Source of the DNA: Nitrospira sp.
GTDB lineage: Bacteria > Nitrospirota > Nitrospiria > Nitrospirales > Nitrospiraceae
NCBI GenBank assembly: GCA_022226935.1
Contig: CP092081.1
Coordinates: forward strand, 792,734-856,733
Length of the DNA: 64,000 nucleotides
Reading direction: 5' to 3'
Positions 1 through 64,000 of the stretch are shown piece by piece; within the stretch, counting starts at the first letter, position 1; the number at the start of each line of letters is the position of its first letter. Under the pieces are notes generated by a model. That model saw only the letters and a program-made list of their open reading frames with translations, was not told the DNA's origin and did no database searches. The translations under genes and the position numbers were made by a program.

Positions 1-2035
1 CGTCCGCCAACATGCGAAAATACGCTTCGCTTTCGCGTAAACCGGCGTCGGCCCGCTGGCGTTCTGTAATGTCCCTGACAATGGCATGCCAGCGCCGGTC
101 CGGTTGCAGTTTCGCGCTGATCTCGACGGAAATGGTTCCCCCGTCTTTGCGGCGTAATTTCCATTCTCCGGAATGGCGATGTCCCTGGATCAGCTCGGCC
201 TTGATCGCTCTCAAGCGGGGGTAGTCGTGCGGATCCAACAGGTCGGGGACGCGCAGGCCGAACAGCTCCTCGCGGGAATAGCCCAACATCTGGCATGCGC
301 GACTGTTCACATCAAGGTATTGGCCGTTCATGTCCGCGGTGACGATCCCGTCCGACGCCTGCTCAAAGAGATGCCGGAACCGTTCTTCGCTTTCTCTCAG
401 CGCGCACTCCATCCGTTTGCGCTCCGTGATATTCGTGATGAGCGCATAAAATCCCGCCACCATGCCTTCGGGGCTGCGGTCCGGTACGTAGGTCGATAAC
501 AGCGTCTGTTCGCCTCGCTCATCCAGGAATGTGGTCTCGAAGGAAATACGTTCTCCATTCAGCACTCGCCGGATGAACGGCTGAACGGTCTGATAGTCAT
601 TTTTGAGGAGGTCTTTCACCGAGAGCCCCACGATCCGGTCGCGTGATAATCCGAATTGTTGTTCATATCCCGCATTGACGAACCGGTAACGCTCGTCGAC
701 ATCGACAGAGGCAATGAGACCAGGCAGCGCATCGGTAATGACGCGCAGCTGCTGTTCACTCTGCTGGAGGGCGGTGACGGATTGTTTGCGTTCCGTGATA
801 TCGAACATCACGCCGGTGATTTGCCGGGGCTGGCCGGTGGAATCAGGCAGAACCTGTCCGGTGATCGCGATCCAAGCTTCCCCGGGAGGCGTCTGGCGAA
901 GGATCCGGCATTCGAGATCATAGGCGCTCCGGTTTTGAATAGCCCGGTTGATGGTCTTGAGCACCTGCGCCCGATCCTCGGGATGAACCAGGTCCTGGAA
1001 CGCGTCGAAGGTACTCCCGAAGGTCATCGCGGGCAGACCGAAAATGCTCTCCAGTTCGGGAGAAAAGACCAATGTGTGACGGTCAAGGTCTTGATGGAAC
1101 GTGCCCATGCGACCGGCTTTCAGCGCGAGCCGGTGGCGGGCTTCGCGTTGCTGCAGGATTTGCAGGATATGTTTCTTTTGTCCGTCGCTGCGGTTGAGAT
1201 TACCGGCCAAGTACCAGAGAAAAGCCAGGATGATCAACATCACGGCGGACACGGCCAACGCGACTCCGAAATTGAAATCGTACCGGCCTGACCGTTGCGC
1301 TGCGATCCGGATCCATCCGGCGAGAATCGGCAAGGCAATCGCGAAGGGCAGGACGCGTCGCAACATCACGGCGCCGAGATCGTCGCTCGTCAAAGTGGCC
1401 ATAAACCCGCGGTTTGGGCGGGCGCTGAGAATGCCGAGACCGAGCGTGAGGAGCAGCGCGGCGCTAAAGATAGAGATGGTGTTCGACGTCCCGACTTTGT
1501 AGAGCGTTTGCACGCCATACAGGTAGCCGACGAGCGCAATGGCGCCGACGGTTCCTCCCAGCAGCGCCAGATAGTGGCTGGCATCCTCGCGGCCGTTGTG
1601 TTGCGAGTCGAGCTGGAGCAAGGCCAAAGCCAACATGAGGACGGCGAAGGCTGTCGCGGGAGCCATTCGGCCGGGATGAGTATCCACCTCCGAATCCGGA
1701 ATGGAGGCGAGCCAGAGATCGACACCCAGGTCGAGGGCCAGCAGATATTCGACCATCGTGAGAATGGCCAGAATGCAGGCAAAACCTGCGAAGCCGTGCG
1801 CAATACGCCGCTTCGTTCGCGTGAGGACCTGCTCATCGGCCTGCAGCAGCAAGGAGACGCCGCAGCAAAACACCGCGGCCATGGTCGAGGGTTTGACCGT
1901 TCCCGCTGAGGGCCACAGGTTGTAGAGCAACGTAGGGCTGTAGGCCCAGCAAAGAAAGGCGACGACCGGAAAACCGATGGCGAATCCGGCGGCCGAGGGA
2001 ACCAGACGTTGCAGCGTCAGCAGCACCGAAGTCAT
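1..2035 (-). CDS. Membrane-anchored multi-PAS sensor kinase (C-terminus off window)
   Basis: Reads in from 2035 and stays open to the window edge, so about 678 N-terminal residues are visible and the kinase core is missing. The first 230 or so residues hold several hydrophobic segments (residues about 12-32, 48-62, 80-98, 125-145, 150-185, 205-240), forming an integral membrane sensor region. Three PAS/PAC units follow (about 265-380, 385-505, 510-630), each closing with the typical DITERK/NITERK-type PAC ending, and a fourth begins at the edge. The ATG at 2035 has GGAGG 14 bases upstream. A CTAG-box promoter module lies at 2177-2222. By comparison with its neighbours it is probably a histidine kinase, but an output such as GGDEF cannot be excluded from the visible part. 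Confidence 0.8.
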   Translation of the reverse strand, partial: MTSVLLTLQRLVPSAAGFAIGFPVVAFLCWAYSPTLLYNLWPSAGTVKPSTMAAVFCCGVSLLLQADEQVLTRTKRRIAHGFAGFACILAILTMVEYLLALDLGVDLWLASIPDSEVDTHPGRMAPATAFAVLMLALALLQLDSQHNGREDASHYLALLGGTVGAIALVGYLYGVQTLYKVGTSNTISIFSAALLLTLGLGILSARPNRGFMATLTSDDLGAVMLRRVLPFAIALPILAGWIRIAAQRSGRYDFNFGVALAVSAVMLIILAFLWYLAGNLNRSDGQKKHILQILQQREARHRLALKAGRMGTFHQDLDRHTLVFSPELESIFGLPAMTFGSTFDAFQDLVHPEDRAQVLKTINRAIQNRSAYDLECRILRQTPPGEAWIAITGQVLPDSTGQPRQITGVMFDITERKQSVTALQQSEQQLRVITDALPGLIASVDVDERYRFVNAGYEQQFGLSRDRIVGLSVKDLLKNDYQTVQPFIRRVLNGERISFETTFLDERGEQTLLSTYVPDRSPEGMVAGFYALITNITERKRMECALRESEERFRHLFEQASDGIVTADMNGQYLDVNSRACQMLGYSREELFGLRVPDLLDPHDYPRLRAIKAELIQGHRHSGEWKLRRKDGGTISVEISAKLQPDRRWHAIVRDITERQRADAGLRESEAYFRMLAD

Positions 2036-2176
2036 GCGGTAATAACAAGCCTCCGAGTCGTACCGCTTTGTCACAAGCGACGACTGACCCTCTGTGCGGC
2101 CGTGACTCGAGGTAGAACAGCGGTGAGCGGTTTCGGTGATTCGTGGGCGATCATGCTCTTCAATCAAGCCCACTCG

Positions 2177-2222
2177 AGCCTAGGCCAGGGGGCACCTTGC
2201 CGCCACTGGGGGATCCCCTAGT
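2177..2222 (-). promoter_or_regulatory. CTAG-box promoter module for the 2035 kinase gene
   Basis: The 18-mer at 2205-2222 reads on the minus strand ACTAGGGGATCCCCCAGT. It is followed after 22 bp by TAGGCT (2177-2182) as -10-like hexamer, then a long leader to the ATG at 2035. One half-site has CCAG instead of CTAG. Confidence 0.65.
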
Positions 2223-2243
2223 TTCTCGCCGGTCGTACGCCTC

Positions 2244-4223
2244 TCAGGCTTGGACAGGAAAAGCGCGAAGAATAATTTCATAGAGTTGGTCTGCGGCGGA
2301 CTCTTTCGGCAGAAACGCGATGGCCCCGGCGCCGGTCATAGCGTGATGAACTTGGGGATCATTGCGGACGGAAATGCCGATGATGGCGAGGGAGGGATGT
2401 TCCTGGGTGAGCATGCGCGTGGCCTCGATCCCGTCGATAATCGGTAGATTCACATCCATAATGACGACGTCCGGACGCAGCGCCCGCGCCATGATGACGG
2501 CGTCCTGCCCGTCGGCGCCTTCCCCCACCACCGTCAAATTGTCGTGGGCGTCCAGTATGCTGCGAAGCCCCTGCCTCACCATCGCATGGTCGTCGATGAG
2601 CAGAATGTTGATGTTGCGCGATGAAGCTTCCGTGGAGGGGGCGGTTGTATGGACGGTATCTGCGGGCGGGAATTGAGGCTGGACGGAGCCGGATGCCAAA
2701 GGGAGCCGCAGGATCGCCACCGTGCCGCTTCCCGGAACGGACGACACCTCGCACTCGCCTCCAAGAAGTTCCATCCGTTCTCTAATGCTCAACAGACCGA
2801 ATTTACAGCGCGTGTTGTGAGTGACGCTCAATTCTGTCACATCGAAGCCGACGCCTTCATCCTCCACACAGATCCACAAGTCTCGGCGATCGTCATCCAC
2901 GTTAATGGTGATGGCGGCGTGATCGACTTTGGCATGTTTGATGATGTTAAAGAGCAGTTCGCGGACTGATTGAAACAACAGCACGGCTTGATCGTCCGGC
3001 AGGGTGAATGATGGAGCCATCGTTTTGACGGCCACTTCAAGGCCGTGCTGCTTCATCTGTTCTCCCAGCCATACCAGCGATTGCGACAGTCCGAATTGAT
3101 ACAGGATATGCGGGCTGAGCTCGGCGACGAGGGAACGGGTATAGGTCAGCGCCTGATCGAGCATCTCATCGATCTTCGACAGGGCCGTCGATGCCGTGGC
3201 ATCGTGAACGGTCGGGATGACTTGCGCCAGTCTGATCCGGCTGGCCACGACAAGTTGCGCTAAGTAGTCGTGCAGTTCGGTGGCGAGATGCCGACGTTCC
3301 CGTTGCTCGGTCAGGGTAAGGTCGGAGGCCAATGCCCGCAGGCGTTCCTGCGAGAGGAGGAGTTCTCCGGTCCGTTCGACGATGCGGCGCTCGAGTTCAG
3401 CGGCGGAGTTCTGCATGTCCCGTTCAGCCCGTTTTTGCTCGCTCAGATCCACGAGGATGTCCACCGCGCCGACCGGAGCGCCGGACGCGTCGCGAAGCGG
3501 CGTGGGGTGAGAGGCGACCGGAAGGCGGGTGCCGTCCGGTCGTTCGATGATGGTCTCCAACCCGCTGACGGGGCGATTGAGGGCAAAGGACTGCGCCAAA
3601 GGGCATTCTTCCGGCGGCATGAGTCGACCGTCCGTCCAATATTGGCGCCAGGAACCGGACCAGCGGGCGGCACCGAGAGGGGGCCGGCGGCCCCAGAGAT
3701 CGACCGCCGCCTGGTTATAGCGCGTAATGCGGCCGTCGGCGTCGGTGGTATACACCGCGGCAGGAAGCGCCTCAACCAGATTGGCCAGGTTACGTTCACT
3801 CTGTTTGAGGTCTGATATCGCCCGCGCGATTTTCGACGCCCCGACGATCCGGCCGTCTCGATCCTTGATCGGCGATACGGAGAGGGAGATTTCAACCAAG
3901 GTGCCGTCTTTGCGTTTGCGCACAGTTTCGTAATGGTCGATTCGTTCGCCCCGGCGGAGCCGTTCCAGGATGCGCGGTTCTTCGTTCTGGCGATCTTGGG
4001 GGATCAAGCGCAACACCGGTTGACCGATCATTTCACCGGCCGTATAGCCGAACAGATGTTGAGCGCCCCGGTTCCAACTGGTGATGATGCCATTCAGATC
4101 CTTGGAGATGATGGCATCGTCAGAACATTCCACAATGGCGGCCAGGTGAGCCAGCATAAAGTCCAAGGGAAAGTCCGGCTGAGGGAGAGAAGGAGATGTT
4201 TCTTCCGGGCTGGGCATATACAT
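2244..4223 (-). CDS. PAS-PAS-HisKA_3 histidine kinase with C-terminal receiver
   Basis: 659 residues, soluble. Domain order: PAS (about 22-140), PAS (about 145-265), a coiled stretch, a NarL-type dimerisation/phosphoacceptor domain with motif [11 protein letters not shown] (HisKA_3), HATPase_c with N-box NIIKHAK and G-box EDEGVGF, then a receiver starting [14 protein letters not shown] with phosphoacceptor in VIMDVNLP. The protein stops right after the receiver: there is no GerE helix-turn-helix, although this receiver type normally carries one. It is therefore a hybrid kinase that must pass its signal to a separate regulator. The ATG at 4223 has AGGA five bases upstream. It shares architecture with the C-terminal halves of the 5108-7165 and 11698-16821 products, so these are paralogues. 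A CTAG-box module lies at 4275-4321. Confidence 0.9.
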   Translation of the reverse strand: MYMPSPEETSPSLPQPDFPLDFMLAHLAAIVECSDDAIISKDLNGIITSWNRGAQHLFGYTAGEMIGQPVLRLIPQDRQNEEPRILERLRRGERIDHYETVRKRKDGTLVEISLSVSPIKDRDGRIVGASKIARAISDLKQSERNLANLVEALPAAVYTTDADGRITRYNQAAVDLWGRRPPLGAARWSGSWRQYWTDGRLMPPEECPLAQSFALNRPVSGLETIIERPDGTRLPVASHPTPLRDASGAPVGAVDILVDLSEQKRAERDMQNSAAELERRIVERTGELLLSQERLRALASDLTLTEQRERRHLATELHDYLAQLVVASRIRLAQVIPTVHDATASTALSKIDEMLDQALTYTRSLVAELSPHILYQFGLSQSLVWLGEQMKQHGLEVAVKTMAPSFTLPDDQAVLLFQSVRELLFNIIKHAKVDHAAITINVDDDRRDLWICVEDEGVGFDVTELSVTHNTRCKFGLLSIRERMELLGGECEVSSVPGSGTVAILRLPLASGSVQPQFPPADTVHTTAPSTEASSRNINILLIDDHAMVRQGLRSILDAHDNLTVVGEGADGQDAVIMARALRPDVVIMDVNLPIIDGIEATRMLTQEHPSLAIIGISVRNDPQVHHAMTGAGAIAFLPKESAADQLYEIILRAFPVQA

Positions 4224-4274
4224 GTTCCTGATTCCAGGTACGGGAGCGCTCCATCACGTTACTTTTTCAAGGCC

Positions 4275-4321
4275 ACTCTAAAACCGTCAGCCTCTGTGTC
4301 ACAACTAGGCAAAATGCTAGC
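4275..4321 (-). promoter_or_regulatory. CTAG-box promoter module for the 4223 kinase gene
   Basis: The 18-mer at 4304-4321 reads on the minus strand GCTAGCATTTTGCCTAGT. A 23-bp spacer leads to the -10-like TAGAGT (4275-4280), and the start codon is at 4223. It is one of two separate modules in this divergent intergenic region. Confidence 0.75.
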
Positions 4322-4337
4322 GTAGATCCGCTCTGAT

Positions 4338-4382
4338 CCAAGGGAGGTCCCTAGTAACCCCTCTTCAAAAACAGGGTATGGT
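4338..4382 (+). promoter_or_regulatory. CTAG-box promoter module for the Hsp20-like gene
   Basis: The 18-mer at 4338-4355 reads CCAAGGGAGGTCCCTAGT. A 21-bp spacer leads to the -10-like TATGGT (4377-4382). An in-frame ATG at 4378 falls inside this hexamer, which argues for the ATG at 4429 as the true start. Confidence 0.7.
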
Positions 4383-4428
4383 ACCAAGGCGGCAACCGAT
4401 ATGTTCAATCCGTGGAGCGACAGCGACC

Positions 4429-4815
4429 ATGATAAATGAAATGAATCTCCCCATCCAAGAACCGACGAAAGCCCATGCCGTGCGGGGAATCTCGCCCAGC
4501 CAGTCCGGTTCGGCTCGCGGGTCGGGTGCAAATCTCCTCCGCTCTCAACCAGTCATCGACGTGTCCGAAGGCGATGGAAACTTTAACGTCTATGCAGACT
4601 TTCGGCCGGTTCTCGAAAGTTCAGCCGCGCAGGTCGCCGTCAGATTTGTGCAACAGGGCATTATCCTCACCGGCGGAACGGTAGAACGATACCTTCCTAT
4701 TCCAACTGATGCCCTCATTCAGCACGCGCGCGTGACAGTGACCGAAGGAATAGTCAGGATTTCCATCCCGACGGCCGACTCGGGACATCGCTGGCGGTCC
4801 ATCGTGATGTGGTAA
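4429..4815 (+). CDS. Hsp20/alpha-crystallin-like small protein
   Basis: 128 residues. The C-terminal 90 residues follow the small heat-shock protein pattern: a start like PVIDVSEGDG, a middle strand pair, then RYLPIP, a stretch ending EGIVRISIP, which matches the family's hydrophobic strand, LP and dGvLtItiP positions. The C-terminal IxI/V tail of typical Hsp20 proteins is not obvious, and the N-terminal arm is short and Ser/Gly/Arg-rich. If functional it would be an ATP-independent holdase for unfolded proteins. The start is the ATG at 4429 with GGAG upstream. An alternative in-frame ATG at 4378 lies in the predicted -10 box. It is transcribed divergently from the PAS kinase gene at 4223. 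The family assignment rests on a weak pattern match. Confidence 0.6.
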   Translation: MINEMNLPIQEPTKAHAVRGISPSQSGSARGSGANLLRSQPVIDVSEGDGNFNVYADFRPVLESSAAQVAVRFVQQGIILTGGTVERYLPIPTDALIQHARVTVTEGIVRISIPTADSGHRWRSIVMW

Positions 4816-5107
4816 GGCAAACACCCCAGAAGGCCCTGGGCACATCTTTGCTGCCGGATGCGGGCGTCGGCTGTTACGTCTCCCAGGAGGCGGCCGGTAT
4901 TCATCTCTAGGGCGCGGCCCTGTCGACGGCTCCGTAAGACTCCTCCATAGCCAGCAGCTCCCTCTGCGTACTCTCTCCGCATTCTGCTCTCTGCAACATG
5001 CTTCAATGTAACCGGTGACCGCGATGGGGGTCACGCCTGTCACGCGGTCGCTGCCGGTCAGATTGTTACTGGTCGGCGGGCAATGCGGAGCCCGGCGTTC
5101 TTGCCGT
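4816..5107. other. Intergenic stretch without a supported gene
   Basis: 292 bases between the convergent ends of the Hsp20-like gene and the REC-PAS kinase gene. A degenerate CTAG-box-like 18-mer sits at 4906-4923 but has no -10 partner at the usual spacing. No convincing RNA gene or terminator with a T-tract was seen. Confidence 0.5.
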
Positions 5108-7165
5108 TCAGCGCAGCGCCTGGCGGATCGCGAGGTACAATTCGTCCACCGCCGCTTCTTTGGAAATCAGCGTGGCGGCCCCGGCGCGGAGCATCGCCTC
5201 GCGGGTTTCACCGCTGTTCTGTACCGACAGGCCGATGACGGCGACGTCCGGATGCCGAGATTTAATCTCGAGGGTCGCATCGATTCCGTTGATGCAGGGC
5301 ATATTGATGTCCATCACCACCACGGAAGGCCGCAGCTGCGCAACCGATTCCACCGCCTCCTTGCCGTTCGACGCCTCCCCGATCACCGCCACATCGTCGT
5401 ATTCGTCCAGCATGCTCCGGAGCCCTTGGCGCACCATGGCATGATCGTCGACCAGCAGGATGCCGATGAGATCGGAGGGCTCCGGAAACAGGGGAGGTGC
5501 CGACAGGTCTTTCTTCCTGGAATTGGACGCAGGGAGAGCCGCCACCGGCGCAGGCTGCTGTTCTCCCCCGCCGGTTTGCGCCGATCGATAGGGTGTTCTG
5601 ATTCTGGCCTTGGTGCCCTGGCCCGGCGCGGATTCAATGAGGAGTTCCCCCCCCATTGCCGCCATCCGTTCGGTAATACTGAAGAGACCGAAGCGCGCGG
5701 TGCCGGTTCCCTGATGGTCCGATGGCGCCGAGACGAAGCCGCAGCCGTCATCCGAGACGATGATTTCCAAACAGTCATGCTCCGTACATGTGACTTCAAC
5801 GGTGGCCCGTGTCGCGTTGGCGTGCTTGAGCACGTTGAACAGCAATTCGCGCACGGATTGAAACAGCAAGACGGCTTGATCCTCAGGAAGGGACAACACG
5901 GGCATCTGCTGCTGCATCGCGACAGGCAGCCCGTGCCGTTGCATCTGCTCGGCCAACCAGGTCAGCGACTCCAAAAGACCAAATTCCTTGAGCGTGGGGG
6001 GGGTCAACTCCGCGACCAGGCATCGAGTGTAATCGAGGGATTGCGTCAGGGCCTGATCCGCGTCTTGTAGCAGTTCTGCCGTGCGATCCCCGGATGCGCC
6101 GGGAATGGCCTGCCGCAATTTCATGCGCACGACCACCAGCAGTTGCGCCAGGTAGTCATGCAGTTCAGTCGCCAGCCGTTTGCGTTCCTTCTGCTCTGTC
6201 AGATTGAGCTCCGTCGCCAATGCACGGAGTTGTGTCTGCGATCGGCGTAATTCGTCGGTCTTCTGATTGACCGCGCGCTCCAAGTCGACACTCCAACGCT
6301 GGAGACGTTCTTCTGCTTCCTTGCTCTCCGTGAGGTCGAAACTCGCGCCGATGTACCCTAATAGCTGTTCAGATGGGGAAAGGGTAGGCATGCCGATCGT
6401 GCGTATCCAGCGGTAGACCCCATCTCCCCGACGACAACGAAATGAAGTTTCGAATCGGAGGCGCTCGGCGACGGCACGACGGTAGGTGTCGGCGGCCTGC
6501 GCCTGGTCGTCGGGATGGACATGGTTGAGCCACGAGAGCCTGCTCGCTTCTTCGACGGTGGCTACTCCGAAAAAGTTCAGGCAGGCCTGATTGACGAACT
6601 CCAAACCGTCGACACCGTTCATCCAGATGATGACCGGCGCGCTGTCAGCCAGCAGTCGAAAACGAGATTCACTGTCGCGCAGGCGCTGGTCGGCTTCGTC
6701 TCGTTCGCGCAACAGCCGGGCTTTTTCCTCGGCGAGTGTGAGGAAGCGATCCCGTTGGCGGGCCAGTTCTTCCCGCTGTCTGAAGAGATCGAGAAAGATG
6801 GCGGCCTTGCTGCGCAGGACATGCGGCTCGATCGGCTTGTAGAGAAAATCGACCGCGCCTGCCTGGTAGCCACGAAACCGGTGCAAGTTGTCCTGTGATT
6901 CCCCCGTGAGGAAAATGATCGGCACGTGCTGCGTGCGCCGCGAGCCGCGCATCAGCTCGGCCAGTTCAAATCCATCCATGATCGGCATGTGCACATCGAT
7001 GATGGCCAGGGCGACATCGTGATCCAGCAGCATCTCCAAAGCCTCCCGGCCTGAACCTGCCTGCAACACTTCCACCCCGTCTTGAGACAACAGCGTCCTG
7101 AGCGCCACGAGGTTGGCTTCGTGATCATCGACGAGCAGGAGCTTAGGTTGTTTGGCCGGCATCAT
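5108..7165 (-). CDS. REC-PAS-HisKA_3-HATPase-REC hybrid histidine kinase
   Basis: 685 residues, soluble. Order: receiver (about 8-125; LLLVDDHE, IIDVHMP, lysine in LYKPIE), coiled linker, PAS (about 165-285), second coiled segment, HisKA_3 with [11 protein letters not shown], HATPase_c (N-box NVLKHAN, G-box SDDGCGF), low-complexity linker, second receiver (about 565-680; [22 protein letters not shown]). There is no DNA-binding domain. It is the last gene of a five-gene operon: its ATG at 7165 overlaps the cheB stop, so translation is probably coupled. With CheR and CheB directly upstream, a link between protein methylation and this kinase is plausible but unproven. Confidence 0.9.
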   Translation of the reverse strand: MMPAKQPKLLLVDDHEANLVALRTLLSQDGVEVLQAGSGREALEMLLDHDVALAIIDVHMPIMDGFELAELMRGSRRTQHVPIIFLTGESQDNLHRFRGYQAGAVDFLYKPIEPHVLRSKAAIFLDLFRQREELARQRDRFLTLAEEKARLLRERDEADQRLRDSESRFRLLADSAPVIIWMNGVDGLEFVNQACLNFFGVATVEEASRLSWLNHVHPDDQAQAADTYRRAVAERLRFETSFRCRRGDGVYRWIRTIGMPTLSPSEQLLGYIGASFDLTESKEAEERLQRWSVDLERAVNQKTDELRRSQTQLRALATELNLTEQKERKRLATELHDYLAQLLVVVRMKLRQAIPGASGDRTAELLQDADQALTQSLDYTRCLVAELTPPTLKEFGLLESLTWLAEQMQRHGLPVAMQQQMPVLSLPEDQAVLLFQSVRELLFNVLKHANATRATVEVTCTEHDCLEIIVSDDGCGFVSAPSDHQGTGTARFGLFSITERMAAMGGELLIESAPGQGTKARIRTPYRSAQTGGGEQQPAPVAALPASNSRKKDLSAPPLFPEPSDLIGILLVDDHAMVRQGLRSMLDEYDDVAVIGEASNGKEAVESVAQLRPSVVVMDINMPCINGIDATLEIKSRHPDVAVIGLSVQNSGETREAMLRAGAATLISKEAAVDELYLAIRQALR

Positions 7166-7764
7166 GATGCTTTCAGTTCCCGTGAGGCCAACAGCTGGTT
7201 CATGTCGGACAGGCTCATGGCCCTCGCTTCGGGGCAGGCAGCCAGGGTGGCCTCCGGCATCAAGCCCGCCGCTGCCGATTCGGGCAGTTGCACCAAGACG
7301 ATGCCGCCGGCCTTGACGACCGAGCGGGACCCTTGCGCACCGTCATGATTGGCCCCGCTGAGAACAAGTGCCAGCAGCGTTTTCCCATAGACATCGGCCG
7401 CGGATTCGAACAGCACGTCAATGGAAGGCCGCGCGAAGCTCACCGGCTCCTCATTCGACAAGGACAAGGATCGGTCCTTTTCAACCAAGACATGATAATC
7501 CGGTGGGGCGAAATACACGGTCCCGGGGCAGATCAATTCCTTGTCCTCTGCCTCCTTGATCGTCACCCGGCATTTCGCCTGCAGGAGGGCGGGGATACTG
7601 TTGGGCTGATCCGGCGGCACGTGCACCGTGACGAGAATCGGTAAGGGATAGTCCGGCGCCAGCGGCGGAAGCAATTGGGTGAGAGAGGCAATCGCTCCGG
7701 CCGATGCGCCGATGACGATGGCTTCAATATCGAGCAACGAGAGATCCTGCTGCATGACGCTCAT
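7162..7764 (-). CDS. cheB: CheB-type protein-glutamate methylesterase, catalytic domain only
   Basis: 200 residues, about the size of a bare CheB catalytic domain, with no N-terminal receiver. The nucleophile motif GASAGA, the catalytic histidine region VTVHVPP and the aspartate region SGANHDGA are all visible. CheB hydrolyses methyl-glutamates (or deamidates glutamines) on chemoreceptors. The ATG at 7764 overlaps the cheR stop (ATGA), and the stop overlaps the next kinase start. No chemoreceptor, CheA or CheW is in the window, so this pair more likely serves the adjacent PAS/GAF kinases than flagellar chemotaxis. Receiver-less CheB next to CheR is known from CheB-CheR-PAS fusion proteins. 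Confidence 0.9.
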   Translation of the reverse strand: MSVMQQDLSLLDIEAIVIGASAGAIASLTQLLPPLAPDYPLPILVTVHVPPDQPNSIPALLQAKCRVTIKEAEDKELICPGTVYFAPPDYHVLVEKDRSLSLSNEEPVSFARPSIDVLFESAADVYGKTLLALVLSGANHDGAQGSRSVVKAGGIVLVQLPESAAAGLMPEATLAACPEARAMSLSDMNQLLASRELKAS

Positions 7765-8600
7765 AGGTCGCTCCGCTTCTGATAGATCCGTTCCACTGGT
7801 AGAAATTCGTGGAAGGCCTTGGCGTGGGCATTGAAGCGGAGACTCTCCCTGGCGCCGATCCCCAGGAATCCTTTCCTCACCAGTGCATCCTTGAATAGGC
7901 CCACGGCGCGGTCCTGCAGCGGCCGATCGAAATAGATCAGGACGTTACGGCAGCAGACCAGATGCACTTCGGCAAAGACGGAATCCGAGGCGAGGCTGTG
8001 GTCGGAAAAGACCGTCCGCCGACGGAGTGTTTTGTCAAAGCAGGCCGCCCCATACGCCGCATTGTAATATTCGGACAACGAGCCGGTTCCGCCGGACAAC
8101 CGATGGTTTTTCGTGAACAGGGCGATGCGTTCCAGGTCGTAGACTCCCGCTTCCGCCTTGGCGAGCGCCGTGCCGTTGATGTCAGTGGCGTAAAACATGG
8201 TTTTGTCTTCGAGGCCTTCTTCCCGAAAAAGAATCGCAAGGGAATAAAGTTCTTCCCCGGAACTGCATCCCGCCACCCAGACTTTTAAGGACGGATAGGT
8301 CTTGAGGTGCGGAACGACCTGCTCCCGGATGGCGCGAAAATACCCCGGGTCACGAAACATGTCGCTGACCTGCACCGTCAGATAACTCAACAATTGCGGG
8401 AGCATCGCGTCATTGTGCAGCAATTGGCCTTGGAGCGCGGAGAGGGACGGAAACCCCATACGCTCGCAGGCGAGGAGGAGGCGGCGTTTGAGCGAGGCTT
8501 TGGAGTATCCACGAAAGTCATAGTGATACCGGGAATACATCGCCTCAAGAAACAACCAGAGCTCAATATCCTCGGTGTTGAGGGTCGTATCCGGGGTCAT
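7761..8600 (-). CDS. cheR: CheR-type SAM-dependent protein methyltransferase
   Basis: 279 residues from the ATG at 8600. That ATG gives the ATGA overlap seen at the other junctions of this operon; an ATG at 8612 is also possible. The N-terminal helical CheR_N domain (about 10-75) is followed by the Rossmann-type methyltransferase domain. Visible motifs are [11 protein letters not shown] (SAM-binding loop), [10 protein letters not shown] (acidic residue binding SAM ribose) and CCRNVLIYF. The family methylates glutamates of receptor signalling domains using SAM. The target here is unknown, and the neighbouring multi-PAS kinases are candidates. It is followed by cheB with a 4-base overlap. Confidence 0.9.
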
Positions 8601-11600
8601 CGCGGCATCCATACACGCACCAATGACAGCAACTGGTCCACGTCGAGCGGTTTGGCCATATAGTCATTCGCACCGGCGGCGAGCGCCTGCTCTTGGTCGT
8701 TTTTCATGGCCTTCGCGGTGAGAGCGATGATGGGTAGTTTTCGCCATTCCGGTTGTTCCCGGATGGCACGCATGGCGGTGAGCCCATCCATCTCTGGCAT
8801 CATGATATCCATCAACACCAGATCGATACGCCGCTTTTCCCGCTCCTTCGATTGTTCCAGCAGCGTCAGGCATTCTCGCCCGTTTCGGGCGATTTCGATT
8901 TTGGCTCCATGAGGTTCCAGTACGGCGCTCAACGCAAAAATATTCCGGACGTCGTCTTCGACAATGAGCACGCGCCGGTCTTCCAAGACGGCATTCCGTT
9001 TGCGCGCTTTCTCCAGCATGCGCTGTTGTTCCGGGGGCAGCGCGGTCACGACCTGATGCAGGAACAATGTAACCTCGTCGACCAGCCGTTCCGGCGATTT
9101 TGCCCCCTTGATGATGATGGAGTGCGAATATTTGCGGAGCCGGTGCTCCTCCTCAGTGGACAAGTCCCGGCCTGTATATACAATGACCGGTGGAAAGGCG
9201 AACTGCTCCTCGCGGCTCAAGGTTTCGAGAAGGGAAAATCCGGAGGCGTCCGGCAACGTAATATCGAGCACCATGCAGTCGAACGTCCGTTCGCTGAGGC
9301 AGGCCAGACATTCGGCGACGCTTTCCGCGCCGACGGTTTCCACTTCGTCCGACCCGAGTAACAGCCGAAGGCTTTCACGTTGTGTCTTATCGTCTTCCAC
9401 GATCAGCACGCGTCGCGGTTTGTCCGTCAGGCGGGACTCGAATTGCCGGAACGCCTCGACCAGTTGCTCGCGTTGGACGGGCTTGAGCAGATAGCCGACG
9501 GCGCCCAGTGAGAGCGCCGCTTGTTCATAGTCATGCCCGGATACCACATGGACGGGGATGTGCCGTGTCCGGACATCGCTCTTCAAGCGATCGATGACCG
9601 AAAGGCCGGAGTGATCCGGCAATCCGATATCGAGAACGACCGCGCTCGGCAGATAACGCGAGGCCAGGGTGAAGGCATCGGCAGCCGTGTTGCTCAACAA
9701 CACTTGGAAATTGAGTTCGTGGGCCAGGTCGGAGAGGACGCGCGCGAAGGATTCATCGTCCTCCACGATCAGAATGACCCGGCGATGGGGGACGAGCGTC
9801 TCCCGATCGTCGTCGGTTCGTAAGGTCGCCGCGGCGGTGTGATGATGGTGAGGTGACGCCAGAGGAATCGTGTCTGCTACAGTCGGAGACAGGGCTTTGA
9901 CGCCGAGGACAGGCGGAGGCGCTGGCGTCAGGGTTTGAGGCAGGATGAGCGTGAAGGTACTGCCTTCTCCGGGAGTGCTCGTGAGGTGGAGTTCTCCTCC
10001 GAGTAACCGGACAAATTCACGGGAGATTGATAACCCGAGGCCGGTGCCCCCGTATTTCCGGCTCGTCGTACCATCGCCCTGGCAGAAGGGTTCGAAAATC
10101 AGGTCCTGCTGTGCGGCAGGAATCCCGACTCCTGTGTCCTGCACGGCAAAGGTCAGTCGGCCGTCGGGGAGCATCGAAATGTCGAGCGACACGTGGCCGG
10201 ACTCCGTAAATTTGATCGCGTTGGATAAGAGATTTTTCAGCACCTGTTCGAGCCGTTGCCAGTCGGATTGAATGGATGGCGGCGTGCCGGGTGCGCGGGT
10301 GGTGCGGAGCTGAAGATGTTTTTGAGCCGCCAGCGGTTGGAAGAGCGCGTGGAGACTGTCGAGCAAACGTTGCAGCGACACGTCCCCGGGCGTGATGTCG
10401 ATGCGGCCCGCTTCGACTTTGGCCAGGTCCAAGACGTCGTCGATCAAGGTCAACAGGTCATGGCCGGCCGATTCGATTGTCGAGGCTGATTTGACTTGAT
10501 CCGCAGTCAGATTGCCCTGAGGGTTATCGGCCAGCAGTTTGGCGAGGATCAATGTGGAGTTAAGCGGCGTGCGCATTTCATGGGACATGTTGGCAAGGAA
10601 CTCAGACTTGTACTGGCTGATCCGTTCCAATTGCTGCTTTTGCGCTTCTGAGATGAGAGCCGCTTCGCTGAGTTCCTCTTTCTGTGATTCGAGAATCTGC
10701 GCCTGTTCTTCTAATTGGGAATTCGTCTGCTCCAACTCTGCCTGTTGCTGCTCGAGCCTCCCGTGCGATTCCTTCAGTGCCCGGCTCTGCTCTTCCAATT
10801 CCTCATTGGCGACCCGCAGTTCTTCGCTTTGCACCTGAAGCTCTTCGGCTTGTCGTTGGGTTTCCTCGAGCAATTCCTGCAATCGGCTGCGGTAATGGGC
10901 GGATCGGATGGCCACGGCAATGGATTCGGCGATCCGATCGACCAATTCTCTGTCCGACTGATGCACCGGATGAAAAAAGGCCAATTCGACGACTGTATTG
11001 GTCAGGCCATCAATACCAAAGGGCGCGATTAACAGATGGCGCGGAGCGCTTCGCCCCAGGGCCGATCCGACGGTAAAATACCCTTCCGGCAGGTCTTGTA
11101 TGACGAGCGGGCGTTTGGTGTGGAGTGCCTGCCCAAGGAGCCCGTCACCGGCCTGGAACGTGTCAGGCAGTGACGTGCCATCCGGGACTCCATGGGTCGC
11201 CACGCGATGGAATCTGGAACCGTCGGCCACGAAGATCGCGCCCCCCTGAGCGTCCATGTACTCGACGAGCTCGTGCAACACATGTTCAGCGAGGGTGTTG
11301 AGGCTCTGTTCGCCGAGCATGCGCTCGCTCAGTCTGGTCTGGCCCACGCGTATCCATTCTTCTTTCCGCAGCGCCAGTTTGCTGGTGATGAACTGGTATC
11401 CAAAGGTCGCCAGCGCGCCGGCCGTGGCTATCCCCATGGTTCGATTAATAAGGGACAGGGAAGGATCGATGCCGGAGGGACTGATGACGAGACCCACGAG
11501 CGTGAAGAGGGACACGGTTGCGCCGACTCCCACGGGCACCATGGGAGACCAGGTGAGGTACGACAGCACCAGTGGCACGAGATACAGAACCCAGACCGTG

Positions 11601-11701
11601 ATGCCCAGCGGGGTATAAAAATCCGCCACGAGCACCGTGGCCATGGAGAGGGCGATGGATCCGGAGATGATGGGATTTGGCTTCTGTTGGAATCGAATCA
11701 T
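8597..11701 (-). CDS. Membrane GAF hybrid histidine kinase with three receivers
   Basis: 1034 residues. The first 110 or so residues contain about four membrane helices. Then come GAF (about 130-275), a long Glu/Gln-rich coiled coil (about 280-370), classical HisKA with H-box [10 protein letters not shown], HATPase_c (G1 DTGVGIP, G2 [11 protein letters not shown]) and three receivers in tandem ([10 protein letters not shown] about 650; [10 protein letters not shown] about 780; [10 protein letters not shown] about 905). The third is the classic hybrid-kinase type with [11 protein letters not shown] and a K in AKPLD. The receivers imply a multistep phosphorelay. The ATG at 11701 overlaps the upstream stop by 4 bases. 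The signal is unknown. The long coiled coil followed by this core is reminiscent of cyanobacterial and proteobacterial light/redox-type hybrid kinases. Confidence 0.92.
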
Positions 11702-14700
11702 GAGCGACTTAGCAGCTCCCTCCTGGCTGTCTGGATCGTCTGATAGAGATCTTCGACCGCTGCCTCCTTATTCAGAAACGCGACGGCACCGGCCTCCCTC
11801 ATTTCATGGCCGACATGGGCGATGGTCTGGACCGACAGGCCGATCACGATAGTATCGGGGAGGGCATCCTTGATTCGCCTGGTCGCCTCGATCCCGTCCA
11901 TCACCGGCATATTCACGTCCATGAGGACGACGTCGGGTTGCCATTGCCTGGCCAGGGTCAGCGCTTCGCTGCCGTTCGCCGCTTCCGCCACGACCTGAAT
12001 GTCTCCATACCCGGCAAGAAGTCCGCAAAGGCCTTGACGCACCATGGCATGGTCGTCGGCGATCAGCACCCGTATCTGGCCGGAACTTTCCAGTGGATGG
12101 CCATTGATGGGCGCGTGATCGTCGGAAGCCCGCTCCTGTGACGGGATTGCATGCTGAATATGAGGAGTGCGGGAAGCGGACGGAAGCCTATCCTGGTCCG
12201 ACGGAGGCGTGAGCGGCGCGATTAAGGTCGCTTCCGTTCCCTTCCCCGGCTGTGAATGCACCTCTAACCGGCCGCCGAGGGCAAGCATGCGCTCGCGAAT
12301 GCTGAACAAACCGAATCCCGGGACTCGCCCGCCTTTGCGAAGCGCGATATGATCTGATTCAGCAAAGCCAGTACCGCGATCCGCTACGGTGATCTGGAGG
12401 CATCCTTCCTCGACGCGGACCGTAATCGAGGCCTCTTTCACGGAGGCGTGTTTGACCACGTTCATGAGCAGTTCGCGCACCGACTGAAAGAGCAGCATGG
12501 CCTGGTCTTCGGGAAGCGGAAGTCGTTCCGGTCCCAACTGCAGGGAGACTCGAAGATCCCGTTGCAACATCTGCTCGGCCAACCAGCCCAAGGCCATCGG
12601 CAGGCCGAATTCCTTCAGGATCGGGGGACTCAATTGTGCAACGAGGGTGCGGGTGTAGGTCAAGGCCTGGTTCGTCACGTCCTGTAATTCGTTCAGTGTT
12701 TTCGCGAGGGGAGGGGACAAAGGGTGTTGCATGGCCTGAGCCAGGCGGATGCGGCTGAGTGCCAGCAGCTGGGCCAGATAGTCGTGCAGTTCCGTCGCCA
12801 GATGTTGCCGCTCGCGCTGTCCGGCGAGGTTGAGCTCGGTGGCCAGCGCACGCAGGTGTTCACGTGACTGGGTCAGTTCGATGGTGCGTTCGGCCACACG
12901 CCGCTCCAGTTCAGCGGCCGACCGTTGGAGATCTTCCTCGACGCGTTTCCGTTCCGTGATGTCGTAGTTGATGCCCACCATGCGTACGACCTGCCCCTGT
13001 TCGTCGGCGACGGTCGCGCCATGGCCGGCTAACCACCGGATGGCACCATCGGCAGTGAGGATGCGGAACTCGGACGAGAATACTCCGCTGTGTTGCGCGA
13101 GGCGGGCTGCCTCCTGAACGCGCGCCGCATCATCAGGATGGAGGGCGCTGTAAAAATCGCCGGCCTGACGGATGGGACGATCGACGGATCGGCCGAACAG
13201 TTCATATTGTCGAGCATCCCAGGTGGTTTCGCCGGTTAATAAATTGAAGTCCCAGGCGCCCATCCTGCCGGCGGCCATGGCGAGTCGAAGGCGTTCCTCG
13301 CTCGAGCGAAGGAGATCGTCGGCCTTCGCTCGTTCGATGCCGAGCGCCAGCGTTCTGGCCAGGGTTTGCGTCCATCCCACATCCTCATCGCTCATCCGAT
13401 GCGGACGGTTGAAATAGAGCATGAACTTGCCGAGTAATTCCCCTCCGTAGGTGAGGGGAACGAAGGCCAAGGCCTCCACGCCTTCCCGTCTGATCGTGGC
13501 CTGCAATTGCGGGTCGAGATCGGCTGTCGCGAGATCCGGTATGAAAAGCGGAGGGGGGTTCCGCTGGTCAGCTGACCAGGGTGAGTGGCCCTCAACGGCC
13601 TTCCGGTACTCCTCTGACAATCCTCGCCACGCCTTGAATCGCATGACCCCGTCCTGGTCGAAGAGCAGCACCGAAGCGCGATCCGCCGAGACGGCTCGAA
13701 TCATGGCCTCTAATGCTGTGTCGTAGAGGCTCGCCACCGGTTCGGCTCGATTGACGGCGTCGGCCAGCTCGTACAGCATTTGCTGGCGGTCGCTGAGCGC
13801 GAGCAGCCGGGTTTCCTGTTGTTTGTGTTCCGTGATATCGAGGCCGACGGCCACGATATGGCTCAGGTCATGTCCCTCTCGCACGCCACCGACACTCACG
13901 CTCATCCAGATAGCAGTGCCGTCTTTGCGGCGATACCGCTTTTCGATGACGAAATCCGGGCCGCCATTCACAAGTTGCTGAAAGCGTTCCAGGCAAAGAG
14001 GCAAATCATCAGGATGAGTGATTTGTTGCATATCAAGCCCGAGCAGTTCCGCCTGATCGTACCCGAGGATGTCGCAGAAGCGCTGGTTGACGAAGACGAA
14101 GCGCCCGGTGAGATCCGTCTGCGCGACCGAAGCGGTGGCCTGGCTGACGATGGCGCGGTAGCGCGCCTCGCTGGCAGCCATCAATTCTTCCGCCCGCATC
14201 TGGTCCGTAGTGTCTTTCGCGATCCCGATGATCTGTTTGGCCCGGCCCTCCGGACTGCGGTCGAAGACCGAGGCGCGCATCAGGATCCACCGATACGACC
14301 CATCGGCATGCCGGAGACGGTGTTTGTGTTCCAACACTTCGGCCGCAGTTGCCGAGTCAAATCGGGCCAGCCATTGCTCCACAGACGGCACATCGTCGGG
14401 GTGAACCAGCGTGACAATGGGATTGTCCTGCATGGCCATCAGCTGTTCGACGTCGTATCCGAGCACAGATTTCAGACTCTGATTGATGTACACGGTGCGA
14501 GCTTGTAGGAGATCGTAGACGAACAGCAGATCTGGGGTGGAAGCGGCAATCCGTTCCAGGAACAGTTTGCTGCGAGTGATGTCCTCCTCGGCCTGGCGGC
14601 GAATGCGTGAGAGATCTAGATGAGTCGTCACGCGAGCCATCAATTCTTGTGCGCTGAATGGTTTAACCAGATAGTCGTCCGCGCCTTGTTCGAGCCCTTC

Positions 14701-16821
14701 GACACGGGACTCCTCGCCCGCCCTGGCGGAGAGCAGGATCACGGGAAGAGTACGAACGGCGGGATCGGCCCGCAACGCCTTGAGGAGGCCGACTCCGTCG
14801 AGCTGCGGCATCATGATGTCAGTCAACAGGAGGTCTGGCGGGTACCGGCGAATCTCGTTCAAGGCTGCCAGCCCATCACTTACCGTGACAACGTCGTACC
14901 GACTGCTCAATAAGCGCTCGATGTATTGACGCATGTCGGCATTATCGTCGGCGACCACTACTCGCGGACGAGTGACAGCGCTTGCGGCCTCGCTGTTCGG
15001 AGGATGCGACTGGTCCGGTTGCGTATCGGGCAGCCAATGAAGGGCTTCCTCAATATAGAATGCGGCGGTCTCTGAGGAGGTGGAAGGCGCGTCACCCGCG
15101 CCGATCTGCTCGGCAGGCAAATGGGCGGTTCCCCAGGGAATTCTCACCGTAAAGGTGCTGCCTTCATCCAGACGGCTTTCCACCTGGACGGTACCTCCAT
15201 GCAAGCGGACCACTTCCTGTACCAGTGCCAACCCGATGCCGCTGCCTTCATGGGTCCGGCTGCGCCGATTCTGGACGCGAAAGAATCGCTCGAAGAGGCG
15301 GGGAAGCGCCTCGGCCGGGATGCCGACCCCCGTGTCGCTGACGATCAATTCGGCGCCCGCCGCGTCGTGTCGCATCGCGATTGTGATATGCCCTTGGAAG
15401 GTGTGCTTGAAGGCATTGCTGAGCAAATTCAGGACGATTTTTTCCCACATGCTCCGATCGACATAGACGGCCTCCGGCAGCGGGGGGCAATCGACGACGA
15501 ACGTGACCCCTGCTTTTTCAATGGCTGACCGGAAGCCGCTCGCCAGATCTGCGCTATAAGCGGCGAGGTTGGTCGGTTGATAACAGGCATCGGCTCGTCC
15601 TGCCTCGATGCGCGAAAAATCCAATAAGGTGTTCACCAATTTCAGGAGACGCAGGCTATTGCGATGGGCGACTTCCAATGCCGGGCTCTGTGGACGGTGG
15701 CGCAGTTCTTCTTCCAGTGGCCCGAGCATAAGGGTGAGCGGGGTGCGGAGTTCATGGCTGACGTTGCTGAAGAAGGCGGTTTTCGCCCGATCCAATTCCG
15801 CCAACGCTTCGGCTCGGCGTTGTTCAGATTGATAAGCTCTGGCATTGTTGATGGCGACGGCGATATGTGAGCTCACCATCCGGAAGAAATGGTGATAGTT
15901 CTCGTCCAGCGGCCGACGGGGACTGATGCCTGCGACCAGGACGACACCGCCGTCCTGGGCAGCCGTGCCGATAGGGAGCAGGAGGCACTGCCTCGTCCGT
16001 TCAGGCCACGCGCCGCCGGGCAATAGGCCAAATTCATCGGATAACTCGTCCAACAGCAACGGCCCACCGTTACGAATGGCGGCTCCAAGGGGCCACACTC
16101 CAGGGCCCGCTTCGCCGGTAAGGTCCAGCTGTTCTCTTCTTGCGGGGCTCGAGTTCTCCAGCCCTATGGCGCCGGCTAACCGTGCCTGTCGATGATCTCG
16201 ATCGATCTGGTAGAGCAGCGCGAAGGACACATCCGCCGGGTCGGTGGCGAGGGCCTGCAGGATCTTGCCGCACGCGTCAGTTTCGTTTTGTGCTGATCCC
16301 GACAGCGATGCCAGCTCACGCAGCAGGCTCGTTCGCCGATCGTTCAACACCCGGTAGGTGGTTTCCTGAACGATATTGAGAATGCCTTCAACGGCTCCGC
16401 TCTGTCCGCGGATCGGGTTGAGGCTGTAGTCGAAATAACATTCCTCCGTATAGCCGAACCGTTGCATCGGCAGCAGCTCATCGCTCCGCCAATTGGCGTT
16501 TCCGGTGGTATGCACACTGTGAAAATAATGCTGAATGGTCGGCCACAACTCAGGCCAGACCTCGCGAGCAGGGTGACCTAGCGCCCATGGATGTTTGCCG
16601 CCGACGACCGGGCGCCAGGCATCATTGTAGAGAAGCCAGCCATCGACGCCCCAATAGATCGCCATGGGAGTCTGGGCAGTAAGACAGACACCAAGGATGG
16701 ATACGAGGGAGGCGGGCCACTGTTCGATAGGGCCTAGAGGCGTTCGGTTCCAGTCGAATGCCCGAATGCGACCACCCATCTCGCTGCCGGTCAGCCAGCT
16801 GAACATATCGGTCGCCTTCAT
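11698..16821 (-). CDS. Giant hybrid kinase with two complete kinase cores
   Basis: 1707 residues from the ATG at 16821 (a TTG 12 bases further up is possible). Approximate order: PAS (30-165), GAF (175-335), HisKA with [10 protein letters not shown] (about 360), HATPase_c (about 410-580, DTGVGIP), receiver (about 620-745, [24 protein letters not shown]), PAS (760-885), PAS (890-1010), GAF (1020-1180), PAS (1190-1310), HisKA_3 with [11 protein letters not shown] (about 1370), HATPase_c (about 1440-1545, DRGTGF), terminal receiver (about 1590-1705, [14 protein letters not shown]). Both catalytic cores look intact, which is unusual. The second half matches the 2244-4223 kinase, so the gene looks like a fusion of a HisKA hybrid with a HisKA_3 hybrid. 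It is the first gene of the 16.8-5.1 kb operon; CTAG-box module at 16985-17031. Confidence 0.9.
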
Positions 16822-16984
16822 TCCCCCGTCCAAGGTTGTCTGTTGGTTGATGAGGGCCGGCCGATCATACGGGGGGAAGAGATTGCCTCTCTCCCTTGTG
16901 CATACTCCTTTGAACGAAAGGCACTGTGATTCGGTACAGTAACCGAGTGCGCATCAGTCCCCAGAGCCTGCACCTGGGGTTATT

Positions 16985-17031
16985 TCTGTAGCATGGATGA
17001 GACGGTTGCCCCCACTAGTGAAACCCCTAGT
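16985..17031 (-). promoter_or_regulatory. CTAG-box promoter module for the five-gene kinase/CheRB operon
   Basis: The 18-mer at 17014-17031 reads on the minus strand ACTAGGGGTTTCACTAGT. A 23-bp spacer leads to the -10-like TACAGA (16985-16990). The leader to the ATG at 16821 is long (about 160 bp) and shows no ORF. Confidence 0.7.
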
Positions 17032-17054
17032 CCAGAGGATCTCGTCGAGCAGAG

Positions 17055-17519
17055 CTATTGGGCAGGTGAGGGAGAAGGAAGCTCGGGTGCGGCCGTTTCC
17101 AAAACCGCCACGGCTTGCTGACCGGAATCTAGCTTGATCGTGACTCGTTGGCCGACGGATAGATGAACAAAGAGTTCAGGTTTTGGGATATGGAAAAAGA
17201 CTTCCCGGCCGAGGTCAGTGCTCAATCGCCCTTCTTGTTTTGCCAGATCCAGCTGCAGGAGTTTGCCTGACACGGCCTCCTGCTGATGCGAAGCCGCATC
17301 CGCGGTCAGGAACGGGGATGCCCTCTCGCTCGCGGACCAAGCCGCGGGCTGTAGTTTGGGCGTCGTCGGAGGAGTGGGGACGGGATCGCTGGGTTTGGGC
17401 GGCACCGTCGGGCCGGGGCCGGGATTGGGGACAGGGGCCGGCACTTCCTGGTGAAGCGGAGTCCATCCGGATAGGAGTACGACTGTCAACAGTCCGCTTC
17501 CGATCATGGTATGGAACAT
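17055..17519 (-). CDS. Small secreted protein with proline-rich linker
   Basis: 154 residues, family not recognised. There is a signal-peptide-like N-terminus (about 1-22, hydrophobic GLLTVVLLSG), a Pro-rich spacer (about 26-58) and a C-terminal segment (about 80-140) of alternating beta-type sequence, GKLLQLDLAKQEGRLSTDLG then VFFHIP and VGQRVTIKLDS, which resembles a small OB- or SH3-like barrel. It is likely exported to the periplasm. The ATG at 17519 follows GGGAGGG. It sits 45 bases downstream of the Cys-rich DUF326 gene on the same strand, so the two probably form one unit driven from 18007-18052. Function unknown. Confidence 0.65.
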   Translation of the reverse strand: MFHTMIGSGLLTVVLLSGWTPLHQEVPAPVPNPGPGPTVPPKPSDPVPTPPTTPKLQPAAWSASERASPFLTADAASHQQEAVSGKLLQLDLAKQEGRLSTDLGREVFFHIPKPELFVHLSVGQRVTIKLDSGQQAVAVLETAAPELPSPSPAQ

Positions 17520-17564
17520 CAGCCTGCCCTCCCTTTTTATCCGACTTCATCCGATGCGGACCGG

Positions 17565-17975
17565 TTAGGCCGTTCCACCGGTCGAGCTCGGCACCGATTC
17601 CAGGACCATCTTGTGGCAGAGTTCGGCGCATCGACGGCATTCTTTGGCGCAGTCTCCGCACATGGCATGATGCGGCGCATGTTGCTCGCAGACGCCGGCG
17701 CAAAGCTCACACATTTCCACGCAGAATGCGCAGAGCCGAACGGCGAAGGCCGAAGTTCGTCCCATCCACTGCGCCGCAAGGATGCAAATGTCCGAGCAAT
17801 CGCGGCAGAGCCTGATGCACCGGGTCATCAGCTCCTGCGCCTCTTCGTCCTGGGACATCTCCATGCCGATCATGTCGTCACCGCAGGTGTTACAAATGCG
17901 CGCGCAATCCAGGCAGGCCTCAATACAGTCGAGCCGATGCTGATCCACTGATTGAACCGACGTGGACATTTTCAT
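17565..17975 (-). CDS. Cysteine-rich four-helix-bundle metal-binding protein (DUF326/Csp-like)
   Basis: 136 residues with 19 cysteines, spaced mainly as CxxxC and CxxC along predicted amphipathic helices (for example CIEACLDCARIC, CIRLCRDCSDIC, CGDCAKECRRC). This is the pattern of the DUF326/copper storage protein family, in which Cys lining a four-helix bundle bind many Cu(I) ions. No signal peptide, so a cytosolic store is expected. The ATG at 17975 has AGGAGGGG just upstream. First gene of a two-gene unit with the secreted protein at 17055. Copper binding is inferred from the family; zinc or redox roles are alternatives. Confidence 0.85.
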   Translation of the reverse strand: MKMSTSVQSVDQHRLDCIEACLDCARICNTCGDDMIGMEMSQDEEAQELMTRCIRLCRDCSDICILAAQWMGRTSAFAVRLCAFCVEMCELCAGVCEQHAPHHAMCGDCAKECRRCAELCHKMVLESVPSSTGGTA

Positions 17976-18006
17976 GGTGGTCCCCTCCTGTAAATACCAT
18001 GCCCTT

Positions 18007-18052
18007 AACTTACCCGTAGCGCGACTGTTTCAGTACTAGGGAAACCTCTCGA
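18007..18052 (-). promoter_or_regulatory. CTAG-box promoter module for the DUF326 gene
   Basis: The 18-mer at 18035-18052 reads on the minus strand TCGAGAGGTTTCCCTAGT. A 22-bp spacer leads to the -10-like TAAGTT (18007-18012), and the start codon is at 17975. The distal half-site is degenerate (CGAG). Confidence 0.7.
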
Positions 18053-18078
18053 ACTATTGCAGGAAGGAGCGGCCGGTA

Positions 18079-18125
18079 GCTAGGGGTCTGACTAGCTGGG
18101 TATCATGAGGAAAATTGGGTAGGGT
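18079..18125 (+). promoter_or_regulatory. CTAG-box promoter module for the PLD-EEP operon
   Basis: The 18-mer at 18079-18096 reads GCTAGGGGTCTGACTAGC, with two intact CTAG cores. A 23-bp spacer leads to the -10-like TAGGGT (18120-18125). It lies 26 bp from the module that serves the divergent DUF326 gene. Confidence 0.75.
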
Positions 18126-18137
18126 GTGCAGCAACGA

Positions 18138-20378
18138 ATGGAACAGTCGAAGGATATGGCGAACGACACGAGCCAGGCTGCGGCGGAAAGAAATGACGCG
18201 TCTCTCTTGGAGGAGCCGGAAGACCCTACGCGAATACTCGTGCCGGGACAGACCTGCTGGCGCATAGAGACGGCGGAGCGGACGGCGTTCCTCGTAGACG
18301 GAGAGGCGTACTTTAAGGCATTTCGCGATGCGGCATTGCGCGCGACGCATTCCATCATGATCGTCGGCTGGGATATCGATACCCAGGTCGAGTTGGTGCG
18401 CGACGAACGTGCATCGTCGGATATGCCCGCCAAACTCGGCGAGTTTCTGGTCGCGCTTCTCCGTCGCAGGCGCAAGCTACGGGTGTATGTTCTGAATTGG
18501 GATTATGCCGTGATTTATGCGCTGGAGCGGCAATGGATGCCGACGGCCGAACCGGGGTGGCGCCGGCACCGGCGTCTTTCGTACCAGATGGACGACCATC
18601 ATCCGGTCGGCGCGTCTCACCATCAAAAATTGGTGGTGGTCGATGATGCAATCGGTTTTGTCGGCGGGCTGGATTTGAGCAAGTCTCGCTGGGATACCAG
18701 GGAGCATCTCTCGCGGAATTCGCGCCGGATAGATGCGGACGGTGCGTCCTATGCCCCGTTTCATGACGTGCAAATGATGGTGACCGGCGATGCCGCCTCG
18801 GCGTTGGGGGATCTGGCGCGCAGCCGGTGGTTACGGGCCACCGGACGACGACTCCCTGCGCCGGCCAGGCGTTCCGTCGAAGAGGTGTGGCCGCCGGAGT
18901 TGCATGCCGATCTCATGGAGTGCCGGATAGGAATCCTACGCACTCAGCCCCGATATGAGGAACTGGAGGAGAGGCGCGAGATCGAACAGGCCTATCTGAC
19001 TGCCATCAAACGTGCGCGCCGATCGATCTACATCGAATCGCAATATTTTACGGCCCAGGCCATGAGCCGGGCGCTCGCGCAGCGGCTGTCCGAGCATGAC
19101 GGTCCCGATGTCGTTTTGGTTCTCCGCCGGCATTGCGATGGCTGGCTGGAGCGCCGGACGATGGACACGTTGCGGGCTCGACTTCTGCAGGAAGTGGAGC
19201 TGGCCGACCACTATGGCCGGTTGCGCGTGTATGCGCCGGTCGTCCCGGGAGAGGAGGGCGCAGTACCGGTCGCAGTCCATAGCAAACTCCTGATTGTCGA
19301 TGACGAATTTGTCTGCGTCGGCTCGGCCAATATGTCGAACCGTTCCATGGGATTCGACACGGAATGCAATCTGGCGATCGAAGCCGGCGGCCAAACGCGG
19401 TTGCAAGCTGCCATCGCGTCGCTTCGTAACGGATTGCTGGCCGAACATCTCGGTGTCGTCCCCGAGACGGTCGCAGCGCAGATCCACACATGCGGTTCCC
19501 TCGCCGGAGCCATTGATTCGCTGCGCGGGGGCGAGCGAACGCTGGCCGATGGCTGTTTTGATGCGCTCTCCCTTTCAGATGCCATGATTCCAGAACACGC
19601 GCTGGTCGATCCGGAACGCCCCATGGCTGCGGATCATCTGCTGGCCGGCATGGGATTCCGGCGCGAGCGGGTCCAGATCGCGCGTCGGGCCCTGTGGGGG
19701 CTCTCGCTCTTGGCAGGAATGGCGATGCTTGCGGCTGCCTGGCGATGGACGGCTCTGGGGCAACTGCTGGACCTCGAAGCGCTGGTGAATCATGCGCAGG
19801 CGTTGGGGCGCAGTCCGCTGGGGCTGCTGGCTGTCATGGGAGGGTATGTGGTGGGCGGCGTGCTCGCAATCCCCGTCACCGCGCTGCTCGTTGTGACGAT
19901 CCTCGCCTTTGGCCCCTGGCTTGGTGGCTTGTCCGCGCTGGCAGGGTCACTGCTGAGTGCCATCACGCTGTTTGGATTCGGACGGGCCATGGGCGCCTAT
20001 CGAATCAGGCGATTTGTCGGGTCTCGCGTCGAACTCCTGAGCCGGCGTCTGGCTGAACGAGGGTTTTGGGCGGTGCTTCTGGTGAGGGTGCTCCCGATTG
20101 CGCCCTTCTCCGTGATCAATCTGGTTGCGGGCGCATCCCCCCTGTCATTGCGAAATTTTGTGCTGGGTACATTTGTTGGGATGCTGCCCGGGATTACCCT
20201 CATGACAACGTTCGTGGGCGGTCTTGAGGACGCCGTCCGGGAACCGAGTTGGCAGGCCTTCATGATGGTGGGCATGGTTATCGCCGCTGTATGGAGTGCC
20301 GTCTGGTACATCTCGGGGCAGTTACAGGCCGGACAGCCGGCTCCGCTCGCGCCTGAATCTTCGATCTCCGCGACATGA
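18138..20378 (+). CDS. Phospholipase D/cardiolipin synthase-like protein fused to a VTT (DedA-like) membrane domain
   Basis: About 746 residues. The N-terminal part carries two HKD motifs: HHQKLVVVDDAIGFVGG (about residue 160) and HSKLLIVDDEFVCVGSANMS (about 385), the catalytic pair of the PLD superfamily, which makes or cleaves phosphodiester bonds in phospholipids. The C-terminal 220 residues form a membrane VTT/SNARE-associated domain (hydrophobic segments at about 520-545, 560-590, 600-620, 645-670, 680-700, 715-735) with the family-like stretch VRVLPIAPFSVINLVAG. The fused membrane domain could present lipid to the PLD site. The start is uncertain: the ATG at 18138 leaves a very short leader after the predicted -10, and the ATG at 18156 is the alternative. 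The EEP gene follows after 24 bp. Confidence 0.88.
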   Translation: MEQSKDMANDTSQAAAERNDASLLEEPEDPTRILVPGQTCWRIETAERTAFLVDGEAYFKAFRDAALRATHSIMIVGWDIDTQVELVRDERASSDMPAKLGEFLVALLRRRRKLRVYVLNWDYAVIYALERQWMPTAEPGWRRHRRLSYQMDDHHPVGASHHQKLVVVDDAIGFVGGLDLSKSRWDTREHLSRNSRRIDADGASYAPFHDVQMMVTGDAASALGDLARSRWLRATGRRLPAPARRSVEEVWPPELHADLMECRIGILRTQPRYEELEERREIEQAYLTAIKRARRSIYIESQYFTAQAMSRALAQRLSEHDGPDVVLVLRRHCDGWLERRTMDTLRARLLQEVELADHYGRLRVYAPVVPGEEGAVPVAVHSKLLIVDDEFVCVGSANMSNRSMGFDTECNLAIEAGGQTRLQAAIASLRNGLLAEHLGVVPETVAAQIHTCGSLAGAIDSLRGGERTLADGCFDALSLSDAMIPEHALVDPERPMAADHLLAGMGFRRERVQIARRALWGLSLLAGMAMLAAAWRWTALGQLLDLEALVNHAQALGRSPLGLLAVMGGYVVGGVLAIPVTALLVVTILAFGPWLGGLSALAGSLLSAITLFGFGRAMGAYRIRRFVGSRVELLSRRLAERGFWAVLLVRVLPIAPFSVINLVAGASPLSLRNFVLGTFVGMLPGITLMTTFVGGLEDAVREPSWQAFMMVGMVIAAVWSAVWYISGQLQAGQPAPLAPESSISAT

Positions 20379-20402
20379 GTAGTCCGGAAAGGATGCCAGC
20401 CG

Positions 20403-21122
20403 ATGCGCCTGCAGGTGGCTTCATACAATATTCATCGTGGATTCGGGCGGGACGGACGCTACGATCCTGGACGTATCCTGCGGGTGCTGCAGGAGGTGAA
20501 CGCGGACATTGTCGCGCTTCAGGAAGTGGATTTTCCCGGGCGGGATTGCGATCAGCTGTTGATGTGGCTCGCCGCCCAATTAGGAATGACGGCGGTCGGG
20601 GGGCCGGTGCGAAGATCCGAAGCAGGGACCTACGGCAATGCGTTGTTGACGCGGTATCCCGTGAAAAACGTCAGGCGATGGGATCTTTCAGTGGGACGCC
20701 ATGAACCACGAGGCGCTCTGGCTGCAGATATGCTGTGCCAGGGCGCGATGATTCACGTGGTGACGACGCACTTGGGACTGTGGCCGAAGGAGCGCCCTCT
20801 GCAAACGAGTCGGCTGCTGGAACGGTTACAGATTACCGCGGAGGAGTTGACGATCCTCATGGGGGACTTGAACGAATGGCAACTGTGGGGAAAATCGCTT
20901 CGTGTGCTCAGGAGGGCGTTCGGTTCGCCTGTTTCTCCGCCGACGTTTCCCACTGTGTGGCCGATTTTGGCGTTGGACCGGATTTGGGTTTCTCCCCCGC
21001 AGGCACTACGCGGCGTCCAGGCTCATCACTCGGGCCAGAGCCTCATTGCCTCCGATCACCTCCCCGTGAAGGCGCAGGTATGCTTTCGGTCGGCGATCCA
21101 CACGCATTCTGTGACGGCGTGA
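20403..21122 (+). CDS. Endonuclease/exonuclease/phosphatase-family protein (YbhP-like)
   Basis: 239 residues covering one EEP fold. Motifs: SYNIHRG at the N-terminus, VALQEVD (metal-binding Glu), THLGLWPKER, GDLNEW (Asp/Asn pair) and the C-terminal SDHLPV catalytic histidine. The family cleaves phosphodiester bonds in nucleic acids, phosphoinositides or sphingomyelin-like lipids. The pairing with a PLD/cardiolipin-synthase gene immediately upstream recalls E. coli ybhP-ybhO(clsB), which favours a lipid-related role over DNA repair. No signal peptide. Its stop (21122) is 2 bases from the convergent stop of the next gene. Confidence 0.85.
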   Translation: MRLQVASYNIHRGFGRDGRYDPGRILRVLQEVNADIVALQEVDFPGRDCDQLLMWLAAQLGMTAVGGPVRRSEAGTYGNALLTRYPVKNVRRWDLSVGRHEPRGALAADMLCQGAMIHVVTTHLGLWPKERPLQTSRLLERLQITAEELTILMGDLNEWQLWGKSLRVLRRAFGSPVSPPTFPTVWPILALDRIWVSPPQALRGVQAHHSGQSLIASDHLPVKAQVCFRSAIHTHSVTA

Positions 21123-21124
21123 GG

Positions 21125-21589
21125 TCAGGAGCCAGCGCCCACTGCAACTGGTTGCGGTCGTTCGATGGTGTAGCGGCCTTGTCCAAGGTGGCTCAAGCGC
21201 AGTTGCCCCATCCGGCTGAGACGGTCGACCTCTGAAAACACCTGATTCCAGGTCAGGGTCGGGCAGGCTTCTACCAGCATGTCCAGATCGCACTGTTGCA
21301 TATGATCGAAGGCATCAAGAATGGTCGGCGTCACATTGTTGGCGGTCTCAGTCTCGTGGTGTTCCTCGGGAATGTCCGGGCGAGCAGTTCTTCCCAGCTT
21401 CGTAAATTGTACCGCGCACGCGGGGCAGTAGGTGTGGGTGAGGCGGTAGCCCCCGATCGTCAGATGATGCGTATCGAGATACGCCTTTAGAGGGCCCCAT
21501 TCCGGTTCCGTCCCGGGTGAAAGAGCTTCGCCTCGAACATTTTCACATACGCAGCAGATAGGGATACACTTCTTCATCGCTGTTTTCAT
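21125..21589 (-). CDS. Small zinc-finger / winged-helix-like protein
   Basis: 154 residues. The N-terminal part has CCVCENVR and, about 40 residues on, THTYCPACA: a four-Cys zinc site similar to the short Cys-rich module found beside many PAS and response-regulator proteins. The C-terminal 50 residues (DMLVEACPTLTWNQVFSEVD, then RLSRMGQLRLSHLGQGRYTI) read like a winged helix: helix, helix, then a beta-wing. A small DNA-binding or protein-interaction role is possible, but no named family is recognised. The ATG at 21589 follows GAGGTGG. A CTAG-box module lies at 21641-21686. Confidence 0.7.
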   Translation of the reverse strand: MKTAMKKCIPICCVCENVRGEALSPGTEPEWGPLKAYLDTHHLTIGGYRLTHTYCPACAVQFTKLGRTARPDIPEEHHETETANNVTPTILDAFDHMQQCDLDMLVEACPTLTWNQVFSEVDRLSRMGQLRLSHLGQGRYTIERPQPVAVGAGS

Positions 21590-21640
21590 AACCACCTCTC
21601 TTCTCGTCGGAATGAAGTGCAGAGGGCCGACTAGATTGGA

Positions 21641-21686
21641 ACTCTAGAAAATATTCTACGCCCGGACTACTAGGTGCTCCCCTAGT
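21641..21686 (-). promoter_or_regulatory. CTAG-box promoter module for the 21589 gene
   Basis: The 18-mer at 21669-21686 reads on the minus strand ACTAGGGGAGCACCTAGT (two intact CTAG cores). A 22-bp spacer leads to the -10-like TAGAGT (21641-21646), and the start codon is at 21589. Confidence 0.8.
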
Positions 21687-21730
21687 TCTCTCTCTCGTTG
21701 GTGGCGTGTAAGGGGAAATGCGATCGTCTC

Positions 21731-23371
21731 TCAACGCTCATGTCGCACTTTACCTTCAAGTCCGGGCAAGACGGCATCGAAGAACGCGTTTTGGAAGAGC
21801 GTCAGCACCAGCTCCCACGTGCTGGCCTGAGGGTTTTCCACTGTTCCGGACAGGTCGCTTTTGGTCGCCACCTCTTCTCGGGGAGTATTTTTCAGGATGT
21901 CAGCTAACGCATTGATAGTTTTCTCATAAATCTGATTGAGAATCCCCTTGCCCTGATCCTGCTGCGGATCGTAGGCAGTCACATCCTTAAACAGAGGCTT
22001 TAAGTATCCTTTCACCGTCCCATTCTTGACGCTCACCTCGCTGAAGAGCGAAAAGAAGCCTCCTGCGGCATCGATGCCCCTATAGGCGCGCAACAATTGA
22101 TTCAGAGATGTTACCTGCGTTTTCACGATCCTCACGGAAAAGTCAAAGTCCGGCGACTCGACTTCCGGCCGGAAGGCTCCGGTGATTTTGGTGGCGCCTG
22201 TCCCCATCAACATGCCGTCGAGTCGCACCCGCGCCGTGCCTTCTGAGAGCTGGTTGCTCCAGTTTTCGAGCTCCAGCTCCATGCCGCTGATAAACAGGCG
22301 ATAGGCAGGATTCGTCGCTTGGTTCACGAATCCAAATTCACTCCGTTCGACCTTTCCTTGGTCGATCCGGAGCAGGAGCGCGGGATGGTTGGCAGCCTTG
22401 GTTGCGGCCCGGCTCACTTGTTGCGCAGTGGCTTGTTCCTTTTGTGTCGTTCGGGCCGCATGCACGAAGTCTGCTTTCACATCATGGAGATTCAGTGAAG
22501 CGAGCCGCACTTCTTGGGCCGCAGGAGCAAATTCCACATGCCCCGTTGTCGTCAACGAACCTTGGGTGAGGTGGATTTGGCGTTGAGCGGTGAGCGGCAG
22601 CAAGTCCGCCAAGTTGATGTCCTGGAGGCTGATGTCGGCATCGACGCCCATCGAGGGTTCGGCCAAAAAATCCGCATGACCATCGATCTTGATGCGGCCT
22701 CCGCCGAATACGACGGCTTCGACCTGCACCCGTGACGGGTATTGCAAGGGCTTTGACCGTACATTACGGATATTCTCCGCAAGGACGTGAATGTTGGTCA
22801 GCCGTATGGGATTCGAGGCGGCGTTCTCCAGATAGGTCACATCGCCGTCTTTGATACTGAGTTCATTAATTTGCAACGGATAGATGGCGAACAGAGCCTC
22901 CTGCCAACTCTTCGTTTGGGCCGGAGCGTCCCTTGCTTCCCGAGCGGCTTGTGGGCGAGTGAAGTGAATGACAGGGCGGTCGATGATGTGATCGCTGACC
23001 AGCCGACCGGACAACAGCGCCTCCCAATGAATGCTGGCATGCCATTCCGCGAGGTGGGCCAGCGGTGGCTCCGGATGCGCATCTTGCAGGACGGTGACGT
23101 TCTCAAGATCCAGAGAAAGACCAATGGGATGAAAATCGAGCGCGCCGATACGAAAGGTGTACCCGGCGATATGGCTGTTCAATTGACGTTCAGCATAGGC
23201 GCGCAATGGTTCATCGATGAACCACAACGCGATTCCACCCAGGATAATGACGGCCGCACAGACGGTAGCCACCCAGCCCCATACTCCGCGGTGTGGCTTT
23301 TTGAATGACGAAGCGGCATGAACATGTTGTCTGGAAGAGGTGGTCTGTCGATCATCGATCCGAATGCTCAT
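21731..23371 (-). CDS. DUF748 / AsmA-family envelope protein
   Basis: 546 residues. A cytosolic basic tail is followed by one membrane anchor (about 32-52) and then a large periplasmic part rich in beta strands. It begins with an AsmA-like segment around FRIGALDFHPIGLSLDLENV and continues with repeated strand units of the DUF748 type (ENIRNVRSKP, the INLADLLPLTAQ region, and a C-terminal SVKNGTVKGYLKPLFKDV part). AsmA-like proteins form elongated hydrophobic grooves linked to lipid transport between membranes. The ATG at 23371 has AGGCAC upstream. A CTAG-box module lies at 23460-23505. Monocistronic. Confidence 0.8.
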   Translation of the reverse strand: MSIRIDDRQTTSSRQHVHAASSFKKPHRGVWGWVATVCAAVIILGGIALWFIDEPLRAYAERQLNSHIAGYTFRIGALDFHPIGLSLDLENVTVLQDAHPEPPLAHLAEWHASIHWEALLSGRLVSDHIIDRPVIHFTRPQAAREARDAPAQTKSWQEALFAIYPLQINELSIKDGDVTYLENAASNPIRLTNIHVLAENIRNVRSKPLQYPSRVQVEAVVFGGGRIKIDGHADFLAEPSMGVDADISLQDINLADLLPLTAQRQIHLTQGSLTTTGHVEFAPAAQEVRLASLNLHDVKADFVHAARTTQKEQATAQQVSRAATKAANHPALLLRIDQGKVERSEFGFVNQATNPAYRLFISGMELELENWSNQLSEGTARVRLDGMLMGTGATKITGAFRPEVESPDFDFSVRIVKTQVTSLNQLLRAYRGIDAAGGFFSLFSEVSVKNGTVKGYLKPLFKDVTAYDPQQDQGKGILNQIYEKTINALADILKNTPREEVATKSDLSGTVENPQASTWELVLTLFQNAFFDAVLPGLEGKVRHER

Positions 23372-23459
23372 GACCCCATGTGCCTCGTTTGAGCAATCTC
23401 CATGAAGCGCCCGCCGTTCCCCCGCCGTGTCAGGACAACGACACCATCTGTGGGGTCGA

Positions 23460-23505
23460 ATGATAAAACCGGCCGGTCGCTCCGGCTACTGGGTATGCCC
23501 CTGGT
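23460..23505 (-). promoter_or_regulatory. CTAG-box promoter module for the DUF748 gene
   Basis: The 18-mer at 23488-23505 reads on the minus strand ACCAGGGGCATACCCAGT (both cores degenerate to CCAG, with symmetry kept). A 22-bp spacer leads to the -10-like TATCAT (23460-23465). The match of spacing and -10 supports the site despite the weak cores. Confidence 0.6.
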
Positions 23506-23546
23506 TGCGGGTGGTCTGTAGTTTCCGGCCCTGCCTCCTCGGCGGC

Positions 23547-23593
23547 GCCAGGGTATTTCCGAGTTATGCGCGCGAGACAGGCGGTGGCAATCT
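23547..23593 (+). promoter_or_regulatory. Weak CTAG-box candidate for the YihY-catalase unit
   Basis: The 18-mer at 23547-23564 reads GCCAGGGTATTTCCGAGT, one mismatch in each half. After 23 bp comes CAATCT (23588-23593), a poor -10. This is the least certain member of the set. Confidence 0.35.
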
Positions 23594-23675
23594 GACTGCG
23601 GGCGCAATCACACGCATCTTCCTAACCTGCCGTGAAGGATGACTGCCTCACCACATGAGATCGGGAGCGACGGAG

Positions 23676-24749
23676 ATGGCACACCATTGGAAAACCTTGC
23701 TGCAACCGCGCGCCTTCTGGAAGCTGTTTCAAGAAGCCTTCAATGCCTGGAGTCACGACAAGATTCCCCGCCACGGAGCCGCGTTGGCCTACTACACCGT
23801 ACTTTCGCTGGTGCCTTTGCTGATCGTGATGATCACCCTCATCGGATTGATCTTCGGGCGGGAAGCGGCGCAGAAACACATCCTGGACCAAACTACGAGC
23901 CTGATGGGGCCTCAGAGCGGCGATGCCATCAAGCAAATGATCGAACATGCCACTCAGCCCACCACGGGAACGATCGCCATGCTGGCCGGCGTGGCCACCC
24001 TGCTATTGGGCGCGTCCGGGGTCTTCGCGCAATTACAGGACTCGCTGAATACGATCTGGAGAGTGGAACCGAAAGAAGGTCGCGGTTTATGGGGACTCAT
24101 CCGCGATCGTTTTATCTCGATCAGCGCGGTACTGGGTACGGGTTTCCTGCTTCTCGTGTCCCTGATTCTGAGCGCGGCCTTGGCGGCCTTCGGCAAGTGG
24201 TACGGCGGGTGGCTTCCGGCGCCTGAGATTGTGCTCCAACTCTTGGAACTCGTGATTTCGTTGCTCGTGATTGCCGGTCTCTTTGCGTTGATGTTCAAGG
24301 TGCTTCCCGATGCCCGCATCGCGTGGAACGATGTATGGGTGGGAGCCCTGTTGACGGCGTTGCTGTTTACGATCGGGAAATTCGCCATTGGGCTGTACCT
24401 GGGAAAGACCGATGTGGGCTCTGCCTATGGATCGGCAGGATCACTCGTCATCATGCTGGTGTGGATCTATTACTCCGCGCAGATCGTACTGTTCGGCGCA
24501 GAGTTCACCCAAGTGTACGCCAATGAAATGGGGAGCCGGATCGTCCCGACGGCTAATGCCGTTCCAGCGGATCAGGCAAGGGCAGGAAGTAAGCAGTCGG
24601 CTTCGACACAGCCGCGACTGCAACCAACAACGGGTCATTCAGGACTCGCTGCCGCATCTCAGCATCAGCAGGCGGAGCGCCTCCCCTGGTGGGGCACGGT
24701 CCTGCTGTTGTGGGTGGCAGTAACCCGCTTTCCACGGCGTTCGGAATGA
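23676..24749 (+). CDS. YihY/BrkB-family inner-membrane protein
   Basis: 357 residues from the ATG at 23676; an ATG at 23655 lacks a ribosome site. Family hallmarks are the N-terminal GAALAYYTVLSLVPLL, six membrane segments (about 30-52, 95-120, 140-165, 185-210, 220-240, 250-280) and YGSAGSLVIMLVWIYYSAQI in the last membrane pair. The C-terminal 75 residues are a Gln/Ala/Ser-rich tail ending in a short hydrophobic stretch. Members were once annotated as ribonuclease BN; their real function is not settled. A second, diverged copy lies at 55355-56311. The catalase gene follows 95 bp downstream on the same strand. Confidence 0.88.
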   Translation: MAHHWKTLLQPRAFWKLFQEAFNAWSHDKIPRHGAALAYYTVLSLVPLLIVMITLIGLIFGREAAQKHILDQTTSLMGPQSGDAIKQMIEHATQPTTGTIAMLAGVATLLLGASGVFAQLQDSLNTIWRVEPKEGRGLWGLIRDRFISISAVLGTGFLLLVSLILSAALAAFGKWYGGWLPAPEIVLQLLELVISLLVIAGLFALMFKVLPDARIAWNDVWVGALLTALLFTIGKFAIGLYLGKTDVGSAYGSAGSLVIMLVWIYYSAQIVLFGAEFTQVYANEMGSRIVPTANAVPADQARAGSKQSASTQPRLQPTTGHSGLAAASQHQQAERLPWWGTVLLLWVAVTRFPRRSE

Positions 24750-24844
24750 CCGGCGCGAGAGCGTAATACCGGAATAGTCAGACGGCGGAAGCGATTGAGA
24801 ACAGAAGAGCATCGAATAACGAGATGAAGAGAGGAACAACACGT

Positions 24845-26926
24845 ATGGCTGGAAAGCAGGATATGAAAACGACGCAAGGACAAGGTGGAGAAACACATCA
24901 ACAGGCAGGAGGACCCAAAGAGCCGACGTTGACGACCGACCAAGGCATTCCTATTTCAGACAATCAAAACAGCCTCAAGAGCGGCGCGCGGGGCCCGACG
25001 CTGCTTGAGGATTTCGTTTTGCGCGAGAAAATCTTTCATTTCGATCATGAGCGGATACCGGAGCGCATCGTACATGCGCGCGGGTCGGCCGCGCATGGGT
25101 TCTTTGAAGTGTACGAATCGCTCTCATCGTTGACCAGAGCCGATCTGTTTCAACGCAAAGGCGAACGGACGCCTGTCTTCGTGCGGTTTTCAACCGTCGT
25201 CGGCGGGGCCGGCTCGGTGGATACTCCCCGCGATGTGCGCGGCTTTGCCGTCAAGTTCTACACCAAGGCGGGTAACTGGGACTTGGTCGGCAACAATATT
25301 CCGGTCTTTTTCATTCAAGATGCCATGAAGTTTCCCGACCTCGTTCATGCGGTGAAGATGGAAGCAGACAGCGGATTCCCGCAGGCGGCCAGCGCGCACG
25401 ATACTTTTTGGGATTGGGCGTCGCTCATGCCGGAAAGCACGCATATGCTGATCTGGGCCATGTCCGACCGGACTTTGCCGCGATCGTTCCGCATGATGGA
25501 GGGATTCGGCGTCCACACCTTCAAACTGGTCAATGAAAAGGGCAAGGAAACGTTCGTGAAGTTTCACTGGAAGCCGAAACTCGGCCTGCAATCGACGATC
25601 TGGGAAGAAACGCTGAAATTGCAGGCGGCCGATAACGATTACCACCGGCGCGACTTGCGGGAAGCCATCGATGCGGGGAATTTTCCTGAATGGGAATTGG
25701 GCATCCAGGCCTTCGATCAGGCGTTTGCGGATAAACAGCCGTATGACGTCCTCGATGCGACCAAGCTGATTCCGGAAGAGCAGATTCCCGTTCGACGTAT
25801 CGGGCGTCTGGTGCTGGACCGGAACCCCGACAATCACTTCGCGGAAAATGAGCAGGTCGCTTTCTGTCCGGCCAACATCGTACTCGGCATCGATTTTTCG
25901 AATGATCCATTGCTGCAAGGCCGGCTGTTTTCGTACCTCGATACGCAAAAATCCCGTTTAGGCACGGCGAACTTCCATCAACTGCCGATCAATGCGCCGA
26001 AGTGCCCGATGGCTAACTTTCAACGAGACGGGCAGATGCAGATGGGGGTGCCGAAGGGGCGGGCCAACTATGAGCCGAACAGCCTTGCTTCACAAGGAGA
26101 GGAAGGCGGGCCAAGGGAGAGCCCTGAGGGATTTGTCACCGCGCCGGGCCGGAGTCACCGTGATGAACAGGGCGATAAACTGCGTGTTCGTCCAGAACTC
26201 TTTGCGGATCACTACAGCCAGGCTCGCATGTTCTGGAAATCGCTCACAGCCAACGAGCAGGCCCATGTGGCATCAGCGTTTGTCTTCGAGCTGGCGAAGG
26301 TCAATCTGGACGAGGTGCAGACGCGTATGATCGGCAGGCTGCGGAATGTCGATGAGGGGTTGGCCAAGCGGATCGCCGATGGCCTCGGCATTGCGCTCCC
26401 CGCGAAAATTCGGGCGGCGAAGGAGCCGATCGAGATGAAGCCGAGCCCTGCGCTGTCGATTCAGAAAAACATGTTGGCGACGCTGAAAGGACGCAAGGTT
26501 GGTGTGCTGTTTGCGGAAGGATCGAACGGCGGAGACATCGATCGGGTCATCAAACAGGTAGCGAAAGCCGGCGGTACCGCCTTTCTCATTGCGCCCAAGC
26601 TTCACGGGACGAAGCTGGAGAACGGCAAAGAATTAAAAGCCGACGGGCAGTTGGCTGCATCACCGTCCCAATTATTCGATGCCGTGGCCATTATTCTCTC
26701 AGCCAAAGGAACTCAGATGTTGCTGAAAGAGGGGGCGGCGATTCAGTTCGTTATGGATGCGTTCGGGCACTTGAAGGCGATCGGCCACTCTGATGCGGCG
26801 CAGCCCCTGTTGGACAAGGCAGGAGTGGTACCGGATGAAGGCGTGATCGATTTGCGGGGGGCATTCGTGGAGGCAGCCGCCAAGCGATTTTTCGCTCGCG
26901 AACCGTCCGTGCGGAACCTAGCGTAA
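24845..26926 (+). CDS. katE: Large-subunit catalase (HPII type) with C-terminal flavodoxin-like domain
   Basis: 693 residues, the size class of E. coli KatE rather than small catalases. The N-terminal extension leads to the heme catalase core: distal histidine in VHARG (H77), asparagine in VGNNIP (N150), and the proximal tyrosine region RLFSYLDTQKSRLG. Residues from about 555 on (KVGVLFAEGSNGGD through the GHLKAIGH region) form the DJ-1/PfpI-like C-terminal domain typical of the large subunits. It degrades hydrogen peroxide to water and oxygen. The start at 24845 is chosen because AGAGGAAC lies about ten bases upstream; an ATG at 24824 lacks this. It probably shares a transcript with the YihY gene. 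Confidence 0.97.
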   Translation: MAGKQDMKTTQGQGGETHQQAGGPKEPTLTTDQGIPISDNQNSLKSGARGPTLLEDFVLREKIFHFDHERIPERIVHARGSAAHGFFEVYESLSSLTRADLFQRKGERTPVFVRFSTVVGGAGSVDTPRDVRGFAVKFYTKAGNWDLVGNNIPVFFIQDAMKFPDLVHAVKMEADSGFPQAASAHDTFWDWASLMPESTHMLIWAMSDRTLPRSFRMMEGFGVHTFKLVNEKGKETFVKFHWKPKLGLQSTIWEETLKLQAADNDYHRRDLREAIDAGNFPEWELGIQAFDQAFADKQPYDVLDATKLIPEEQIPVRRIGRLVLDRNPDNHFAENEQVAFCPANIVLGIDFSNDPLLQGRLFSYLDTQKSRLGTANFHQLPINAPKCPMANFQRDGQMQMGVPKGRANYEPNSLASQGEEGGPRESPEGFVTAPGRSHRDEQGDKLRVRPELFADHYSQARMFWKSLTANEQAHVASAFVFELAKVNLDEVQTRMIGRLRNVDEGLAKRIADGLGIALPAKIRAAKEPIEMKPSPALSIQKNMLATLKGRKVGVLFAEGSNGGDIDRVIKQVAKAGGTAFLIAPKLHGTKLENGKELKADGQLAASPSQLFDAVAIILSAKGTQMLLKEGAAIQFVMDAFGHLKAIGHSDAAQPLLDKAGVVPDEGVIDLRGAFVEAAAKRFFAREPSVRNLA

Positions 26927-27037
26927 CGGGCGCCTTCAGCGGTAGAAGCGATACCACCGCAGGCAGGGGGAAGAATGCCCGGGCTGGTGTGCGATGCTCT
27001 ATCGGCAGGCATCGCACACCAAGAACCAGTGTTTCAT

Positions 27038-27475
27038 TTACTGAACCGTGATGGAACCTTGCGTGTCAGCCATGGTCGTCCGCGTATCGCTCGACGGCCT
27101 GACCGAATACCTCACGGTGCCCACCCGGCTGAAACACAGGCCTGCGGTGTCATTACTTGCCAGGGTGGTGGAATTATCGACGCCCATCCCCAGCGCCTTG
27201 GAGAATCCGTTCCGGCAAGACACATTGTGTTCCAAGGGTCCGTCGATTGTGACGGTCACGGAGTCCTGTCGCTGATTGATCCAGCGAACCTCGTCCCCCG
27301 CATGTACCGTCAAGGCATCGGGAGTGATCGTATCTTTGATCACGATATTCTTCACCATGCCTGTCTTCGTTCCCGCATCCATTTCTGATCGCGTTTTGGT
27401 CGCGGTCGGCGAACTTGAGCAGGCCGCCAACGACATGAAGGTGAAAGCCAGTAGTGCGTGCATCAGTGTCTTCAT
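27038..27475 (-). CDS. Cupredoxin-fold lipoprotein lacking most copper ligands
   Basis: 145 residues. Lipoprotein signal: hydrophobic stretch then LAAC (lipobox, Cys 18 or so), so it is membrane-anchored in the periplasm. The mature part reads like a plastocyanin/azurin-type barrel: VKNIVIKD, GDEVRWINQ, then a C-terminal TQGSITVQ strand. The residue after the WINQ strand, normally His, is Ser or Thr, and the C-terminal Cys-His-Met ligand loop is not present (VRYSVRPSSDTR). Type-1 copper binding is therefore unlikely. The ATG at 27475 is preceded by AAGGAGGG; longer in-frame extensions have no signal. Promoter module at 27583-27628. Confidence 0.75.
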   Translation of the reverse strand: MKTLMHALLAFTFMSLAACSSSPTATKTRSEMDAGTKTGMVKNIVIKDTITPDALTVHAGDEVRWINQRQDSVTVTIDGPLEHNVSCRNGFSKALGMGVDNSTTLASNDTAGLCFSRVGTVRYSVRPSSDTRTTMADTQGSITVQ

Positions 27476-27582
27476 GGGGTGTGCCCTCCTTGGTAAGATG
27501 AAATGTGAACGTGACGCCAGGGCGACGTTCAACGAATGGTGCGCAATCTTTCCTCCGACGAAGATCATTGCCCCTCATGCTC

Positions 27583-27628
27583 ACAGTACTGACCACCATG
27601 ACGTCTCCGTACTCGGGAAAGCCCCAGT
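27583..27628 (-). promoter_or_regulatory. CTAG-box promoter module for the cupredoxin lipoprotein (possibly bidirectional)
   Basis: The 18-mer at 27611-27628 reads on the minus strand ACTGGGGCTTTCCCGAGT (one mismatch per half). A 22-bp spacer leads to the -10-like TACTGT (27583-27588). On the plus strand TATTGA lies at 27652-27657, so it may also serve the lipoprotein gene to the right. Confidence 0.55.
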
Positions 27629-27662
27629 ATGCGTAGAACGATCGGCTGGTTTATTGATGGAA

Positions 27663-28562
27663 ATGACACGATCGCTCATGCGTAGATTTCACATGATGAA
27701 GACTGCTCTGAGGCCGGACTCCCAGCGGGTCGTAGGCCTCCTGCTGTTGACGCTCGTCATACTGCTGAGCGGCTGTGCCCTTTCCTTCGGCTATCGTCAT
27801 GCTGACTGGCTGATCACCAGGCAACTGGATCACTACCTGGATTTGACGTCGAGTCAACGGCGGCTCGTCAACGCCCGCCTGCAACCCTTGCTTCTGCGGC
27901 ATCGGATAGAAGCGTTGCCGCAGTACGAACAGTTTCTCAAAGATCTCCAGGCGCGCGTCAGCCGGGGATTGACGCCTGAGGACGTCGAATGGACCTTCTC
28001 CTCCTACGATCGGTTTCGGGCGGATCTTTTTGAACGGGCGATTCCGGAAGGAGGGCAGTTGGCCACGCTCTTGAAAGACAAACAAATCACGTATCTCGAG
28101 CGAGTGTTCCAAAAGGAGGAAGATCACGCGGACCACCTGGCGCAAGGCCCCGCTTCCGCTCGCCTCGATGAACGAACCAGAAAAGGGATGACGATGGCTG
28201 AGGAGTGGCTGGGACCTCTCAGCCGAGAACAATCCGCTCGGCTTCGCGGCATGATTTTGGTCTTGCCTGATAGTCAGCCCGCGTGGTGGCAGTATCGGCG
28301 GCAGCGCCATGAAGAGGTGCTGGCCTTGCTCCGCACCCCCTCGTCGGCCGACCACATCGCGGGCACGTTACGCCAACTCTTCATCCATGCTGATCAGACG
28401 GCCCCGACCGGCTATCTCAAGATGATGACGGAGATGCGCGCGGCTCTGACTCGCCTGGTGCTGGAGGTCGATCGCATGCTGACACCGATTCAACGACGCC
28501 ACGTGCTCCTCTCGATCCAGAAGGTGATCGACGAGCTGCACGCATTCACGCGCACCTCTTGA
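27663..28562 (+). CDS. DUF6279-like lipoprotein
   Basis: About 299 residues. A basic N-terminus and hydrophobic helix end in LLSGC, a lipobox. The mature protein is almost all helical and rich in Arg/Leu/Gln, starting FGYRHADWLITRQLDHYLDL, a pattern I associate with the DUF6279 lipoproteins, whose function is unknown. The start is uncertain: in-frame ATGs at 27657, 27663, 27678, 27693 and 27696 all precede the signal sequence and none has a strong ribosome site. If the plus-strand -10 at 27652 is used, a start at 27693 is more likely. It is followed by a convergent 26-codon gene that touches its end. Confidence 0.7.
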   Translation: MTRSLMRRFHMMKTALRPDSQRVVGLLLLTLVILLSGCALSFGYRHADWLITRQLDHYLDLTSSQRRLVNARLQPLLLRHRIEALPQYEQFLKDLQARVSRGLTPEDVEWTFSSYDRFRADLFERAIPEGGQLATLLKDKQITYLERVFQKEEDHADHLAQGPASARLDERTRKGMTMAEEWLGPLSREQSARLRGMILVLPDSQPAWWQYRRQRHEEVLALLRTPSSADHIAGTLRQLFIHADQTAPTGYLKMMTEMRAALTRLVLEVDRMLTPIQRRHVLLSIQKVIDELHAFTRTS

Positions 28563-28643
28563 TCAGAAGTGGACCACTCCGAACAGCCACAGCAACAGAA
28601 TCAAACTCACCGGTACGCCAAGCAGCCATAAGATAATCGGCAT
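28563..28643 (-). CDS. 26-residue hydrophobic membrane peptide
   Basis: A short ORF that begins MPIILWLLGVPVSL and ends in VVHF: one membrane helix with almost no soluble part. The ribosome site is excellent (GCGGAGGAG, 8 bases before the ATG at 28643), and a CTAG-box module lies upstream at 28776-28821, which is good evidence that it is a real gene despite its size. Very similar tiny peptides beginning MPIILWLLG are common as unannotated or hypothetical stress-associated ORFs in other bacteria, from memory rather than a search. The likely location is the inner membrane; function unknown. Confidence 0.7.
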   Translation of the reverse strand: MPIILWLLGVPVSLILLLWLFGVVHF

Positions 28644-28775
28644 GGCCTTTCTCCTCCGCCTACACGAGCCTGTGGAAAAAATCGGAAGGGAAAGGCACCG
28701 AATTGGATTCGATACCCCTCGCCTTCCGATAGAGCGGACATTCCCGGACGGATGGAAATGTGCGCTGCTAGCCTC

Positions 28776-28821
28776 ACGATGCAGTGGAACGGCGTGGGGC
28801 GCTACTAGGAGAAGCCCTTGA
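28776..28821 (-). promoter_or_regulatory. CTAG-box promoter module for the 26-residue peptide gene
   Basis: The 18-mer at 28804-28821 reads on the minus strand TCAAGGGCTTCTCCTAGT. A 22-bp spacer leads to the -10-like CATCGT (28776-28781, weaker first base). The leader to the start at 28643 is about 125 bp and contains no other ORF. Confidence 0.55.
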
Positions 28822-28878
28822 GCGACCTTTTCTGCGTTGAGGCGAAAAAGGAGGCCTCATGCGGCTTCGTCTGGGGAC

Positions 28879-30609
28879 TTACGCCGGCTCAATGCCGCCG
28901 GCAGGGACCGTGTATTGTTCTTCAATGGCCGCGCGGATCAGCCTCCGGCTTTCATCAGCCGGAAGATCCGATCGGCTTTCAATCTCCCGGACTTCTTTTG
29001 AGAGCGCTTCGTCTTTGATCATCTCGCTGATCCACGTGGAGTAATCATGCGCCCTGAGGTGATATTGCCACGTGTGTTCATCGACGCCTTCGCCGAGTTG
29101 CATAAAGAGCAACAGATTTTGCGCCCGCAAATTCAATTGCCCCGCCGGACCTCTGAAATAGAAGCTGCGGTCAGGAGGCAGTTCGCCTTCCGCATATTTT
29201 CGCCTATGTCGCCGGCGCTCGCTGATGCTGGGGGCGAGCTCCAGGACCTCGGGAGCGCCCGTCGAGGTAATGTCCCACATGAGGGTCTGACCACGTTCAA
29301 GGTCAGCGGAGGGCAGGGGAGGAGCTCCCCGGTTCAGCGCGCGGCAAAAGCTTTCGATGGTCTGCCCCGGTGATTGGCCCAACGCAAACACCAGATCCAC
29401 GGTCTTCAGAATCGACGGGTCGATCTGATCGGGGTGAACGGTCACATACAGCACGCCCGTGGAATCCTGCGCGAGACCCGGTGCGGTGGGATTGCCGTCG
29501 CGCGGCAGAAGATGGTGCGATTCATCGATCAGGATCCAATGCGGGCGACCGCTTGCGGCGCGCAGTTCCAAAATCTTGTGGAGAAGACCCAGGAAAAACG
29601 CCGGGCGATCATGTAACGGGAGACCGACCAGGTTCACGACGACATGTGTCTGCGGATTCGCTAACGCCGTGAGGATTTCGGTGAGGCTGGGACCGTTCTG
29701 GGCGGTGCCCAGGATGACCGCTTGTGGGACGTTGTCATAATCCCCTTCGGGGTCAATGACGCAGAGTTGATATCCTTGCTCGCCGAGCCGCTCCAAGAGT
29801 CCGGTGGCAAGCGTCGATTTTCCGCTTCCGGACGTGCCGGCCACGAGAAGGTTCCGCCGACCGAAGGGGAGGATGACTTCGTCTCCGTTGCGTCGCCGTC
29901 CCAGCAGCAGACCGTGCCTGGACACCGTCAGTTCCGACGCCGCCAGATCGTCCGAAAGTAAATCATCGATGATTTCGATGACTCCGCGTCCGTGGTCTCC
30001 GGCGGTGGTACGATCCGCGGTTTCCTTCAGCATCGGGACGGCATTGTCTACGGCCACGCCGTATTCCGATAATGCCAGCATGGCATGGTCGTTTTCTCCA
30101 TCGCCGATGGCCACGGTGTTGTGAGGAGAGAGCTCCAAGCGGGCCAGCGCAGCCGTCAGTCCGGTGGCTTTATTGATGCCGTGCGGGAGCACCATGACGG
30201 CGCCCTTGTTGAAAATGATGCGAAGCTCCAATCCGAGGTCGCGAATGATGTCGAGGATCACAGTTTCATACGGAACCCGTGTGGCGACAATGATATGTCC
30301 GAGGCTGAGATGCTGTACTCCGCGGCGGTTCACCTCCTCCAGAAATGCCGGCCGGGGAGCGGCGGCCAGAAGCGTGATCTCTTTCGTCGCCGGGCGGTAC
30401 AGCACACCGCCGTTTTCTGCCACGACCAATTCGCACAATGAGATCTGGGGAAAAATGTTCAATAACTCGGGCAGGATCCGACCTGTGACGAGAATGAGTT
30501 TTCGGCCGGATGCCACCAGCCGCTCGATCGCGGCGACGGTGTCGGGATATACCGATCCGTCCGATGCCAAGGTCCCGTCGTAATCTGCTGCCAAAGCAAG
30601 GTAACGCAT
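28879..30609 (-). CDS. HAD-family phosphatase fused to HerA/DUF87-like P-loop ATPase
   Basis: 576 residues. The N-terminal half is a Cof-type (HAD-IIB) phosphatase: AADYDGTLASDG (nucleophile and acid Asp), ILVTGR (motif II), a Lys in FNKGAV or INKATG, and AIGDGENDHAML (motif IV). From about residue 225 comes an FtsK/HerA-like ATPase: Walker A GTSGSGKST, IDPEGDYD, Walker B WILIDESHHLLP, and a later arginine/sensor region. The C-terminal 110 residues are helical (PDRSFYFRGPAGQLNLRAQN onward). Such a fusion of a small-molecule phosphatase with a translocase-like ATPase is odd and its function is unknown. The start at 30609 is preceded by GGAAGGACG; the longer frame from 30666 would overlap the predicted leader. 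Promoter module at 30650-30695. Confidence 0.85.
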   Translation of the reverse strand: MRYLALAADYDGTLASDGSVYPDTVAAIERLVASGRKLILVTGRILPELLNIFPQISLCELVVAENGGVLYRPATKEITLLAAAPRPAFLEEVNRRGVQHLSLGHIIVATRVPYETVILDIIRDLGLELRIIFNKGAVMVLPHGINKATGLTAALARLELSPHNTVAIGDGENDHAMLALSEYGVAVDNAVPMLKETADRTTAGDHGRGVIEIIDDLLSDDLAASELTVSRHGLLLGRRRNGDEVILPFGRRNLLVAGTSGSGKSTLATGLLERLGEQGYQLCVIDPEGDYDNVPQAVILGTAQNGPSLTEILTALANPQTHVVVNLVGLPLHDRPAFFLGLLHKILELRAASGRPHWILIDESHHLLPRDGNPTAPGLAQDSTGVLYVTVHPDQIDPSILKTVDLVFALGQSPGQTIESFCRALNRGAPPLPSADLERGQTLMWDITSTGAPEVLELAPSISERRRHRRKYAEGELPPDRSFYFRGPAGQLNLRAQNLLLFMQLGEGVDEHTWQYHLRAHDYSTWISEMIKDEALSKEVREIESRSDLPADESRRLIRAAIEEQYTVPAGGIEPA

Positions 30610-30649
30610 CTTTACGTCCTTCCCGAATGATTCCAGTGACACATTGCGA

Positions 30650-30695
30650 TGTATACAAGCTTCCATCAGCCAGTGGAGCTAGGAAGGAGCCTAGG
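30650..30695 (-). promoter_or_regulatory. CTAG-box promoter module for the HAD-ATPase gene
   Basis: The 18-mer at 30678-30695 reads on the minus strand CCTAGGCTCCTTCCTAGC (two intact cores). A 22-bp spacer leads to the -10-like TATACA (30650-30655), the best -10 in the set. A poor -10 (CATGCT, 30717-30722) also lies to its right at similar spacing and could serve the 30740 gene. Confidence 0.8.
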
Positions 30696-30739
30696 GAGAT
30701 TCCGAGTCGGCGGGCACATGCTTTCATGCCAGAAAAAAG

Positions 30740-31735
30740 ATGAGTGATTATCCAATGAGTTATAAGGGTAGGATAGGCCTGATCGGCGGATGGTGCGCCC
30801 TTTTCCTGATCTCCGGATCGATCGGTGGATGCACCACGGTGCTTGCTCCCACTCATCAGGGAGCAGCGAACGAATCCAGCCAACGCTGCGCGCCTGCCAT
30901 GGCCAAGCGGGCCAAAACAGCGCTCGCTGCGGGGAGCCAGGCCTCCGTGACACCCAGCATCGCGACTCTGTCGAGATTCAGTGCCGATGCCTTAGAAGTG
31001 GCGGAGGTAGCAGGCGTTGTCCCGTTGCTCAATCACGTTGCCGAGACATCTCGGCAGGATCCTCTGGCATCAATGAGGTTTCGCCAGCGACTGACGGAAC
31101 TGCTTCTGCTGACCCTCTTCGAGATCACGTCGACAACGGCGGAGCTCACCTGCGAGCGTGATCGTGCCGATCAAGTGGCGGACCGCATCGATGAGATCGA
31201 TGGCGCGCGCGTGAAGCGCTTGACGATCGCATCCATTCTCTTTGGGGGAATTGCCGGTATCGTCTCGGGAGGTATCGGTCTGGCCGCCGGCGCAAGCGTC
31301 GGGGGGGAAGCGGCGGATGTGGCCGGAGGCGTCCTGGCTTCCTGGTTCGGAGTCTCCGCCTTGTTCACCCATTCGGATGTGGATTTCCGCCATGATCGCA
31401 ACGTGCTCCAGGAAATCTGGGATGACCCTCCGGAACCGCGTCTCTTTTCTCCCACTATCTGGCGGTATTTGCATCGAGCGCATGACGGGAAAAAGGTCCC
31501 GCGCGAGCAGGTGCTCGATTCCTGGCACCAGGCGGGCAGACTGGGGGAGAACGGGTCACCCGACGAGCAGGAACGGCGCCGCTTGTTTTTCGGCACAGGC
31601 GGCCGGTACGGGGCGGCGGAATTACACGCGCGCGCGTCTATGCTGGAGACGTTGGAAGCCTCCATCCGGCTACTCTATGAACAATTGGAAGTGCTGATGC
31701 GCGAAATTGCCGAGGAGACAGCCGACATCTCTTGA
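30740..31735 (+). CDS. Lipoprotein with a glycine-rich membrane segment
   Basis: 331 residues, no family recognised. The N-terminal signal ends ISGSIGGC (lipobox), so an outer- or inner-membrane lipoprotein is likely. A helical middle (residues about 55-145) precedes a Gly/Ala-rich hydrophobic segment (about 150-195, GGIAGIVSGGIGLAAGASVGG) of the glycine-zipper type. A second helical part with conserved-looking Asp/His (FTHSDVDFRHDRNVLQEIWD) runs to the end. The ATG at 30740 has only an A-rich upstream sequence; an ATG at 30755 is possible. It is followed 34 bp later by the iron-permease-family gene on the same strand. Confidence 0.7.
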   Translation: MSDYPMSYKGRIGLIGGWCALFLISGSIGGCTTVLAPTHQGAANESSQRCAPAMAKRAKTALAAGSQASVTPSIATLSRFSADALEVAEVAGVVPLLNHVAETSRQDPLASMRFRQRLTELLLLTLFEITSTTAELTCERDRADQVADRIDEIDGARVKRLTIASILFGGIAGIVSGGIGLAAGASVGGEAADVAGGVLASWFGVSALFTHSDVDFRHDRNVLQEIWDDPPEPRLFSPTIWRYLHRAHDGKKVPREQVLDSWHQAGRLGENGSPDEQERRRLFFGTGGRYGAAELHARASMLETLEASIRLLYEQLEVLMREIAEETADIS

Positions 31736-31769
31736 GCCCCCATCATAGGAACCTGATAGGAGCCTGCCC

Positions 31770-32210
31770 ATGTTTTCCAAACAGACCAAGACTCGGGACT
31801 CGGGGTTGTTCTCCCGTTTTGCGAATGAGGCTTCGCGAGCGGTGGGCAGCGGCGCCGCTTTTGGGGCCGCGATCGGAGTGGTGATGGTGTGGAGCCTGTC
31901 AGGACCGTTGTTCGAGTATAGCGATACCTGGCAGCTGGTCATCAACACAGGGACTACCATCGTCACCTTCCTGATGGTCTTTCTGATTCAGAATACGCAG
32001 AATCGGGATAGCGCTGCCACGCAGTTGAAACTCGATGAACTGATTCGCTCCACCCGCGGTGCTCATAATGCCCTGCTGGATCTGGAGAAACTCAGTGCGA
32101 AAGATCTCGAGGACATTCGAATGTTATATCAGAAGCTGGCAGACCGGGCCCGGCGTGAAAAGAAAGGCGGATGGGAAGATACGGATACGCCGGAGCTCAA
32201 CAAGGTGTAA
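31770..32210 (+). CDS. Low-affinity iron permease-family membrane protein
   Basis: 146 residues. It matches the small bacterial members of the low-affinity iron permease family (PF04120): an N-terminal FSRFANEASRAVGSG stretch, a first membrane helix (about 28-48), a second helix (about 60-78) with TIVTFLMVFLIQNTQNRDSAA, then LKLDELIR and a charged C-terminus. Bacterial members are usually one-unit proteins of this size, and real iron transport by them is not established. The ATG at 31770 has AGGAG nine bases upstream. Same strand as the 30740 lipoprotein; converges with the FAD/Rieske gene with 6 bases between stops. Confidence 0.85.
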   Translation: MFSKQTKTRDSGLFSRFANEASRAVGSGAAFGAAIGVVMVWSLSGPLFEYSDTWQLVINTGTTIVTFLMVFLIQNTQNRDSAATQLKLDELIRSTRGAHNALLDLEKLSAKDLEDIRMLYQKLADRARREKKGGWEDTDTPELNKV

Positions 32211-32216
32211 GGCCGG

Positions 32217-33770
32217 TCAAGGAGCCATCCTCTCCTTCCGCTTGACGGGCGCGAGATCACTGATGGCAGGTCCGTTCAACACCTTCCCGAAGCGATCGAA
32301 GCGCGAGCCATGACAAGGGCAATCCCAGGTGTGTTCGGAATGGTTCCAGGACACAATACAGTTGAGGTGAGGACAGACGGCCGAACAGGTGTGCAGCGCT
32401 CCGTCGGCGTCGCGATAGGCCGCGATTTTTGTGAGGCCGTCTCTTAGGACCGCGCCCTGATCGTTGGCGATATCTTCTTCCCGTTCGACGTCCCCCTTCG
32501 TCACCCAATCGGTATATTGCGCCACCACATTCAGTGACTCGCGCACAAATTCTCCCATCGCCTTCACCGGTTGGCGGGAAGGATTATAGAGAGACGCCCA
32601 AGCGGAGTCTCGGCCCATGATGAGATCCGTGAGGAGCAGGGCGGCAATGGTTCCGTGGGTCATACCCATTCCGCAGTCACCAGTCGCAATGTAGATATTG
32701 TCGGCGTCGCCCGGATTCCTGCCGATGAACGCCAAGCCATCGACCGTTTCCATCACTTGCCCCGACCATCGATAGGTGACCGCCCCCATGGCGGGGAAAT
32801 GTTCGCGGGCCCAGGCTTCCAGACGGCCATAGCGGATCTCGGCATCGTCGGCCTGCCCGGCCTTGTGGTCTTCGCCGCCGACGATGAGGAGACATTCTGC
32901 ACGCCCGCCAGGCAACGAATGGCGCTGGGTCCGCACATAATGATAGGGATCCTGCGTATCCCACCACAAGGCTTGCTCGATGGCGTCGGCAGGTATCGGC
33001 GCTCCGATGACATAGGTGATATAGGCCGCCTGTTTGGTATGAATGGTCACCATGTTATTGATGGGCGTATTGGTGGCGACGACGACGGCATCCGCCGTGA
33101 CGACGCAGCCTTGACTCGTTTCCACCCGCGCTTGTTTGCCGCTTTCCACCTTGGTGACATGCGCGCCGGTGAAAGCGCGACATCCGCCCTTCCGGAGGGC
33201 CCGTACGAGGCCGGCCATATATTTGAGCGGGTGAAATTGAGCCTGATGCGGAAATCGCAGGCAGGGGCTGTTCAGGGATAGGGGGCCGGGAAGTTGGGCG
33301 ACATGTTCGACTTCGGTCAGACCTGCCCGCAAGACGGCCATCCATTCGTCTTTGATGCGCTGGGCGTCGTCCGGAGAAGCCGCGCACAGATATCCGTCTA
33401 CGCGCATAAAGTCACAGGCGATGTCGGCTTCCTGAGCCGTCTGTTCGATCCAATCGATGGCTGCCGTATGGCTTTGCGCAGCCAGGCGGGCGCCTGATCG
33501 ACCGTGTAACCGTTCGATCTCCACATACCCGGAGTCGATCGCGTTCGAGAGGTGCGCGGTGGTTCGTTCGGTCATCCCGCTGCCCGGTTGACTGTCATCC
33601 AACAGGATTACGGATCGGCCTTCCTTCATCAAGCAATAGGCCGTCGTCACGCCGGCAATCCCGGCGCCGACCACGCAGACATCGGCATGGGCGCCCGTGG
33701 ATAGGGGCGGTAGGTGAGGGATGTCTTCGGACATCCAGAGAGAAACAGTGCGTCCAGGTTCATCATGCAT
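32217..33770 (-). CDS. FAD-dependent (DAO-type) oxidoreductase with C-terminal Rieske domain
   Basis: 517 residues. The N-terminal Rossmann motif is VVGAGIAGVTTAYCL, and a DAO-type FAD/substrate domain extends to about residue 390 (YIATGDCGMGMTHGT as FAD-binding C-terminal motif). From about 430 a Rieske [2Fe-2S] domain follows with CPHLNC and CPCHGSRF, giving two Cys and two His ligands. The N-terminus is a short extension without export signal, so the enzyme is cytosolic. Such DAO-Rieske proteins occur widely in stress or catabolic clusters; the substrate is unknown. The ATG at 33770 follows AAGGAG. Promoter module at 33829-33874. Confidence 0.9.
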   Translation of the reverse strand: MHDEPGRTVSLWMSEDIPHLPPLSTGAHADVCVVGAGIAGVTTAYCLMKEGRSVILLDDSQPGSGMTERTTAHLSNAIDSGYVEIERLHGRSGARLAAQSHTAAIDWIEQTAQEADIACDFMRVDGYLCAASPDDAQRIKDEWMAVLRAGLTEVEHVAQLPGPLSLNSPCLRFPHQAQFHPLKYMAGLVRALRKGGCRAFTGAHVTKVESGKQARVETSQGCVVTADAVVVATNTPINNMVTIHTKQAAYITYVIGAPIPADAIEQALWWDTQDPYHYVRTQRHSLPGGRAECLLIVGGEDHKAGQADDAEIRYGRLEAWAREHFPAMGAVTYRWSGQVMETVDGLAFIGRNPGDADNIYIATGDCGMGMTHGTIAALLLTDLIMGRDSAWASLYNPSRQPVKAMGEFVRESLNVVAQYTDWVTKGDVEREEDIANDQGAVLRDGLTKIAAYRDADGALHTCSAVCPHLNCIVSWNHSEHTWDCPCHGSRFDRFGKVLNGPAISDLAPVKRKERMAP

Positions 33771-33828
33771 GGGGGACTCCTTGCGATGGCGCGCAGAAGG
33801 CAGGCAGCGGCCTCATGAATATGGGCCC

Positions 33829-33874
33829 AGCCTATCGGGAAGCCCTGGAGATAACAGCTAGGGAGGGGCCTAGT
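33829..33874 (-). promoter_or_regulatory. CTAG-box promoter module for the FAD/Rieske gene (possibly bidirectional)
   Basis: The 18-mer at 33857-33874 reads on the minus strand ACTAGGCCCCTCCCTAGC (two intact cores). A 22-bp spacer leads to the -10-like TAGGCT (33829-33834). On the plus side only GATGAT (33897-33902) is found at the same spacing, so a role for the Ku operon is uncertain. Confidence 0.75.
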
Positions 33875-33911
33875 TGTCGAGTCGTACGAGTGAAGGGATG
33901 ATTCGACCTTG

Positions 33912-34100
33912 ATGGTTTGTCCATACGATTGTCATTTCTGCGCCGATCCAAGCTGCCGCGTGGATGGGTGCCGACTTGTAGAGGCCACGATGTTGCTCAT
34001 CTGCGACGAATGCGGAGAACCGGCACTGTGCCTCAACTGTGCGCGACTATGCGTCGCTTGTGTTCAGGCATCGCCGCCGCATCCTTCCCCTAGATCATAG
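33912..34100 (+). CDS. Small cysteine-rich zinc-ribbon-like protein
   Basis: 62 residues with 11 cysteines in CxxxCxxC, CDEC, CLNC and CVAC arrangements (MVCPYDCHFC at the start), so one or two zinc or Fe-S sites are likely. It ends 7 bases before the Ku start, on the same strand, and may be translated with it. The ATG at 33912 is preferred to a TTG three bases upstream; the ribosome site is weak (GAAGGGATG about 12 bases up). No family recognised. The composition is far from random, which supports coding. Confidence 0.5.
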   Translation: MVCPYDCHFCADPSCRVDGCRLVEATMLLICDECGEPALCLNCARLCVACVQASPPHPSPRS

Positions 34101-34107
34101 GTGCCTC

Positions 34108-34968
34108 ATGCCACGTTCCCTTTGGAAAGGATCGATCAGTTTTGGCCTGGTCAATATTCCGGTGGTGCTGTACTCCGCCGAAAACCGGAACAGTTTCGAC
34201 TTAACCCTGTTAGACCGGCGAGATATGAAGCCGGTCGGGTTCAAACGCTACAACAAGGAGAGCGGCAAAGAAGTCACCTGGGATCAGATCGTCAAAGGAT
34301 ATGAGTACGACAAGAATCGGTATGTCGTGCTGACCGATGAGGATTTCAAGCGCGCCAATGTCGAAGCGACGCAAACCATCGACATCGTCAATTTCGTGCG
34401 GGCCGAAGAGATCGCCCCGACGTCGTTTGAGACGCCGTATTATCTCGCGCCGGATAAGCATGGTCAAAAAGGTTATGCGCTCTTGCGGGAGACGTTGAAA
34501 AAGACCGGGAAGGCGGCCATTGCCACCGTCGTGATTCGCACCAGGCAATACATTGCGGCCTTGATTCCTTGGAGCGAGATGATCGTGCTGAATACGCTGC
34601 GGTATGCCAACGAAATCCGTTCCAGCAAGGAGCTCGATTTGCCCGTCAAGCATGAGAAGTCGGCGCATGTGACACCACGCGAAGTGGACATGGCCATGAA
34701 ACTCGTGGAGGAAATGTCCGAACCCTGGAAACCCGAACGCTACAAAGATACCTATCATGAAGATTTGATGCGGCTGATCGAAAAACGCATCAAGGCCGGT
34801 AAAACGGAAGTGGTCACTTCACCAGATAAAGACGAAGGAGGCGAGAAGCCTGGTCGCGCGAAGGTGGTGGATTTGATGGCTCTTCTCAAGCGCAGTGTTC
34901 AACAGTCCGGTCATTCCAAACACCCTGCTCGTGAGAAGGAGCGCTCGCCTCGGCGCAAGAGCGCATGA
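34108..34968 (+). CDS. ku: Ku DNA end-binding protein
   Basis: 286 residues, typical for bacterial Ku (core beta-barrel ring and short C-terminal tail). It starts MPRSLWKGSISFGLVNIPV and shows YYLAPDKHGQKGYALLRE and GYEY as in the family. The C-terminal tail is Lys/Arg-rich (KEKERSPRRKSA region), which in bacteria recruits LigD and binds DNA. Ku homodimers thread onto double-strand ends for non-homologous end joining. The ATG at 34108 follows AGGTG; longer frames do not align. It is followed by TreZ, whose coding frame begins within the Ku stop region. LigD is not adjacent here but lies 14 kb away at 48860. Confidence 0.97.
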   Translation: MPRSLWKGSISFGLVNIPVVLYSAENRNSFDLTLLDRRDMKPVGFKRYNKESGKEVTWDQIVKGYEYDKNRYVVLTDEDFKRANVEATQTIDIVNFVRAEEIAPTSFETPYYLAPDKHGQKGYALLRETLKKTGKAAIATVVIRTRQYIAALIPWSEMIVLNTLRYANEIRSSKELDLPVKHEKSAHVTPREVDMAMKLVEEMSEPWKPERYKDTYHEDLMRLIEKRIKAGKTEVVTSPDKDEGGEKPGRAKVVDLMALLKRSVQQSGHSKHPAREKERSPRRKSA

Positions 34969-35006
34969 CCTCAGTCAGATTGACCATAGACAGCGGAGGG
35001 GTTGAG

Positions 35007-36986
35007 ATGATTGGTTGCAGCAAAGCGGAGTCGGAAGCGGAGACGGAGGGTGTGAAGAATACAACCAGGGGGGAGCAGGGGCTGACACTGGGAGCGCAGG
35101 TGACGGACGAGGGCGTGCGATTTCGTTGCTGGGCGCCGCGGGCCGTTCGTGTCGAGGTTGTTCTCGACCCTCACAACGCCATTCACGCGTTGTCCAAACA
35201 GACCGAAGGTTATTGGACAGGACTCATACCGGAGATCTCTGCGGGCATGCGGTATCGCTATCGGCTTGACGGAGGGCAGGCCTATCCGGACCCCTGTTCG
35301 CGTTTCCAGCCGGAGGGACCCCACGGCCCGTCACTCATCGTCGATCCCGGCGCCTACACATGGCACGATGACCGGTGGCCCGGTGTCACCATGCATGGGC
35401 AGGTGATTTACGAACTGCACATCGGCACCTTCACCCCGGAGGGCACATTCGAAGCCGCCATCGGCCGGCTCGACGATCTGAAAGAGCTCGGCGTTACCGT
35501 CATCGAAGTCATGCCCGTGGCCGAATTTCCGGGCCGCTGGAACTGGGGCTATGACGGCGTCGGACTCTATGCGCCGGCCCATGTGTACGGCGACGCGAAC
35601 AGCCTCAAACGCTTCGTGGATGAAGCGCACGGGCGAGGACTCGCGGTCATTCTGGATGTGGTCTACAACCACCTGGGGCCCGACGGGAATTACTTGCCGA
35701 CATTCAGCGATGAATACTTCACCGACCGGTATCCGAATGAATGGGGGCAGGCGATCAATTTCGACGGACCCGGCTCCCGGCCGGTGCGAGAGTTTTTTAT
35801 TCAGAACGCCTGTTACTGGATCGCCGAATATCACGTCGATGGACTGCGGTTGGATGCCGTGCATGCCTTTCATGACGCCAGCCCGGTTCATGTCGTGGCG
35901 GAATTGTCTCAAGCCGCCAGACGAGCGGCCGGAACTCGCTCCATCATCCTGATCGCCGAATGTGAAGCCCAGTGGGTTCAGACCATTCAGCCGGTGGCGC
36001 AAGGGGGCTGGGGGCTCGACGGAGTATGGAGCGAAGACTTTCACCATACGGTGCGCGTGGCCGCGACCGGACGCAGCGAAGGCTACTATAGCGATTATCG
36101 AGGTGCGCCGCAGGAGTTTATTTCCTGCGTGAAACGCGGGTTTCTCTATCAAGGTCAGCGATACGAGTGGCAGGGAAAACCGCGAGGCACGGTGGTTTCG
36201 GAGGAGCCGGCCGAAGGGTTCGTGTTTTTTCTCCAAAACCATGATCAGATCGCCAATCAACTGTGGGGCGATCGCCTACACCAGAAAGTCAGTCCGTCCC
36301 TGTATCGGACGTTGACGGCCCTTGTGTTATTAGCCCCGGAGACCCCGCTGTTGTTTATGGGGCAGGAATTCGGCGCATCTGCGCCGTTTCTTTTTTTTAC
36401 TGATTTTCCGCCCGGTCAATTGGCCCAAGACATTCAGCGGGGTCGAAAACAATTCTTGGCGCAATTTCCCAGTTACGCCTCGAGCGCTGCGCAGGATGCG
36501 ATAGGTGATCCTTGCGCGCCGTCCACGTTCGAGCGGTCGAAGCTGGATTGGGCGGAGCGGGGTCGCCATGCCGGGACCCTCGCGTTGCATCGCGATCTGC
36601 TGCGCCTTCGACGGGAAGACGAGACGATCGCCCAACAGCGGCGGGACCTAATAGATGGAGCCGTCATCGGCCCCTCGGCGTTTGTCCTCCGCTATGCCGG
36701 CCGGCCTGGCGAGGATCGGTTGCTGCTCGTCAATCTCGGCCCGGACCTCGATTTTCGTCCCTGTCCGGAGCCGCTGCTCGCGCCGCCGATCGGGCGTGCC
36801 TGGGCGCTTCGCTGGTCCAGTGATGCGCCAAGTTACGGAGGACCGGGAGTCATCGAGCCATTGAGCGAAACCGGCTGGAAAATTCCTGGTGGTGCGGCCT
36901 TCTTCTATGCCTCCGTACGCGACACGCCACAAGAAACTGCCACGAACCCTGCGATGGCGAGCCCGCATGAAAAGGAATCGTCATGA
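35007..36986 (+). CDS. treZ: Malto-oligosyltrehalose trehalohydrolase
   Basis: About 659 residues from the ATG at 35007 (GGAGGGG eight bases upstream); a start at 34965 overlapping the Ku stop is possible. N-terminal CBM48-like domain (about 15-95, GVRFRCWAPRAVRVEVVL), then a GH13 barrel: GYDGVGLYAP, VVYNHLGPDGNYL, nucleophile Asp in GLRLDAVHAF, acid Glu in LIAECE, and QNHDQI. These match TreZ, which releases trehalose from maltooligosyl-trehalose made by TreY. TreY is not in the window. The stop overlaps the next gene by 4 bases (ATGA). Trehalose fits the stress theme of the region. Confidence 0.93.
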   Translation: MIGCSKAESEAETEGVKNTTRGEQGLTLGAQVTDEGVRFRCWAPRAVRVEVVLDPHNAIHALSKQTEGYWTGLIPEISAGMRYRYRLDGGQAYPDPCSRFQPEGPHGPSLIVDPGAYTWHDDRWPGVTMHGQVIYELHIGTFTPEGTFEAAIGRLDDLKELGVTVIEVMPVAEFPGRWNWGYDGVGLYAPAHVYGDANSLKRFVDEAHGRGLAVILDVVYNHLGPDGNYLPTFSDEYFTDRYPNEWGQAINFDGPGSRPVREFFIQNACYWIAEYHVDGLRLDAVHAFHDASPVHVVAELSQAARRAAGTRSIILIAECEAQWVQTIQPVAQGGWGLDGVWSEDFHHTVRVAATGRSEGYYSDYRGAPQEFISCVKRGFLYQGQRYEWQGKPRGTVVSEEPAEGFVFFLQNHDQIANQLWGDRLHQKVSPSLYRTLTALVLLAPETPLLFMGQEFGASAPFLFFTDFPPGQLAQDIQRGRKQFLAQFPSYASSAAQDAIGDPCAPSTFERSKLDWAERGRHAGTLALHRDLLRLRREDETIAQQRRDLIDGAVIGPSAFVLRYAGRPGEDRLLLVNLGPDLDFRPCPEPLLAPPIGRAWALRWSSDAPSYGGPGVIEPLSETGWKIPGGAAFFYASVRDTPQETATNPAMASPHEKESS

Positions 36987-39025
36987 AGACGATGGCCGAT
37001 GCAATGGTGCTGACGGTCCCGCCTGATCGTCTCCGCGATCACAACGCCTTTCTCGCCAGAGAATGGCTGGTGACGAACGGTCTCGGCGGGTATGCCTCGC
37101 AAAGCCTGTTGTGCGCCCCGACGAGGAGATATCACGGTCTATTCGTGCCTGATTTACCGGCTCCCTGGGGGCGCACGGTCATGATGCCTCGATTTGACGA
37201 CGAAGTGCTGGTTGATGGCGAGGCGGTGTTGTTGAGTGGTGTGGAGTTTGCTGATGGCCGTCTGGAAAGCAACCTGCTCTCTGTATTCGACGGCTTCAGC
37301 CGGGAGCGGCACACGCCCATCTGGAGTATCCGGCTCAAGGGCCGCCGTCTGGAAAAGCGCGTGATCATGCCCTATGGCCACAACTCGGTCTACGTGGAAT
37401 ACCGTCTCCTCGAGGGTGATCCCGTGGGCCTGCGGCTCCGCCCGTTCGTGACCTTCCGGATGCTGGATGCGAGATTACAAGATGCCAAACGACCTCCTTA
37501 TCCGCTCACGGTCCTGAACGGCCGGTACGACATGCATCTGTGCGATGGGGCGCCGTCGTTGAAATTATGCCTGCGGCCCCAGGGGGGGCAGTTTGTGGCG
37601 GATTACGAATTGAGTACCGGCATCTCCTATCGTGTGGATCGGGATCGAGGATCGGAACATATCGAGAGTCTTGCCAGTCCGGGCTACTTTCTTGCGGAGC
37701 TCACGCAGGACCGGTCCGTGGCGTTCGTGGCCAGTACCGAACCATGGGAACTGCTCGAATTTGAGCCGGAAGCGATTTGTGAGGCCGAGGCCAAACGCGT
37801 GGAGAAGTTGCTGTTTCAACGGGAACGCGAGCAAGACGAGGACATCGAAGCCTGGCTGACCCTGGCCGCCGATCAATTTGTCGTCACGCCGGGCTCTCGA
37901 TTGGAGGAACAGGCGTTGGCGCGAGCCTCCGGGAATGAAGCACGGACCATCATCGCGGGCTACCACTGGTTCACGGACTGGGGCCGTGACACGATGATCA
38001 GTTTGGAGGGGCTCACGCTTTGCACGGGCCGCCATCAGGAAGCGCGCTCGATCCTCAGGACCTTCGCCAACTATGTGAAGGACGGATTGATCCCGAACCT
38101 CTTTCCGGAGGGAGAGCGGATGGGCCTCTACCACACCGCAGATGCCACGCTCTGGTATTTCCACGCGATCAACCGGTATTACCGCGTGACGAACGACCAC
38201 GACACGCTGCTGACGTTGCTGCCGGTTCTTCGCTCCGTGCTGGACCACCATATTCAGGGTACACACTTCGGAATTGGCGTGGATGCAAAAGATGGACTCT
38301 TGCGCGCGTCGGCGGAGGGCTATCAACTGACCTGGATGGACGCCTTGGTGGATGGCTGGGTCGTGACACCCCGCCGGGGAAAACCCGTCGAGATCCAGGC
38401 GCTCTGGTACAACGCGCTCCGCTGTATGGAGGAGTGGGAGGTGGTAGCCGCTCAGACGTCGTCGCGGTGGAGCGATTTGGCGGATCAGGTGCAACGATCA
38501 TTCAACGAAGGGTTCTGGTTTGCTGCCGAGGGCTATCTTTACGACGTCATCGATGGCGAACGGGGTGACGATACGGCGTTTCGGCCGAATCAACTGTTAT
38601 CCATCGCTCTCCCGCACCCGGTGCTCCGTGAAGACCAGTGGCGAAGAGTGGTGGACTTGACGACAGAGCGACTCTTGACGCCGGTGGGATTGCGAAGCCT
38701 GTCCCGCGACCATCCCGACTATAAACCGATGTACTTTGGCGATCTTCGTGCGAGAGACGCGGCCTATCATCAAGGCACCGTATGGGCTTGGCTGATCGGA
38801 CCCTTCATCGATGCTTGGCTCAAGGTCTACAAGGACAAGGCCAAGGGACGGAGCATGTTGGATGGGTTCCGTTCCCACCTGCTGGATGATGGCATCGGGA
38901 CGGTCAGTGAAATTTTCGATGCAGAACCTCCCTATCATCCGCGGGGCTGCATTGCGCAGGCGTGGAGCGTCGCCGAAGTGTTGCGAGCCTATCGAAACAC
39001 GCGAGCCGAGAAGGAGAGGGCGTGA
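36983..39025 (+). CDS. Glycogen debranching enzyme-like amylo-alpha-1,6-glucosidase
   Basis: 680 residues. The N-terminal beta domain (about 20-300; EWLVTNGLGGYASQSL, RRYHGLFV) is followed by an (alpha/alpha)6 barrel with GYHWFTDWGRDTMISL and the acid-rich TWMDALVDGWVVTPR and VSEIFDAEPPYHPRGCIAQAWS stretches, as in GDE/GH133-type enzymes. They hydrolyse alpha-1,6-linked glucose stubs of glycogen. Together with TreZ this suggests conversion of glycogen or malto-oligosaccharides to trehalose and glucose. The ATG at 36983 overlaps the treZ stop. DUF72 follows after 6 bases. Confidence 0.92.
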   Translation: MKTMADAMVLTVPPDRLRDHNAFLAREWLVTNGLGGYASQSLLCAPTRRYHGLFVPDLPAPWGRTVMMPRFDDEVLVDGEAVLLSGVEFADGRLESNLLSVFDGFSRERHTPIWSIRLKGRRLEKRVIMPYGHNSVYVEYRLLEGDPVGLRLRPFVTFRMLDARLQDAKRPPYPLTVLNGRYDMHLCDGAPSLKLCLRPQGGQFVADYELSTGISYRVDRDRGSEHIESLASPGYFLAELTQDRSVAFVASTEPWELLEFEPEAICEAEAKRVEKLLFQREREQDEDIEAWLTLAADQFVVTPGSRLEEQALARASGNEARTIIAGYHWFTDWGRDTMISLEGLTLCTGRHQEARSILRTFANYVKDGLIPNLFPEGERMGLYHTADATLWYFHAINRYYRVTNDHDTLLTLLPVLRSVLDHHIQGTHFGIGVDAKDGLLRASAEGYQLTWMDALVDGWVVTPRRGKPVEIQALWYNALRCMEEWEVVAAQTSSRWSDLADQVQRSFNEGFWFAAEGYLYDVIDGERGDDTAFRPNQLLSIALPHPVLREDQWRRVVDLTTERLLTPVGLRSLSRDHPDYKPMYFGDLRARDAAYHQGTVWAWLIGPFIDAWLKVYKDKAKGRSMLDGFRSHLLDDGIGTVSEIFDAEPPYHPRGCIAQAWSVAEVLRAYRNTRAEKERA

Positions 39026-39031
39026 CGGATT

Positions 39032-39760
39032 GTGGGTGTGGCGCGTATCGGCACGTCGGGATGGCATTATGCCCATTGGCGCGGGCCCTATTATCCACCC
39101 AGTGTCCCGCCGCGAGCGATGCTGGACTATTACGCCCGCGATCTGGATACCGTCGAGATCAATAATAGTTTCTATCGACTGCCCTCATCGGGGACATTCG
39201 AGGACTGGAAAGAGACGCCGCCGCCGGGTTTTTGTTTCGCCGTCAAGGCCAGCCGCTATCTCACCCATCAAAAAAAACTGCTCGACCCTGCGCCGGCGTT
39301 GAAACGATTATTGAACGCCGCCGAGCATCTCGGGTCGAAGCTCGGTCCGATCCTGTTTCAATTGCCGCCTCATTGGCGGTTCAATCCTGACCGGTTGAGC
39401 CGCTTTCTGCGGGCGCTGCCTCCTGCGCACCGGTATAGTGTCGAATGCCGGAATGCCACCTGGCACAATGGTGAGGTCAACCGGCTTTTGGAGAAGCACA
39501 ATGTGGCCTTTTGTCTCTTCGAGCTGGGTGGATGCAGCACTCCCATCGAGGTGACGGCGGATTTTGTCTACGTGCGGCTCCACGGTCCCGGCAACAAATA
39601 CCAGGGCGATTATCCAATCGCGACGCTCAAAGCCTGGTGCCGCCGTATCCGGCAATGGACGGGGTGCGACAAGGATGTCTACCTGTATTTCGATAACGAT
39701 CAGGCCGGCTATGCGGTCAAAAACGCGAAGGCCCTGCGCGCGATGGTTGACGGTTCTTGA
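39032..39760 (+). CDS. DUF72 (YecE-like) TIM-barrel protein
   Basis: 242 residues; GTG start at 39032. Family marks: RIGTSGWHYAHWRGPYYP at the N-terminus, YARDLDTVEINNSFYRLP, FCFAVKASRYLTH, GPILFQLPPHW, and the C-terminal DVYLYFDNDQAGYAVKNA. DUF72 proteins are TIM-barrel proteins of unknown role. They are often found beside Ku, LigD and glycan enzymes in stress clusters. Same strand and tightly packed with the debranching enzyme gene, so part of the Ku-TreZ-GDE-DUF72 unit. Confidence 0.92.
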   Translation: MGVARIGTSGWHYAHWRGPYYPPSVPPRAMLDYYARDLDTVEINNSFYRLPSSGTFEDWKETPPPGFCFAVKASRYLTHQKKLLDPAPALKRLLNAAEHLGSKLGPILFQLPPHWRFNPDRLSRFLRALPPAHRYSVECRNATWHNGEVNRLLEKHNVAFCLFELGGCSTPIEVTADFVYVRLHGPGNKYQGDYPIATLKAWCRRIRQWTGCDKDVYLYFDNDQAGYAVKNAKALRAMVDGS

Positions 39761-39806
39761 TCGAAGCACCGAGGATTGAGCGATTGTAGAAGTGAGGTAT
39801 CGGCTG

Positions 39807-41174
39807 CTAGGGCGAAACAGGGCGACGGGCGGCTGCCTCGGGCGTGGCCGCGTTGTTCTTCACCCCTTCATAGGTGCTGCGTTCATCCTCCAATCGCACC
39901 TGTCCATATATCAAGTAGCCGTTGTATGCGCGTGCGGTTTCTCGGGCCCACCCCATGGTCAACATCATAAGCATCGCGCACAGAGATAACGTGATCAGGA
40001 GCCCGGGGCTCGATCGCTCCTTCTCGGTGCCGCTCTGGCCCTGCCACCAAGGGAAGCGGTCGGCAAAGGACCGGAAAAAAAAGAGCCAGTTCATGAGGCC
40101 GAAGACCACGAGAAACGCCAGGGCGAAATATTTGTTCGGTTGCATTTTCCCCAAGGGGTTGATCAGGCGGTCGGTCAGGACCTGCATGCCGGGAATGTGT
40201 TGTAGTTGGTACGGCTGGGAAAGAATCAGTCCGGCTACTGCAAGGACAAGCAGCGAGATGGGCAATGCGCGCCTGGCCGTTCCTCCCTCGTCATTCGTTG
40301 ACATGGCGCGTACGCTCCGCCAGATGTACAAGGATCCAAACAGAACGAGGGCCGAATAGAGAACGGCGACGAGATCAAAAAGCCAGGAACGGGCACCGAG
40401 CATCAGTGTGTAAAACGCCTGCGGCTCGATGTGGCGTACTCTGAGCAGATATTGATAGCCGATGGCCGGCATGATCAGCAGGGCACCGAAGCCGATCAGG
40501 AAACAGACGCCTCCTGCCCAGCGGTAAAACACTCGATCGACTTCGCGTGAGGATCGTAGAAATCCGACCGCGTAGAGCCCTGCCAGGCTGAATCCGGTCC
40601 AGGTCAGATTGCCCACGATTCGATGCGTATCCAGATAGAGCATGGTTGGATTGAAGAGTTTAGCCCAGGTGTCGTCCGGTGGCCGTGGGGTCAGCATGTA
40701 GGAGGCGACCATGTCGATCATCAGCATGGCGATGAGGGATGAGGCGGCGGCTGACCAACCGAAGGCAAGGTGCCAGCGTTTTCGGGACGGGTGCTGATTC
40801 GCCCAATCCCAGGAGTAATACCAGGTGTACGCGAAGATGGCTTCCGCCAGAAAGAATGACGCTTCGAGGAGTAGAGGCCAGAACATAATATGGAACAAGT
40901 GACTCCAGAACTGGGGCCAGAAGATGTTCAGGAGGAAAACAAACGTCACGCCGAGGAAAGAGATTCCGGCTGTCGTCAGTATCAACGTGAATGCAATCAG
41001 GCGGGAGAGCCGTTCGAAGCGTGGGTTCTGTGTCACATGTCCGATGGTTTCGGTGGCTGCGCCGATCACCGAAGACCCAACAATGAAGGTCGCACAGAGC
41101 GCATGGGACAAGGCCGCGACCGCTATGGCTACCCGTCCATAGAGCATGGGAAGTTGGAGGGCATCCATCTCCAT
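39807..41174 (-). CDS. Cytochrome bd-like oxidase subunit I homologue (second copy of operon)
   Basis: 455 residues, about ten membrane segments. It resembles CydA-type subunits: a start like YGRVAIAVAALSHALCATFIVG, LEASFFLAEAIFAYTWYYSWD, DTHRIVGNLTWTGFSLAG, and histidines on membrane helices suitable for heme. No Q-loop of the classical quinol oxidase type is evident, and no CydB follows. The ATG at 41174 shares one base with the upstream stop (TGATG). It is the last gene of the respiratory operon. In the alternative complex III layout, this place is taken by ActF or by a heme-copper oxidase. Bd-like oxidases of unclear function are known from Nitrospira. Confidence 0.8.
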   Translation of the reverse strand: MEMDALQLPMLYGRVAIAVAALSHALCATFIVGSSVIGAATETIGHVTQNPRFERLSRLIAFTLILTTAGISFLGVTFVFLLNIFWPQFWSHLFHIMFWPLLLEASFFLAEAIFAYTWYYSWDWANQHPSRKRWHLAFGWSAAASSLIAMLMIDMVASYMLTPRPPDDTWAKLFNPTMLYLDTHRIVGNLTWTGFSLAGLYAVGFLRSSREVDRVFYRWAGGVCFLIGFGALLIMPAIGYQYLLRVRHIEPQAFYTLMLGARSWLFDLVAVLYSALVLFGSLYIWRSVRAMSTNDEGGTARRALPISLLVLAVAGLILSQPYQLQHIPGMQVLTDRLINPLGKMQPNKYFALAFLVVFGLMNWLFFFRSFADRFPWWQGQSGTEKERSSPGLLITLSLCAMLMMLTMGWARETARAYNGYLIYGQVRLEDERSTYEGVKNNAATPEAAARRPVSP

Positions 41175-42391
41175 CAGCGAAGCGCTCCTTCCATTCGTGC
41201 TTGATGCCGTAATTCGTCCTGAAGTGAAATTATGCCGCGGACAGTGTCTGGTCGACGCGATGATTCTCGGATCACACCCATGGTGAGATACAGTAGAACG
41301 GATAAGAGAGCCAGGCCAAGGGCCACTGAGCGTACCGTTGACGGAAAGAGCGCCGCCCCTGTAGGTGTCTTCGCAAGGGAGTCTGCCAGACGCCATACCG
41401 TCAGGCCGATGAGGAGGTACACACAGACCCGCCGGAGTTCCGGATAAGCGGCACAGAGCACCAGTAGTGCTGCGAGAGCCGGAAACCCGATGTCCAACCA
41501 GCGTTGTCTGTTGCCCGTCAGCGTCCGCACGTGTTTCGTCAACAGATCATTGCCAAGGAAGACAAGAGCGAGGAAGAGTACTTGGGCGTAGAGCCATGGC
41601 GCGTACGGGCCGGTCATGAGGGACTCGTGAGCGTCCGGTGCCGCGCGGTGGATCGTGAGCGCGTACAGTAGACCGGTGAAGGGCTGTAACAGAAACGCGC
41701 CCAATCCGATCGTCCAGCCTCTGTAGAGCAGATGTTGGTAATAGGGTTCGAGTCCAGGATCGCCGGGTTTCGAAGCTCGCCAGGCGCCGTAAGCAGCGAG
41801 GGTATATCCTGCGATCATGAAATTCCCGACCATCCGGTGGATGACCAGCGGCAACCAGGTGGGATTGTGGAGTCGTTCCCACATTCCGGCTTCCTGCACC
41901 GGCGTGAGCATGAAAGCTCCCATGCCGTCCAGCATGAAAACCCAGGGCAAGATGAAGAAGGCGGCCAGGGCTCCTAGAGCTATGTGGAGCGTGATACTAC
42001 ATGCTCTCAAGCGCTCCCAGAAATGGTAGTAGGGGTACAGAACCAATAGCATGAGCATGAAGGAGGCGACGCCGAATAGAATCGGGATGCGAAAATGATT
42101 CCACATCCACATCGTGGTGACGGGGAAGAGCCCGATCATCAGTTCCACCATGATGACGGCGAGCACGGTGCTGACGCTGAACACCACCACGGTGAATCTG
42201 GTGAGTACAAGCGCCAGGTCTCGATCAAAGGGATTCTTCCGCCCTTTCCATTCGAAAAGAGGAGCCATCAACATGAATGCCACAGAAAGCGCGGCCAGCA
42301 CGATATGCAGGAGGCTGAACAATCCCACCGCGGCGCTGTTGCCCAGGAGTGGAATCTGAATGGCAGGAAGCGCCGTTCCATAATCAATCAT
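41174..42391 (-). CDS. Cytochrome bd-like membrane subunit (first copy)
   Basis: 405 residues with about ten membrane helices: FSLLHIVLAALSVAFMLMAP, FRIPILFGVASFMLMLLVL, WVFMLDGMGAFMLTP, LVIHRMVGNFMIAGYTLAAYG, then further helices to the end. The HRMVGN stretch parallels HRIVGN in the neighbouring 39807-41174 product, so the two are paralogues within one operon. Histidines in helices one and five would fit heme ligation. The ATG at 42391 overlaps the stop of the cytochrome fusion gene (ATGA). The predicted role is a membrane electron-transfer or oxidase subunit accepting electrons from the upstream cytochromes; this is inference from context. Confidence 0.75.
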   Translation of the reverse strand: MIDYGTALPAIQIPLLGNSAAVGLFSLLHIVLAALSVAFMLMAPLFEWKGRKNPFDRDLALVLTRFTVVVFSVSTVLAVIMVELMIGLFPVTTMWMWNHFRIPILFGVASFMLMLLVLYPYYHFWERLRACSITLHIALGALAAFFILPWVFMLDGMGAFMLTPVQEAGMWERLHNPTWLPLVIHRMVGNFMIAGYTLAAYGAWRASKPGDPGLEPYYQHLLYRGWTIGLGAFLLQPFTGLLYALTIHRAAPDAHESLMTGPYAPWLYAQVLFLALVFLGNDLLTKHVRTLTGNRQRWLDIGFPALAALLVLCAAYPELRRVCVYLLIGLTVWRLADSLAKTPTGAALFPSTVRSVALGLALLSVLLYLTMGVIRESSRRPDTVRGIISLQDELRHQARMEGALR

Positions 42392-43419
42392 TGGGCTGCC
42401 GTTCCTCCTGAGCCCACGGTGGCGATAGATTCCATGGCCTGGACGAATGAGGCGAGCATCATGCGTTCGCTCGCGGACAGTTCACCACGAAAGGAAGGCA
42501 TCATGTCCTTCCCGTTTGAGATGATTCGGTAGAGTTCTGTTTTCGATAGGGCTCGGACTTTGGGTGCCCGCAGATTAGCCGGCAGTTCGTTCAAGTATGG
42601 AGCGACGAGGCCCGTTCCTTCTCCACTCTCACCGTGGCAGGGCAGGCAATTGATGCGATACAGCTTGGCGGCGCGGTCTACATCCAGCCCCACGGTGAGC
42701 GCTTCGCGGGACAGAATGGCACGACTATCGCGAGGGATGCTTCCCGGCGGGGAATGGAGCCGAGGCGCTTCCTGGCTTCGATAGGACGGCTGCTCTTGCA
42801 TGTCCGGAGAACAGCCCGACAGGTTGATCCAGAGTAGAAGCCATGCGGCCATCACATGAGCCTGCTGAATCCCTTGTCGAATAGGCGGAAGTTGAGTCAC
42901 GATTCGAACGTCCTCCGCGCCGGCCGTTTCGAGCAACGTCTTGATGTGCTCTTCCTGGTTTCCCTCGACGAGACTCACCGAGAGTGCAATCTTTCCCTCA
43001 TCGATCCTGGCCTCGCGATCAACGGAGTCACGCCGTGCCCGTCTGATCCTGACGATCATCGTGATAAATGTGACGACGATCGCCAGCAACATCATCGTTT
43101 CATACGAAATGATGCCGACGATCGGAGCGGCCACAATCGGTTTGCCTCCGGTCATCAAGGGATACAGGGCAGCGGTGCCCGCGGCAAAAAAAACTCCCAC
43201 GGCGATGCCCACAAGACCGGCGGCAATCGTGATGACATAGGGCCACAACGGTTGGCTGCTATCCCCCGGTGTGATAGCCGTCGTCAACGGTACCGGCGTC
43301 AGGACTGTGATCTGCTCCGCGGAGATGCCTGCCTCCTTGAGCGACAGGCGCACAACGTCGAGATCGGCATCAGGCGGAAATAGTGCGACCAGTCCTTCGG
43401 GGGGCTGATTCCTGCTCAT
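42388..43419 (-). CDS. DUF3341 (ActD-like) membrane protein fused to a cytochrome c domain (ActE-like)
   Basis: 343 residues. Residues about 1-180 follow the ActD/DUF3341 pattern: GLVALFPP, a pair of membrane helices separated by a short loop (WPYVITIAAGLVGIAVGVFF, then MMLLAIVVTFITMIV), and a soluble end HIKTLLETAGAEDVRI. Around 190-210 comes a third hydrophobic segment with a lipobox-like INLSGC. After a spacer, a mono-heme cytochrome c domain follows with CLPCH and axial Met candidates in KDMMPSF. In canonical alternative complex III these are two proteins (ActD, ActE). The start overlaps the NrfD gene by 50 bases. Confidence 0.85.
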   Translation of the reverse strand: MSRNQPPEGLVALFPPDADLDVVRLSLKEAGISAEQITVLTPVPLTTAITPGDSSQPLWPYVITIAAGLVGIAVGVFFAAGTAALYPLMTGGKPIVAAPIVGIISYETMMLLAIVVTFITMIVRIRRARRDSVDREARIDEGKIALSVSLVEGNQEEHIKTLLETAGAEDVRIVTQLPPIRQGIQQAHVMAAWLLLWINLSGCSPDMQEQPSYRSQEAPRLHSPPGSIPRDSRAILSREALTVGLDVDRAAKLYRINCLPCHGESGEGTGLVAPYLNELPANLRAPKVRALSKTELYRIISNGKDMMPSFRGELSASERMMLASFVQAMESIATVGSGGTAAQ

Positions 43420-44731
43420 GCAACCGTCCTTCCTTTTCTTCCCAGATGGAAATGATCGGCACGAACTTGATGGCCAGCGCGTAGAGGAGCACCGCCAGGG
43501 AAAGGGAACCGGCCATGATGGTCAGCTCCACCCACGAGGGAAAATAGTCGCTCCAATTGTAGGTCAGCCGGGGATGGGCCAGGGGAGGGGTCAGAATCAG
43601 CATGCGCTCAATGTACATGCCGACATTGATACAAAGGCCGACCATCAGCATGCCGGCCGGCCAGGCGCGGAAGGCGGGTAGCGTTAACGTGATCAGCGGC
43701 AGAACATAGATCAACGTGATCATAGTCCATTGCGGCACGGCATAGGGTCCGCTCATGACCGCATGCATGACCGATAGATGATCTGGTATCGCTCCGTACC
43801 AGACCGTCAGTTGATCTGCAAAATAGAGGTAGGCCAGCGTCAGCGTCATCACGAGCATGAGTTTGCCGAGTTTGTCGAAATGTTCCAGGCGAATGTAGGT
43901 GTCGAGCCGGTAGATTCGCCGCACGAGGTACAAACCGATCACAACCATGCCCAGTCCTGAATGGACCGCGCCGACCACGAAATAGGGCGCGATGATCGAC
44001 GTGTGCCAGCCCGGAACCAGCGACATGCCGAAGTCCCATCCGACAATGGAGTGCACCGAAATCATGACCATCACAATCAGCGGCGTGATGATCCGGATCG
44101 CGGTATTCAGTGCCGCCCATTCCCGCTGGGAACCTCGCCAGCCGAGGCTAAGCAAGGAGTACAGCGGCTTGCGCCATCCGCCGATGCGATCGCGAACCAA
44201 TGCAAAATCAGGAATCAACGGGAGGTACAGATAAATCGTGCTCGCGGTGGCATAGGTAAATACGGCGGTGGCATCCCACATGAGCGGAGAACGGAAGTCC
44301 GGCCAGATTTCACGCTGATTGGGATAGGGAATGAGGTAATACCAACGCCAGGACCGTCCCAAGTGATAAAACACGAACAGTGTCGCAATCACCACGGAAA
44401 TGATCGTCATCAATTCGGCGACCCTGGTGATCGGCCGCCGCCATTCCGCCTTGGTCAGCCGGAGCACCCCGGAAATAAAGGTTCCGGAATGGCTGACGCC
44501 TATCCAATAGACGAAGGACGCAATGTAGGCACTCCAAAAGATGGGAGGATGCAGATTTGTTTGCCCGATGCCGGTTTCGATTTGATAGACCCAGGCTCCT
44601 GCGCCTGCGGAGACTACGGCTGCCAGGAGTGTCAACAGGAGCACGTACCCTCGGCCTCCCGGTGCCAGGGGCGCCAACAGGTCCCGATTGATGGCCGGCA
44701 TCTCCTCCCAGCCGGCTGGTTTGTTGTTCAT
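43370..44731 (-). CDS. NrfD/PsrC-family quinol-binding membrane subunit (ActC-like)
   Basis: 453 residues with ten predicted membrane helices. Family patterns: PIFWSAYIASFVYWIGVSHSG, RPITRVAELMTIIS, FRSPLMWDATAVFTYATAS, and SIVGWDFGMSLVPGWH followed by FVVGAVHSGLGMVVI. In alternative complex III, ActC carries the quinol site near the ferredoxin-like part of ActB and moves protons across the membrane. The ATG at 44731 overlaps the ferredoxin stop by 4 bases (ATGA). The C-terminus ends in a cytosol-facing charged tail that overlaps the next start. Confidence 0.9.
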   Translation of the reverse strand: MNNKPAGWEEMPAINRDLLAPLAPGGRGYVLLLTLLAAVVSAGAGAWVYQIETGIGQTNLHPPIFWSAYIASFVYWIGVSHSGTFISGVLRLTKAEWRRPITRVAELMTIISVVIATLFVFYHLGRSWRWYYLIPYPNQREIWPDFRSPLMWDATAVFTYATASTIYLYLPLIPDFALVRDRIGGWRKPLYSLLSLGWRGSQREWAALNTAIRIITPLIVMVMISVHSIVGWDFGMSLVPGWHTSIIAPYFVVGAVHSGLGMVVIGLYLVRRIYRLDTYIRLEHFDKLGKLMLVMTLTLAYLYFADQLTVWYGAIPDHLSVMHAVMSGPYAVPQWTMITLIYVLPLITLTLPAFRAWPAGMLMVGLCINVGMYIERMLILTPPLAHPRLTYNWSDYFPSWVELTIMAGSLSLAVLLYALAIKFVPIISIWEEKEGRLHEQESAPRRTGRTISA

Positions 44732-45450
44732 TCATCCAACCGTTTCAAATAGGTAATGGCCGGATGCGTCCCGAGCGATTCCAGCAGATGGAAGCCCCGT
44801 CCGCTTTTGGCCATGATGGCGACCCGGCTGTTGGGATCATTGCCGTCGCCGAATACCAATGCTGTGGTCGGGCATGACTGCACGCAAGCGGGAGTGATGT
44901 CGCCATCGCGCACCGGTCGGCCTTCGCGTTCCGCCTGCTCCTTCCCCTGTCTGATCCGCTGCACGCAGAACGTGCACTTTTCCATGATGCCGTTTTGCCG
45001 GACCGTCACGTCGGGATTGAGTTGCTGTTCCAACGGAGGATCCCATTGGGGATCGAACCAGTTGAATTGCCGCGCGGTGTAGGGACAGTTATTGCCGCAG
45101 TAGCGCACCCCGATGCACCGGTTATAGACCTGGGCGTTTAAGCCCTCGGGGGTGTGATACGACGCGTAGACTGGACAGACCGGTTCACAAGGCGCATCGG
45201 CGCAGTGCTGGCAGAGCACGGGCATGAACCTCGCTTTGACGTCGGGATACTCGCCTTCCCAATACCGTTCGATGCGGATCCAATTGATGGCGCGGCCCTC
45301 TGCCGCTTCCCGGGGGCCGGAAAGACGGATATTATTTTCAGCATGGCAGGCAACGACGCAGGCCTCGCAGCCGGTGCATCGATCCAGGTCAATCACCATT
45401 TGCCAGCGGTGGGGGCGGGGTTCGCCTGGCGGCCCCTGCTTGTCTTCCAT
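44728..45450 (-). CDS. Four-cluster ferredoxin-like Fe-S subunit (second half of ActB)
   Basis: 240 residues of the DmsB/PsrB/NrfC kind with four Cys groups: CTGCEACVVAC, CQHCADAPCEPVCP, CIGVRYCGNNCPY and CTFCVQRI with a later C...CP pair. It therefore can carry three to four Fe-S clusters linking a catalytic-like subunit to the NrfD membrane subunit. No export signal of its own; like other such subunits it would be co-exported with the Tat-signal partner at 45502. In classical ACIII, ActB is one chain containing both parts; here it is split into two genes 51 bp apart. Confidence 0.92.
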   Translation of the reverse strand: MEDKQGPPGEPRPHRWQMVIDLDRCTGCEACVVACHAENNIRLSGPREAAEGRAINWIRIERYWEGEYPDVKARFMPVLCQHCADAPCEPVCPVYASYHTPEGLNAQVYNRCIGVRYCGNNCPYTARQFNWFDPQWDPPLEQQLNPDVTVRQNGIMEKCTFCVQRIRQGKEQAEREGRPVRDGDITPACVQSCPTTALVFGDGNDPNSRVAIMAKSGRGFHLLESLGTHPAITYLKRLDE

Positions 45451-45501
45451 GCCTCAGTCCTTTCGTCGAACCATCACCGGTTCATGAGGTCACCGTCCAC
45501 G

Positions 45502-47718
45502 TCATGTGCGAGCGTTCGATGAGCGAGGCCGCTCTATCGAGATCAGGTCAGAACCTCCGCCCGCGGTCGTGCCCGGCTTTTCGAGCAGGATCAAATGTCC
45601 CGGAACGTGCAGTGGTTCTGCCCGGACCATCGTTGCGCCAATAGCCAAGGCGCCGGACTTCTTGTCGAACAGCGGGGCGAGAATCGTCATGGGATTGGCC
45701 CCACGCCGAGCGGCATATCGCCCATAGTCCGTATGACCCTGGCCGATGGGCATGGCAATGACATCAGGCCGCAGGCCGGGATAGTGCACGGCAGGCGCAT
45801 CGACAGAGCCATGGCGTGAATGAATGCGGACGAGCTCACCCTGCTGAATGCCCATGGCCTGAGCCGTGGCCGGATTGATTTCAATCCAACTTCCCCACAC
45901 GGCGCTGGTCATGGTGTCGGGCAGTTCCTGCAGCCAAGGCAGATTGGCGCCGCGTCCCTGCCCCAGACTTGGCGCGGGATAGGGATAGAAGTACAACGGA
46001 AAGTCCACCGCCTCTCCATCAAACTGCGGTGGCTGATAGTTCGCAGCAGAAGACGACAGATGCAACCGCTGTTCGGTGACCGTCGATTCCCACAGCCCTC
46101 CCTGCTGCAGGAGATCTTCCCAGACTGATTGAAACGGCTCATGGGCGCGGGACGAGTGTGATGTGTGAAACCGTTGCCAGCGGTCCTTGATGAGCTGCGG
46201 GAACGAGTCGGGGCCGGAATGGCTGCCGTCCAATCGACGCGTCAGGTCAATCATCGTGTCGCCCAAGCCCCTCGTGTCGAACAACGGCACGACGACCGGC
46301 TGCACCAGGCTCGCCGCGCGGTGCGGGGAGGCCTCACCTATGACATGGTCGCCCCAGGTTTCCAGCCGGTGGTGGTCGGGCAGGATCAGGTCTGCGGTGA
46401 CGGTGGACTCGTCGAGGCTGCCGCTGAAACTCGCAATGTAGGAGGCGTGGTCAAACAGACGTTGAATCGGCACAGTGGGAGGCGCGCTGAACAGAGGATT
46501 ACAGTCATAGAGCAATAACAGGGGACGCTGGTCTGTCTCTTCGAGGGCCTGCGCCAGTTCCTTGATGCGGCGTTCGGAGAGCCAAGGGACCTTCGGATGA
46601 GTGGCGAGTCCGGCGGATTGATACCGCCGGATGCCTCCAGGCCGGTTGATGTTTCCCACTATGGAATTGAGGCCAAGAATTGCCAGGTGGCTTTCGAACG
46701 CATTCGTGTGGGCACAGGCAGTTCCGCCGCCGATTGCCAGGGGACAGTCCGCCTCTGCGAACGATTTCGCAAGGCCTTTGATGTCCGCTTGGGAAATGTC
46801 CGTGTGTTTGGCGACGTCGTCGAGAGAAACACCACCATACAATGATTCGTAGGCCGGGAGTCGGCCTGCCGGGAGACTGGAGCGGTGATCCGATAAGAGG
46901 AGATGACCGATACCGAGTGCGAGAAGCCCTTCCATGCCGGGCCGAATCGGCAGCCATCGATCGGCGCTGGCGGCCGTCAACGAGAGCCGCGGTTCGATGT
47001 GGACGAAATGCCCGCGCCGATTCTTGCGTCCCTGTCGCATCCGGCCGAAGGCGATGCCGAATGAGACCGGCGACAGCCACTGTTCGAGGAACGGGGCGCC
47101 GAATGACAACACATAATCCGCCTCAGCCATGTCATAGGCGGGAAGATCTCGAATGCCGAACGCCTGTCTCACAGCCGCCCGCAGAGGCAGTTCAGGCGAC
47201 GGATCGTAGAAGTACAGAGAGCCCTTCACCGACTCGATGAAATGCGAGACCACGTCCGCCAGGGTTCCGGAGAGCGGCCGGCTGATCATGATCACGGGGC
47301 CCTTCGTGTGGCGTATCCGGTCGGCCAGCTCCGGAAGGCCCTCATCCCATGACACCGGCGTAAATCGATGTTCAGCCTGCGCGCCGGTTCGGCGCAGGGG
47401 GCCCTGGAGGCGATCAGGGTTGTAGAGACGTTGAAGCGCTGCTTGTCCCTGTGCACAGAGCTTCCCCTGATTGACCGGATGCAACGGATTCCCTTCGATT
47501 TTTTTTGCGCGGCCTTCCATCACCTTCACGATGATCCCGCACCCCGCATCGCATTCTCCGCAGGTCGAGGCGTACCAATCCGCCACGCCTGGTACGATTT
47601 CGTCGTCCGGGAGTATGTACGGAACTAAGCGGCGAATCTCTTTGTCGCATCCGGGAAGAAGCGTGCCCGCTGCCGTCAGTCCCAGCGCGTGTAGAAATGT
47701 TCGCCGTTTGACATCCAT
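45502..47718 (-). CDS. Molybdopterin oxidoreductase-like subunit (first half of ActB), Tat substrate
   Basis: 738 residues. The N-terminus has a Tat-like signal (KRRTFLHALGLTAAGTLLPGC). Next comes a [4Fe-4S] motif CGECDAGC with the last Cys in GKLCAQGQ, then molybdopterin oxidoreductase domains (GGGTACAHTNAFESHLAILG region) and a C-terminal dinucleotide-binding-type domain (INPATAQAMGIQQGELVRI). In characterised ACIII the homologous part of ActB has lost molybdenum and acts in structure or electron transfer; whether cofactor is bound here cannot be judged. The ATG at 47718 has GGAAGGCGGAA upstream. 38 bp downstream of the pentaheme gene. Confidence 0.88.
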   Translation of the reverse strand: MDVKRRTFLHALGLTAAGTLLPGCDKEIRRLVPYILPDDEIVPGVADWYASTCGECDAGCGIIVKVMEGRAKKIEGNPLHPVNQGKLCAQGQAALQRLYNPDRLQGPLRRTGAQAEHRFTPVSWDEGLPELADRIRHTKGPVIMISRPLSGTLADVVSHFIESVKGSLYFYDPSPELPLRAAVRQAFGIRDLPAYDMAEADYVLSFGAPFLEQWLSPVSFGIAFGRMRQGRKNRRGHFVHIEPRLSLTAASADRWLPIRPGMEGLLALGIGHLLLSDHRSSLPAGRLPAYESLYGGVSLDDVAKHTDISQADIKGLAKSFAEADCPLAIGGGTACAHTNAFESHLAILGLNSIVGNINRPGGIRRYQSAGLATHPKVPWLSERRIKELAQALEETDQRPLLLLYDCNPLFSAPPTVPIQRLFDHASYIASFSGSLDESTVTADLILPDHHRLETWGDHVIGEASPHRAASLVQPVVVPLFDTRGLGDTMIDLTRRLDGSHSGPDSFPQLIKDRWQRFHTSHSSRAHEPFQSVWEDLLQQGGLWESTVTEQRLHLSSSAANYQPPQFDGEAVDFPLYFYPYPAPSLGQGRGANLPWLQELPDTMTSAVWGSWIEINPATAQAMGIQQGELVRIHSRHGSVDAPAVHYPGLRPDVIAMPIGQGHTDYGRYAARRGANPMTILAPLFDKKSGALAIGATMVRAEPLHVPGHLILLEKPGTTAGGGSDLISIERPRSSNART

Positions 47719-47756
47719 TCAAGTTCCGCCTTCCACTCGGTGCTTCAGGCAGCCGA

Positions 47757-48278
47757 TCATTTGTGGCAGGTCAGGCAATCGCGCGAGGCCCCCCGTTGCT
47801 GGTGACACGACAGGCACCAGCCCATTTCAAACGTCGCCGCGCGTGGCGTACTGCTCATACGCGTCACTTCGCCATGACAGGTTTTGCATTGGAGTCCATG
47901 GGCGAGATGACGTTCATGAGTGAAGTAGACGAAGTCCGGCAGGCGTTGCAGACGCACCCATGCGATAGGTTCCTTTCGCGTCCAATGGTCAAGCAACGTC
48001 TGCATGCTGCCCGCTTGAGTGGTATCCATGTTCTGGTGACATCCCATACACAGACGGAGACTCGGAATACCGGCAGTCGGAGAGACGTGCGCCGCGCGGT
48101 GGCAATACCGGCAGTCCAGGGCGAGCTCACCGGCATGGAAGGCGTGGTTGAACGGGATCGGCTGTTGGTCCTGGGCGGCGGAGTCTGCGCTGCCTTTCGA
48201 ATACAGCAGCCCAATAAGCAGCGCGCTGACGGTGGCCAGCGAGATCAGACCAAAACTTTGCCACAATGCGCGTGTCAT
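47757..48278 (-). CDS. Pentaheme cytochrome c with N-terminal anchor (ActA-like)
   Basis: 173 residues. One N-terminal membrane helix (about 8-26), then five CxxCH motifs: CRYCH, CMGCH, CKTCH, CLSCH and CLTCH. Extra histidines (FNHAFHAG, THERHLAHG) could be distal ligands. Size, heme number and place as first gene of an operon with MoB-like, ferredoxin and NrfD subunits match ActA of alternative complex III. It is expected on the periplasmic side, passing electrons from quinol oxidation onward. The start ATG at 48278 has no clear ribosome site. Promoter module at 48320-48364. Confidence 0.92.
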   Translation of the reverse strand: MTRALWQSFGLISLATVSALLIGLLYSKGSADSAAQDQQPIPFNHAFHAGELALDCRYCHRAAHVSPTAGIPSLRLCMGCHQNMDTTQAGSMQTLLDHWTRKEPIAWVRLQRLPDFVYFTHERHLAHGLQCKTCHGEVTRMSSTPRAATFEMGWCLSCHQQRGASRDCLTCHK

Positions 48279-48319
48279 CGGACGGCAGCGAGCGTTTCCT
48301 GGCGCGTACCACGCAGTAT

Positions 48320-48364
48320 CATCTATTCAGAGCATGACAAGGTTCTACTAGGCATTCCTCCTGA
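48320..48364 (-). promoter_or_regulatory. CTAG-box promoter module for the respiratory operon
   Basis: The 18-mer at 48347-48364 reads on the minus strand TCAGGAGGAATGCCTAGT (distal half degenerate). A 21-bp spacer leads to the -10-like TAGATG (48320-48325), and the start is at 48278. Confidence 0.65.
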
Positions 48365-48395
48365 GCTCATGTCGAAAAACGACCGACTCCTGTCT

Positions 48396-48441
48396 GCTAG
48401 GGAACCCTCTAGCTCAAAGCCTTTAGCGCTAAAGCTAGAGT
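48396..48441 (+). promoter_or_regulatory. CTAG-box promoter module upstream of the Fe-S remnant and ligD
   Basis: The 18-mer at 48396-48413 reads GCTAGGGAACCCTCTAGC (two intact cores). A 22-bp spacer leads to the -10-like TAGAGT (48436-48441). With the module at 48320-48364 it forms a divergent pair. Confidence 0.75.
48407..48440. repeat. Inverted repeat overlapping the 48396 promoter module
   Basis: The arms CTCTAGCT (48407-48414) and AGCTAGAG (48433-48440) are exact reverse complements, with TAGCGCTA, itself a palindrome, in the loop. The left arm includes the proximal CTAG core and the right arm includes most of the -10 hexamer. It could form a hairpin or be a second operator. Confidence 0.5.
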
Positions 48442-48486
48442 GGATAACAGAGCTGAACACTCACAATATCGCCAAGCAGCACTGCC

Positions 48487-48783
48487 ATGGAGATGCCTCC
48501 ACCGATCGGAGAGACAGACCCGCGTATGTTGGAGCGATTGGGCATGGACGTTCACATGCTGGATGCCGGGTGCTGCGGCATGGCCGGTTCCTTTGGTTTC
48601 AAGCAGGAACATTACGATGTGTCCATGCAGGTGGGAGAACTGGCCCACTTGCCCGCCATACGGAACACCGCGCAGGAGACAATCGTGATGTTCGGATGGG
48701 TTAGTTGCAGGCAACAGATCGAGCAAGCGACAGCTCGCAGAGGCATGCATCTCGCGGAGGTGATCAGGAAAACGATGGGATGA
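48487..48783 (+). pseudogene. C-terminal remnant of an Fe-S (CCG-domain) oxidoreductase
   Basis: 98 codons, of which the last 75 or so match the end of FAD/Fe-S or glycolate-oxidase-type iron-sulfur proteins: LDAGCCGMAGSFGFKQEHYD and SCRQQIEQATAR, with the CCG motif intact. The rest of the protein (FAD and ferredoxin domains, first CCG repeat) is absent: upstream sequence is promoter-like, not coding. It may be a decayed gene whose reading frame survives, or a reused small protein. It lies between a CTAG-box module and ligD, which starts 77 bp downstream. Confidence 0.7.
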
Positions 48784-48859
48784 ATCGAGCCCACCGGGCG
48801 ATCCTTCAGAGAATTGTCAACATAGGCTATACGCCGGACGCGCCGCTGAGAGGAACACG

Positions 48860-51475
48860 ATGAGTCTTCGCCAGTACTGGAAAAAGCGAAACTTCCGCAA
48901 CACTCCCGAACCGCGAGGAAAGGAAGCCCCGGCGGGCGCCCGTCTTCGTTTTGTGATTCAAAAACATGCCGCGAGCCGCCTCCACTATGATTTTCGTCTG
49001 GAGTTGGACGGCACGTTGAAAAGTTGGGCCGTTCCAAAAGGCCCCAGCCTCGACCCGGCGCAGAAGCGGCTGGCTGTCCATGTCGAAGACCATCCGCTCG
49101 ACTATGCGTCCTTCGAAGGCATCATTCCGGCTAAGCAATACGGCGCCGGCACGGTGTTGCTCTGGGATCAAGGCTATTGGGAACCGCTCGGTGATGCGCA
49201 AGCGGACTATCGCCGTGGGCGGCTCAAATTCACGCTCCACGGGGAAAAGTTGCATGGGATCTGGAACCTGGTGCGCATGGGAGGCCGCCAGGAGGCGGGT
49301 AAAGAAAACTGGTTGCTGATCAAGGAGAACGATGCCGAAAGCCGACGTGGGACGCAGAGCCGGGTGACTGAGCGGTTGACGACCAGTGTCGCCAGCGGCA
49401 GGAGCATCGAGCAAATCGCATCGGGAGATCATGCGGTCTGGCAGTCGAACCGATCTTCGGCCACATCCACATCAAAACGTTCCGCAGCACGGATTGCGAC
49501 GAGAGCTCCTGCGGCCGGCGCGCGCAAAGCTCCGCAGAAGGACTGGATCGTTCCGCAATTGGCGACCTTGGTGACGGCTTCTCCGGAAGGAGAAGATTGG
49601 GTGCATGAACTGAAATACGACGGATACCGGATATTGTGCCGTCTCAAAGACGGCGAGGCGACGCTCCTCACGAGAAATGGCCATGACTGGACGGCAAAGC
49701 TGCCTCACATCGCCGCAGCGATAACGGACCTGTCTGCTCAAGCTGCCTGGCTGGACGGTGAGGTCGTGGCCTTGTCGCCGGACGGCCGCATCAGCTTCCA
49801 GGCATTGCAGAATGCGTTTGATGCGCGATCGGACAGTAATCTGATCTATTACGTCTTCGATCTTCTCTATCTGAACGGGTACGATCTGCGAGAAGTTCCG
49901 CTCCGGGAGCGCAAGCATCTGCTGTCCGCTCTGCTCAAAGATCGACCGTCGTGGTCCTTGATTCAATACAGCGATCATATTTCCGGCAAGGGGGACGTCG
50001 CCTTCGCCGAGGCCTGCCGGAGCGGCATGGAAGGATTGATCGCCAAACAAGCCGATGCGCCCTATCGCTCGGGTAGAAACCGCAATTGGGTCAAGGTGAA
50101 GTGCGGGCATCGGCAGGAGTTCGTGATCGGAGGATTTACCGACCCTTCCGGCTCGCGGAGCGCGTTCGGCGCTCTGCTCCTCGGCGTCTATGATGCGCAG
50201 GGCCGCCTTCAATTTGCCGGACGCACGGGCACGGGATTTACGGACAGTTCGCTCAAGGAACTGCATGCCCGCTTGAGGAAGATCGAGCAGAAGCAGCCTG
50301 TCTTCGTGAACCCACCGGTCGGCAGCGAGGCTCGCGGAGTGCATTGGGTCAAACCGACATTGGTCGCCGAAGTGGCCTTTGCCGAATGGACGAACGAGGG
50401 CCAGTTGCGGCACGCGTCGTTCCAAGGCTTGCGCGAAGACAAGGATGCCCGCTCGATCATTCATGAACGGCCAGATTCGAGTCCTTCTTCCAAAAAATCC
50501 GGCAGGCTTGTCCGGCATGTTCGCTCGCGCCGCAAATCACCAAGCGAGGACGAGTCATCTGCCCGTGCCGGAACGTCTGAGAGCGCGCCGGTCGTCAGTG
50601 GTGTCACCCTCAGCCATCCGGACCGGATATTGTTTCCGGACCAGGGCATCACCAAACTGGCGCTGGCGCAGTATTACGAGTCCGTCAGTGAGTGGATTTT
50701 GCCGCATCTAGAGGATAGGCCGTTGACGCTGGTTCGCTGTCCCGAGGGGTATAGGAAGGCGTGCTTTTATCAGAAGCATGCCGGTGATCATATTCCTGAG
50801 ACCGTCGGGCGGATCGAGATCCCAGAAGATGAAGGCTCGTCCTGGTACATGGTGGCCGATTCGCTTCCGGCGCTGATCGGGTTGGTGCAGATGGGGGTCT
50901 TGGAGCTGCATACGTGGGGAGCGAAGCGAGACCAACTCGAGCGGCCGGACCGAATGATTCTGGACCTCGACCCTGATCCGGCAGTCGGATGGCCCTTGGT
51001 GATTGAAGGGGCTCAATTGTTGCGCACGCTGCTCGAGGAGTTGGATCTGGCCTCGTTCGTCAAAACGACCGGAGGGAAAGGTCTCCACGTAGTGGTGCCG
51101 TTACAACGCGCGCATACGTGGGATGAGGTGAAGACCTTCTCTAAAGCCGTGGCTGATCATCTCGTGCGCGCGATCCCGGAACGATTTCTTGCCACCATGT
51201 CCAAGCAAAAACGCAAGGGCAAGATTTTTGTCGACTACTTGCGCAACACTCGTGGGGCCACGGCGGTGGCCGCCTATTCGACGCGCGCGAGACCTCGCGC
51301 GCCCGTCTCGGTCCCGCTCGCGTGGGATGAATTGTCGGCCGATCTGCGTTCCGACCATTTCACGGTCGACAATGTTGTAGAGAGACTGGCGCAATTGCGA
51401 CAAGATCCCTGGAAACCTTACTTCGCCACCAAACAACGCATCACCAAAAATATGTTGCGACGGGTGGAGTCATAG
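48860..51475 (+). CDS. ligD: Multifunctional ATP-dependent DNA ligase D (PE-LIG-POL)
   Basis: 871 residues. Order: 3-phosphoesterase domain (about 10-165, HYDFRLELDG and LDYASFEGIIP), a Ser/Ala-rich linker (about 185-225), ATP-dependent ligase (about 230-535; adenylated lysine in ELKYDGYR, K252; LDGEVV; MEGLIAKQ; WVKVKC), Lys/Ser-rich linker, then the primase/polymerase domain (about 575-865; ILDLDPDP metal site, TTGGKGLHVVVPL). This is the PE-LIG-POL order typical of many proteobacteria, the POL domain being C-terminal. It works with Ku in end joining: gap filling, end trimming and sealing. ATG at 48860 with GAGGAACACG. Confidence 0.97.
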   Translation: MSLRQYWKKRNFRNTPEPRGKEAPAGARLRFVIQKHAASRLHYDFRLELDGTLKSWAVPKGPSLDPAQKRLAVHVEDHPLDYASFEGIIPAKQYGAGTVLLWDQGYWEPLGDAQADYRRGRLKFTLHGEKLHGIWNLVRMGGRQEAGKENWLLIKENDAESRRGTQSRVTERLTTSVASGRSIEQIASGDHAVWQSNRSSATSTSKRSAARIATRAPAAGARKAPQKDWIVPQLATLVTASPEGEDWVHELKYDGYRILCRLKDGEATLLTRNGHDWTAKLPHIAAAITDLSAQAAWLDGEVVALSPDGRISFQALQNAFDARSDSNLIYYVFDLLYLNGYDLREVPLRERKHLLSALLKDRPSWSLIQYSDHISGKGDVAFAEACRSGMEGLIAKQADAPYRSGRNRNWVKVKCGHRQEFVIGGFTDPSGSRSAFGALLLGVYDAQGRLQFAGRTGTGFTDSSLKELHARLRKIEQKQPVFVNPPVGSEARGVHWVKPTLVAEVAFAEWTNEGQLRHASFQGLREDKDARSIIHERPDSSPSSKKSGRLVRHVRSRRKSPSEDESSARAGTSESAPVVSGVTLSHPDRILFPDQGITKLALAQYYESVSEWILPHLEDRPLTLVRCPEGYRKACFYQKHAGDHIPETVGRIEIPEDEGSSWYMVADSLPALIGLVQMGVLELHTWGAKRDQLERPDRMILDLDPDPAVGWPLVIEGAQLLRTLLEELDLASFVKTTGGKGLHVVVPLQRAHTWDEVKTFSKAVADHLVRAIPERFLATMSKQKRKGKIFVDYLRNTRGATAVAAYSTRARPRAPVSVPLAWDELSADLRSDHFTVDNVVERLAQLRQDPWKPYFATKQRITKNMLRRVES

Positions 51476-51509
51476 CGCTGAATTATCGCCAGGGTGCTTT
51501 GCCAGGGGA

Positions 51510-51555
51510 CCTGGGGGGAGTGCTAGTAGAGTGAATCGTAGGGGACTGTTATCAG
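51510..51555 (+). promoter_or_regulatory. CTAG-box promoter module for the zinc-ribbon gene
   Basis: The 18-mer at 51510-51527 reads CCTGGGGGGAGTGCTAGT (distal half CTGG). A 22-bp spacer leads to the -10-like TATCAG (51550-51555), and the start is at 51623. Confidence 0.6.
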
Positions 51556-51622
51556 TGATCATGACAATCGGTGGAAGCATCCGCCGAACCACATCAGGAT
51601 CACGGCGAAAGGAGATCCCGTT

Positions 51623-51892
51623 ATGAACGCCACCACGACGAGAGCCCTTCCCCTGACCGGGAAAACCAGACAGACTTCTGCTCCTGTTCAACACGAGACG
51701 TGCCATTGCCTCCGTTGCGGCGGATTCCTGGTCGATGAACGGTGTATGGATATCGGGGAAAGTCTGGGAGGATATTGGTTCATGGCTATGCGCTGCGTCC
51801 AGTGCGGGGACATCATCGATGAAGTCATTCTACGGAATCGGTATGCCCACGTGGCGACGGCGACACAGAGCGAGATCGTGCGGGCGGCGTAA
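51623..51892 (+). CDS. Small zinc-ribbon protein
   Basis: 89 residues. A Thr/Ser-rich N-terminus leads to CHCLRCGG and, about 32 residues on, CVQCGD: a CxxC...CxxC zinc ribbon with GGYWFMAMR between. The C-terminus is polar. No family name is certain, but near-identical architectures are common as short hypothetical proteins in Nitrospira-like genomes (from memory). Start ATG 51623 has AAAGGAG eight bases upstream. Monocistronic, with its own CTAG-box module; probable cytosolic metal-binding or nucleic-acid-binding role. Confidence 0.7.
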   Translation: MNATTTRALPLTGKTRQTSAPVQHETCHCLRCGGFLVDERCMDIGESLGGYWFMAMRCVQCGDIIDEVILRNRYAHVATATQSEIVRAA

Positions 51893-51970
51893 CCGGCGTA
51901 TGCTGCGTCAAGAGAGCGCCGGGAATGTGGGGCAGTTTGGGGTCGACGTTCCCGCCCGCGCGGCTGCCCT

Positions 51971-52342
51971 TCACACGGGAAATGCCATGGTGCTGAAGAG
52001 GGCGTTTTCGGCTTGTCGTGAATCCAGCCTGGTATGTTGCACGACGATGCGCACAGTAGAGTCGATGAGGCTGGCATAGTCCGTATCCCGAGGTATGGGG
52101 GCGGGATCCGTCAGATCATTGAAGCGGACATGTTTTGTTCGACGGGCGGGCACCTGAATGACATAGGGGCCGACCGGTTCGCGGTCCGTATAGAAGATCG
52201 TGATGTGCACCGTTGCATCCTGATCCGAAGAGTTGAGGATGCACACCGTCTCGTGACTCGTCATGTGAGGTTCCGGCCCGTGGCTTTGGGACGGTATATA
52301 CCCTTCCGCAATCACCCACCTTCGGCGGCCGATCGGCTCCAT
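51971..52342 (-). CDS. Sensory rhodopsin transducer-family (ASRT-like) protein
   Basis: 123 residues. It matches the Anabaena sensory rhodopsin transducer family strongly in pattern: WVIAEGYIP, GPEPHMTSHETVCILN, ITIFYTDREPVGPY, VPARRTKHVRFNDL, PAPIPRDTDYAS and VVQHTRLDSRQAENAL. The family is a tetrameric beta-sandwich; in Anabaena it binds sensory rhodopsin and can bind DNA or sugars, but most homologues occur without any rhodopsin, as here. It lies 43 bp downstream of the PoxB-like gene on the same strand and is probably the last gene of that long operon. Confidence 0.9.
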   Translation of the reverse strand: MEPIGRRRWVIAEGYIPSQSHGPEPHMTSHETVCILNSSDQDATVHITIFYTDREPVGPYVIQVPARRTKHVRFNDLTDPAPIPRDTDYASLIDSTVRIVVQHTRLDSRQAENALFSTMAFPV

Positions 52343-52385
52343 AAGTTGTCCTTTTTTGAGGTAGACAGAATGACGCAGTGTTTCC

Positions 52386-54137
52386 TTACACCACTTCCCG
52401 TATTTTGCTCTCCACTACCGTTTTAAGGATGCCCCAACGATCCTCCTGGCCTCGGGCTAAGGCCTTCGCGAACTGCCACGCTTGCGCTGTGGTAATTTTC
52501 CCCGGCAGCGGCGGTTCCAACGGATCGATCACGGCTTGGACTACGGCCGGCCCAGGAACCGAAAAGGCGTCTCGAAGCACGTCACGAACCTGGCGGGGAT
52601 CATCCACCGTGAATCCTGTTGCCCCGCAGGCCTTGGCAAAGAGGGCAAAATCGATCGGGTGAAGCTCCACGCCATATTGCGGATTCCCTTCGAAAGCCAG
52701 CTGCTCCCACTTGATCATACCGAGCAGGTTGTTTTTCAGGACGATGATCTTGACCGGCAACGCATACTTAACCAGTGTGGCCAGTTCCCCCATCAACATC
52801 GTATATCCTCCGTCTCCCGCGAGACAGACGACCTGGCGCCCAGGATAGGCGATCCCGGCTCCCAAACTGTAGGGGAGGCCGTTTCCCATCGACGCGAGGG
52901 TGCCGGATGCCGAAAATTCCATAGTCCCTTTGATCGTGAGGTGCCGAGCTGCCCAGGTGGTGACGGTGCCGGTATCGCAACAGATGATGGCATCGTCGGT
53001 CAGAAACTCATTGAGGGCGCGCACGACGACCTGAGGTTTGAGCGGCGCATCCATCCTGGTGCCGCGCTCTTCCATGAGGTCGTTCCATTGCTGCATGCTG
53101 GTTTGCGCGGCTTTGAGGAAGCCGCGATCCGATTTCTTTTCCAAGAGGGGCAACAATGCGCGAAGAACATCCCAGCAATGTCCGACGAGCCCGACCTCGA
53201 TCGGGTAACGCAGGCCGATGCGAGCTGCATCCAAATCGATCTGGACGGCCCGCGCCTGGCCCGGTTTTGGATAAAATTCCAAATACGGAAAACTCGTGCC
53301 GGCGATGATGAGGGTATCGCAGGTTTCAAGGACCTCCTGCGACGGTGCCGTGCCGAGGAGTCCGATGCCGCCGGTGGTCAACGGGTGGTCGTCAGGCACC
53401 ACGGCCTTGCCGAGAAGCGGCTTGACGATCGGTGCGCCGAGCAATTCAGCCAACTGAATCACCTCGGCTCTCGCGCCTAAACAACCACGGCCTGCGAGGA
53501 TGGCGATTTTCGAGCCCGCATTGATGAGCGCTGCCGCTTTCTCGAGCAGGGATTGGGAAGGGAGGGGCAAGGGGTCGCTGTACAGGTCGCCGCTATGGCC
53601 TGGAATGTTGGCCTTGGATCCTTGGCCGTCGACGCTCCAATCCTGAATATCTTTGGGAATGGTGATATGGGCCACCGTTCGCCGTGCGATCGCCGTTTTG
53701 ATCGCTTCGTCCACCACATTGCCGACGTGAGCCGGGCTCATGACCCTCTGGCTGTAGGCGGCGACATCCGCGCAGAGCCGCTCCAGGTCGACATCCTGTT
53801 GATAGTGGGTGCCGATCAAATCGTGGTACGTATGTCCCGTGATGGCGAGCACCGGCTGGCCGTCGCATTTCGCATCGTACAACCCATTCAGCAGATGAAT
53901 GCCGCCGGGCCCAGAGGTCGCGAGACAGACGCCCAATCGCCTGGTGAACTTGGCGTACCCGCAGGCGGCAAAGGCGGCCGATTCTTCGTGCCGGACTAAG
54001 ACCACTCTGATTTTGTCCTGGCGGGTGCGCAAGGCTTCATAGATGCCGTTGATGCCATCGCCGGGGAGACTGAAGATAGTATCGACTCCCCATTGAATCA
54101 GCCGCTCGACTAACAGATCTCCCACCGTGGTTGTCAT
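52386..54137 (-). CDS. Thiamine-pyrophosphate enzyme of the pyruvate oxidase (PoxB) type
   Basis: 583 residues. The N-terminal Pyr domain has GVDTIFSLPGDGINGI and the catalytic Glu in VRHEESAAFAACGYAK. The central FAD/nucleotide-like domain contains ILAGRGCLGARAE. The C-terminal PP domain has the ThDP motif AGDGGYTMLMGELATLVKY with LKNN. This organisation and the closing stretch fit pyruvate:quinone oxidoreductase/pyruvate oxidase-like enzymes; acetolactate synthase is less likely because no regulatory subunit is nearby. A C-terminal amphipathic segment for membrane binding is not obvious. The start ATG at 54137 follows AAAGGAACGACG; the GTG 15 bases upstream is rejected. Confidence 0.85.
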   Translation of the reverse strand: MTTTVGDLLVERLIQWGVDTIFSLPGDGINGIYEALRTRQDKIRVVLVRHEESAAFAACGYAKFTRRLGVCLATSGPGGIHLLNGLYDAKCDGQPVLAITGHTYHDLIGTHYQQDVDLERLCADVAAYSQRVMSPAHVGNVVDEAIKTAIARRTVAHITIPKDIQDWSVDGQGSKANIPGHSGDLYSDPLPLPSQSLLEKAAALINAGSKIAILAGRGCLGARAEVIQLAELLGAPIVKPLLGKAVVPDDHPLTTGGIGLLGTAPSQEVLETCDTLIIAGTSFPYLEFYPKPGQARAVQIDLDAARIGLRYPIEVGLVGHCWDVLRALLPLLEKKSDRGFLKAAQTSMQQWNDLMEERGTRMDAPLKPQVVVRALNEFLTDDAIICCDTGTVTTWAARHLTIKGTMEFSASGTLASMGNGLPYSLGAGIAYPGRQVVCLAGDGGYTMLMGELATLVKYALPVKIIVLKNNLLGMIKWEQLAFEGNPQYGVELHPIDFALFAKACGATGFTVDDPRQVRDVLRDAFSVPGPAVVQAVIDPLEPPLPGKITTAQAWQFAKALARGQEDRWGILKTVVESKIREVV

Positions 54138-54155
54138 CGTCGTTCCTTTCACGGA

Positions 54156-55358
54156 TCAAAAAGAAGGCGGCCACGCCGCGGCGTTTCGTTCTAAGCGCGG
54201 CAGCACCAATTCCTGCAGCAGGATTTTGATACAGGCGGCAACGGGAATAGCCAATAAGAGGCCGTAAAAGCCGCCCAGCGCTCCGCCGATGAACACTACG
54301 ATCAGGACCGTGACCGCGTTCATTTCCATGGATTGGCTTTGCACCCACGGCGTCAGGAGCCAACTTTCGATGAATTGCACGACAAGATACGCGACGGACG
54401 GCCAGACCACGACGGTCATCAAGTCGAAGGCTCCGGCGCCGGAGGTAAATCCATCGAGGTATTTCAACAGAATCGCCAACGGCCAGCCGATCAATGAGGC
54501 ATAGGGAATGATCGTGAGAATGCCGGTGATCAGGCCGAGGATGAACCAATAGCGGATGCCGGTCAGCGCCCAACCGACTGAGTAGAGGACGGCGGAGGCG
54601 AGGGCAATCGTCAAACGTCCCCGGAAAAATCCGCTGACGGCTTGATCCATCCTGCGCACGATATGGCGCGCCCTAGGACGGTAGCCCGCCGGGATATATC
54701 GTTTGAGGTGCGCGAGGGCGTTATCAAAGTGCCAGGCGAAAAAAAAGAAATAAATCGGAATCAACACCAGCGCCAGGGTGACGTCGGCCGTAGTCCCGAT
54801 CACGGCGCCGAGGACTCCGAATGCCTGGCCGGTGCCGGAAAAAATCGGTTTCAGAATGGAGAGGGGATCGTCACGGAGATTGGTGGCGATCGTCGTAAGC
54901 GGTTCCGAAAAATCGCCTAGTGTCACGTGGTACTGCTTGGCAATACTCTGCAGATAACCGGGCACCCGCTCGGCGAAGGACTGCACCTGCTCGGCCAACA
55001 AGGGGCCCAGCCATGTCACAAGCCCGCCCAGCATGAGGGCCGACAGAAGCAGGACAATGGAAATCGTCACGGGCCGTGGGATATGCCAGGCGGCTTCCGC
55101 GCGACGGACCAGAGGGTTGACCAGGTAGGCCAGGAGCACCGCAATGAGCACGGGCGTAAACACGCCGCGCAGGTAGTAGCCGAACCAGAGCAGAAACAGG
55201 ATTCCGCCCACCCAGAGCAGGTCGCGTATCGGTGTGATCTCCCACAAATGACGATTGGCCGCCGGGGTGGCCGATTCATCCGTAGCGCGCAACCCTGTCT
55301 CCTCCGGTAAGGTCTCGATATATCCTGGCTTCATGGGGCGATTGTTCCCTTCTCTCAT
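54156..55358 (-). CDS. AI-2E-family (PF01594) membrane transporter
   Basis: 400 residues with about eight membrane helices: a pair near 48-80 (DLLWVGGILFLLWFGYYLRG, PVLIAVLLAYLVNPL), one near 98-118, a large extracytoplasmic loop, then helices between 200 and 385. Family marks are VLLAYLVNPLVRR, SGFFRGRLTIALASAVLYSVG and the C-terminal GALGGFYGLLLAIPVAACIKI. Members were named for autoinducer-2 export, but many are sodium/proton antiporters or of unknown role. The ATG at 55358 overlaps the YihY stop (ATGA); an ATG at 55334 with AAGGGAAC upstream is possible. Confidence 0.9.
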   Translation of the reverse strand: MREGNNRPMKPGYIETLPEETGLRATDESATPAANRHLWEITPIRDLLWVGGILFLLWFGYYLRGVFTPVLIAVLLAYLVNPLVRRAEAAWHIPRPVTISIVLLLSALMLGGLVTWLGPLLAEQVQSFAERVPGYLQSIAKQYHVTLGDFSEPLTTIATNLRDDPLSILKPIFSGTGQAFGVLGAVIGTTADVTLALVLIPIYFFFFAWHFDNALAHLKRYIPAGYRPRARHIVRRMDQAVSGFFRGRLTIALASAVLYSVGWALTGIRYWFILGLITGILTIIPYASLIGWPLAILLKYLDGFTSGAGAFDLMTVVVWPSVAYLVVQFIESWLLTPWVQSQSMEMNAVTVLIVVFIGGALGGFYGLLLAIPVAACIKILLQELVLPRLERNAAAWPPSF

Positions 55359-56311
55359 TCCGGACGAGGAGCGAGCTCCGGAGGCTGGTGATCCGATTGA
55401 GCGGAGAACGATCTCAACGCGAGGGCCGCCCGCTCAATCTGTGCATTGATTTCACCGCCGAGCAGAATCACCACCCCCGTCAAATAGAGCCACAACATGA
55501 GGACGATCACTCCGGCAATAGACCCGTAAGCCGCATTGTAGTTGCCGAAGTGATCCACATACGCCTTAAAGCCCAAGGACAGCCCCATCCACAGCAGAAC
55601 CGCAACGACGGACCCGGGCGTCACCCAGCGCCAGTCGTGTTCGACATCGGGACAGACGGCGTAAACAATCGCAAGGGCCAACAACATCAGACTGATCGCG
55701 ACGGGCCACTGCAGAACATTCCAGGCCAGTAGGAAGAGCCATCCCAATCCTACGATGTCGGCAATCCATTCGCCGATCCGTTCGCCGTAGAGCACCAGCG
55801 TAATGGAGACGATGATGAAGGCCGCGAGCCCGATCGTCAGCAACGCGGCGATGAGACGGACTTTCCAAAAGGGACGGCTTTCCTGCGCGCCGTAGACCAC
55901 ATTGAGCGATTCCATGATGGCTGTGACTCCGCTGGACGAAGCCCAGAGCGCGCCGAGGAGACCCAGCGAAAGGATGTCGCTCCCGGAGCCTTTCACCACA
56001 CTATCCAGATATTTTTGCAACAACGATAAGGCATCCGCCGGTAATACCGTCCGCAGATACGTCATCAATTCCGGCAGCACCTGTTCGAGCGGAAAAAGGC
56101 CGAGCAAGGCGGTCAGGAACAGCAGCGCAGGAAAGAGCGCCAGGAGAAAGTAATAGGCCAATTGGGCGGCGCGGCCGAGTATTTCATCCTTCTGGCTGTC
56201 GGTCCACAGACGCTGCCCGAGTTCTTTCCACCCCAAACCGCCGAGCTTCCAAGGATTCCACCGAGGAGATGCGCTGGTCAGCGACGCCGACACGCCGGGC
56301 CTCTGAATCAC
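55355..56311 (-). CDS. YihY/BrkB-family inner-membrane protein (second copy)
   Basis: 318 residues, six helices. Signature AAQLAYYFLLALFPALLFLTALLG near residue 50, SLGLLGALWASSSGVTAIMESLN, and YGSIAGVIVLMLWLYLTGVVILLGGEINAQIE near the end. It is only distantly similar to the copy at 23676-24749, and shorter at the C-terminus. The gene overlaps its neighbours on both sides by 4 bases, so it is translated within the YqjD-type operon. Membership of an envelope-stress operon fits the habit of these proteins, whose function is unresolved. Confidence 0.9.
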   Translation of the reverse strand: MIQRPGVSASLTSASPRWNPWKLGGLGWKELGQRLWTDSQKDEILGRAAQLAYYFLLALFPALLFLTALLGLFPLEQVLPELMTYLRTVLPADALSLLQKYLDSVVKGSGSDILSLGLLGALWASSSGVTAIMESLNVVYGAQESRPFWKVRLIAALLTIGLAAFIIVSITLVLYGERIGEWIADIVGLGWLFLLAWNVLQWPVAISLMLLALAIVYAVCPDVEHDWRWVTPGSVVAVLLWMGLSLGFKAYVDHFGNYNAAYGSIAGVIVLMLWLYLTGVVILLGGEINAQIERAALALRSFSAQSDHQPPELAPRPE

Positions 56312-57024
56312 CGGAAGCGTGACGCCGTACCGGCGGAGGGCCGAGCGCCGCTGCCTGTTGAAGATTCCGAGTAGGAGGCATTCTCGTAGGTCTCCCGGGG
56401 GCGCCTCTCCTGAGAGGGCAACGTCACGCCGAAAGATCGCGCGATTTCAGGAATCAATTTATTCACGAATTCGACCATGAGGGAACGGCCCGCTTGCATC
56501 AAGGCTGCCTTGGCTTGCTCCGTATCGGTTCCCAATTCGCGGCTCATTGTTTCCCAGATACTCGGATGGCTCTGTTGTTCCGTCCTGCGGGCCCTCTGCG
56601 AAGGATCGGGGTAATAGTCGTAAATGCCGTCGGCTCGACGAGACGTTGTTTTGCCCTCGGTCTCGGATTCCGGCATGACCCGTGATGCATGAGCCCCCGG
56701 CGGAAAGTAGGGATAGATGCCGCGTTGTGCCCGCGTGCGGGCTTCCAAGAGGCCGATCGCGTATCCCGCGCAAATGGCGCCTCCCAGCATGAGCCACGGA
56801 TAGGCATCGACCTTATGGACCGGGTCCAAGGCGGCTTTGGTTTTGTCTACCAGTTGTGTCACGCTCTGGGATCCTTCATCGAGCAAGCGTGAAAATTTCA
56901 TCGTGGCTCCCTCCGCCGTGTCTTTGATGCGTTGTTCCAACAGTTCGAGCTTTTCGGCGATATCCAATCGCGTCTCCACAATATCTTTTATGTCTTGGTC
57001 GATAGCAGCTGTTCTTTGATCCAT
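56308..57024 (-). CDS. DUF3618-like membrane-anchored envelope protein
   Basis: 238 residues. An N-terminal coiled stretch (about 1-70: DIKDIVETRLDIAEKLELLE, then a region like TQLVDKTKAALDPVHKV) leads to one hydrophobic segment (PWLMLGGAICAGYAIGLL, about 75-95), then a disordered Arg/Pro/Ser-rich region and a helix (about 165-205). The first part matches DUF3618/YqjD-type membrane proteins; the long tail is not shared by the family. The ATG at 57024 follows AAGGAAG, inside the end of the YqjE-like gene (37-base overlap). Confidence 0.75.
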   Translation of the reverse strand: MDQRTAAIDQDIKDIVETRLDIAEKLELLEQRIKDTAEGATMKFSRLLDEGSQSVTQLVDKTKAALDPVHKVDAYPWLMLGGAICAGYAIGLLEARTRAQRGIYPYFPPGAHASRVMPESETEGKTTSRRADGIYDYYPDPSQRARRTEQQSHPSIWETMSRELGTDTEQAKAALMQAGRSLMVEFVNKLIPEIARSFGVTLPSQERRPRETYENASYSESSTGSGARPSAGTASRFR

Positions 57025-57395
57025 TTGGCATCTTCCTTTACAGAGTAAAAGGTGCGAAACGGCCAGAGCCGAAGGGTGGCGCCGATGGTGATCAGACGAG
57101 CGAAGAAGGCAGCCCCCGCGGCGGCCGCGAGGAGTCCGACGATTCCATAACAGGCCCAGAGCGGGAGACCGCTATAGAAATGCAACAAATGAATCAACGT
57201 CATCAGCAGAAACAACGCAGCCAAGAAGGCCAGCATGATGGCGATGCCGGCGTGCATGGCGCTTTTGACGACCTTCCCCAACTCATGCTGCATTTCATGC
57301 CGGGCCAGCTGGATTTCTTGGGCAAACAGTCGCCGGAGGTCCTCGACTAACCCTGTGACCAACGAGGCGATCGAAATGGGATGAGGATTGTCCAT
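56988..57395 (-). CDS. YqjE/holin-superfamily membrane protein
   Basis: 135 residues. SIASLVTGLVEDLRRLFAQEIQLARHEMQHEL is the family opening (quoted here only in part: LVTGLVEDLRRLF), followed by two membrane helices (about 48-70, 80-102) separated by a short loop and a cytosolic tail with PFRTFYSVKED. This is the YqjE (Phage_holin_3_6) family, which accompanies YqjD in stationary-phase operons of E. coli. Start at 57395 with GGAAGACGAAG upstream; the YqjD-like gene ends 17 bp before it. Confidence 0.85.
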   Translation of the reverse strand: MDNPHPISIASLVTGLVEDLRRLFAQEIQLARHEMQHELGKVVKSAMHAGIAIMLAFLAALFLLMTLIHLLHFYSGLPLWACYGIVGLLAAAAGAAFFARLITIGATLRLWPFRTFYSVKEDAKWIKEQLLSTKT

Positions 57396-57412
57396 ATATC
57401 TTCGTCTTCCGG

Positions 57413-57763
57413 TTAATCAGTTCTGGCGCGGGATAGCAGATATCCGCATCCCAGGCCGAGCAGCAATGCCTGGAGCGGGTAACGTCGAATGAGAATCTCG
57501 AGATCCTCGACGACCCCGCCGATGCCCTGTTCTTGTAAGTAGACCGAAGTTTCTTTGACCTTGCGTGCAACGGCGTCGGCTGCCTCGCCGGCAGTGCTGT
57601 CTTGGGAAAGATGCTCACGCACGCGCTCAGCCGCCGATTCCACCGCGTCACCGGCACGTTTGGCCATGTGTTCTACGGAAGAGGCGGTATCATGGATGGC
57701 ATCCTTAATCGACGATCCGGCCTGTTTTGCCTGGTCTTCCATCTCCTTCATGTCCTGTTCCAT
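57413..57763 (-). CDS. YqjD/ElaB (DUF883)-family membrane-anchored protein
   Basis: 116 residues. A long helical, alternating charged region (about 1-80: repeated AKRAGDAVESAAERV type sequence) is followed by a C-terminal membrane segment RYPLQALLLGLGCGYLLSRA. In E. coli YqjD and ElaB are sigma-S-controlled, inner-membrane proteins that bind ribosomes in stationary phase; the same role is only an inference here. ATG at 57763 follows GAGGAGGG. First gene of an operon running through to 51971 and preceded by a CTAG-box module. Confidence 0.85.
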   Translation of the reverse strand: MEQDMKEMEDQAKQAGSSIKDAIHDTASSVEHMAKRAGDAVESAAERVREHLSQDSTAGEAADAVARKVKETSVYLQEQGIGGVVEDLEILIRRYPLQALLLGLGCGYLLSRARTD

Positions 57764-57818
57764 CAGCCCTCCTCATGTCTCATCTAAAGGGTGCAGGTTC
57801 CATCAGGGTACCTGCCCC

Positions 57819-57864
57819 AGACTAACGGCGTGACCCTGCCCTTTGAACTGGGCAGAGCCCTAGT
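57819..57864 (-). promoter_or_regulatory. CTAG-box promoter module for the YqjD-to-ASRT operon
   Basis: The 18-mer at 57847-57864 reads on the minus strand ACTAGGGCTCTGCCCAGT. A 22-bp spacer leads to the -10-like TAGTCT (57819-57824), and the start is at 57763. Same -10 sequence as the module at 61857. Confidence 0.75.
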
Positions 57865-57900
57865 CCGGCAAAGGGAACGGTCCCTGCCGCAGGCGGTTGA

Positions 57901-59004
57901 TCAGAGGGTAGGCGATTCAGTATGTACGCCCTCAGGCTTTGACACCGGCGGGCGGTGCATCCGGAGTGCGAGGTCGGGGCGGACGCGTTTAGTAGGTAAC
58001 CGAAGGGCGATCGACTGTCCGCGCTGGGCGGACCGGCGGAGCGCTTCGATGATCTGAACATCGAGGAGGCCTTCGGTTCCGTTCGGTTCCGGCTGACGAT
58101 CGTTTCGGACACAGTGGGAAAAATAGATGAGCTGTGGTGCGAATTGATCGCCCGGTTTAAACGTCCGCATGCTCGTCCGCCCCCCGATCGTGATAGACGC
58201 CTTCAATCCACCCACATACTCATAAGCCGGTTCTACGCGCACTTTTCCCTTGGTGCCGACGACTTCGTACATCGCTGCGTCCGTCGCGCCGAAACTACAC
58301 GTGAAGGTCGCCAAACGATCCCGGGAAAATCGCATGATCGCTCCGGCCGCCTCTGCGACGGATTGAAACCGGCGATCCGGCCCGTGACCCGTGAGGGCGG
58401 TGACTTCTATCGGCTCATCCCGGAACAGGTAGCGGACTGCGTTGATGCAATAGACCCCGATATCGTACAAGGGGCCGCCGCCGAGTTGGTCCCGCAACCG
58501 GATATCGCCGGCTCGGACCTGTTGGGTGAAAACCGAGTGGAACAACCGCGGTTCTCCCAACCGTCCCGACTGAACGAGATCGATCGTGTAGAGGTTGCAG
58601 GCTTCAAAATGCAGACGATAGGCAATCATGAGCTTCACTCGATGCTGCTCGGCGGCGCGCAGCATCCGGCGGCATTCGGAAGCGGTCACGGCCATCGGTT
58701 TTTCGCAGAGAACATGGATTCCGGCTTTCGCGGCCCGTACGGCATAGTCGCAATGCAGACTGTTGGGAAGGGCGATATAGACGGCATCGATCTCGCCGCT
58801 TCGCAGGCATGCGTCGAAGTCTTTATAGGCATAGTTGCGCGAGACGGCGTAGCGTTTGGCGAGGAGACGGCGTTTTACCGGATCGTCCGAGACAAGCGCC
58901 GTCAGCTTCGCGGCAGAGGCCGCATGAGAAAAAGCGGGCAGCACGGCCATTTGCGAAATATGGCCCAGTCCCACGACCGCAAAACGTAACGGTGACCGGC
59001 TCAC
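57901..59004 (-). CDS. Gfo/Idh/MocA-family NAD(P)-dependent oxidoreductase
   Basis: 367 residues. The Rossmann start FAVVGLGHIS binds the nucleotide; DAVYIALPNSLHCDYAVRAA and HVLCEKPMA carry the family EKP lysine. The C-terminal alpha/beta domain has GGGPLYDIGVYCINAVRYLF. These enzymes oxidise sugars, inositols or sugar nucleotides; the substrate cannot be told. A His/Asp pair expected about 170-185 is present as DIGVYC without a clear His, so catalysis is not certain. Last gene of the YtxH operon; 72 bp after the hemerythrin gene. Confidence 0.88.
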   Translation of the reverse strand: MSRSPLRFAVVGLGHISQMAVLPAFSHAASAAKLTALVSDDPVKRRLLAKRYAVSRNYAYKDFDACLRSGEIDAVYIALPNSLHCDYAVRAAKAGIHVLCEKPMAVTASECRRMLRAAEQHRVKLMIAYRLHFEACNLYTIDLVQSGRLGEPRLFHSVFTQQVRAGDIRLRDQLGGGPLYDIGVYCINAVRYLFRDEPIEVTALTGHGPDRRFQSVAEAAGAIMRFSRDRLATFTCSFGATDAAMYEVVGTKGKVRVEPAYEYVGGLKASITIGGRTSMRTFKPGDQFAPQLIYFSHCVRNDRQPEPNGTEGLLDVQIIEALRRSAQRGQSIALRLPTKRVRPDLALRMHRPPVSKPEGVHTESPTL

Positions 59005-59076
59005 GTAGGGCGACTCCGTGGTGAATGATGGAGGATGGCGCCGGCACCCGTTCTGGTTGTCGCTTCGGCGTCCAAG

Positions 59077-59493
59077 TCAACCTCCGGGCGATGCGGTCAT
59101 CGTGTCGAAAAGGGGAATCAAATCACGCTCTTCTCCGTGGAAATGAACGCGGACGGTCTGCATCATATCTTCAAAAAACTGATCCATCGATTCATCATCG
59201 TCTGTTTCGGCCTGGCGTAACTCCTGGATCATGGCCTTCACTTCTTCATGATCCAGCAGCACTCGCCGAATGACCGCAGTGCCTTGCTCCTGGAAGCGAT
59301 GGTCCTCGCTGAACAGTCTTTCTTCCCATTCAAAATGATCGGCCAGTCGCTGGAGAATGTCATCGACGATCGGTTGCCGGGAATCCGCTTCAGTCCCGAG
59401 GTATACCTGGAACAAAGCCAGGATGTGTCGGTGGTCATTCTTCATGATTTTGATGATGTCGGCGGTCTCTTGCGGCGTAGGTCTCCGTTCCAT
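59077..59493 (-). CDS. Hemerythrin HHE-domain protein
   Basis: 138 residues. Helical bundle with iron-ligand candidates NDHRHI, HFEWEERLF, LDHEEV and HFHGEERDLIP, in the order and spacing of hemerythrin-like domains. These proteins bind a di-iron site and are tied to oxygen or nitric-oxide stress, or to iron-cluster repair. No signal peptide. The start at 59493 is chosen for GGAGGCGG just upstream; an in-frame start 21 bases further up lacks this. Sits between DUF4403-like and Gfo/Idh genes in the same operon. Confidence 0.9.
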   Translation of the reverse strand: MERRPTPQETADIIKIMKNDHRHILALFQVYLGTEADSRQPIVDDILQRLADHFEWEERLFSEDHRFQEQGTAVIRRVLLDHEEVKAMIQELRQAETDDDESMDQFFEDMMQTVRVHFHGEERDLIPLFDTMTASPGG

Positions 59494-59529
59494 AGATCCG
59501 CCTCCGCGTGACATAGCGCCCGCCGGCTT

Positions 59530-60999
59530 CTACCGGACGTCCTGTCGGAGCAGAGCGCGGGGACTCTGTTCCTCAAGGGTGACCTGACCCGTGGCGTTGG
59601 CGGTCCCTTCCAGCACGATCGTGGCCGTGATGCCCTGCGGAGAAGATCGCACATGATCAGGCTGCTGGCGCGTAATGAGAATGTCCATCGTGGTACTGCC
59701 TGATCGATGAGTTCCGGTCACCGTTTGTTTCAACCGGTCGACTTGTGAGGAGATGTCCACGATCATGGCCTGCCGCAATTTGCTGTTCAATTCCCGATCG
59801 ACGAGCTGCCAGTATCCGATGCGGATGGAGTCGATGGCGGCTTTGGATTCATTGGCCATTTGGAGATCCGGAACGGAGATGCTGCGTCCGCCCTCTTCCA
59901 AACGAGGCGTGCCCCAATAATAAATCGTTCCCTTGAGATCGCCGGTCATGTCGATCGCCACCAACGCGCGGCCATTGGCGTCCGCGGCCGAGACTCGTTC
60001 GATGACCGCCGTGTCGGCGGCGGTGCCTAGAAACAGTGATTGATGAAAGAGTTTGCTTTGCAATTGGTGCGAAATTTGTTGGTATGACTGCGGGATCCGC
60101 GCCACCAACGTATAGGGCTTTCCTTCGGACGGCACGGACCCCGAATTGACCAACGCGACAGTCGGGGTGGCTTCCGTACACGTCGTTTCATAGGTAATGA
60201 ACGGCATCTCTTTGGCCGTCCCGGAAATCACCGTCTCCTGGGTGGTCCCTTTCTGCCCACCGAGGATCATTTCTCGCGGATTGCCGTACATGCAGGCCCG
60301 AGTATTGAGGGAGGCAATTGGCATCGACAGGGGGCCGCCCAAATCATCCCAGATTCGTTGGAGGGGAATCGCGAATTCCTTGGGATGCACGGCTTCCGCC
60401 ATGGCCGTTTTGATCTCCTGCAAGGCGAACAGCACGGGAAGCTGTTCGGAAACCGGGACGTTGAACATATTGCAGCGCGCATCGCTCTCCGGTTTGGTGG
60501 CTACGGCCGTCTGTGTCGGTTCGAATCCGAACGACAGTGCGTCGCCGTTCTGAACCATCGTTAATTTGCCTGTGGCGTCGAGCGAGGCATACATCGGATC
60601 GAGCCGGCAGGCCCGGGAACTACCGCGCGATTCAATATCACCCTTATATTCGGCGTGGATGGCCACAAGTCCGTCCTGAATGTGGACATCCGGTTCGCCG
60701 TTCCTCACGAATGTCCACCGGAACTCCTGTCCCAGCGGATGTCCCGCCTCCGTGATTCGTTCGGGAACGGCTTTCCGGATTGCTGTTTGAATCGGGGTCA
60801 GGTCCGTTTTGATTTGAACGGGAACCTGGGAAACAGGCGTCCGAGAATCCTCTTTGATCTGCGCGGGGAATGTAGGTACGGCGCTGGTGAGAGGAGGCGG
60901 GATCGGCTTGGATGACGATGTCGGAATGGAATGACTGCACGCTCCCAGCCATAGGGCTGAGAAGAGTACAGGCAGCAGCTGAAAAGCATGGCGCGTCAT
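59530..60999 (-). CDS. DUF4403-like lipoprotein
   Basis: 489 residues. Signal with lipobox LGAC, then a Pro/Ser spacer and a large beta-rich mature part: VQIKTDLTPIQTAIRKAVPE near residue 60, FRWTFVRNGEPDVHI, IDMTGDLKGTIYYWGTPRL and a long amphipathic helix (about 400-430, QLVDRELNSKLRQAMIVDIS). This pattern resembles DUF4403 proteins, large envelope proteins of unknown role. The family call is from memory and moderate. The ATG at 60999 has AGGAGG seven bases upstream; the longer frame to 61047 is rejected. Confidence 0.7.
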   Translation of the reverse strand: MTRHAFQLLPVLFSALWLGACSHSIPTSSSKPIPPPLTSAVPTFPAQIKEDSRTPVSQVPVQIKTDLTPIQTAIRKAVPERITEAGHPLGQEFRWTFVRNGEPDVHIQDGLVAIHAEYKGDIESRGSSRACRLDPMYASLDATGKLTMVQNGDALSFGFEPTQTAVATKPESDARCNMFNVPVSEQLPVLFALQEIKTAMAEAVHPKEFAIPLQRIWDDLGGPLSMPIASLNTRACMYGNPREMILGGQKGTTQETVISGTAKEMPFITYETTCTEATPTVALVNSGSVPSEGKPYTLVARIPQSYQQISHQLQSKLFHQSLFLGTAADTAVIERVSAADANGRALVAIDMTGDLKGTIYYWGTPRLEEGGRSISVPDLQMANESKAAIDSIRIGYWQLVDRELNSKLRQAMIVDISSQVDRLKQTVTGTHRSGSTTMDILITRQQPDHVRSSPQGITATIVLEGTANATGQVTLEEQSPRALLRQDVR

Positions 61000-61076
61000 G
61001 ATAAGCCTCCTAGACCTAGACCGGACGATGGATGCTGTTATCGCCACCGCCTCCCCGAGAGTGAACCCGTGCGTTC

Positions 61077-61385
61077 TTACGGAGCTTGAATTTGTAAATT
61101 ATTATTCACTGTGCGCACCCCCGCCACTCCGCGAGCCAGTTCGACGACGCGCATTTTTTGTTCCGCGGATTTGACGACCCCGTTCAGGGTTACCACCCCG
61201 CGCTCCGTGTCGACATCGATGCGCGAAAAGTTCGACAGCCTGTCTTGGGATAGTTTGGCCTGCACCGCTGTGGTGATTGACGCATCGTCGATGGTTTGTC
61301 CGGCTGTTTTGCCTGTGGTGGACTGACAACCCACCAGACTCATCATGGCGAGCGCGAACATGAAATGTGTCAGCTGTTTGATCAT
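61077..61385 (-). CDS. BON-domain lipoprotein (OsmY-like)
   Basis: 102 residues. Lipobox LVGC at the end of a short signal peptide; the mature part is a single BON domain: DDASITTAVQAKL, FSRIDVDTERGVVTLNGVV, VVELARGVAGVRTVNNNLQI. BON domains bind phospholipid membranes and occur in osmotically induced periplasmic proteins such as OsmY. The start ATG at 61385 is followed by MIKQLTHFM. 57 bp downstream of the YtxH-like gene and 77 bp before the DUF4403-like gene, so part of the same operon. Confidence 0.92.
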   Translation of the reverse strand: MIKQLTHFMFALAMMSLVGCQSTTGKTAGQTIDDASITTAVQAKLSQDRLSNFSRIDVDTERGVVTLNGVVKSAEQKMRVVELARGVAGVRTVNNNLQIQAP

Positions 61386-61442
61386 GATACTGTCCTTTCA
61401 GCCTAAGTGGACGGCACACCTACTGACCGCGCATGGACATAC

Positions 61443-61769
61443 TTACCCGCGCCGTGATGTCGCTTCTTCCGCCGTATTCTGGGCAGTCTGCATCGTGTCA
61501 TCCACGAATTCGCGGGCTGCGCGACCGGCCTTTCGCAAAGTTTGTTTGCCGCCCTCTACGTACTCCTGGCCTCGTTCCACCGCGGAGTCCCAGGCTGCGC
61601 GTCCCTGTTCCGTCGCCTCGTCCAGTTCGTCCTTTGCTCTGGATGCGTAATCGCGCAGGGTCGATCGAAGCTCATTGCCTGATTGTGGCGCGAGGAGCAG
61701 CGCTATCCCTGCGCCGATCAATGCGCCCGCCATGAATGCCGACCAGTTGGAAGAATCGTCCGTATGCAT
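61443..61769 (-). CDS. YtxH-like membrane stress protein
   Basis: 108 residues. A short polar N-terminus leads to a membrane helix AFMAGALIGAGIALLLAPQSG with the family LLxAPxSG turn, followed by a long charged helix (ELRSTLRDYASRAKDELDEA and more). YtxH of Bacillus is a sigma-B general stress protein; the molecular role is unknown. The ATG at 61769 has GAAGGAGG upstream. First gene of the five-gene operon down to 57901. Promoter module at 61857-61901. Confidence 0.88.
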   Translation of the reverse strand: MHTDDSSNWSAFMAGALIGAGIALLLAPQSGNELRSTLRDYASRAKDELDEATEQGRAAWDSAVERGQEYVEGGKQTLRKAGRAAREFVDDTMQTAQNTAEEATSRRG

Positions 61770-62114
61770 GTGTGACCTCCTTCGACAGTAACTCGTCCTG
61801 GTTATGGTGACCTGTATGTGTCCGCGACTTCGATCAGATTGCCTGCGCGTGAGTTCAGACTAGCAGGATGTGGCGATCCTCAAACTAGGCATGGCCCTAG
61901 TTCAGGCCACGAGCCCTGACGGAGGCCCGTCTCCATCCGCTGAAGAAGCGGGAACGCAACAGGCTACGCTGTCTGCGCCGGCATGTGATGTGGAAAGAGA
62001 TTGATGATGGGCGGTGCCGACTTGCCTTGACAAATGCCGCGATGAAGGATCTCCTAAAAAAACCTCTACCGCTCGTACATTCAGAATTTCTCGTGTATGC
62101 ACTCAACTGATGCC
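61770..62114. other. Intergenic region with promoter module
   Basis: About 345 bases upstream of the YtxH gene. It contains the promoter module at 61857-61901; the stretch from 61902 to 62114 has no convincing ORF and may be decayed sequence linked to the neighbouring pseudogene. Confidence 0.5.
61857..61901 (-). promoter_or_regulatory. CTAG-box promoter module for the YtxH operon
   Basis: The 18-mer at 61884-61901 reads on the minus strand ACTAGGGCCATGCCTAGT, the copy closest to the consensus. A 21-bp spacer leads to the -10-like TAGTCT (61857-61862), and the start is at 61769. Confidence 0.82.
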
Positions 62115-63048
62115 ATGAAGAGTCTGAGGCTGCTTCGTTGGACGCTCATGGGGCATGTTCGTGGCCCTTGCGATCGTTCTGTTGAGTGGGGGGCATACCG
62201 CTCGATTTACGGACTCCCAAGGCCGGATCATTCCGCACAGCATCGCGGCGATGGAAAGAGTGCCCATTGGCGATCTGCACCAGAGCGTATGGTTTCGCGG
62301 TATCTCTGGCTCCAATCCGGTATTGATCCTCTTGCATGGAGGTCCTGGCGCGAACGAGGCGCCGCTCTTCGGCTACGTTTAACGCCGTTCTTGAACGACA
62401 TTCTGTGGTCGTCTATTGGGAGCAACGCGGCACCGGACGGTCATTATAGGTAGCTCAGTATCCGGAGAAGGTGGCGTCCTCTGTTGGGGCGGCGCAAATC
62501 GCCAACATGTCTTCTTGGCGCCGACTGTCGTAGGACTTGCGCTTTCTGAAGTCCAGAAAAATGGGAACGCCAAAGCGCTCAACGAATGACGCAAAATCGG
62601 ACCGCCTCCCTATGCGTCAGGTGATGATTTGCTCGCAGTTGAAACGTGGACGCAGCGGTTTGGAGGTGTGAACCATTGCGGACCTCTCAACTGGATGATT
62701 GATCTGGACAGCGCTCGGCACCGATGAGGCGAATCTCATTGACCTCATGAAGCTCGGACAAGACAGCTGCTTTTCATTCGCGCACCTTGAAGGTGAGATT
62801 GCACCGCTCGATTTGACGGAACACTACCGATCGTTCGCCGCCCCCGTTGTGTTCCTGCTTGGGCGGTACGACCGGCACATCCCTTCTGAGTTGGCAGAGC
62901 AATACTTCAGCACGATCCACGGCCGTGCAAGCGGCTCGTATGGTTTGAACGGTCCGGGCATAACCCGCCATTCGAGGAGGCCGCAAAAGTTTAATGCGGT
63001 CATGATCGATGAAGTGGTGTCTCTAGTCACAGACGGATGCGCTCAGTG
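62115..63048 (+). pseudogene. Frameshifted alpha/beta hydrolase (proline iminopeptidase-like)
   Basis: Pieces of one protein lie in order but in different frames. MKSLRLLRWTL (62115) is followed after a shift by FVALAIVLLSGG with NPVLILLHGGPGANE to a stop at 62382. Another frame then gives VVYWEQRGTGRS near 62420. After a degraded middle come ETWTQRFGGV near 62660 and PVVFLLGRYDRHIP (62840-62890). Finally SGHNPPFEEAAK and FNAVMIDEV are separated by a one-base shift in the A-run near 62990. HGGPG and QRGTGRS mark the proline iminopeptidase/alpha-beta hydrolase family, with an N-terminal membrane helix. Several independent lesions make a functional product unlikely; two of the shifts could also be sequencing errors. 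Confidence 0.85.
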
Positions 63049-63139
63049 AGGCGACCGGAACGTACGGGACTGAGTAAGGGGACCTATCCCGGGAGGAAGA
63101 GACAAATCAATGAGGCGAAGGAAGGAAGAGGTGAGGCAG

Positions 63140-63215
63140 TGGTGCGCCCGACAGGACTTGAACCTGTAACCTTCTGATCCGTAGTCAGATGCTCTATCCA
63201 TTGAGCTACGGGCGC
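63140..63215 (-). tRNA. tRNA-Arg (anticodon ACG)
   Basis: 76 nt including the encoded CCA. On the minus strand the acceptor arm GCGCCCG pairs with CGGGCGC, then A and CCA. The D-arm has GCTC...GAGC, the anticodon stem TCTGA/TCAGA encloses CTACGGA (anticodon ACG), and the T-arm contains GGTTCAAGTCC. All stems close. Confidence 0.97.
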
Positions 63216-63225
63216 TTCTTACACT

Positions 63226-63268
63226 TTTGAGCCCGCTCGAAGATATGTTTCTTCGGAGCGGGCTCAAA
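63226..63268. repeat. Long inverted repeat (hairpin) between the secreted-protein gene and tRNA-Arg
   Basis: The arms TTTGAGCCCGCTC (63226-63238) and GAGCGGGCTCAAA (63256-63268) are exact reverse complements, extended inward by GAAG/CTTC with one bulged G. There is no T-run on either side, so it is not a classical intrinsic terminator, though it may end transcription or protect a 3-prime end. Confidence 0.75.
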
Positions 63269-63284
63269 GGTACAGCGCCGTTAT

Positions 63285-63315
63285 ACAGGCTTGAGGGAAG
63301 ACCGGTCAAGCCTGT
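63285..63315 (-). terminator. Possible terminator hairpin of the FN3 protein gene
   Basis: The arms ACAGGCTTGA (63285-63294) and TCAAGCCTGT (63306-63315) are a perfect 10-bp stem with an 11-base loop, 16 bases past the stop of the gene ending at 63331. A T-tract is missing, so the assignment rests on position. Confidence 0.45.
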
Positions 63316-63330
63316 CGAGCAGAGATATTG

Positions 63331-64000
63331 CTAAAACAGGCTCTTGCTCAATTCTCCAGACGGCGAGCTTTCGTTGCCGCTTTTGTCATAGGCTGTCACA
63401 ACGAAGAAATAAGTAGAGCCCAAGGGGAGCGTCAGCCTGGTCGACGTCACATTTCCTACGTCGAAGGTCTGCGTACGGGCACCGGAGCGTGTGCCGACAT
63501 AGACCCGATAGCCTTGCAGGTCCGCTTCCGTGTTGGCATTCCACATCACCGTGACCGTGCCGGTTGAGGTCCCGGACGGAGGCGGCGGCGGAGAGGTGGC
63601 GCTTCCCGTGGGGGACGGCGGTGGCGGCGTGGTGCTGCCGCTGGCAAGGACGGAAAGCGAGACGGGGATGCGCAGAGTTTGTGATCCATTGGGGCCGCTC
63701 TCCACGATATAGACGACACCGGTATAGCTGCCGACATTCATCGTCGAGGTGTTGACCGACACGGTGATCGGGTCAATCTCCGTCGTGATGGTCTGCGTGC
63801 TGCCGTAGGGTGGATTCAACGTCGTCCATGCCTGGTTGGCACTGATGCTGTACGTGCTTTGCTGCGTGCTGGATTTTTGCAAATTGAATATGCCTGTCGC
63901 CGTGTTGCCTTTCGCTACGGTCAGCGAAAGGGCAGGCGGAAAGGCCTGGAGCAAGGGCGTCAACGAGCCGGTCGGCGCCGGGGGGGGGGCGTCGCCGCAG
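63331..64000 (-). CDS. Secreted protein, C-terminal part: BACON-like domain plus fibronectin type III
   Basis: The frame is open to the right edge of the window, so only the last 222 residues or so are seen; a TTG at 63963 is not a credible start. From the edge inward: a Pro-rich linker, a beta-sandwich repeat (LSLTVAKGNTATGIFNLQ to RIPVSLSVL) of the BACON/Ig-like type found in surface proteins, a second Pro/Ser/Gly linker, and a FN3 domain (VTVMWNANTEADLQGYRVYVG, FFVVTAYDKSGNES) to the end. No sorting signal at the C-terminus. It is likely an extracellular or outer-surface protein; ligand unknown. Two hairpins follow its stop. Confidence 0.85.
   Translation of the reverse strand, partial: CGDAPPPAPTGSLTPLLQAFPPALSLTVAKGNTATGIFNLQKSSTQQSTYSISANQAWTTLNPPYGSTQTITTEIDPITVSVNTSTMNVGSYTGVVYIVESGPNGSQTLRIPVSLSVLASGSTTPPPPSPTGSATSPPPPPSGTSTGTVTVMWNANTEADLQGYRVYVGTRSGARTQTFDVGNVTSTRLTLPLGSTYFFVVTAYDKSGNESSPSGELSKSLF

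Follow-up and report, generated by a model that had tools for sequence, protein, structure and literature searches.

Two back-to-back promoters were found at positions 4275 to 4382 of the window, each with a CTAG palindrome at a fixed distance upstream. The window is the whole stretch of 64,000 nucleotides that was analyzed (genome positions 792734 to 856733 of a single-contig genome of 4.23 Mb). The module is likely to be a class-II promoter that belongs to a two-component regulon and would be bound by a dimer of a NarL/FixJ response regulator (RR), a reading that is drawn from sequence. The leftward promoter, on the minus strand, contains a predicted operator at 4305 to 4320, read directly as CTAGCATTTTGCCTAG, and a −10 hexamer, TAGAGT (4275 to 4280), at an offset of 41 from the operator start. 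Its target is a hybrid histidine kinase with a PAS-HisKA_3-HATPase-REC arrangement of Pfam domains (2244 to 4217/4223). The rightward promoter, on the plus strand, has a second predicted operator, CAAGGGAGGTCCCTAG, at 4339 to 4354, which is imperfect (one mismatch) and is located 34 bp from the first; the −10 hexamer TATGGT (4377 to 4382) is at an offset of 39. This promoter faces a 128-amino-acid protein (4429 to 4815), for which a Pfam search gave no match and whose likely start is 4429, as the open reading frame start at 4378 overlaps the −10.

Exact CTAG-N8-CTAG palindromes were detected in 22 places genome-wide, mostly as CTAGG-N6-CCTAG (the box), and 12 of these copies were present in one 82-kb stress-gene island, the window included (genome 772747 to 854633; binomial p = 1.5e-15). 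All 22 copies, the 12 of the island and the other ten, were intergenic, the status of the latter ten being derived from gene calls made in this analysis. Within the window, there were 25 matches to the box with up to two mismatches against 12.7 expected, a number reached in none of 100 shuffles. When the islands of 12 genomes of the genus were pooled, 107 CTAG pairs were observed at a spacing of 12 versus ∼2 at any other spacing, and none of the 107 was inside a gene even though ∼86% of the sequence is coding. Another 47 spacing-12 pairs were detected around RR1-like genes (see below) in other genera, again with none inside genes. Extra CTAGs at distances of 26 or 38 were considered as further half-sites and rejected, as many form part of a −10 (C-TAGNNT), for example those at 61860 and 48435. 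Also set aside was an operator-like match at 28805, which is situated between converging gene ends with no visible promoter role.

Without alignment on any −10, the one place where a TATAAT-like signal emerged was near offset 40, counted from the initial C of CTAG. TANNNT was present at offsets 39 to 42 in 8 of 20 gene-facing orientations in this genome (∼0.6 expected) and in 15 of 46 in other genera (∼1.7 expected). This fixed offset puts the operator center at about −43.5; for the operator at 4305, with its −10 at offset 41, the center is −44.5. The original prediction had placed an 18-mer at −52 to −35 with a center near −43, and a −10 at offset 40 indeed gives a span of −52 to −35 and a center of −43.5. 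It had also stated that there was no TTGACA-like −35, which was nearly right. Matches to TTGACA of at least 5/6 with a 17-bp spacer were found in 0 of 73 promoters, and 4/6 matches in 7 of the 73, but a degenerate TTG or TTC often occupies the outer operator flank, directly abutting it at the −35 position. An example is TTGTGA, which abuts the operator at 4305 and matches TTGACA at 4/6 with an 18-bp spacer. As this flank is situated where a −35 would begin, the element is better described as a poor −35 that merges with the edge of the operator. An operator at a fixed distance with its edge at the −35 region, combined with an absent or poor −35, is the arrangement of a class-II sigma70 promoter. 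The proposed class-II activator geometry is, on these sequence features and their retention across genera, well supported, and transcription would be activator dependent.

NarL/FixJ regulators could instead bind these sites mainly as repressors or dual regulators. In favor of this, divergent and tandem sites are present, and a TTG/TTC −35-like element directly adjoins some sites, but the operator overlaps neither the −10 nor the start, and the 73 promoters have a poor −35 throughout. An operator that is clear of both elements, next to a poor −35, fits a need for an activator, and action mainly by repression, or dual action, is unlikely.

Further operators with gene-facing −10 hexamers were located across the window. 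On the minus strand, an operator with one mismatch at 2206 to 2221 faces a hybrid kinase that starts at 2035 and ends left of the window (−10 TAGGCT, 2177 to 2182), and an operator at 17015 to 17030 faces a large hybrid kinase at 11698 to 16833 (TACAGA, 16985 to 16990). Also on this strand are operators at 21670 to 21685, facing a small gene at 21125 to 21595 (TAGAGT, 21641 to 21646), and at 30679 to 30694, facing a HAD/AAA protein at 28879 to 30666 (TATACA, 30650 to 30655) and accompanied by a further half-site at 30691 to 30706. Three half-sites (CTAGG, CCTAGG, and CCGAG) follow each other at 12-bp steps in 30679 to 30706, possibly forming two overlapping operators. The remaining minus-strand sites are a one-mismatch operator at 57848 to 57863, which faces a gene at 57413 to 57763 (TAGTCT, 57819 to 57824), and CTAGGGCCATGCCTAG at 61885 to 61900, which faces a YtxH protein at 61443 to 61769 (TAGTCT, 61857 to 61862). 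On the plus strand, an operator at 18080 to 18095 faces a PLD/VTT protein at 18126 to 20378 (TAGGGT, 18120 to 18125), and one at 48397 to 48412 precedes a small gene and LigD at 48860 to 51475 (TAGAGT, 48436 to 48441). A divergent operator at 33858 to 33873 serves both an FAD/Rieske oxidoreductase at 32217 to 33770 (TAGGCT, 33829 to 33834) and Ku at 34039 to 34968 (GATGAT, 33897 to 33902). Genes for a molybdopterin oxidoreductase and a protein resembling cytochrome c7/c3 occupy 45502 to 48278, leftward of the operator at 48397. Three large hybrid kinases are clustered at 5108 to 16833, interspersed with CheB and CheR domain genes. The island also carries two CsbD-like genes and a PepSY-like gene (genome 787972 to 788961), which lack an exact box.

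The box-linked genes of this genome include hybrid kinases, Ku, LigD, and the PLD/VTT, FAD/Rieske, HAD/AAA, and YtxH proteins, to which are added PRC-barrel proteins, an NDH-2-like protein, a glycosyltransferase, and superoxide dismutase (SOD; one-mismatch box). A porin-like protein followed by RR1 is also downstream of a box. The PRC-barrel, NDH-2, SOD, glycosyltransferase, and porin-like products, left of the window, were named by reading their translations rather than by a Pfam search. The targets best conserved across genera were hybrid kinases, for which matches are best BLAST hits and not proven orthologues, and RR2 (11 genomes of other genera). Operator-linked homologues of the kinase at 2244 to 4223 were present in 10 islands of the genus and 5 genomes of other genera. 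Conservation of kinases and RR2 as targets fits a self-reinforcing two-component circuit.

RR1 (genome 782696 to 783379, plus strand; Response_reg, 6.3e-24; GerE, 9.2e-20) and RR2 (genome 783384 to 784040, minus strand; Response_reg, 5.7e-27; GerE, 1.3e-17) are convergent genes within the motif cluster, ∼10 kb from its left end and ∼9 to 10 kb left of the window. Both encode a receiver plus a GerE/LuxR-type helix-turn-helix (HTH), the composition of NarL/FixJ response regulators, the family being assigned from domain and sequence matches. An RR1 orthologue was detected in 20 of 28 genomes of the genus. The mean number of CTAGG-N6-CCTAG boxes was 10.6 in these 20 genomes and 3.25 in the eight others (p = 6e-5), and the corresponding means in the family's other genera were 8.7 with and 1.5 without RR1 (p = 1e-8), phylogeny being ignored in both comparisons. 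The pair was retained as convergent neighbors in nearly all of the genomes examined; the order-level relatives G206 and G264 also carry the pair, but no exact box was found there at distances of up to 40 kb. A box with up to one mismatch was located within 350 bp upstream of RR2 in 26 of 33 genomes, compared to 1 of 66 shuffled regions, and was followed in several genomes of other genera by CATAAT or GATAAT at offset 40. Autoregulation of RR2 through the RR2-SOD box was rejected for this genome, where the −10 is on the SOD side, clear RR2-facing −10s being restricted to other genera. As the motif and the RR pair share an island, RR1, RR2, and other island genes cannot be told apart by co-occurrence alone. 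HisKA_3 kinases usually partner NarL-type regulators, and such kinases are themselves among the box targets.

A link between regulator and operator was observed at paralogous RR genes (50 to 56% identical to RR1), where an exact box was present within 400 bp downstream in 23 of 46 loci against 0.44 expected. A box with up to two mismatches was found in 33 of the 39 loci whose recognition helix was scored as FHK but in only 1 of the other 7; two of these seven have an FHR helix, and the one positive locus is among these two. In an enlarged RR set, EFHK helices were associated with CTAGG-N6-CCTAG in 37 of 56 cases, EYHK helices with TTAGG-N6-CCTWA in 9 of 13 (Fisher, 1e-7 for EYHK versus EFHK), and E[F/Y]HR helices with the one-base-shorter, 15-bp CTAGG-N5-CCTAG in 5 of 6. 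Each helix type belongs mostly to one clade; hence, the covariation of helix and operator is strong circumstantial, rather than independent, evidence. The variant boxes of the EYHK and E[F/Y]HR types are located ∼40 to 70 bp downstream of the RR gene (loci L237, L249, and L250 and several of L261 to L277). These associations make the NarL/FixJ EFHK clade quite likely to contain the binder. The choice between RR1 and RR2 carries less confidence, and since there are many RRs per genome (90 matches to RR1 in its own genome), the binder could be a further member of this clade. A third clade RR (genome 4118737 to 4119381) has, within the region 4118654 to 4119381, a conserved box just downstream of it, which in this genome precedes a small Cys-rich gene; this RR and its downstream box are also present in genomes without RR1/RR2 (and in loci L177 to L179).

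The original prediction had proposed a dimeric activator of the CRP/FNR or LuxR/NarL families. The link between RRs and operators favors NarL/FixJ, while genes for CRP/FNR and acyl-homoserine lactone (AHL)-type LuxR proteins occur irrespective of motif abundance. A CRP/FNR-family dimer of altered specificity, acting as a class-II activator, would recognize an identical 5-6-5 layout with a center near the class-II position. That layout is shared, as had been pointed out, but is not diagnostic, because UvrY, a NarL/FixJ regulator, binds TGTAAG-N6-CTTACA (PMC4682653). HTH_Crp_2 proteins were present in all 28 genomes of the genus (2 to 6 matches each) whatever the number of motifs, and the four CRP/FNR genes of this genome (178671, 2029431, 2629679, and 2735528) are far from the island. 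As CRP/FNR regulators showed neither linkage to nor covariation with the sites in the 28 genomes, and an operator link was seen for RRs instead, a regulator of this family is very unlikely.

An AHL-type LuxR regulator acting on a lux-box-like site near −42.5 is less probable still. CTAG-N8-CTAG does contain CT-N12-AG, which is the skeleton of las/rhl boxes, and an Autoind_bind protein was detected in 26 of the 28 genomes (0 to 2 per genome). Its presence did not follow motif number in these genomes, however; genomes G008 and G014 gave no Autoind_bind match despite having 10 and 13 motifs, respectively, and the gene in this genome (3503437) is outside the island. That the palindromes are a nonregulatory repeat family, methylation or restriction sites, or a selfish element, as their clustering in one genome region might suggest, is highly improbable in view of the fixed −10 distance, the strictly intergenic placement, the same genes downstream in relatives, and the absence of any longer surrounding repeat from the repeats listed.

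The reading preferred here, a NarL/FixJ dimer at a class-II promoter, describes a kind of system that is known, while the operator and regulon appear to be undescribed, no description of either having been found in literature searches on the motif. UvrY/SirA/GacA regulators also combine a receiver with a LuxR-type HTH and use an 18-bp 6-6-6 inverted repeat comparable to ACTAGG-N6-CCTAGT (PMC4682653). They differ in that the letters here are CTAGG and in that the UvrY palindrome is far upstream (∼−182 at csrB) instead of at ∼−43.5 with a fixed −10. The closest solved structures to RR2 by sequence were VraR (E = 2.7e-29) and NarL (5.4e-27), both over nearly the full length. Their known boxes differ, those of NarL being heptamers (TACYYMT), and the recognition helix here is KTVEFHK or KAVEFHK. 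In gene content, the island resembles the sigmaS, sigmaB, and PhyR-EcfG general stress regulons known from other bacteria (Ku/LigD, SOD, YtxH, and CsbD, with trehalose and glycogen enzymes nearby), but its promoters combine a sigma70-like −10 with a palindromic activator box and are not of the alternative-sigma type.

We infer a circuit in which, upon a signal, an RR dimer, presumably phosphorylated and with RR1 and RR2 as the main candidates, would occupy the 5-6-5 CTAG palindrome ∼43.5 bp upstream of the start and make contact with sigma70 RNA polymerase at a promoter whose −10 is usable but whose −35 is poor. The stress island would thereby be turned on, including Ku, LigD, PLD/VTT, YtxH, SOD, PRC-barrel, NDH-2, and other genes. 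The RR would also turn on its own sensor kinases, as well as RR2 in other genera, resulting in positive feedback. Nitrospira are major nitrite oxidizers and are hard to manipulate genetically; the operator, the likely regulator clade, the sensor-kinase feedback, and the target list are now named and can be tested in vitro.

A broader and more tentative possibility is a lineage-wide Nitrospira general stress response run by the convergent NarL/FixJ pair, in which the RR family was repeatedly duplicated and operators diverged with the helix (CTAGG-N6, TTAGG-N6, and CTAGG-N5). If this were true, the RR/operator series would be a natural set for reading the DNA code of the NarL/FixJ HTH. Paralogues in which helix and operator change together would make sequence rules for DNA recognition by this family testable. 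A clade RR with a receiver-only neighbor and the box CTAGGGGCATTCCTAG was also observed at positions 7157 to 8700 of a metagenome-assembled Woeseiaceae contig (L208); this contig is filed as gammaproteobacterial, indicative of either transfer or mis-binning.

Follow-up and report, generated by a model that had tools for sequence, protein, structure and literature searches.

The window analysed here, a stretch of 64,000 nucleotides of a Nitrospira genome (contig CP092081.1, positions 792,734 to 856,733), carries on the minus strand (28879..30609) a gene for a protein of 576 amino acids in which an HAD-IIB phosphatase, a HerA-type ATPase core and a DUF5752/OrfY-type domain are fused. Re-reading of the sequence reproduced the open reading frame, the coordinates and the motifs (DYDGT and GDGENDH; GSGKST and LIDESHH) given in the original prediction, and Pfam searches confirmed the pairing of HAD with DUF87 that it had proposed (Hydrolase_3, 6.8e-30; DUF87, 8.9e-7, above its cut-off). 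The structure model had a mean pLDDT of 89.8, and the closest named relatives were from Nitrospira MAGs, with up to 91% identity. Starting instead from the ATG upstream, at 30666, would lengthen the protein by 19 residues. Since M1 is at least 90% conserved in the alignment of 72 homologues, the comparison supports 30609 as the start.

The host is a nitrite-oxidising bacterium, and the fusion gene lies among stress-survival genes. It is solitary and divergent from two genes, one lipoprotein-like and the other iron-permease-like, and the surrounding stretch contains catalase-like (a label from direct reading of the sequence), Ku, LigD, TreZ, glycogen-debranching, and PLD-like genes. The promoter had been credited with the best -10 element in a regulon set, but a scan upstream of the gene found no sigma-70-like promoter. 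By direct reading, TATACA (30650..30655, minus strand), about 41 nt ahead of the start, is a possible -10 element, without a -35 partner in the scan. Alignment of eight upstream regions revealed a CTAG-centred direct repeat, TCCCTAGGCTCCTTCCTAG (30679..30697, minus strand), which is kept in the window and upstream of some of its Nitrospira orthologues (L022, L024, L057, and L059) and might bind a regulator. As the mark of a regulon this shared motif was weak, with no second exact copy within the window and genome-wide matches barely above the reversed control (5 vs 3). Near-copies of the repeat precede two further genes, one PRC-barrel-like (C1:772746) and one lipoprotein-like (C1:1377242).

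The HAD-IIB phosphatase domain (residues 1-222; 29944..30609, minus strand), delimited by Pfam/NCBIfam models and fold, contains DYDGT, VTGR, K147, and GDGENDH. Motifs I-IV of HAD-IIB are present, and the domain scored 84.3 bits against TIGR01484 (cut-off 41.8). The nearest solved fold was 1wr8 (PH1421; Z 27.8 over 222 residues), and sucrose-, trehalose-6-, and mannosyl-3-phosphoglycerate phosphatases were found lower in the fold lists, the trehalose-6-phosphate and mannosyl-3-phosphoglycerate phosphatases at Z 20-22. The nearest named models in NCBIfam were archaeal phosphoglycolate phosphatases, under cut-off. No trehalose-phosphatase (OtsB) model was among the 25 best NCBIfam models for the fusion protein, and with a trehalose-phosphatase model a Synechococcus homologue reached 14.9 bits (cut-off 27). 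Judged by sequence, the HAD domain is outside the OtsB family.

The compact HerA-type ATPase core (residues about 230-463; 29221..29922, minus strand), recognised by fold and profile, carries GTSGSGKST, IDPEGDY, LIDESHH, and TVHPD. Its closest solved folds were HerA proteins (8xav, Z 21.4; 9x1m, Z 21.2; 4d2i, Z 20.9), followed by VirB4 (Z 20), and HerA chains were also the top profile matches (8j4u, 1.1e-11; 9x1l, 2.5e-10; 4d2i, 5.9e-9); ABC transporters were matched by the profile as well, mainly via the P-loop. The original description of a phosphatase joined to a HerA/FtsK-like ATPase therefore holds for the phosphatase and for the HerA type, whereas "FtsK-like" is less apt. The HerA-type RecA core with its Walker motifs is present. 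However, the N-terminal HAS beta-barrel of HerA was not found in the model or by fold comparison, and there is no room for it because the HAD domain and the core are separated by about eight residues. No nurA partner gene was found among the ten window proteins annotated with Pfam. The nearest separate ATPases found were Rhizobiales DUF87 ATPases of about 500 amino acids with a DPEGDF motif (L161 and L180-L184).

The third domain (residues about 466-567; 28909..29214, minus strand), which the original prediction had missed, is of the DUF5752/OrfY type, with one repeat compared with two in standalone DUF5752 proteins. Its profile matched standalone DUF5752 proteins (97.6%, E 3.4e-12, hhalign) and, by sequence, OrfY of Thermoproteus tenax (PDB 4cso; E 8.3e-14), and standalone DUF5752 proteins themselves matched 4cso at 2.9e-31 by profile. 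When the domain was folded alone, the best match was again 4cso (Z 10.5 over 95 residues; next 4.6), with a Foldseek E-value that is weak alone (0.57). Against the DUF5752 Pfam model (cut-off 23 bits), the window's third domain alone reached 11.7 bits and a Chloroploca homologue 30.5 bits. This model matched 20 of 61 relatives, a count that includes matches inside fusions. The PDB entry labels OrfY a "transcription factor". Our literature search found no paper naming DUF5752 and, for OrfY/DUF5752, a solved structure but no function.

OrfY of T. tenax is presumably part of a treT locus. In the window's genome, a standalone DUF5752 gene (C1:426034-426654; L079:7999-8673) occurs, as in locus L080, together with TreS-like, TreT-like GT4, second GT, MscS-like, and GlgE-like genes (the MscS-like and GlgE-like labels being direct readings of the sequences), and in L082 and L084 the standalone DUF5752 gene directly adjoins a TreT-like GT4. 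Its presence in a trehalose-type operon is a functional lead for DUF5752/OrfY.

Full-length fusions made up 76 of the 93 collected family members and were found in Nitrospirota, Alpha- and Betaproteobacteria, Myxococcota, Cyanobacteriota, Actinomycetota, and Chloroflexota; the three-part protein thus occurs in at least six bacterial phyla. Among 61 relatives, 23 matched, G046 among them by short weak matches only. The order-level sample around Rhodoblastus gave matches in 40 of 397 genomes (26 at full length), and Chloroflexota gave 31 of 301 (18 over nearly full length). By tblastn, 11 of 27 plasmid records had a copy covering at least 80%, and the phage matches listed were HAD-level only; a phage origin was rejected. 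Two fusion genes stand in tandem in Chloroflexota (L038:167-3658 and L042:6480-10010). A one-base shift in the linker splits the relative in G029 into two ORFs, and the frame is shifted inside the ATPase in G003 and G001; these shifts may be lesions or assembly errors. Two further members (L138 and L139) end before the third domain.

For motif counts, 72 of the 76 full-length fusions were aligned, the close copies L023, L045, L059, and L093 being left out (L025 duplicates L059 and does not figure in the later gene set). Each of the ten catalytic positions tested was kept in 69 of the 72 (exceptions L029, L030, and L040), and the lysine of Walker A and the glutamate of Walker B in every one. 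In L040, two HAD motif residues are changed. The two active sites are jointly conserved, and the interpretation originally given is partly supported. In a tree of the HAD region with 83 rows, HAD-only genes were nested among the fusions at several supported points, and the well-supported branches forced at least four changes; the HAD-only genes of L109 and L112 were sisters of the Aminobacter fusion L044 (support 100/96). No remnant of the ATPase or the third domain was found in the eleven HAD-only loci searched. The ATPase and the third domain seem to have been lost several times while the phosphatase was kept, and because of this repeated loss and retention the phosphatase is probably the output of the protein.

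Across loci the fusion gene is mostly solitary. A fixed partner gene was rejected, as neighbours differ between loci and 143 neighbour proteins matched 161 Pfam families. Usp was the commonest of these with 6, compared with 3 of the 143 neighbours for GT4-type models. The set covered two genes on each side of the non-Nitrospira A-type fusions, taken as simple ORF picks, with proteins below 80 or above 1100 amino acids excluded; 143 of 146 proteins were used and three long ones left out. In the Rhizobiales loci L109 and L112, the HAD-only gene heads a same-strand set of HAD, GT4, debranching-type enzyme, and GT20 genes, a candidate solute pathway. The GT20 of L112 is related to OtsA, the trehalose-6-phosphate synthase (447 and 502 bits, under cut-offs), and the OtsA-like GT20 of this set bears an N-terminal extension. 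Beside the fusions of L044 (Aminobacter) and L045 lie the same GT4, debranching-type, and GT20 genes in the opposite direction. The GT20 link comes from four loci of two related groups. Furthermore, two GT4 genes lie just upstream of the Caballeronia fusion (L047) on the same strand. A second fusion subfamily, about 32% identical (L060, L061, and L063, from G025, G020, and G003), lies within a NiFe hydrogenase operon, flanked by hypF and hypC, in three genomes of Nitrospira; the second-subfamily fusion of G030 (L062) is placed elsewhere.

The window's genome has OtsA-type GT20 and OtsB-type Trehalose_PPase genes side by side. Because of this normal pair the fusion is not a missing OtsB, and that role was rejected for this genome. 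A second GT20 gene (C1:949129-950553; L185:5130-6554), without a recognised adjacent phosphatase, is present in nearly all Nitrospira searched, with or without the fusion, and GT20 genes as a whole likewise occur in nearly all Nitrospira regardless of it.

We tentatively favour the view that the fusion is a small-molecule phosphatase linked to stress, which carries an ATP-dependent control unit of its own and acts on a glycoside phosphate. What we infer for substrate, ATP gating, ring or oligomer, and docking is as follows. The substrate of the HAD-IIB domain would be a glycoside phosphate produced by a partner glycosyltransferase, with trehalose-6-phosphate or a close analogue as the most likely case, and its hydrolysis would free a compatible solute. 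By binding and hydrolysing ATP, the HerA-type core, probably a ring, would set the activity or assembly of the phosphatase, and the OrfY/DUF5752 domain may dock to, or sense, the solute-synthesis machinery. Trehalose-type solute metabolism is suggested because standalone DUF5752 genes lie in trehalose operons, because the fusion-derived HAD-only genes of Rhizobiales head the GT4/debranching/GT20 operon, and because their sister fusion in Aminobacter lies beside the same genes. The third domain and the operons of the HAD-only relatives accordingly make the protein less difficult to assign to a known pathway than first claimed, and among the three functions first offered the ATP-gated phosphatase fits best. 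However, most fusions are without a glycosyltransferase neighbour, and the second subfamily is found in hydrogenase operons in three Nitrospira. The chief counterpoint is the host's own OtsA/OtsB pair, because of which trehalose-6-phosphate need not be the substrate in this organism.

A serious, if rather unlikely, alternative is that the phosphatase, again controlled by ATP, acts on a metabolite that is not a solute, for example 2-phosphoglycolate or a stray sugar phosphate, in metabolite repair under stress. The proximity of archaeal phosphoglycolate phosphatases in models and fold, the mixed neighbours with universal stress proteins commonest, and the subfamily in hydrogenase operons are consistent with it, but it leaves the OrfY/DUF5752 domain and the GT20/GT4 operons unexplained. 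It appears improbable that the protein is a DNA-acting stress regulator whose HerA core binds or moves on DNA, with OrfY as a transcription factor and HAD as a sugar-phosphate sensor. The HerA type of the core and the PDB label of OrfY would fit such a regulator; however, the HAS barrel is missing, profile searches listed no known DNA-binding domain, and the HAD domain keeps its full catalytic residues and is the part retained where the other two are missing. The defence-like option of the original prediction, taken here as an effector akin to MADS or to systems based on HerA, found no support and is very improbable. Although the ATPase matches PADLOC mad8 (4.8e-12) and is close in fold to the HerA proteins of SIR2/HerA and related defence complexes, the mad8 match is limited to the ATPase, none of the ten neighbours matched a MADS model (the sole PADLOC match among them was a weak oxidoreductase), the varying neighbours include no fixed partner gene, and no relative was found in viral contigs. 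The available part of PMC12839542, on BREX, had no bearing on the fusion protein. Finally, the chance of an assembly or sequencing artefact joining two genes is negligible in spite of the two ORFs of G029: the fusion is no artefact, because 76 of 93 members from many independent genomes in six phyla are full-length and 69 of 72 keep all tested catalytic residues, and the sequencing error near residue 220, named beforehand as a refuter, fails for the family.

Each of the three domains is already known; their combination was not found in papers, a literature search having returned none on it. To our knowledge, HerA-type rings are so far known for DNA work. Extending the solute phosphatase reading, it is possible, though doubtful, that the HerA-type ring is a metabolic ATPase switch, gating or assembling a phosphatase for a compatible solute and docking it via OrfY to a synthase of the trehalose type; the output of solute would then follow the energy state under stress. 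If true, the HerA fold would gain a new type of role and OrfY/DUF5752 its first function. A protein conserved in six phyla with both active sites under selection makes it practicable to test whether metabolism can be controlled by a HerA-type core, and it also lets one ask about the role of OrfY/DUF5752 in trehalose-type stress responses. With the fusion and its predicted function, one can ask in concrete terms how a motor-like ATPase contributes to the synthesis of protective sugars.

Among known systems, the standalone-DUF5752 gene sets have a gene content similar to that of the msc-gt-tpsp operon for the T. tenax trehalose synthase complex, as described in the available part of PMC3634074. 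In Sulfolobus acidocaldarius, a GT4-type TPS is paired with a non-OtsB HAD phosphatase for which trehalose-6-phosphate phosphatase activity was shown (PMC7688234, available part). Associations of GT4, HAD phosphatase, and mechanosensitive-channel genes are common to these systems, whereas the available parts of both papers mention no HerA core and gave no part for OrfY in the T. tenax complex (PMC3634074, PMC7688234). With HAD-IIB small-molecule phosphatases (PH1421 phosphoglycolate phosphatase; sucrose-6-phosphate and mannosyl-3-phosphoglycerate phosphatases) the fusion shares the fold and all catalytic motifs, but it falls under the cut-off of every equivalog listed, and here the domain is joined to an ATPase and an OrfY domain. 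With archaeal and defence HerA (DUF87) ATPases it shares the RecA core, Walker A, DPxGDY, and a Walker B with a DEAH-like end, and its HP motif after Walker B aligns to the QRP of HerA. Unlike HerA, it is without the N-terminal HAS barrel; about 230 of its residues align to a HerA stretch of about 420, and the HAD and OrfY domains replace the remainder. The third domain matches DUF5752/OrfY of T. tenax (4cso) in profile and fold, but it has one repeat instead of two and is fused.
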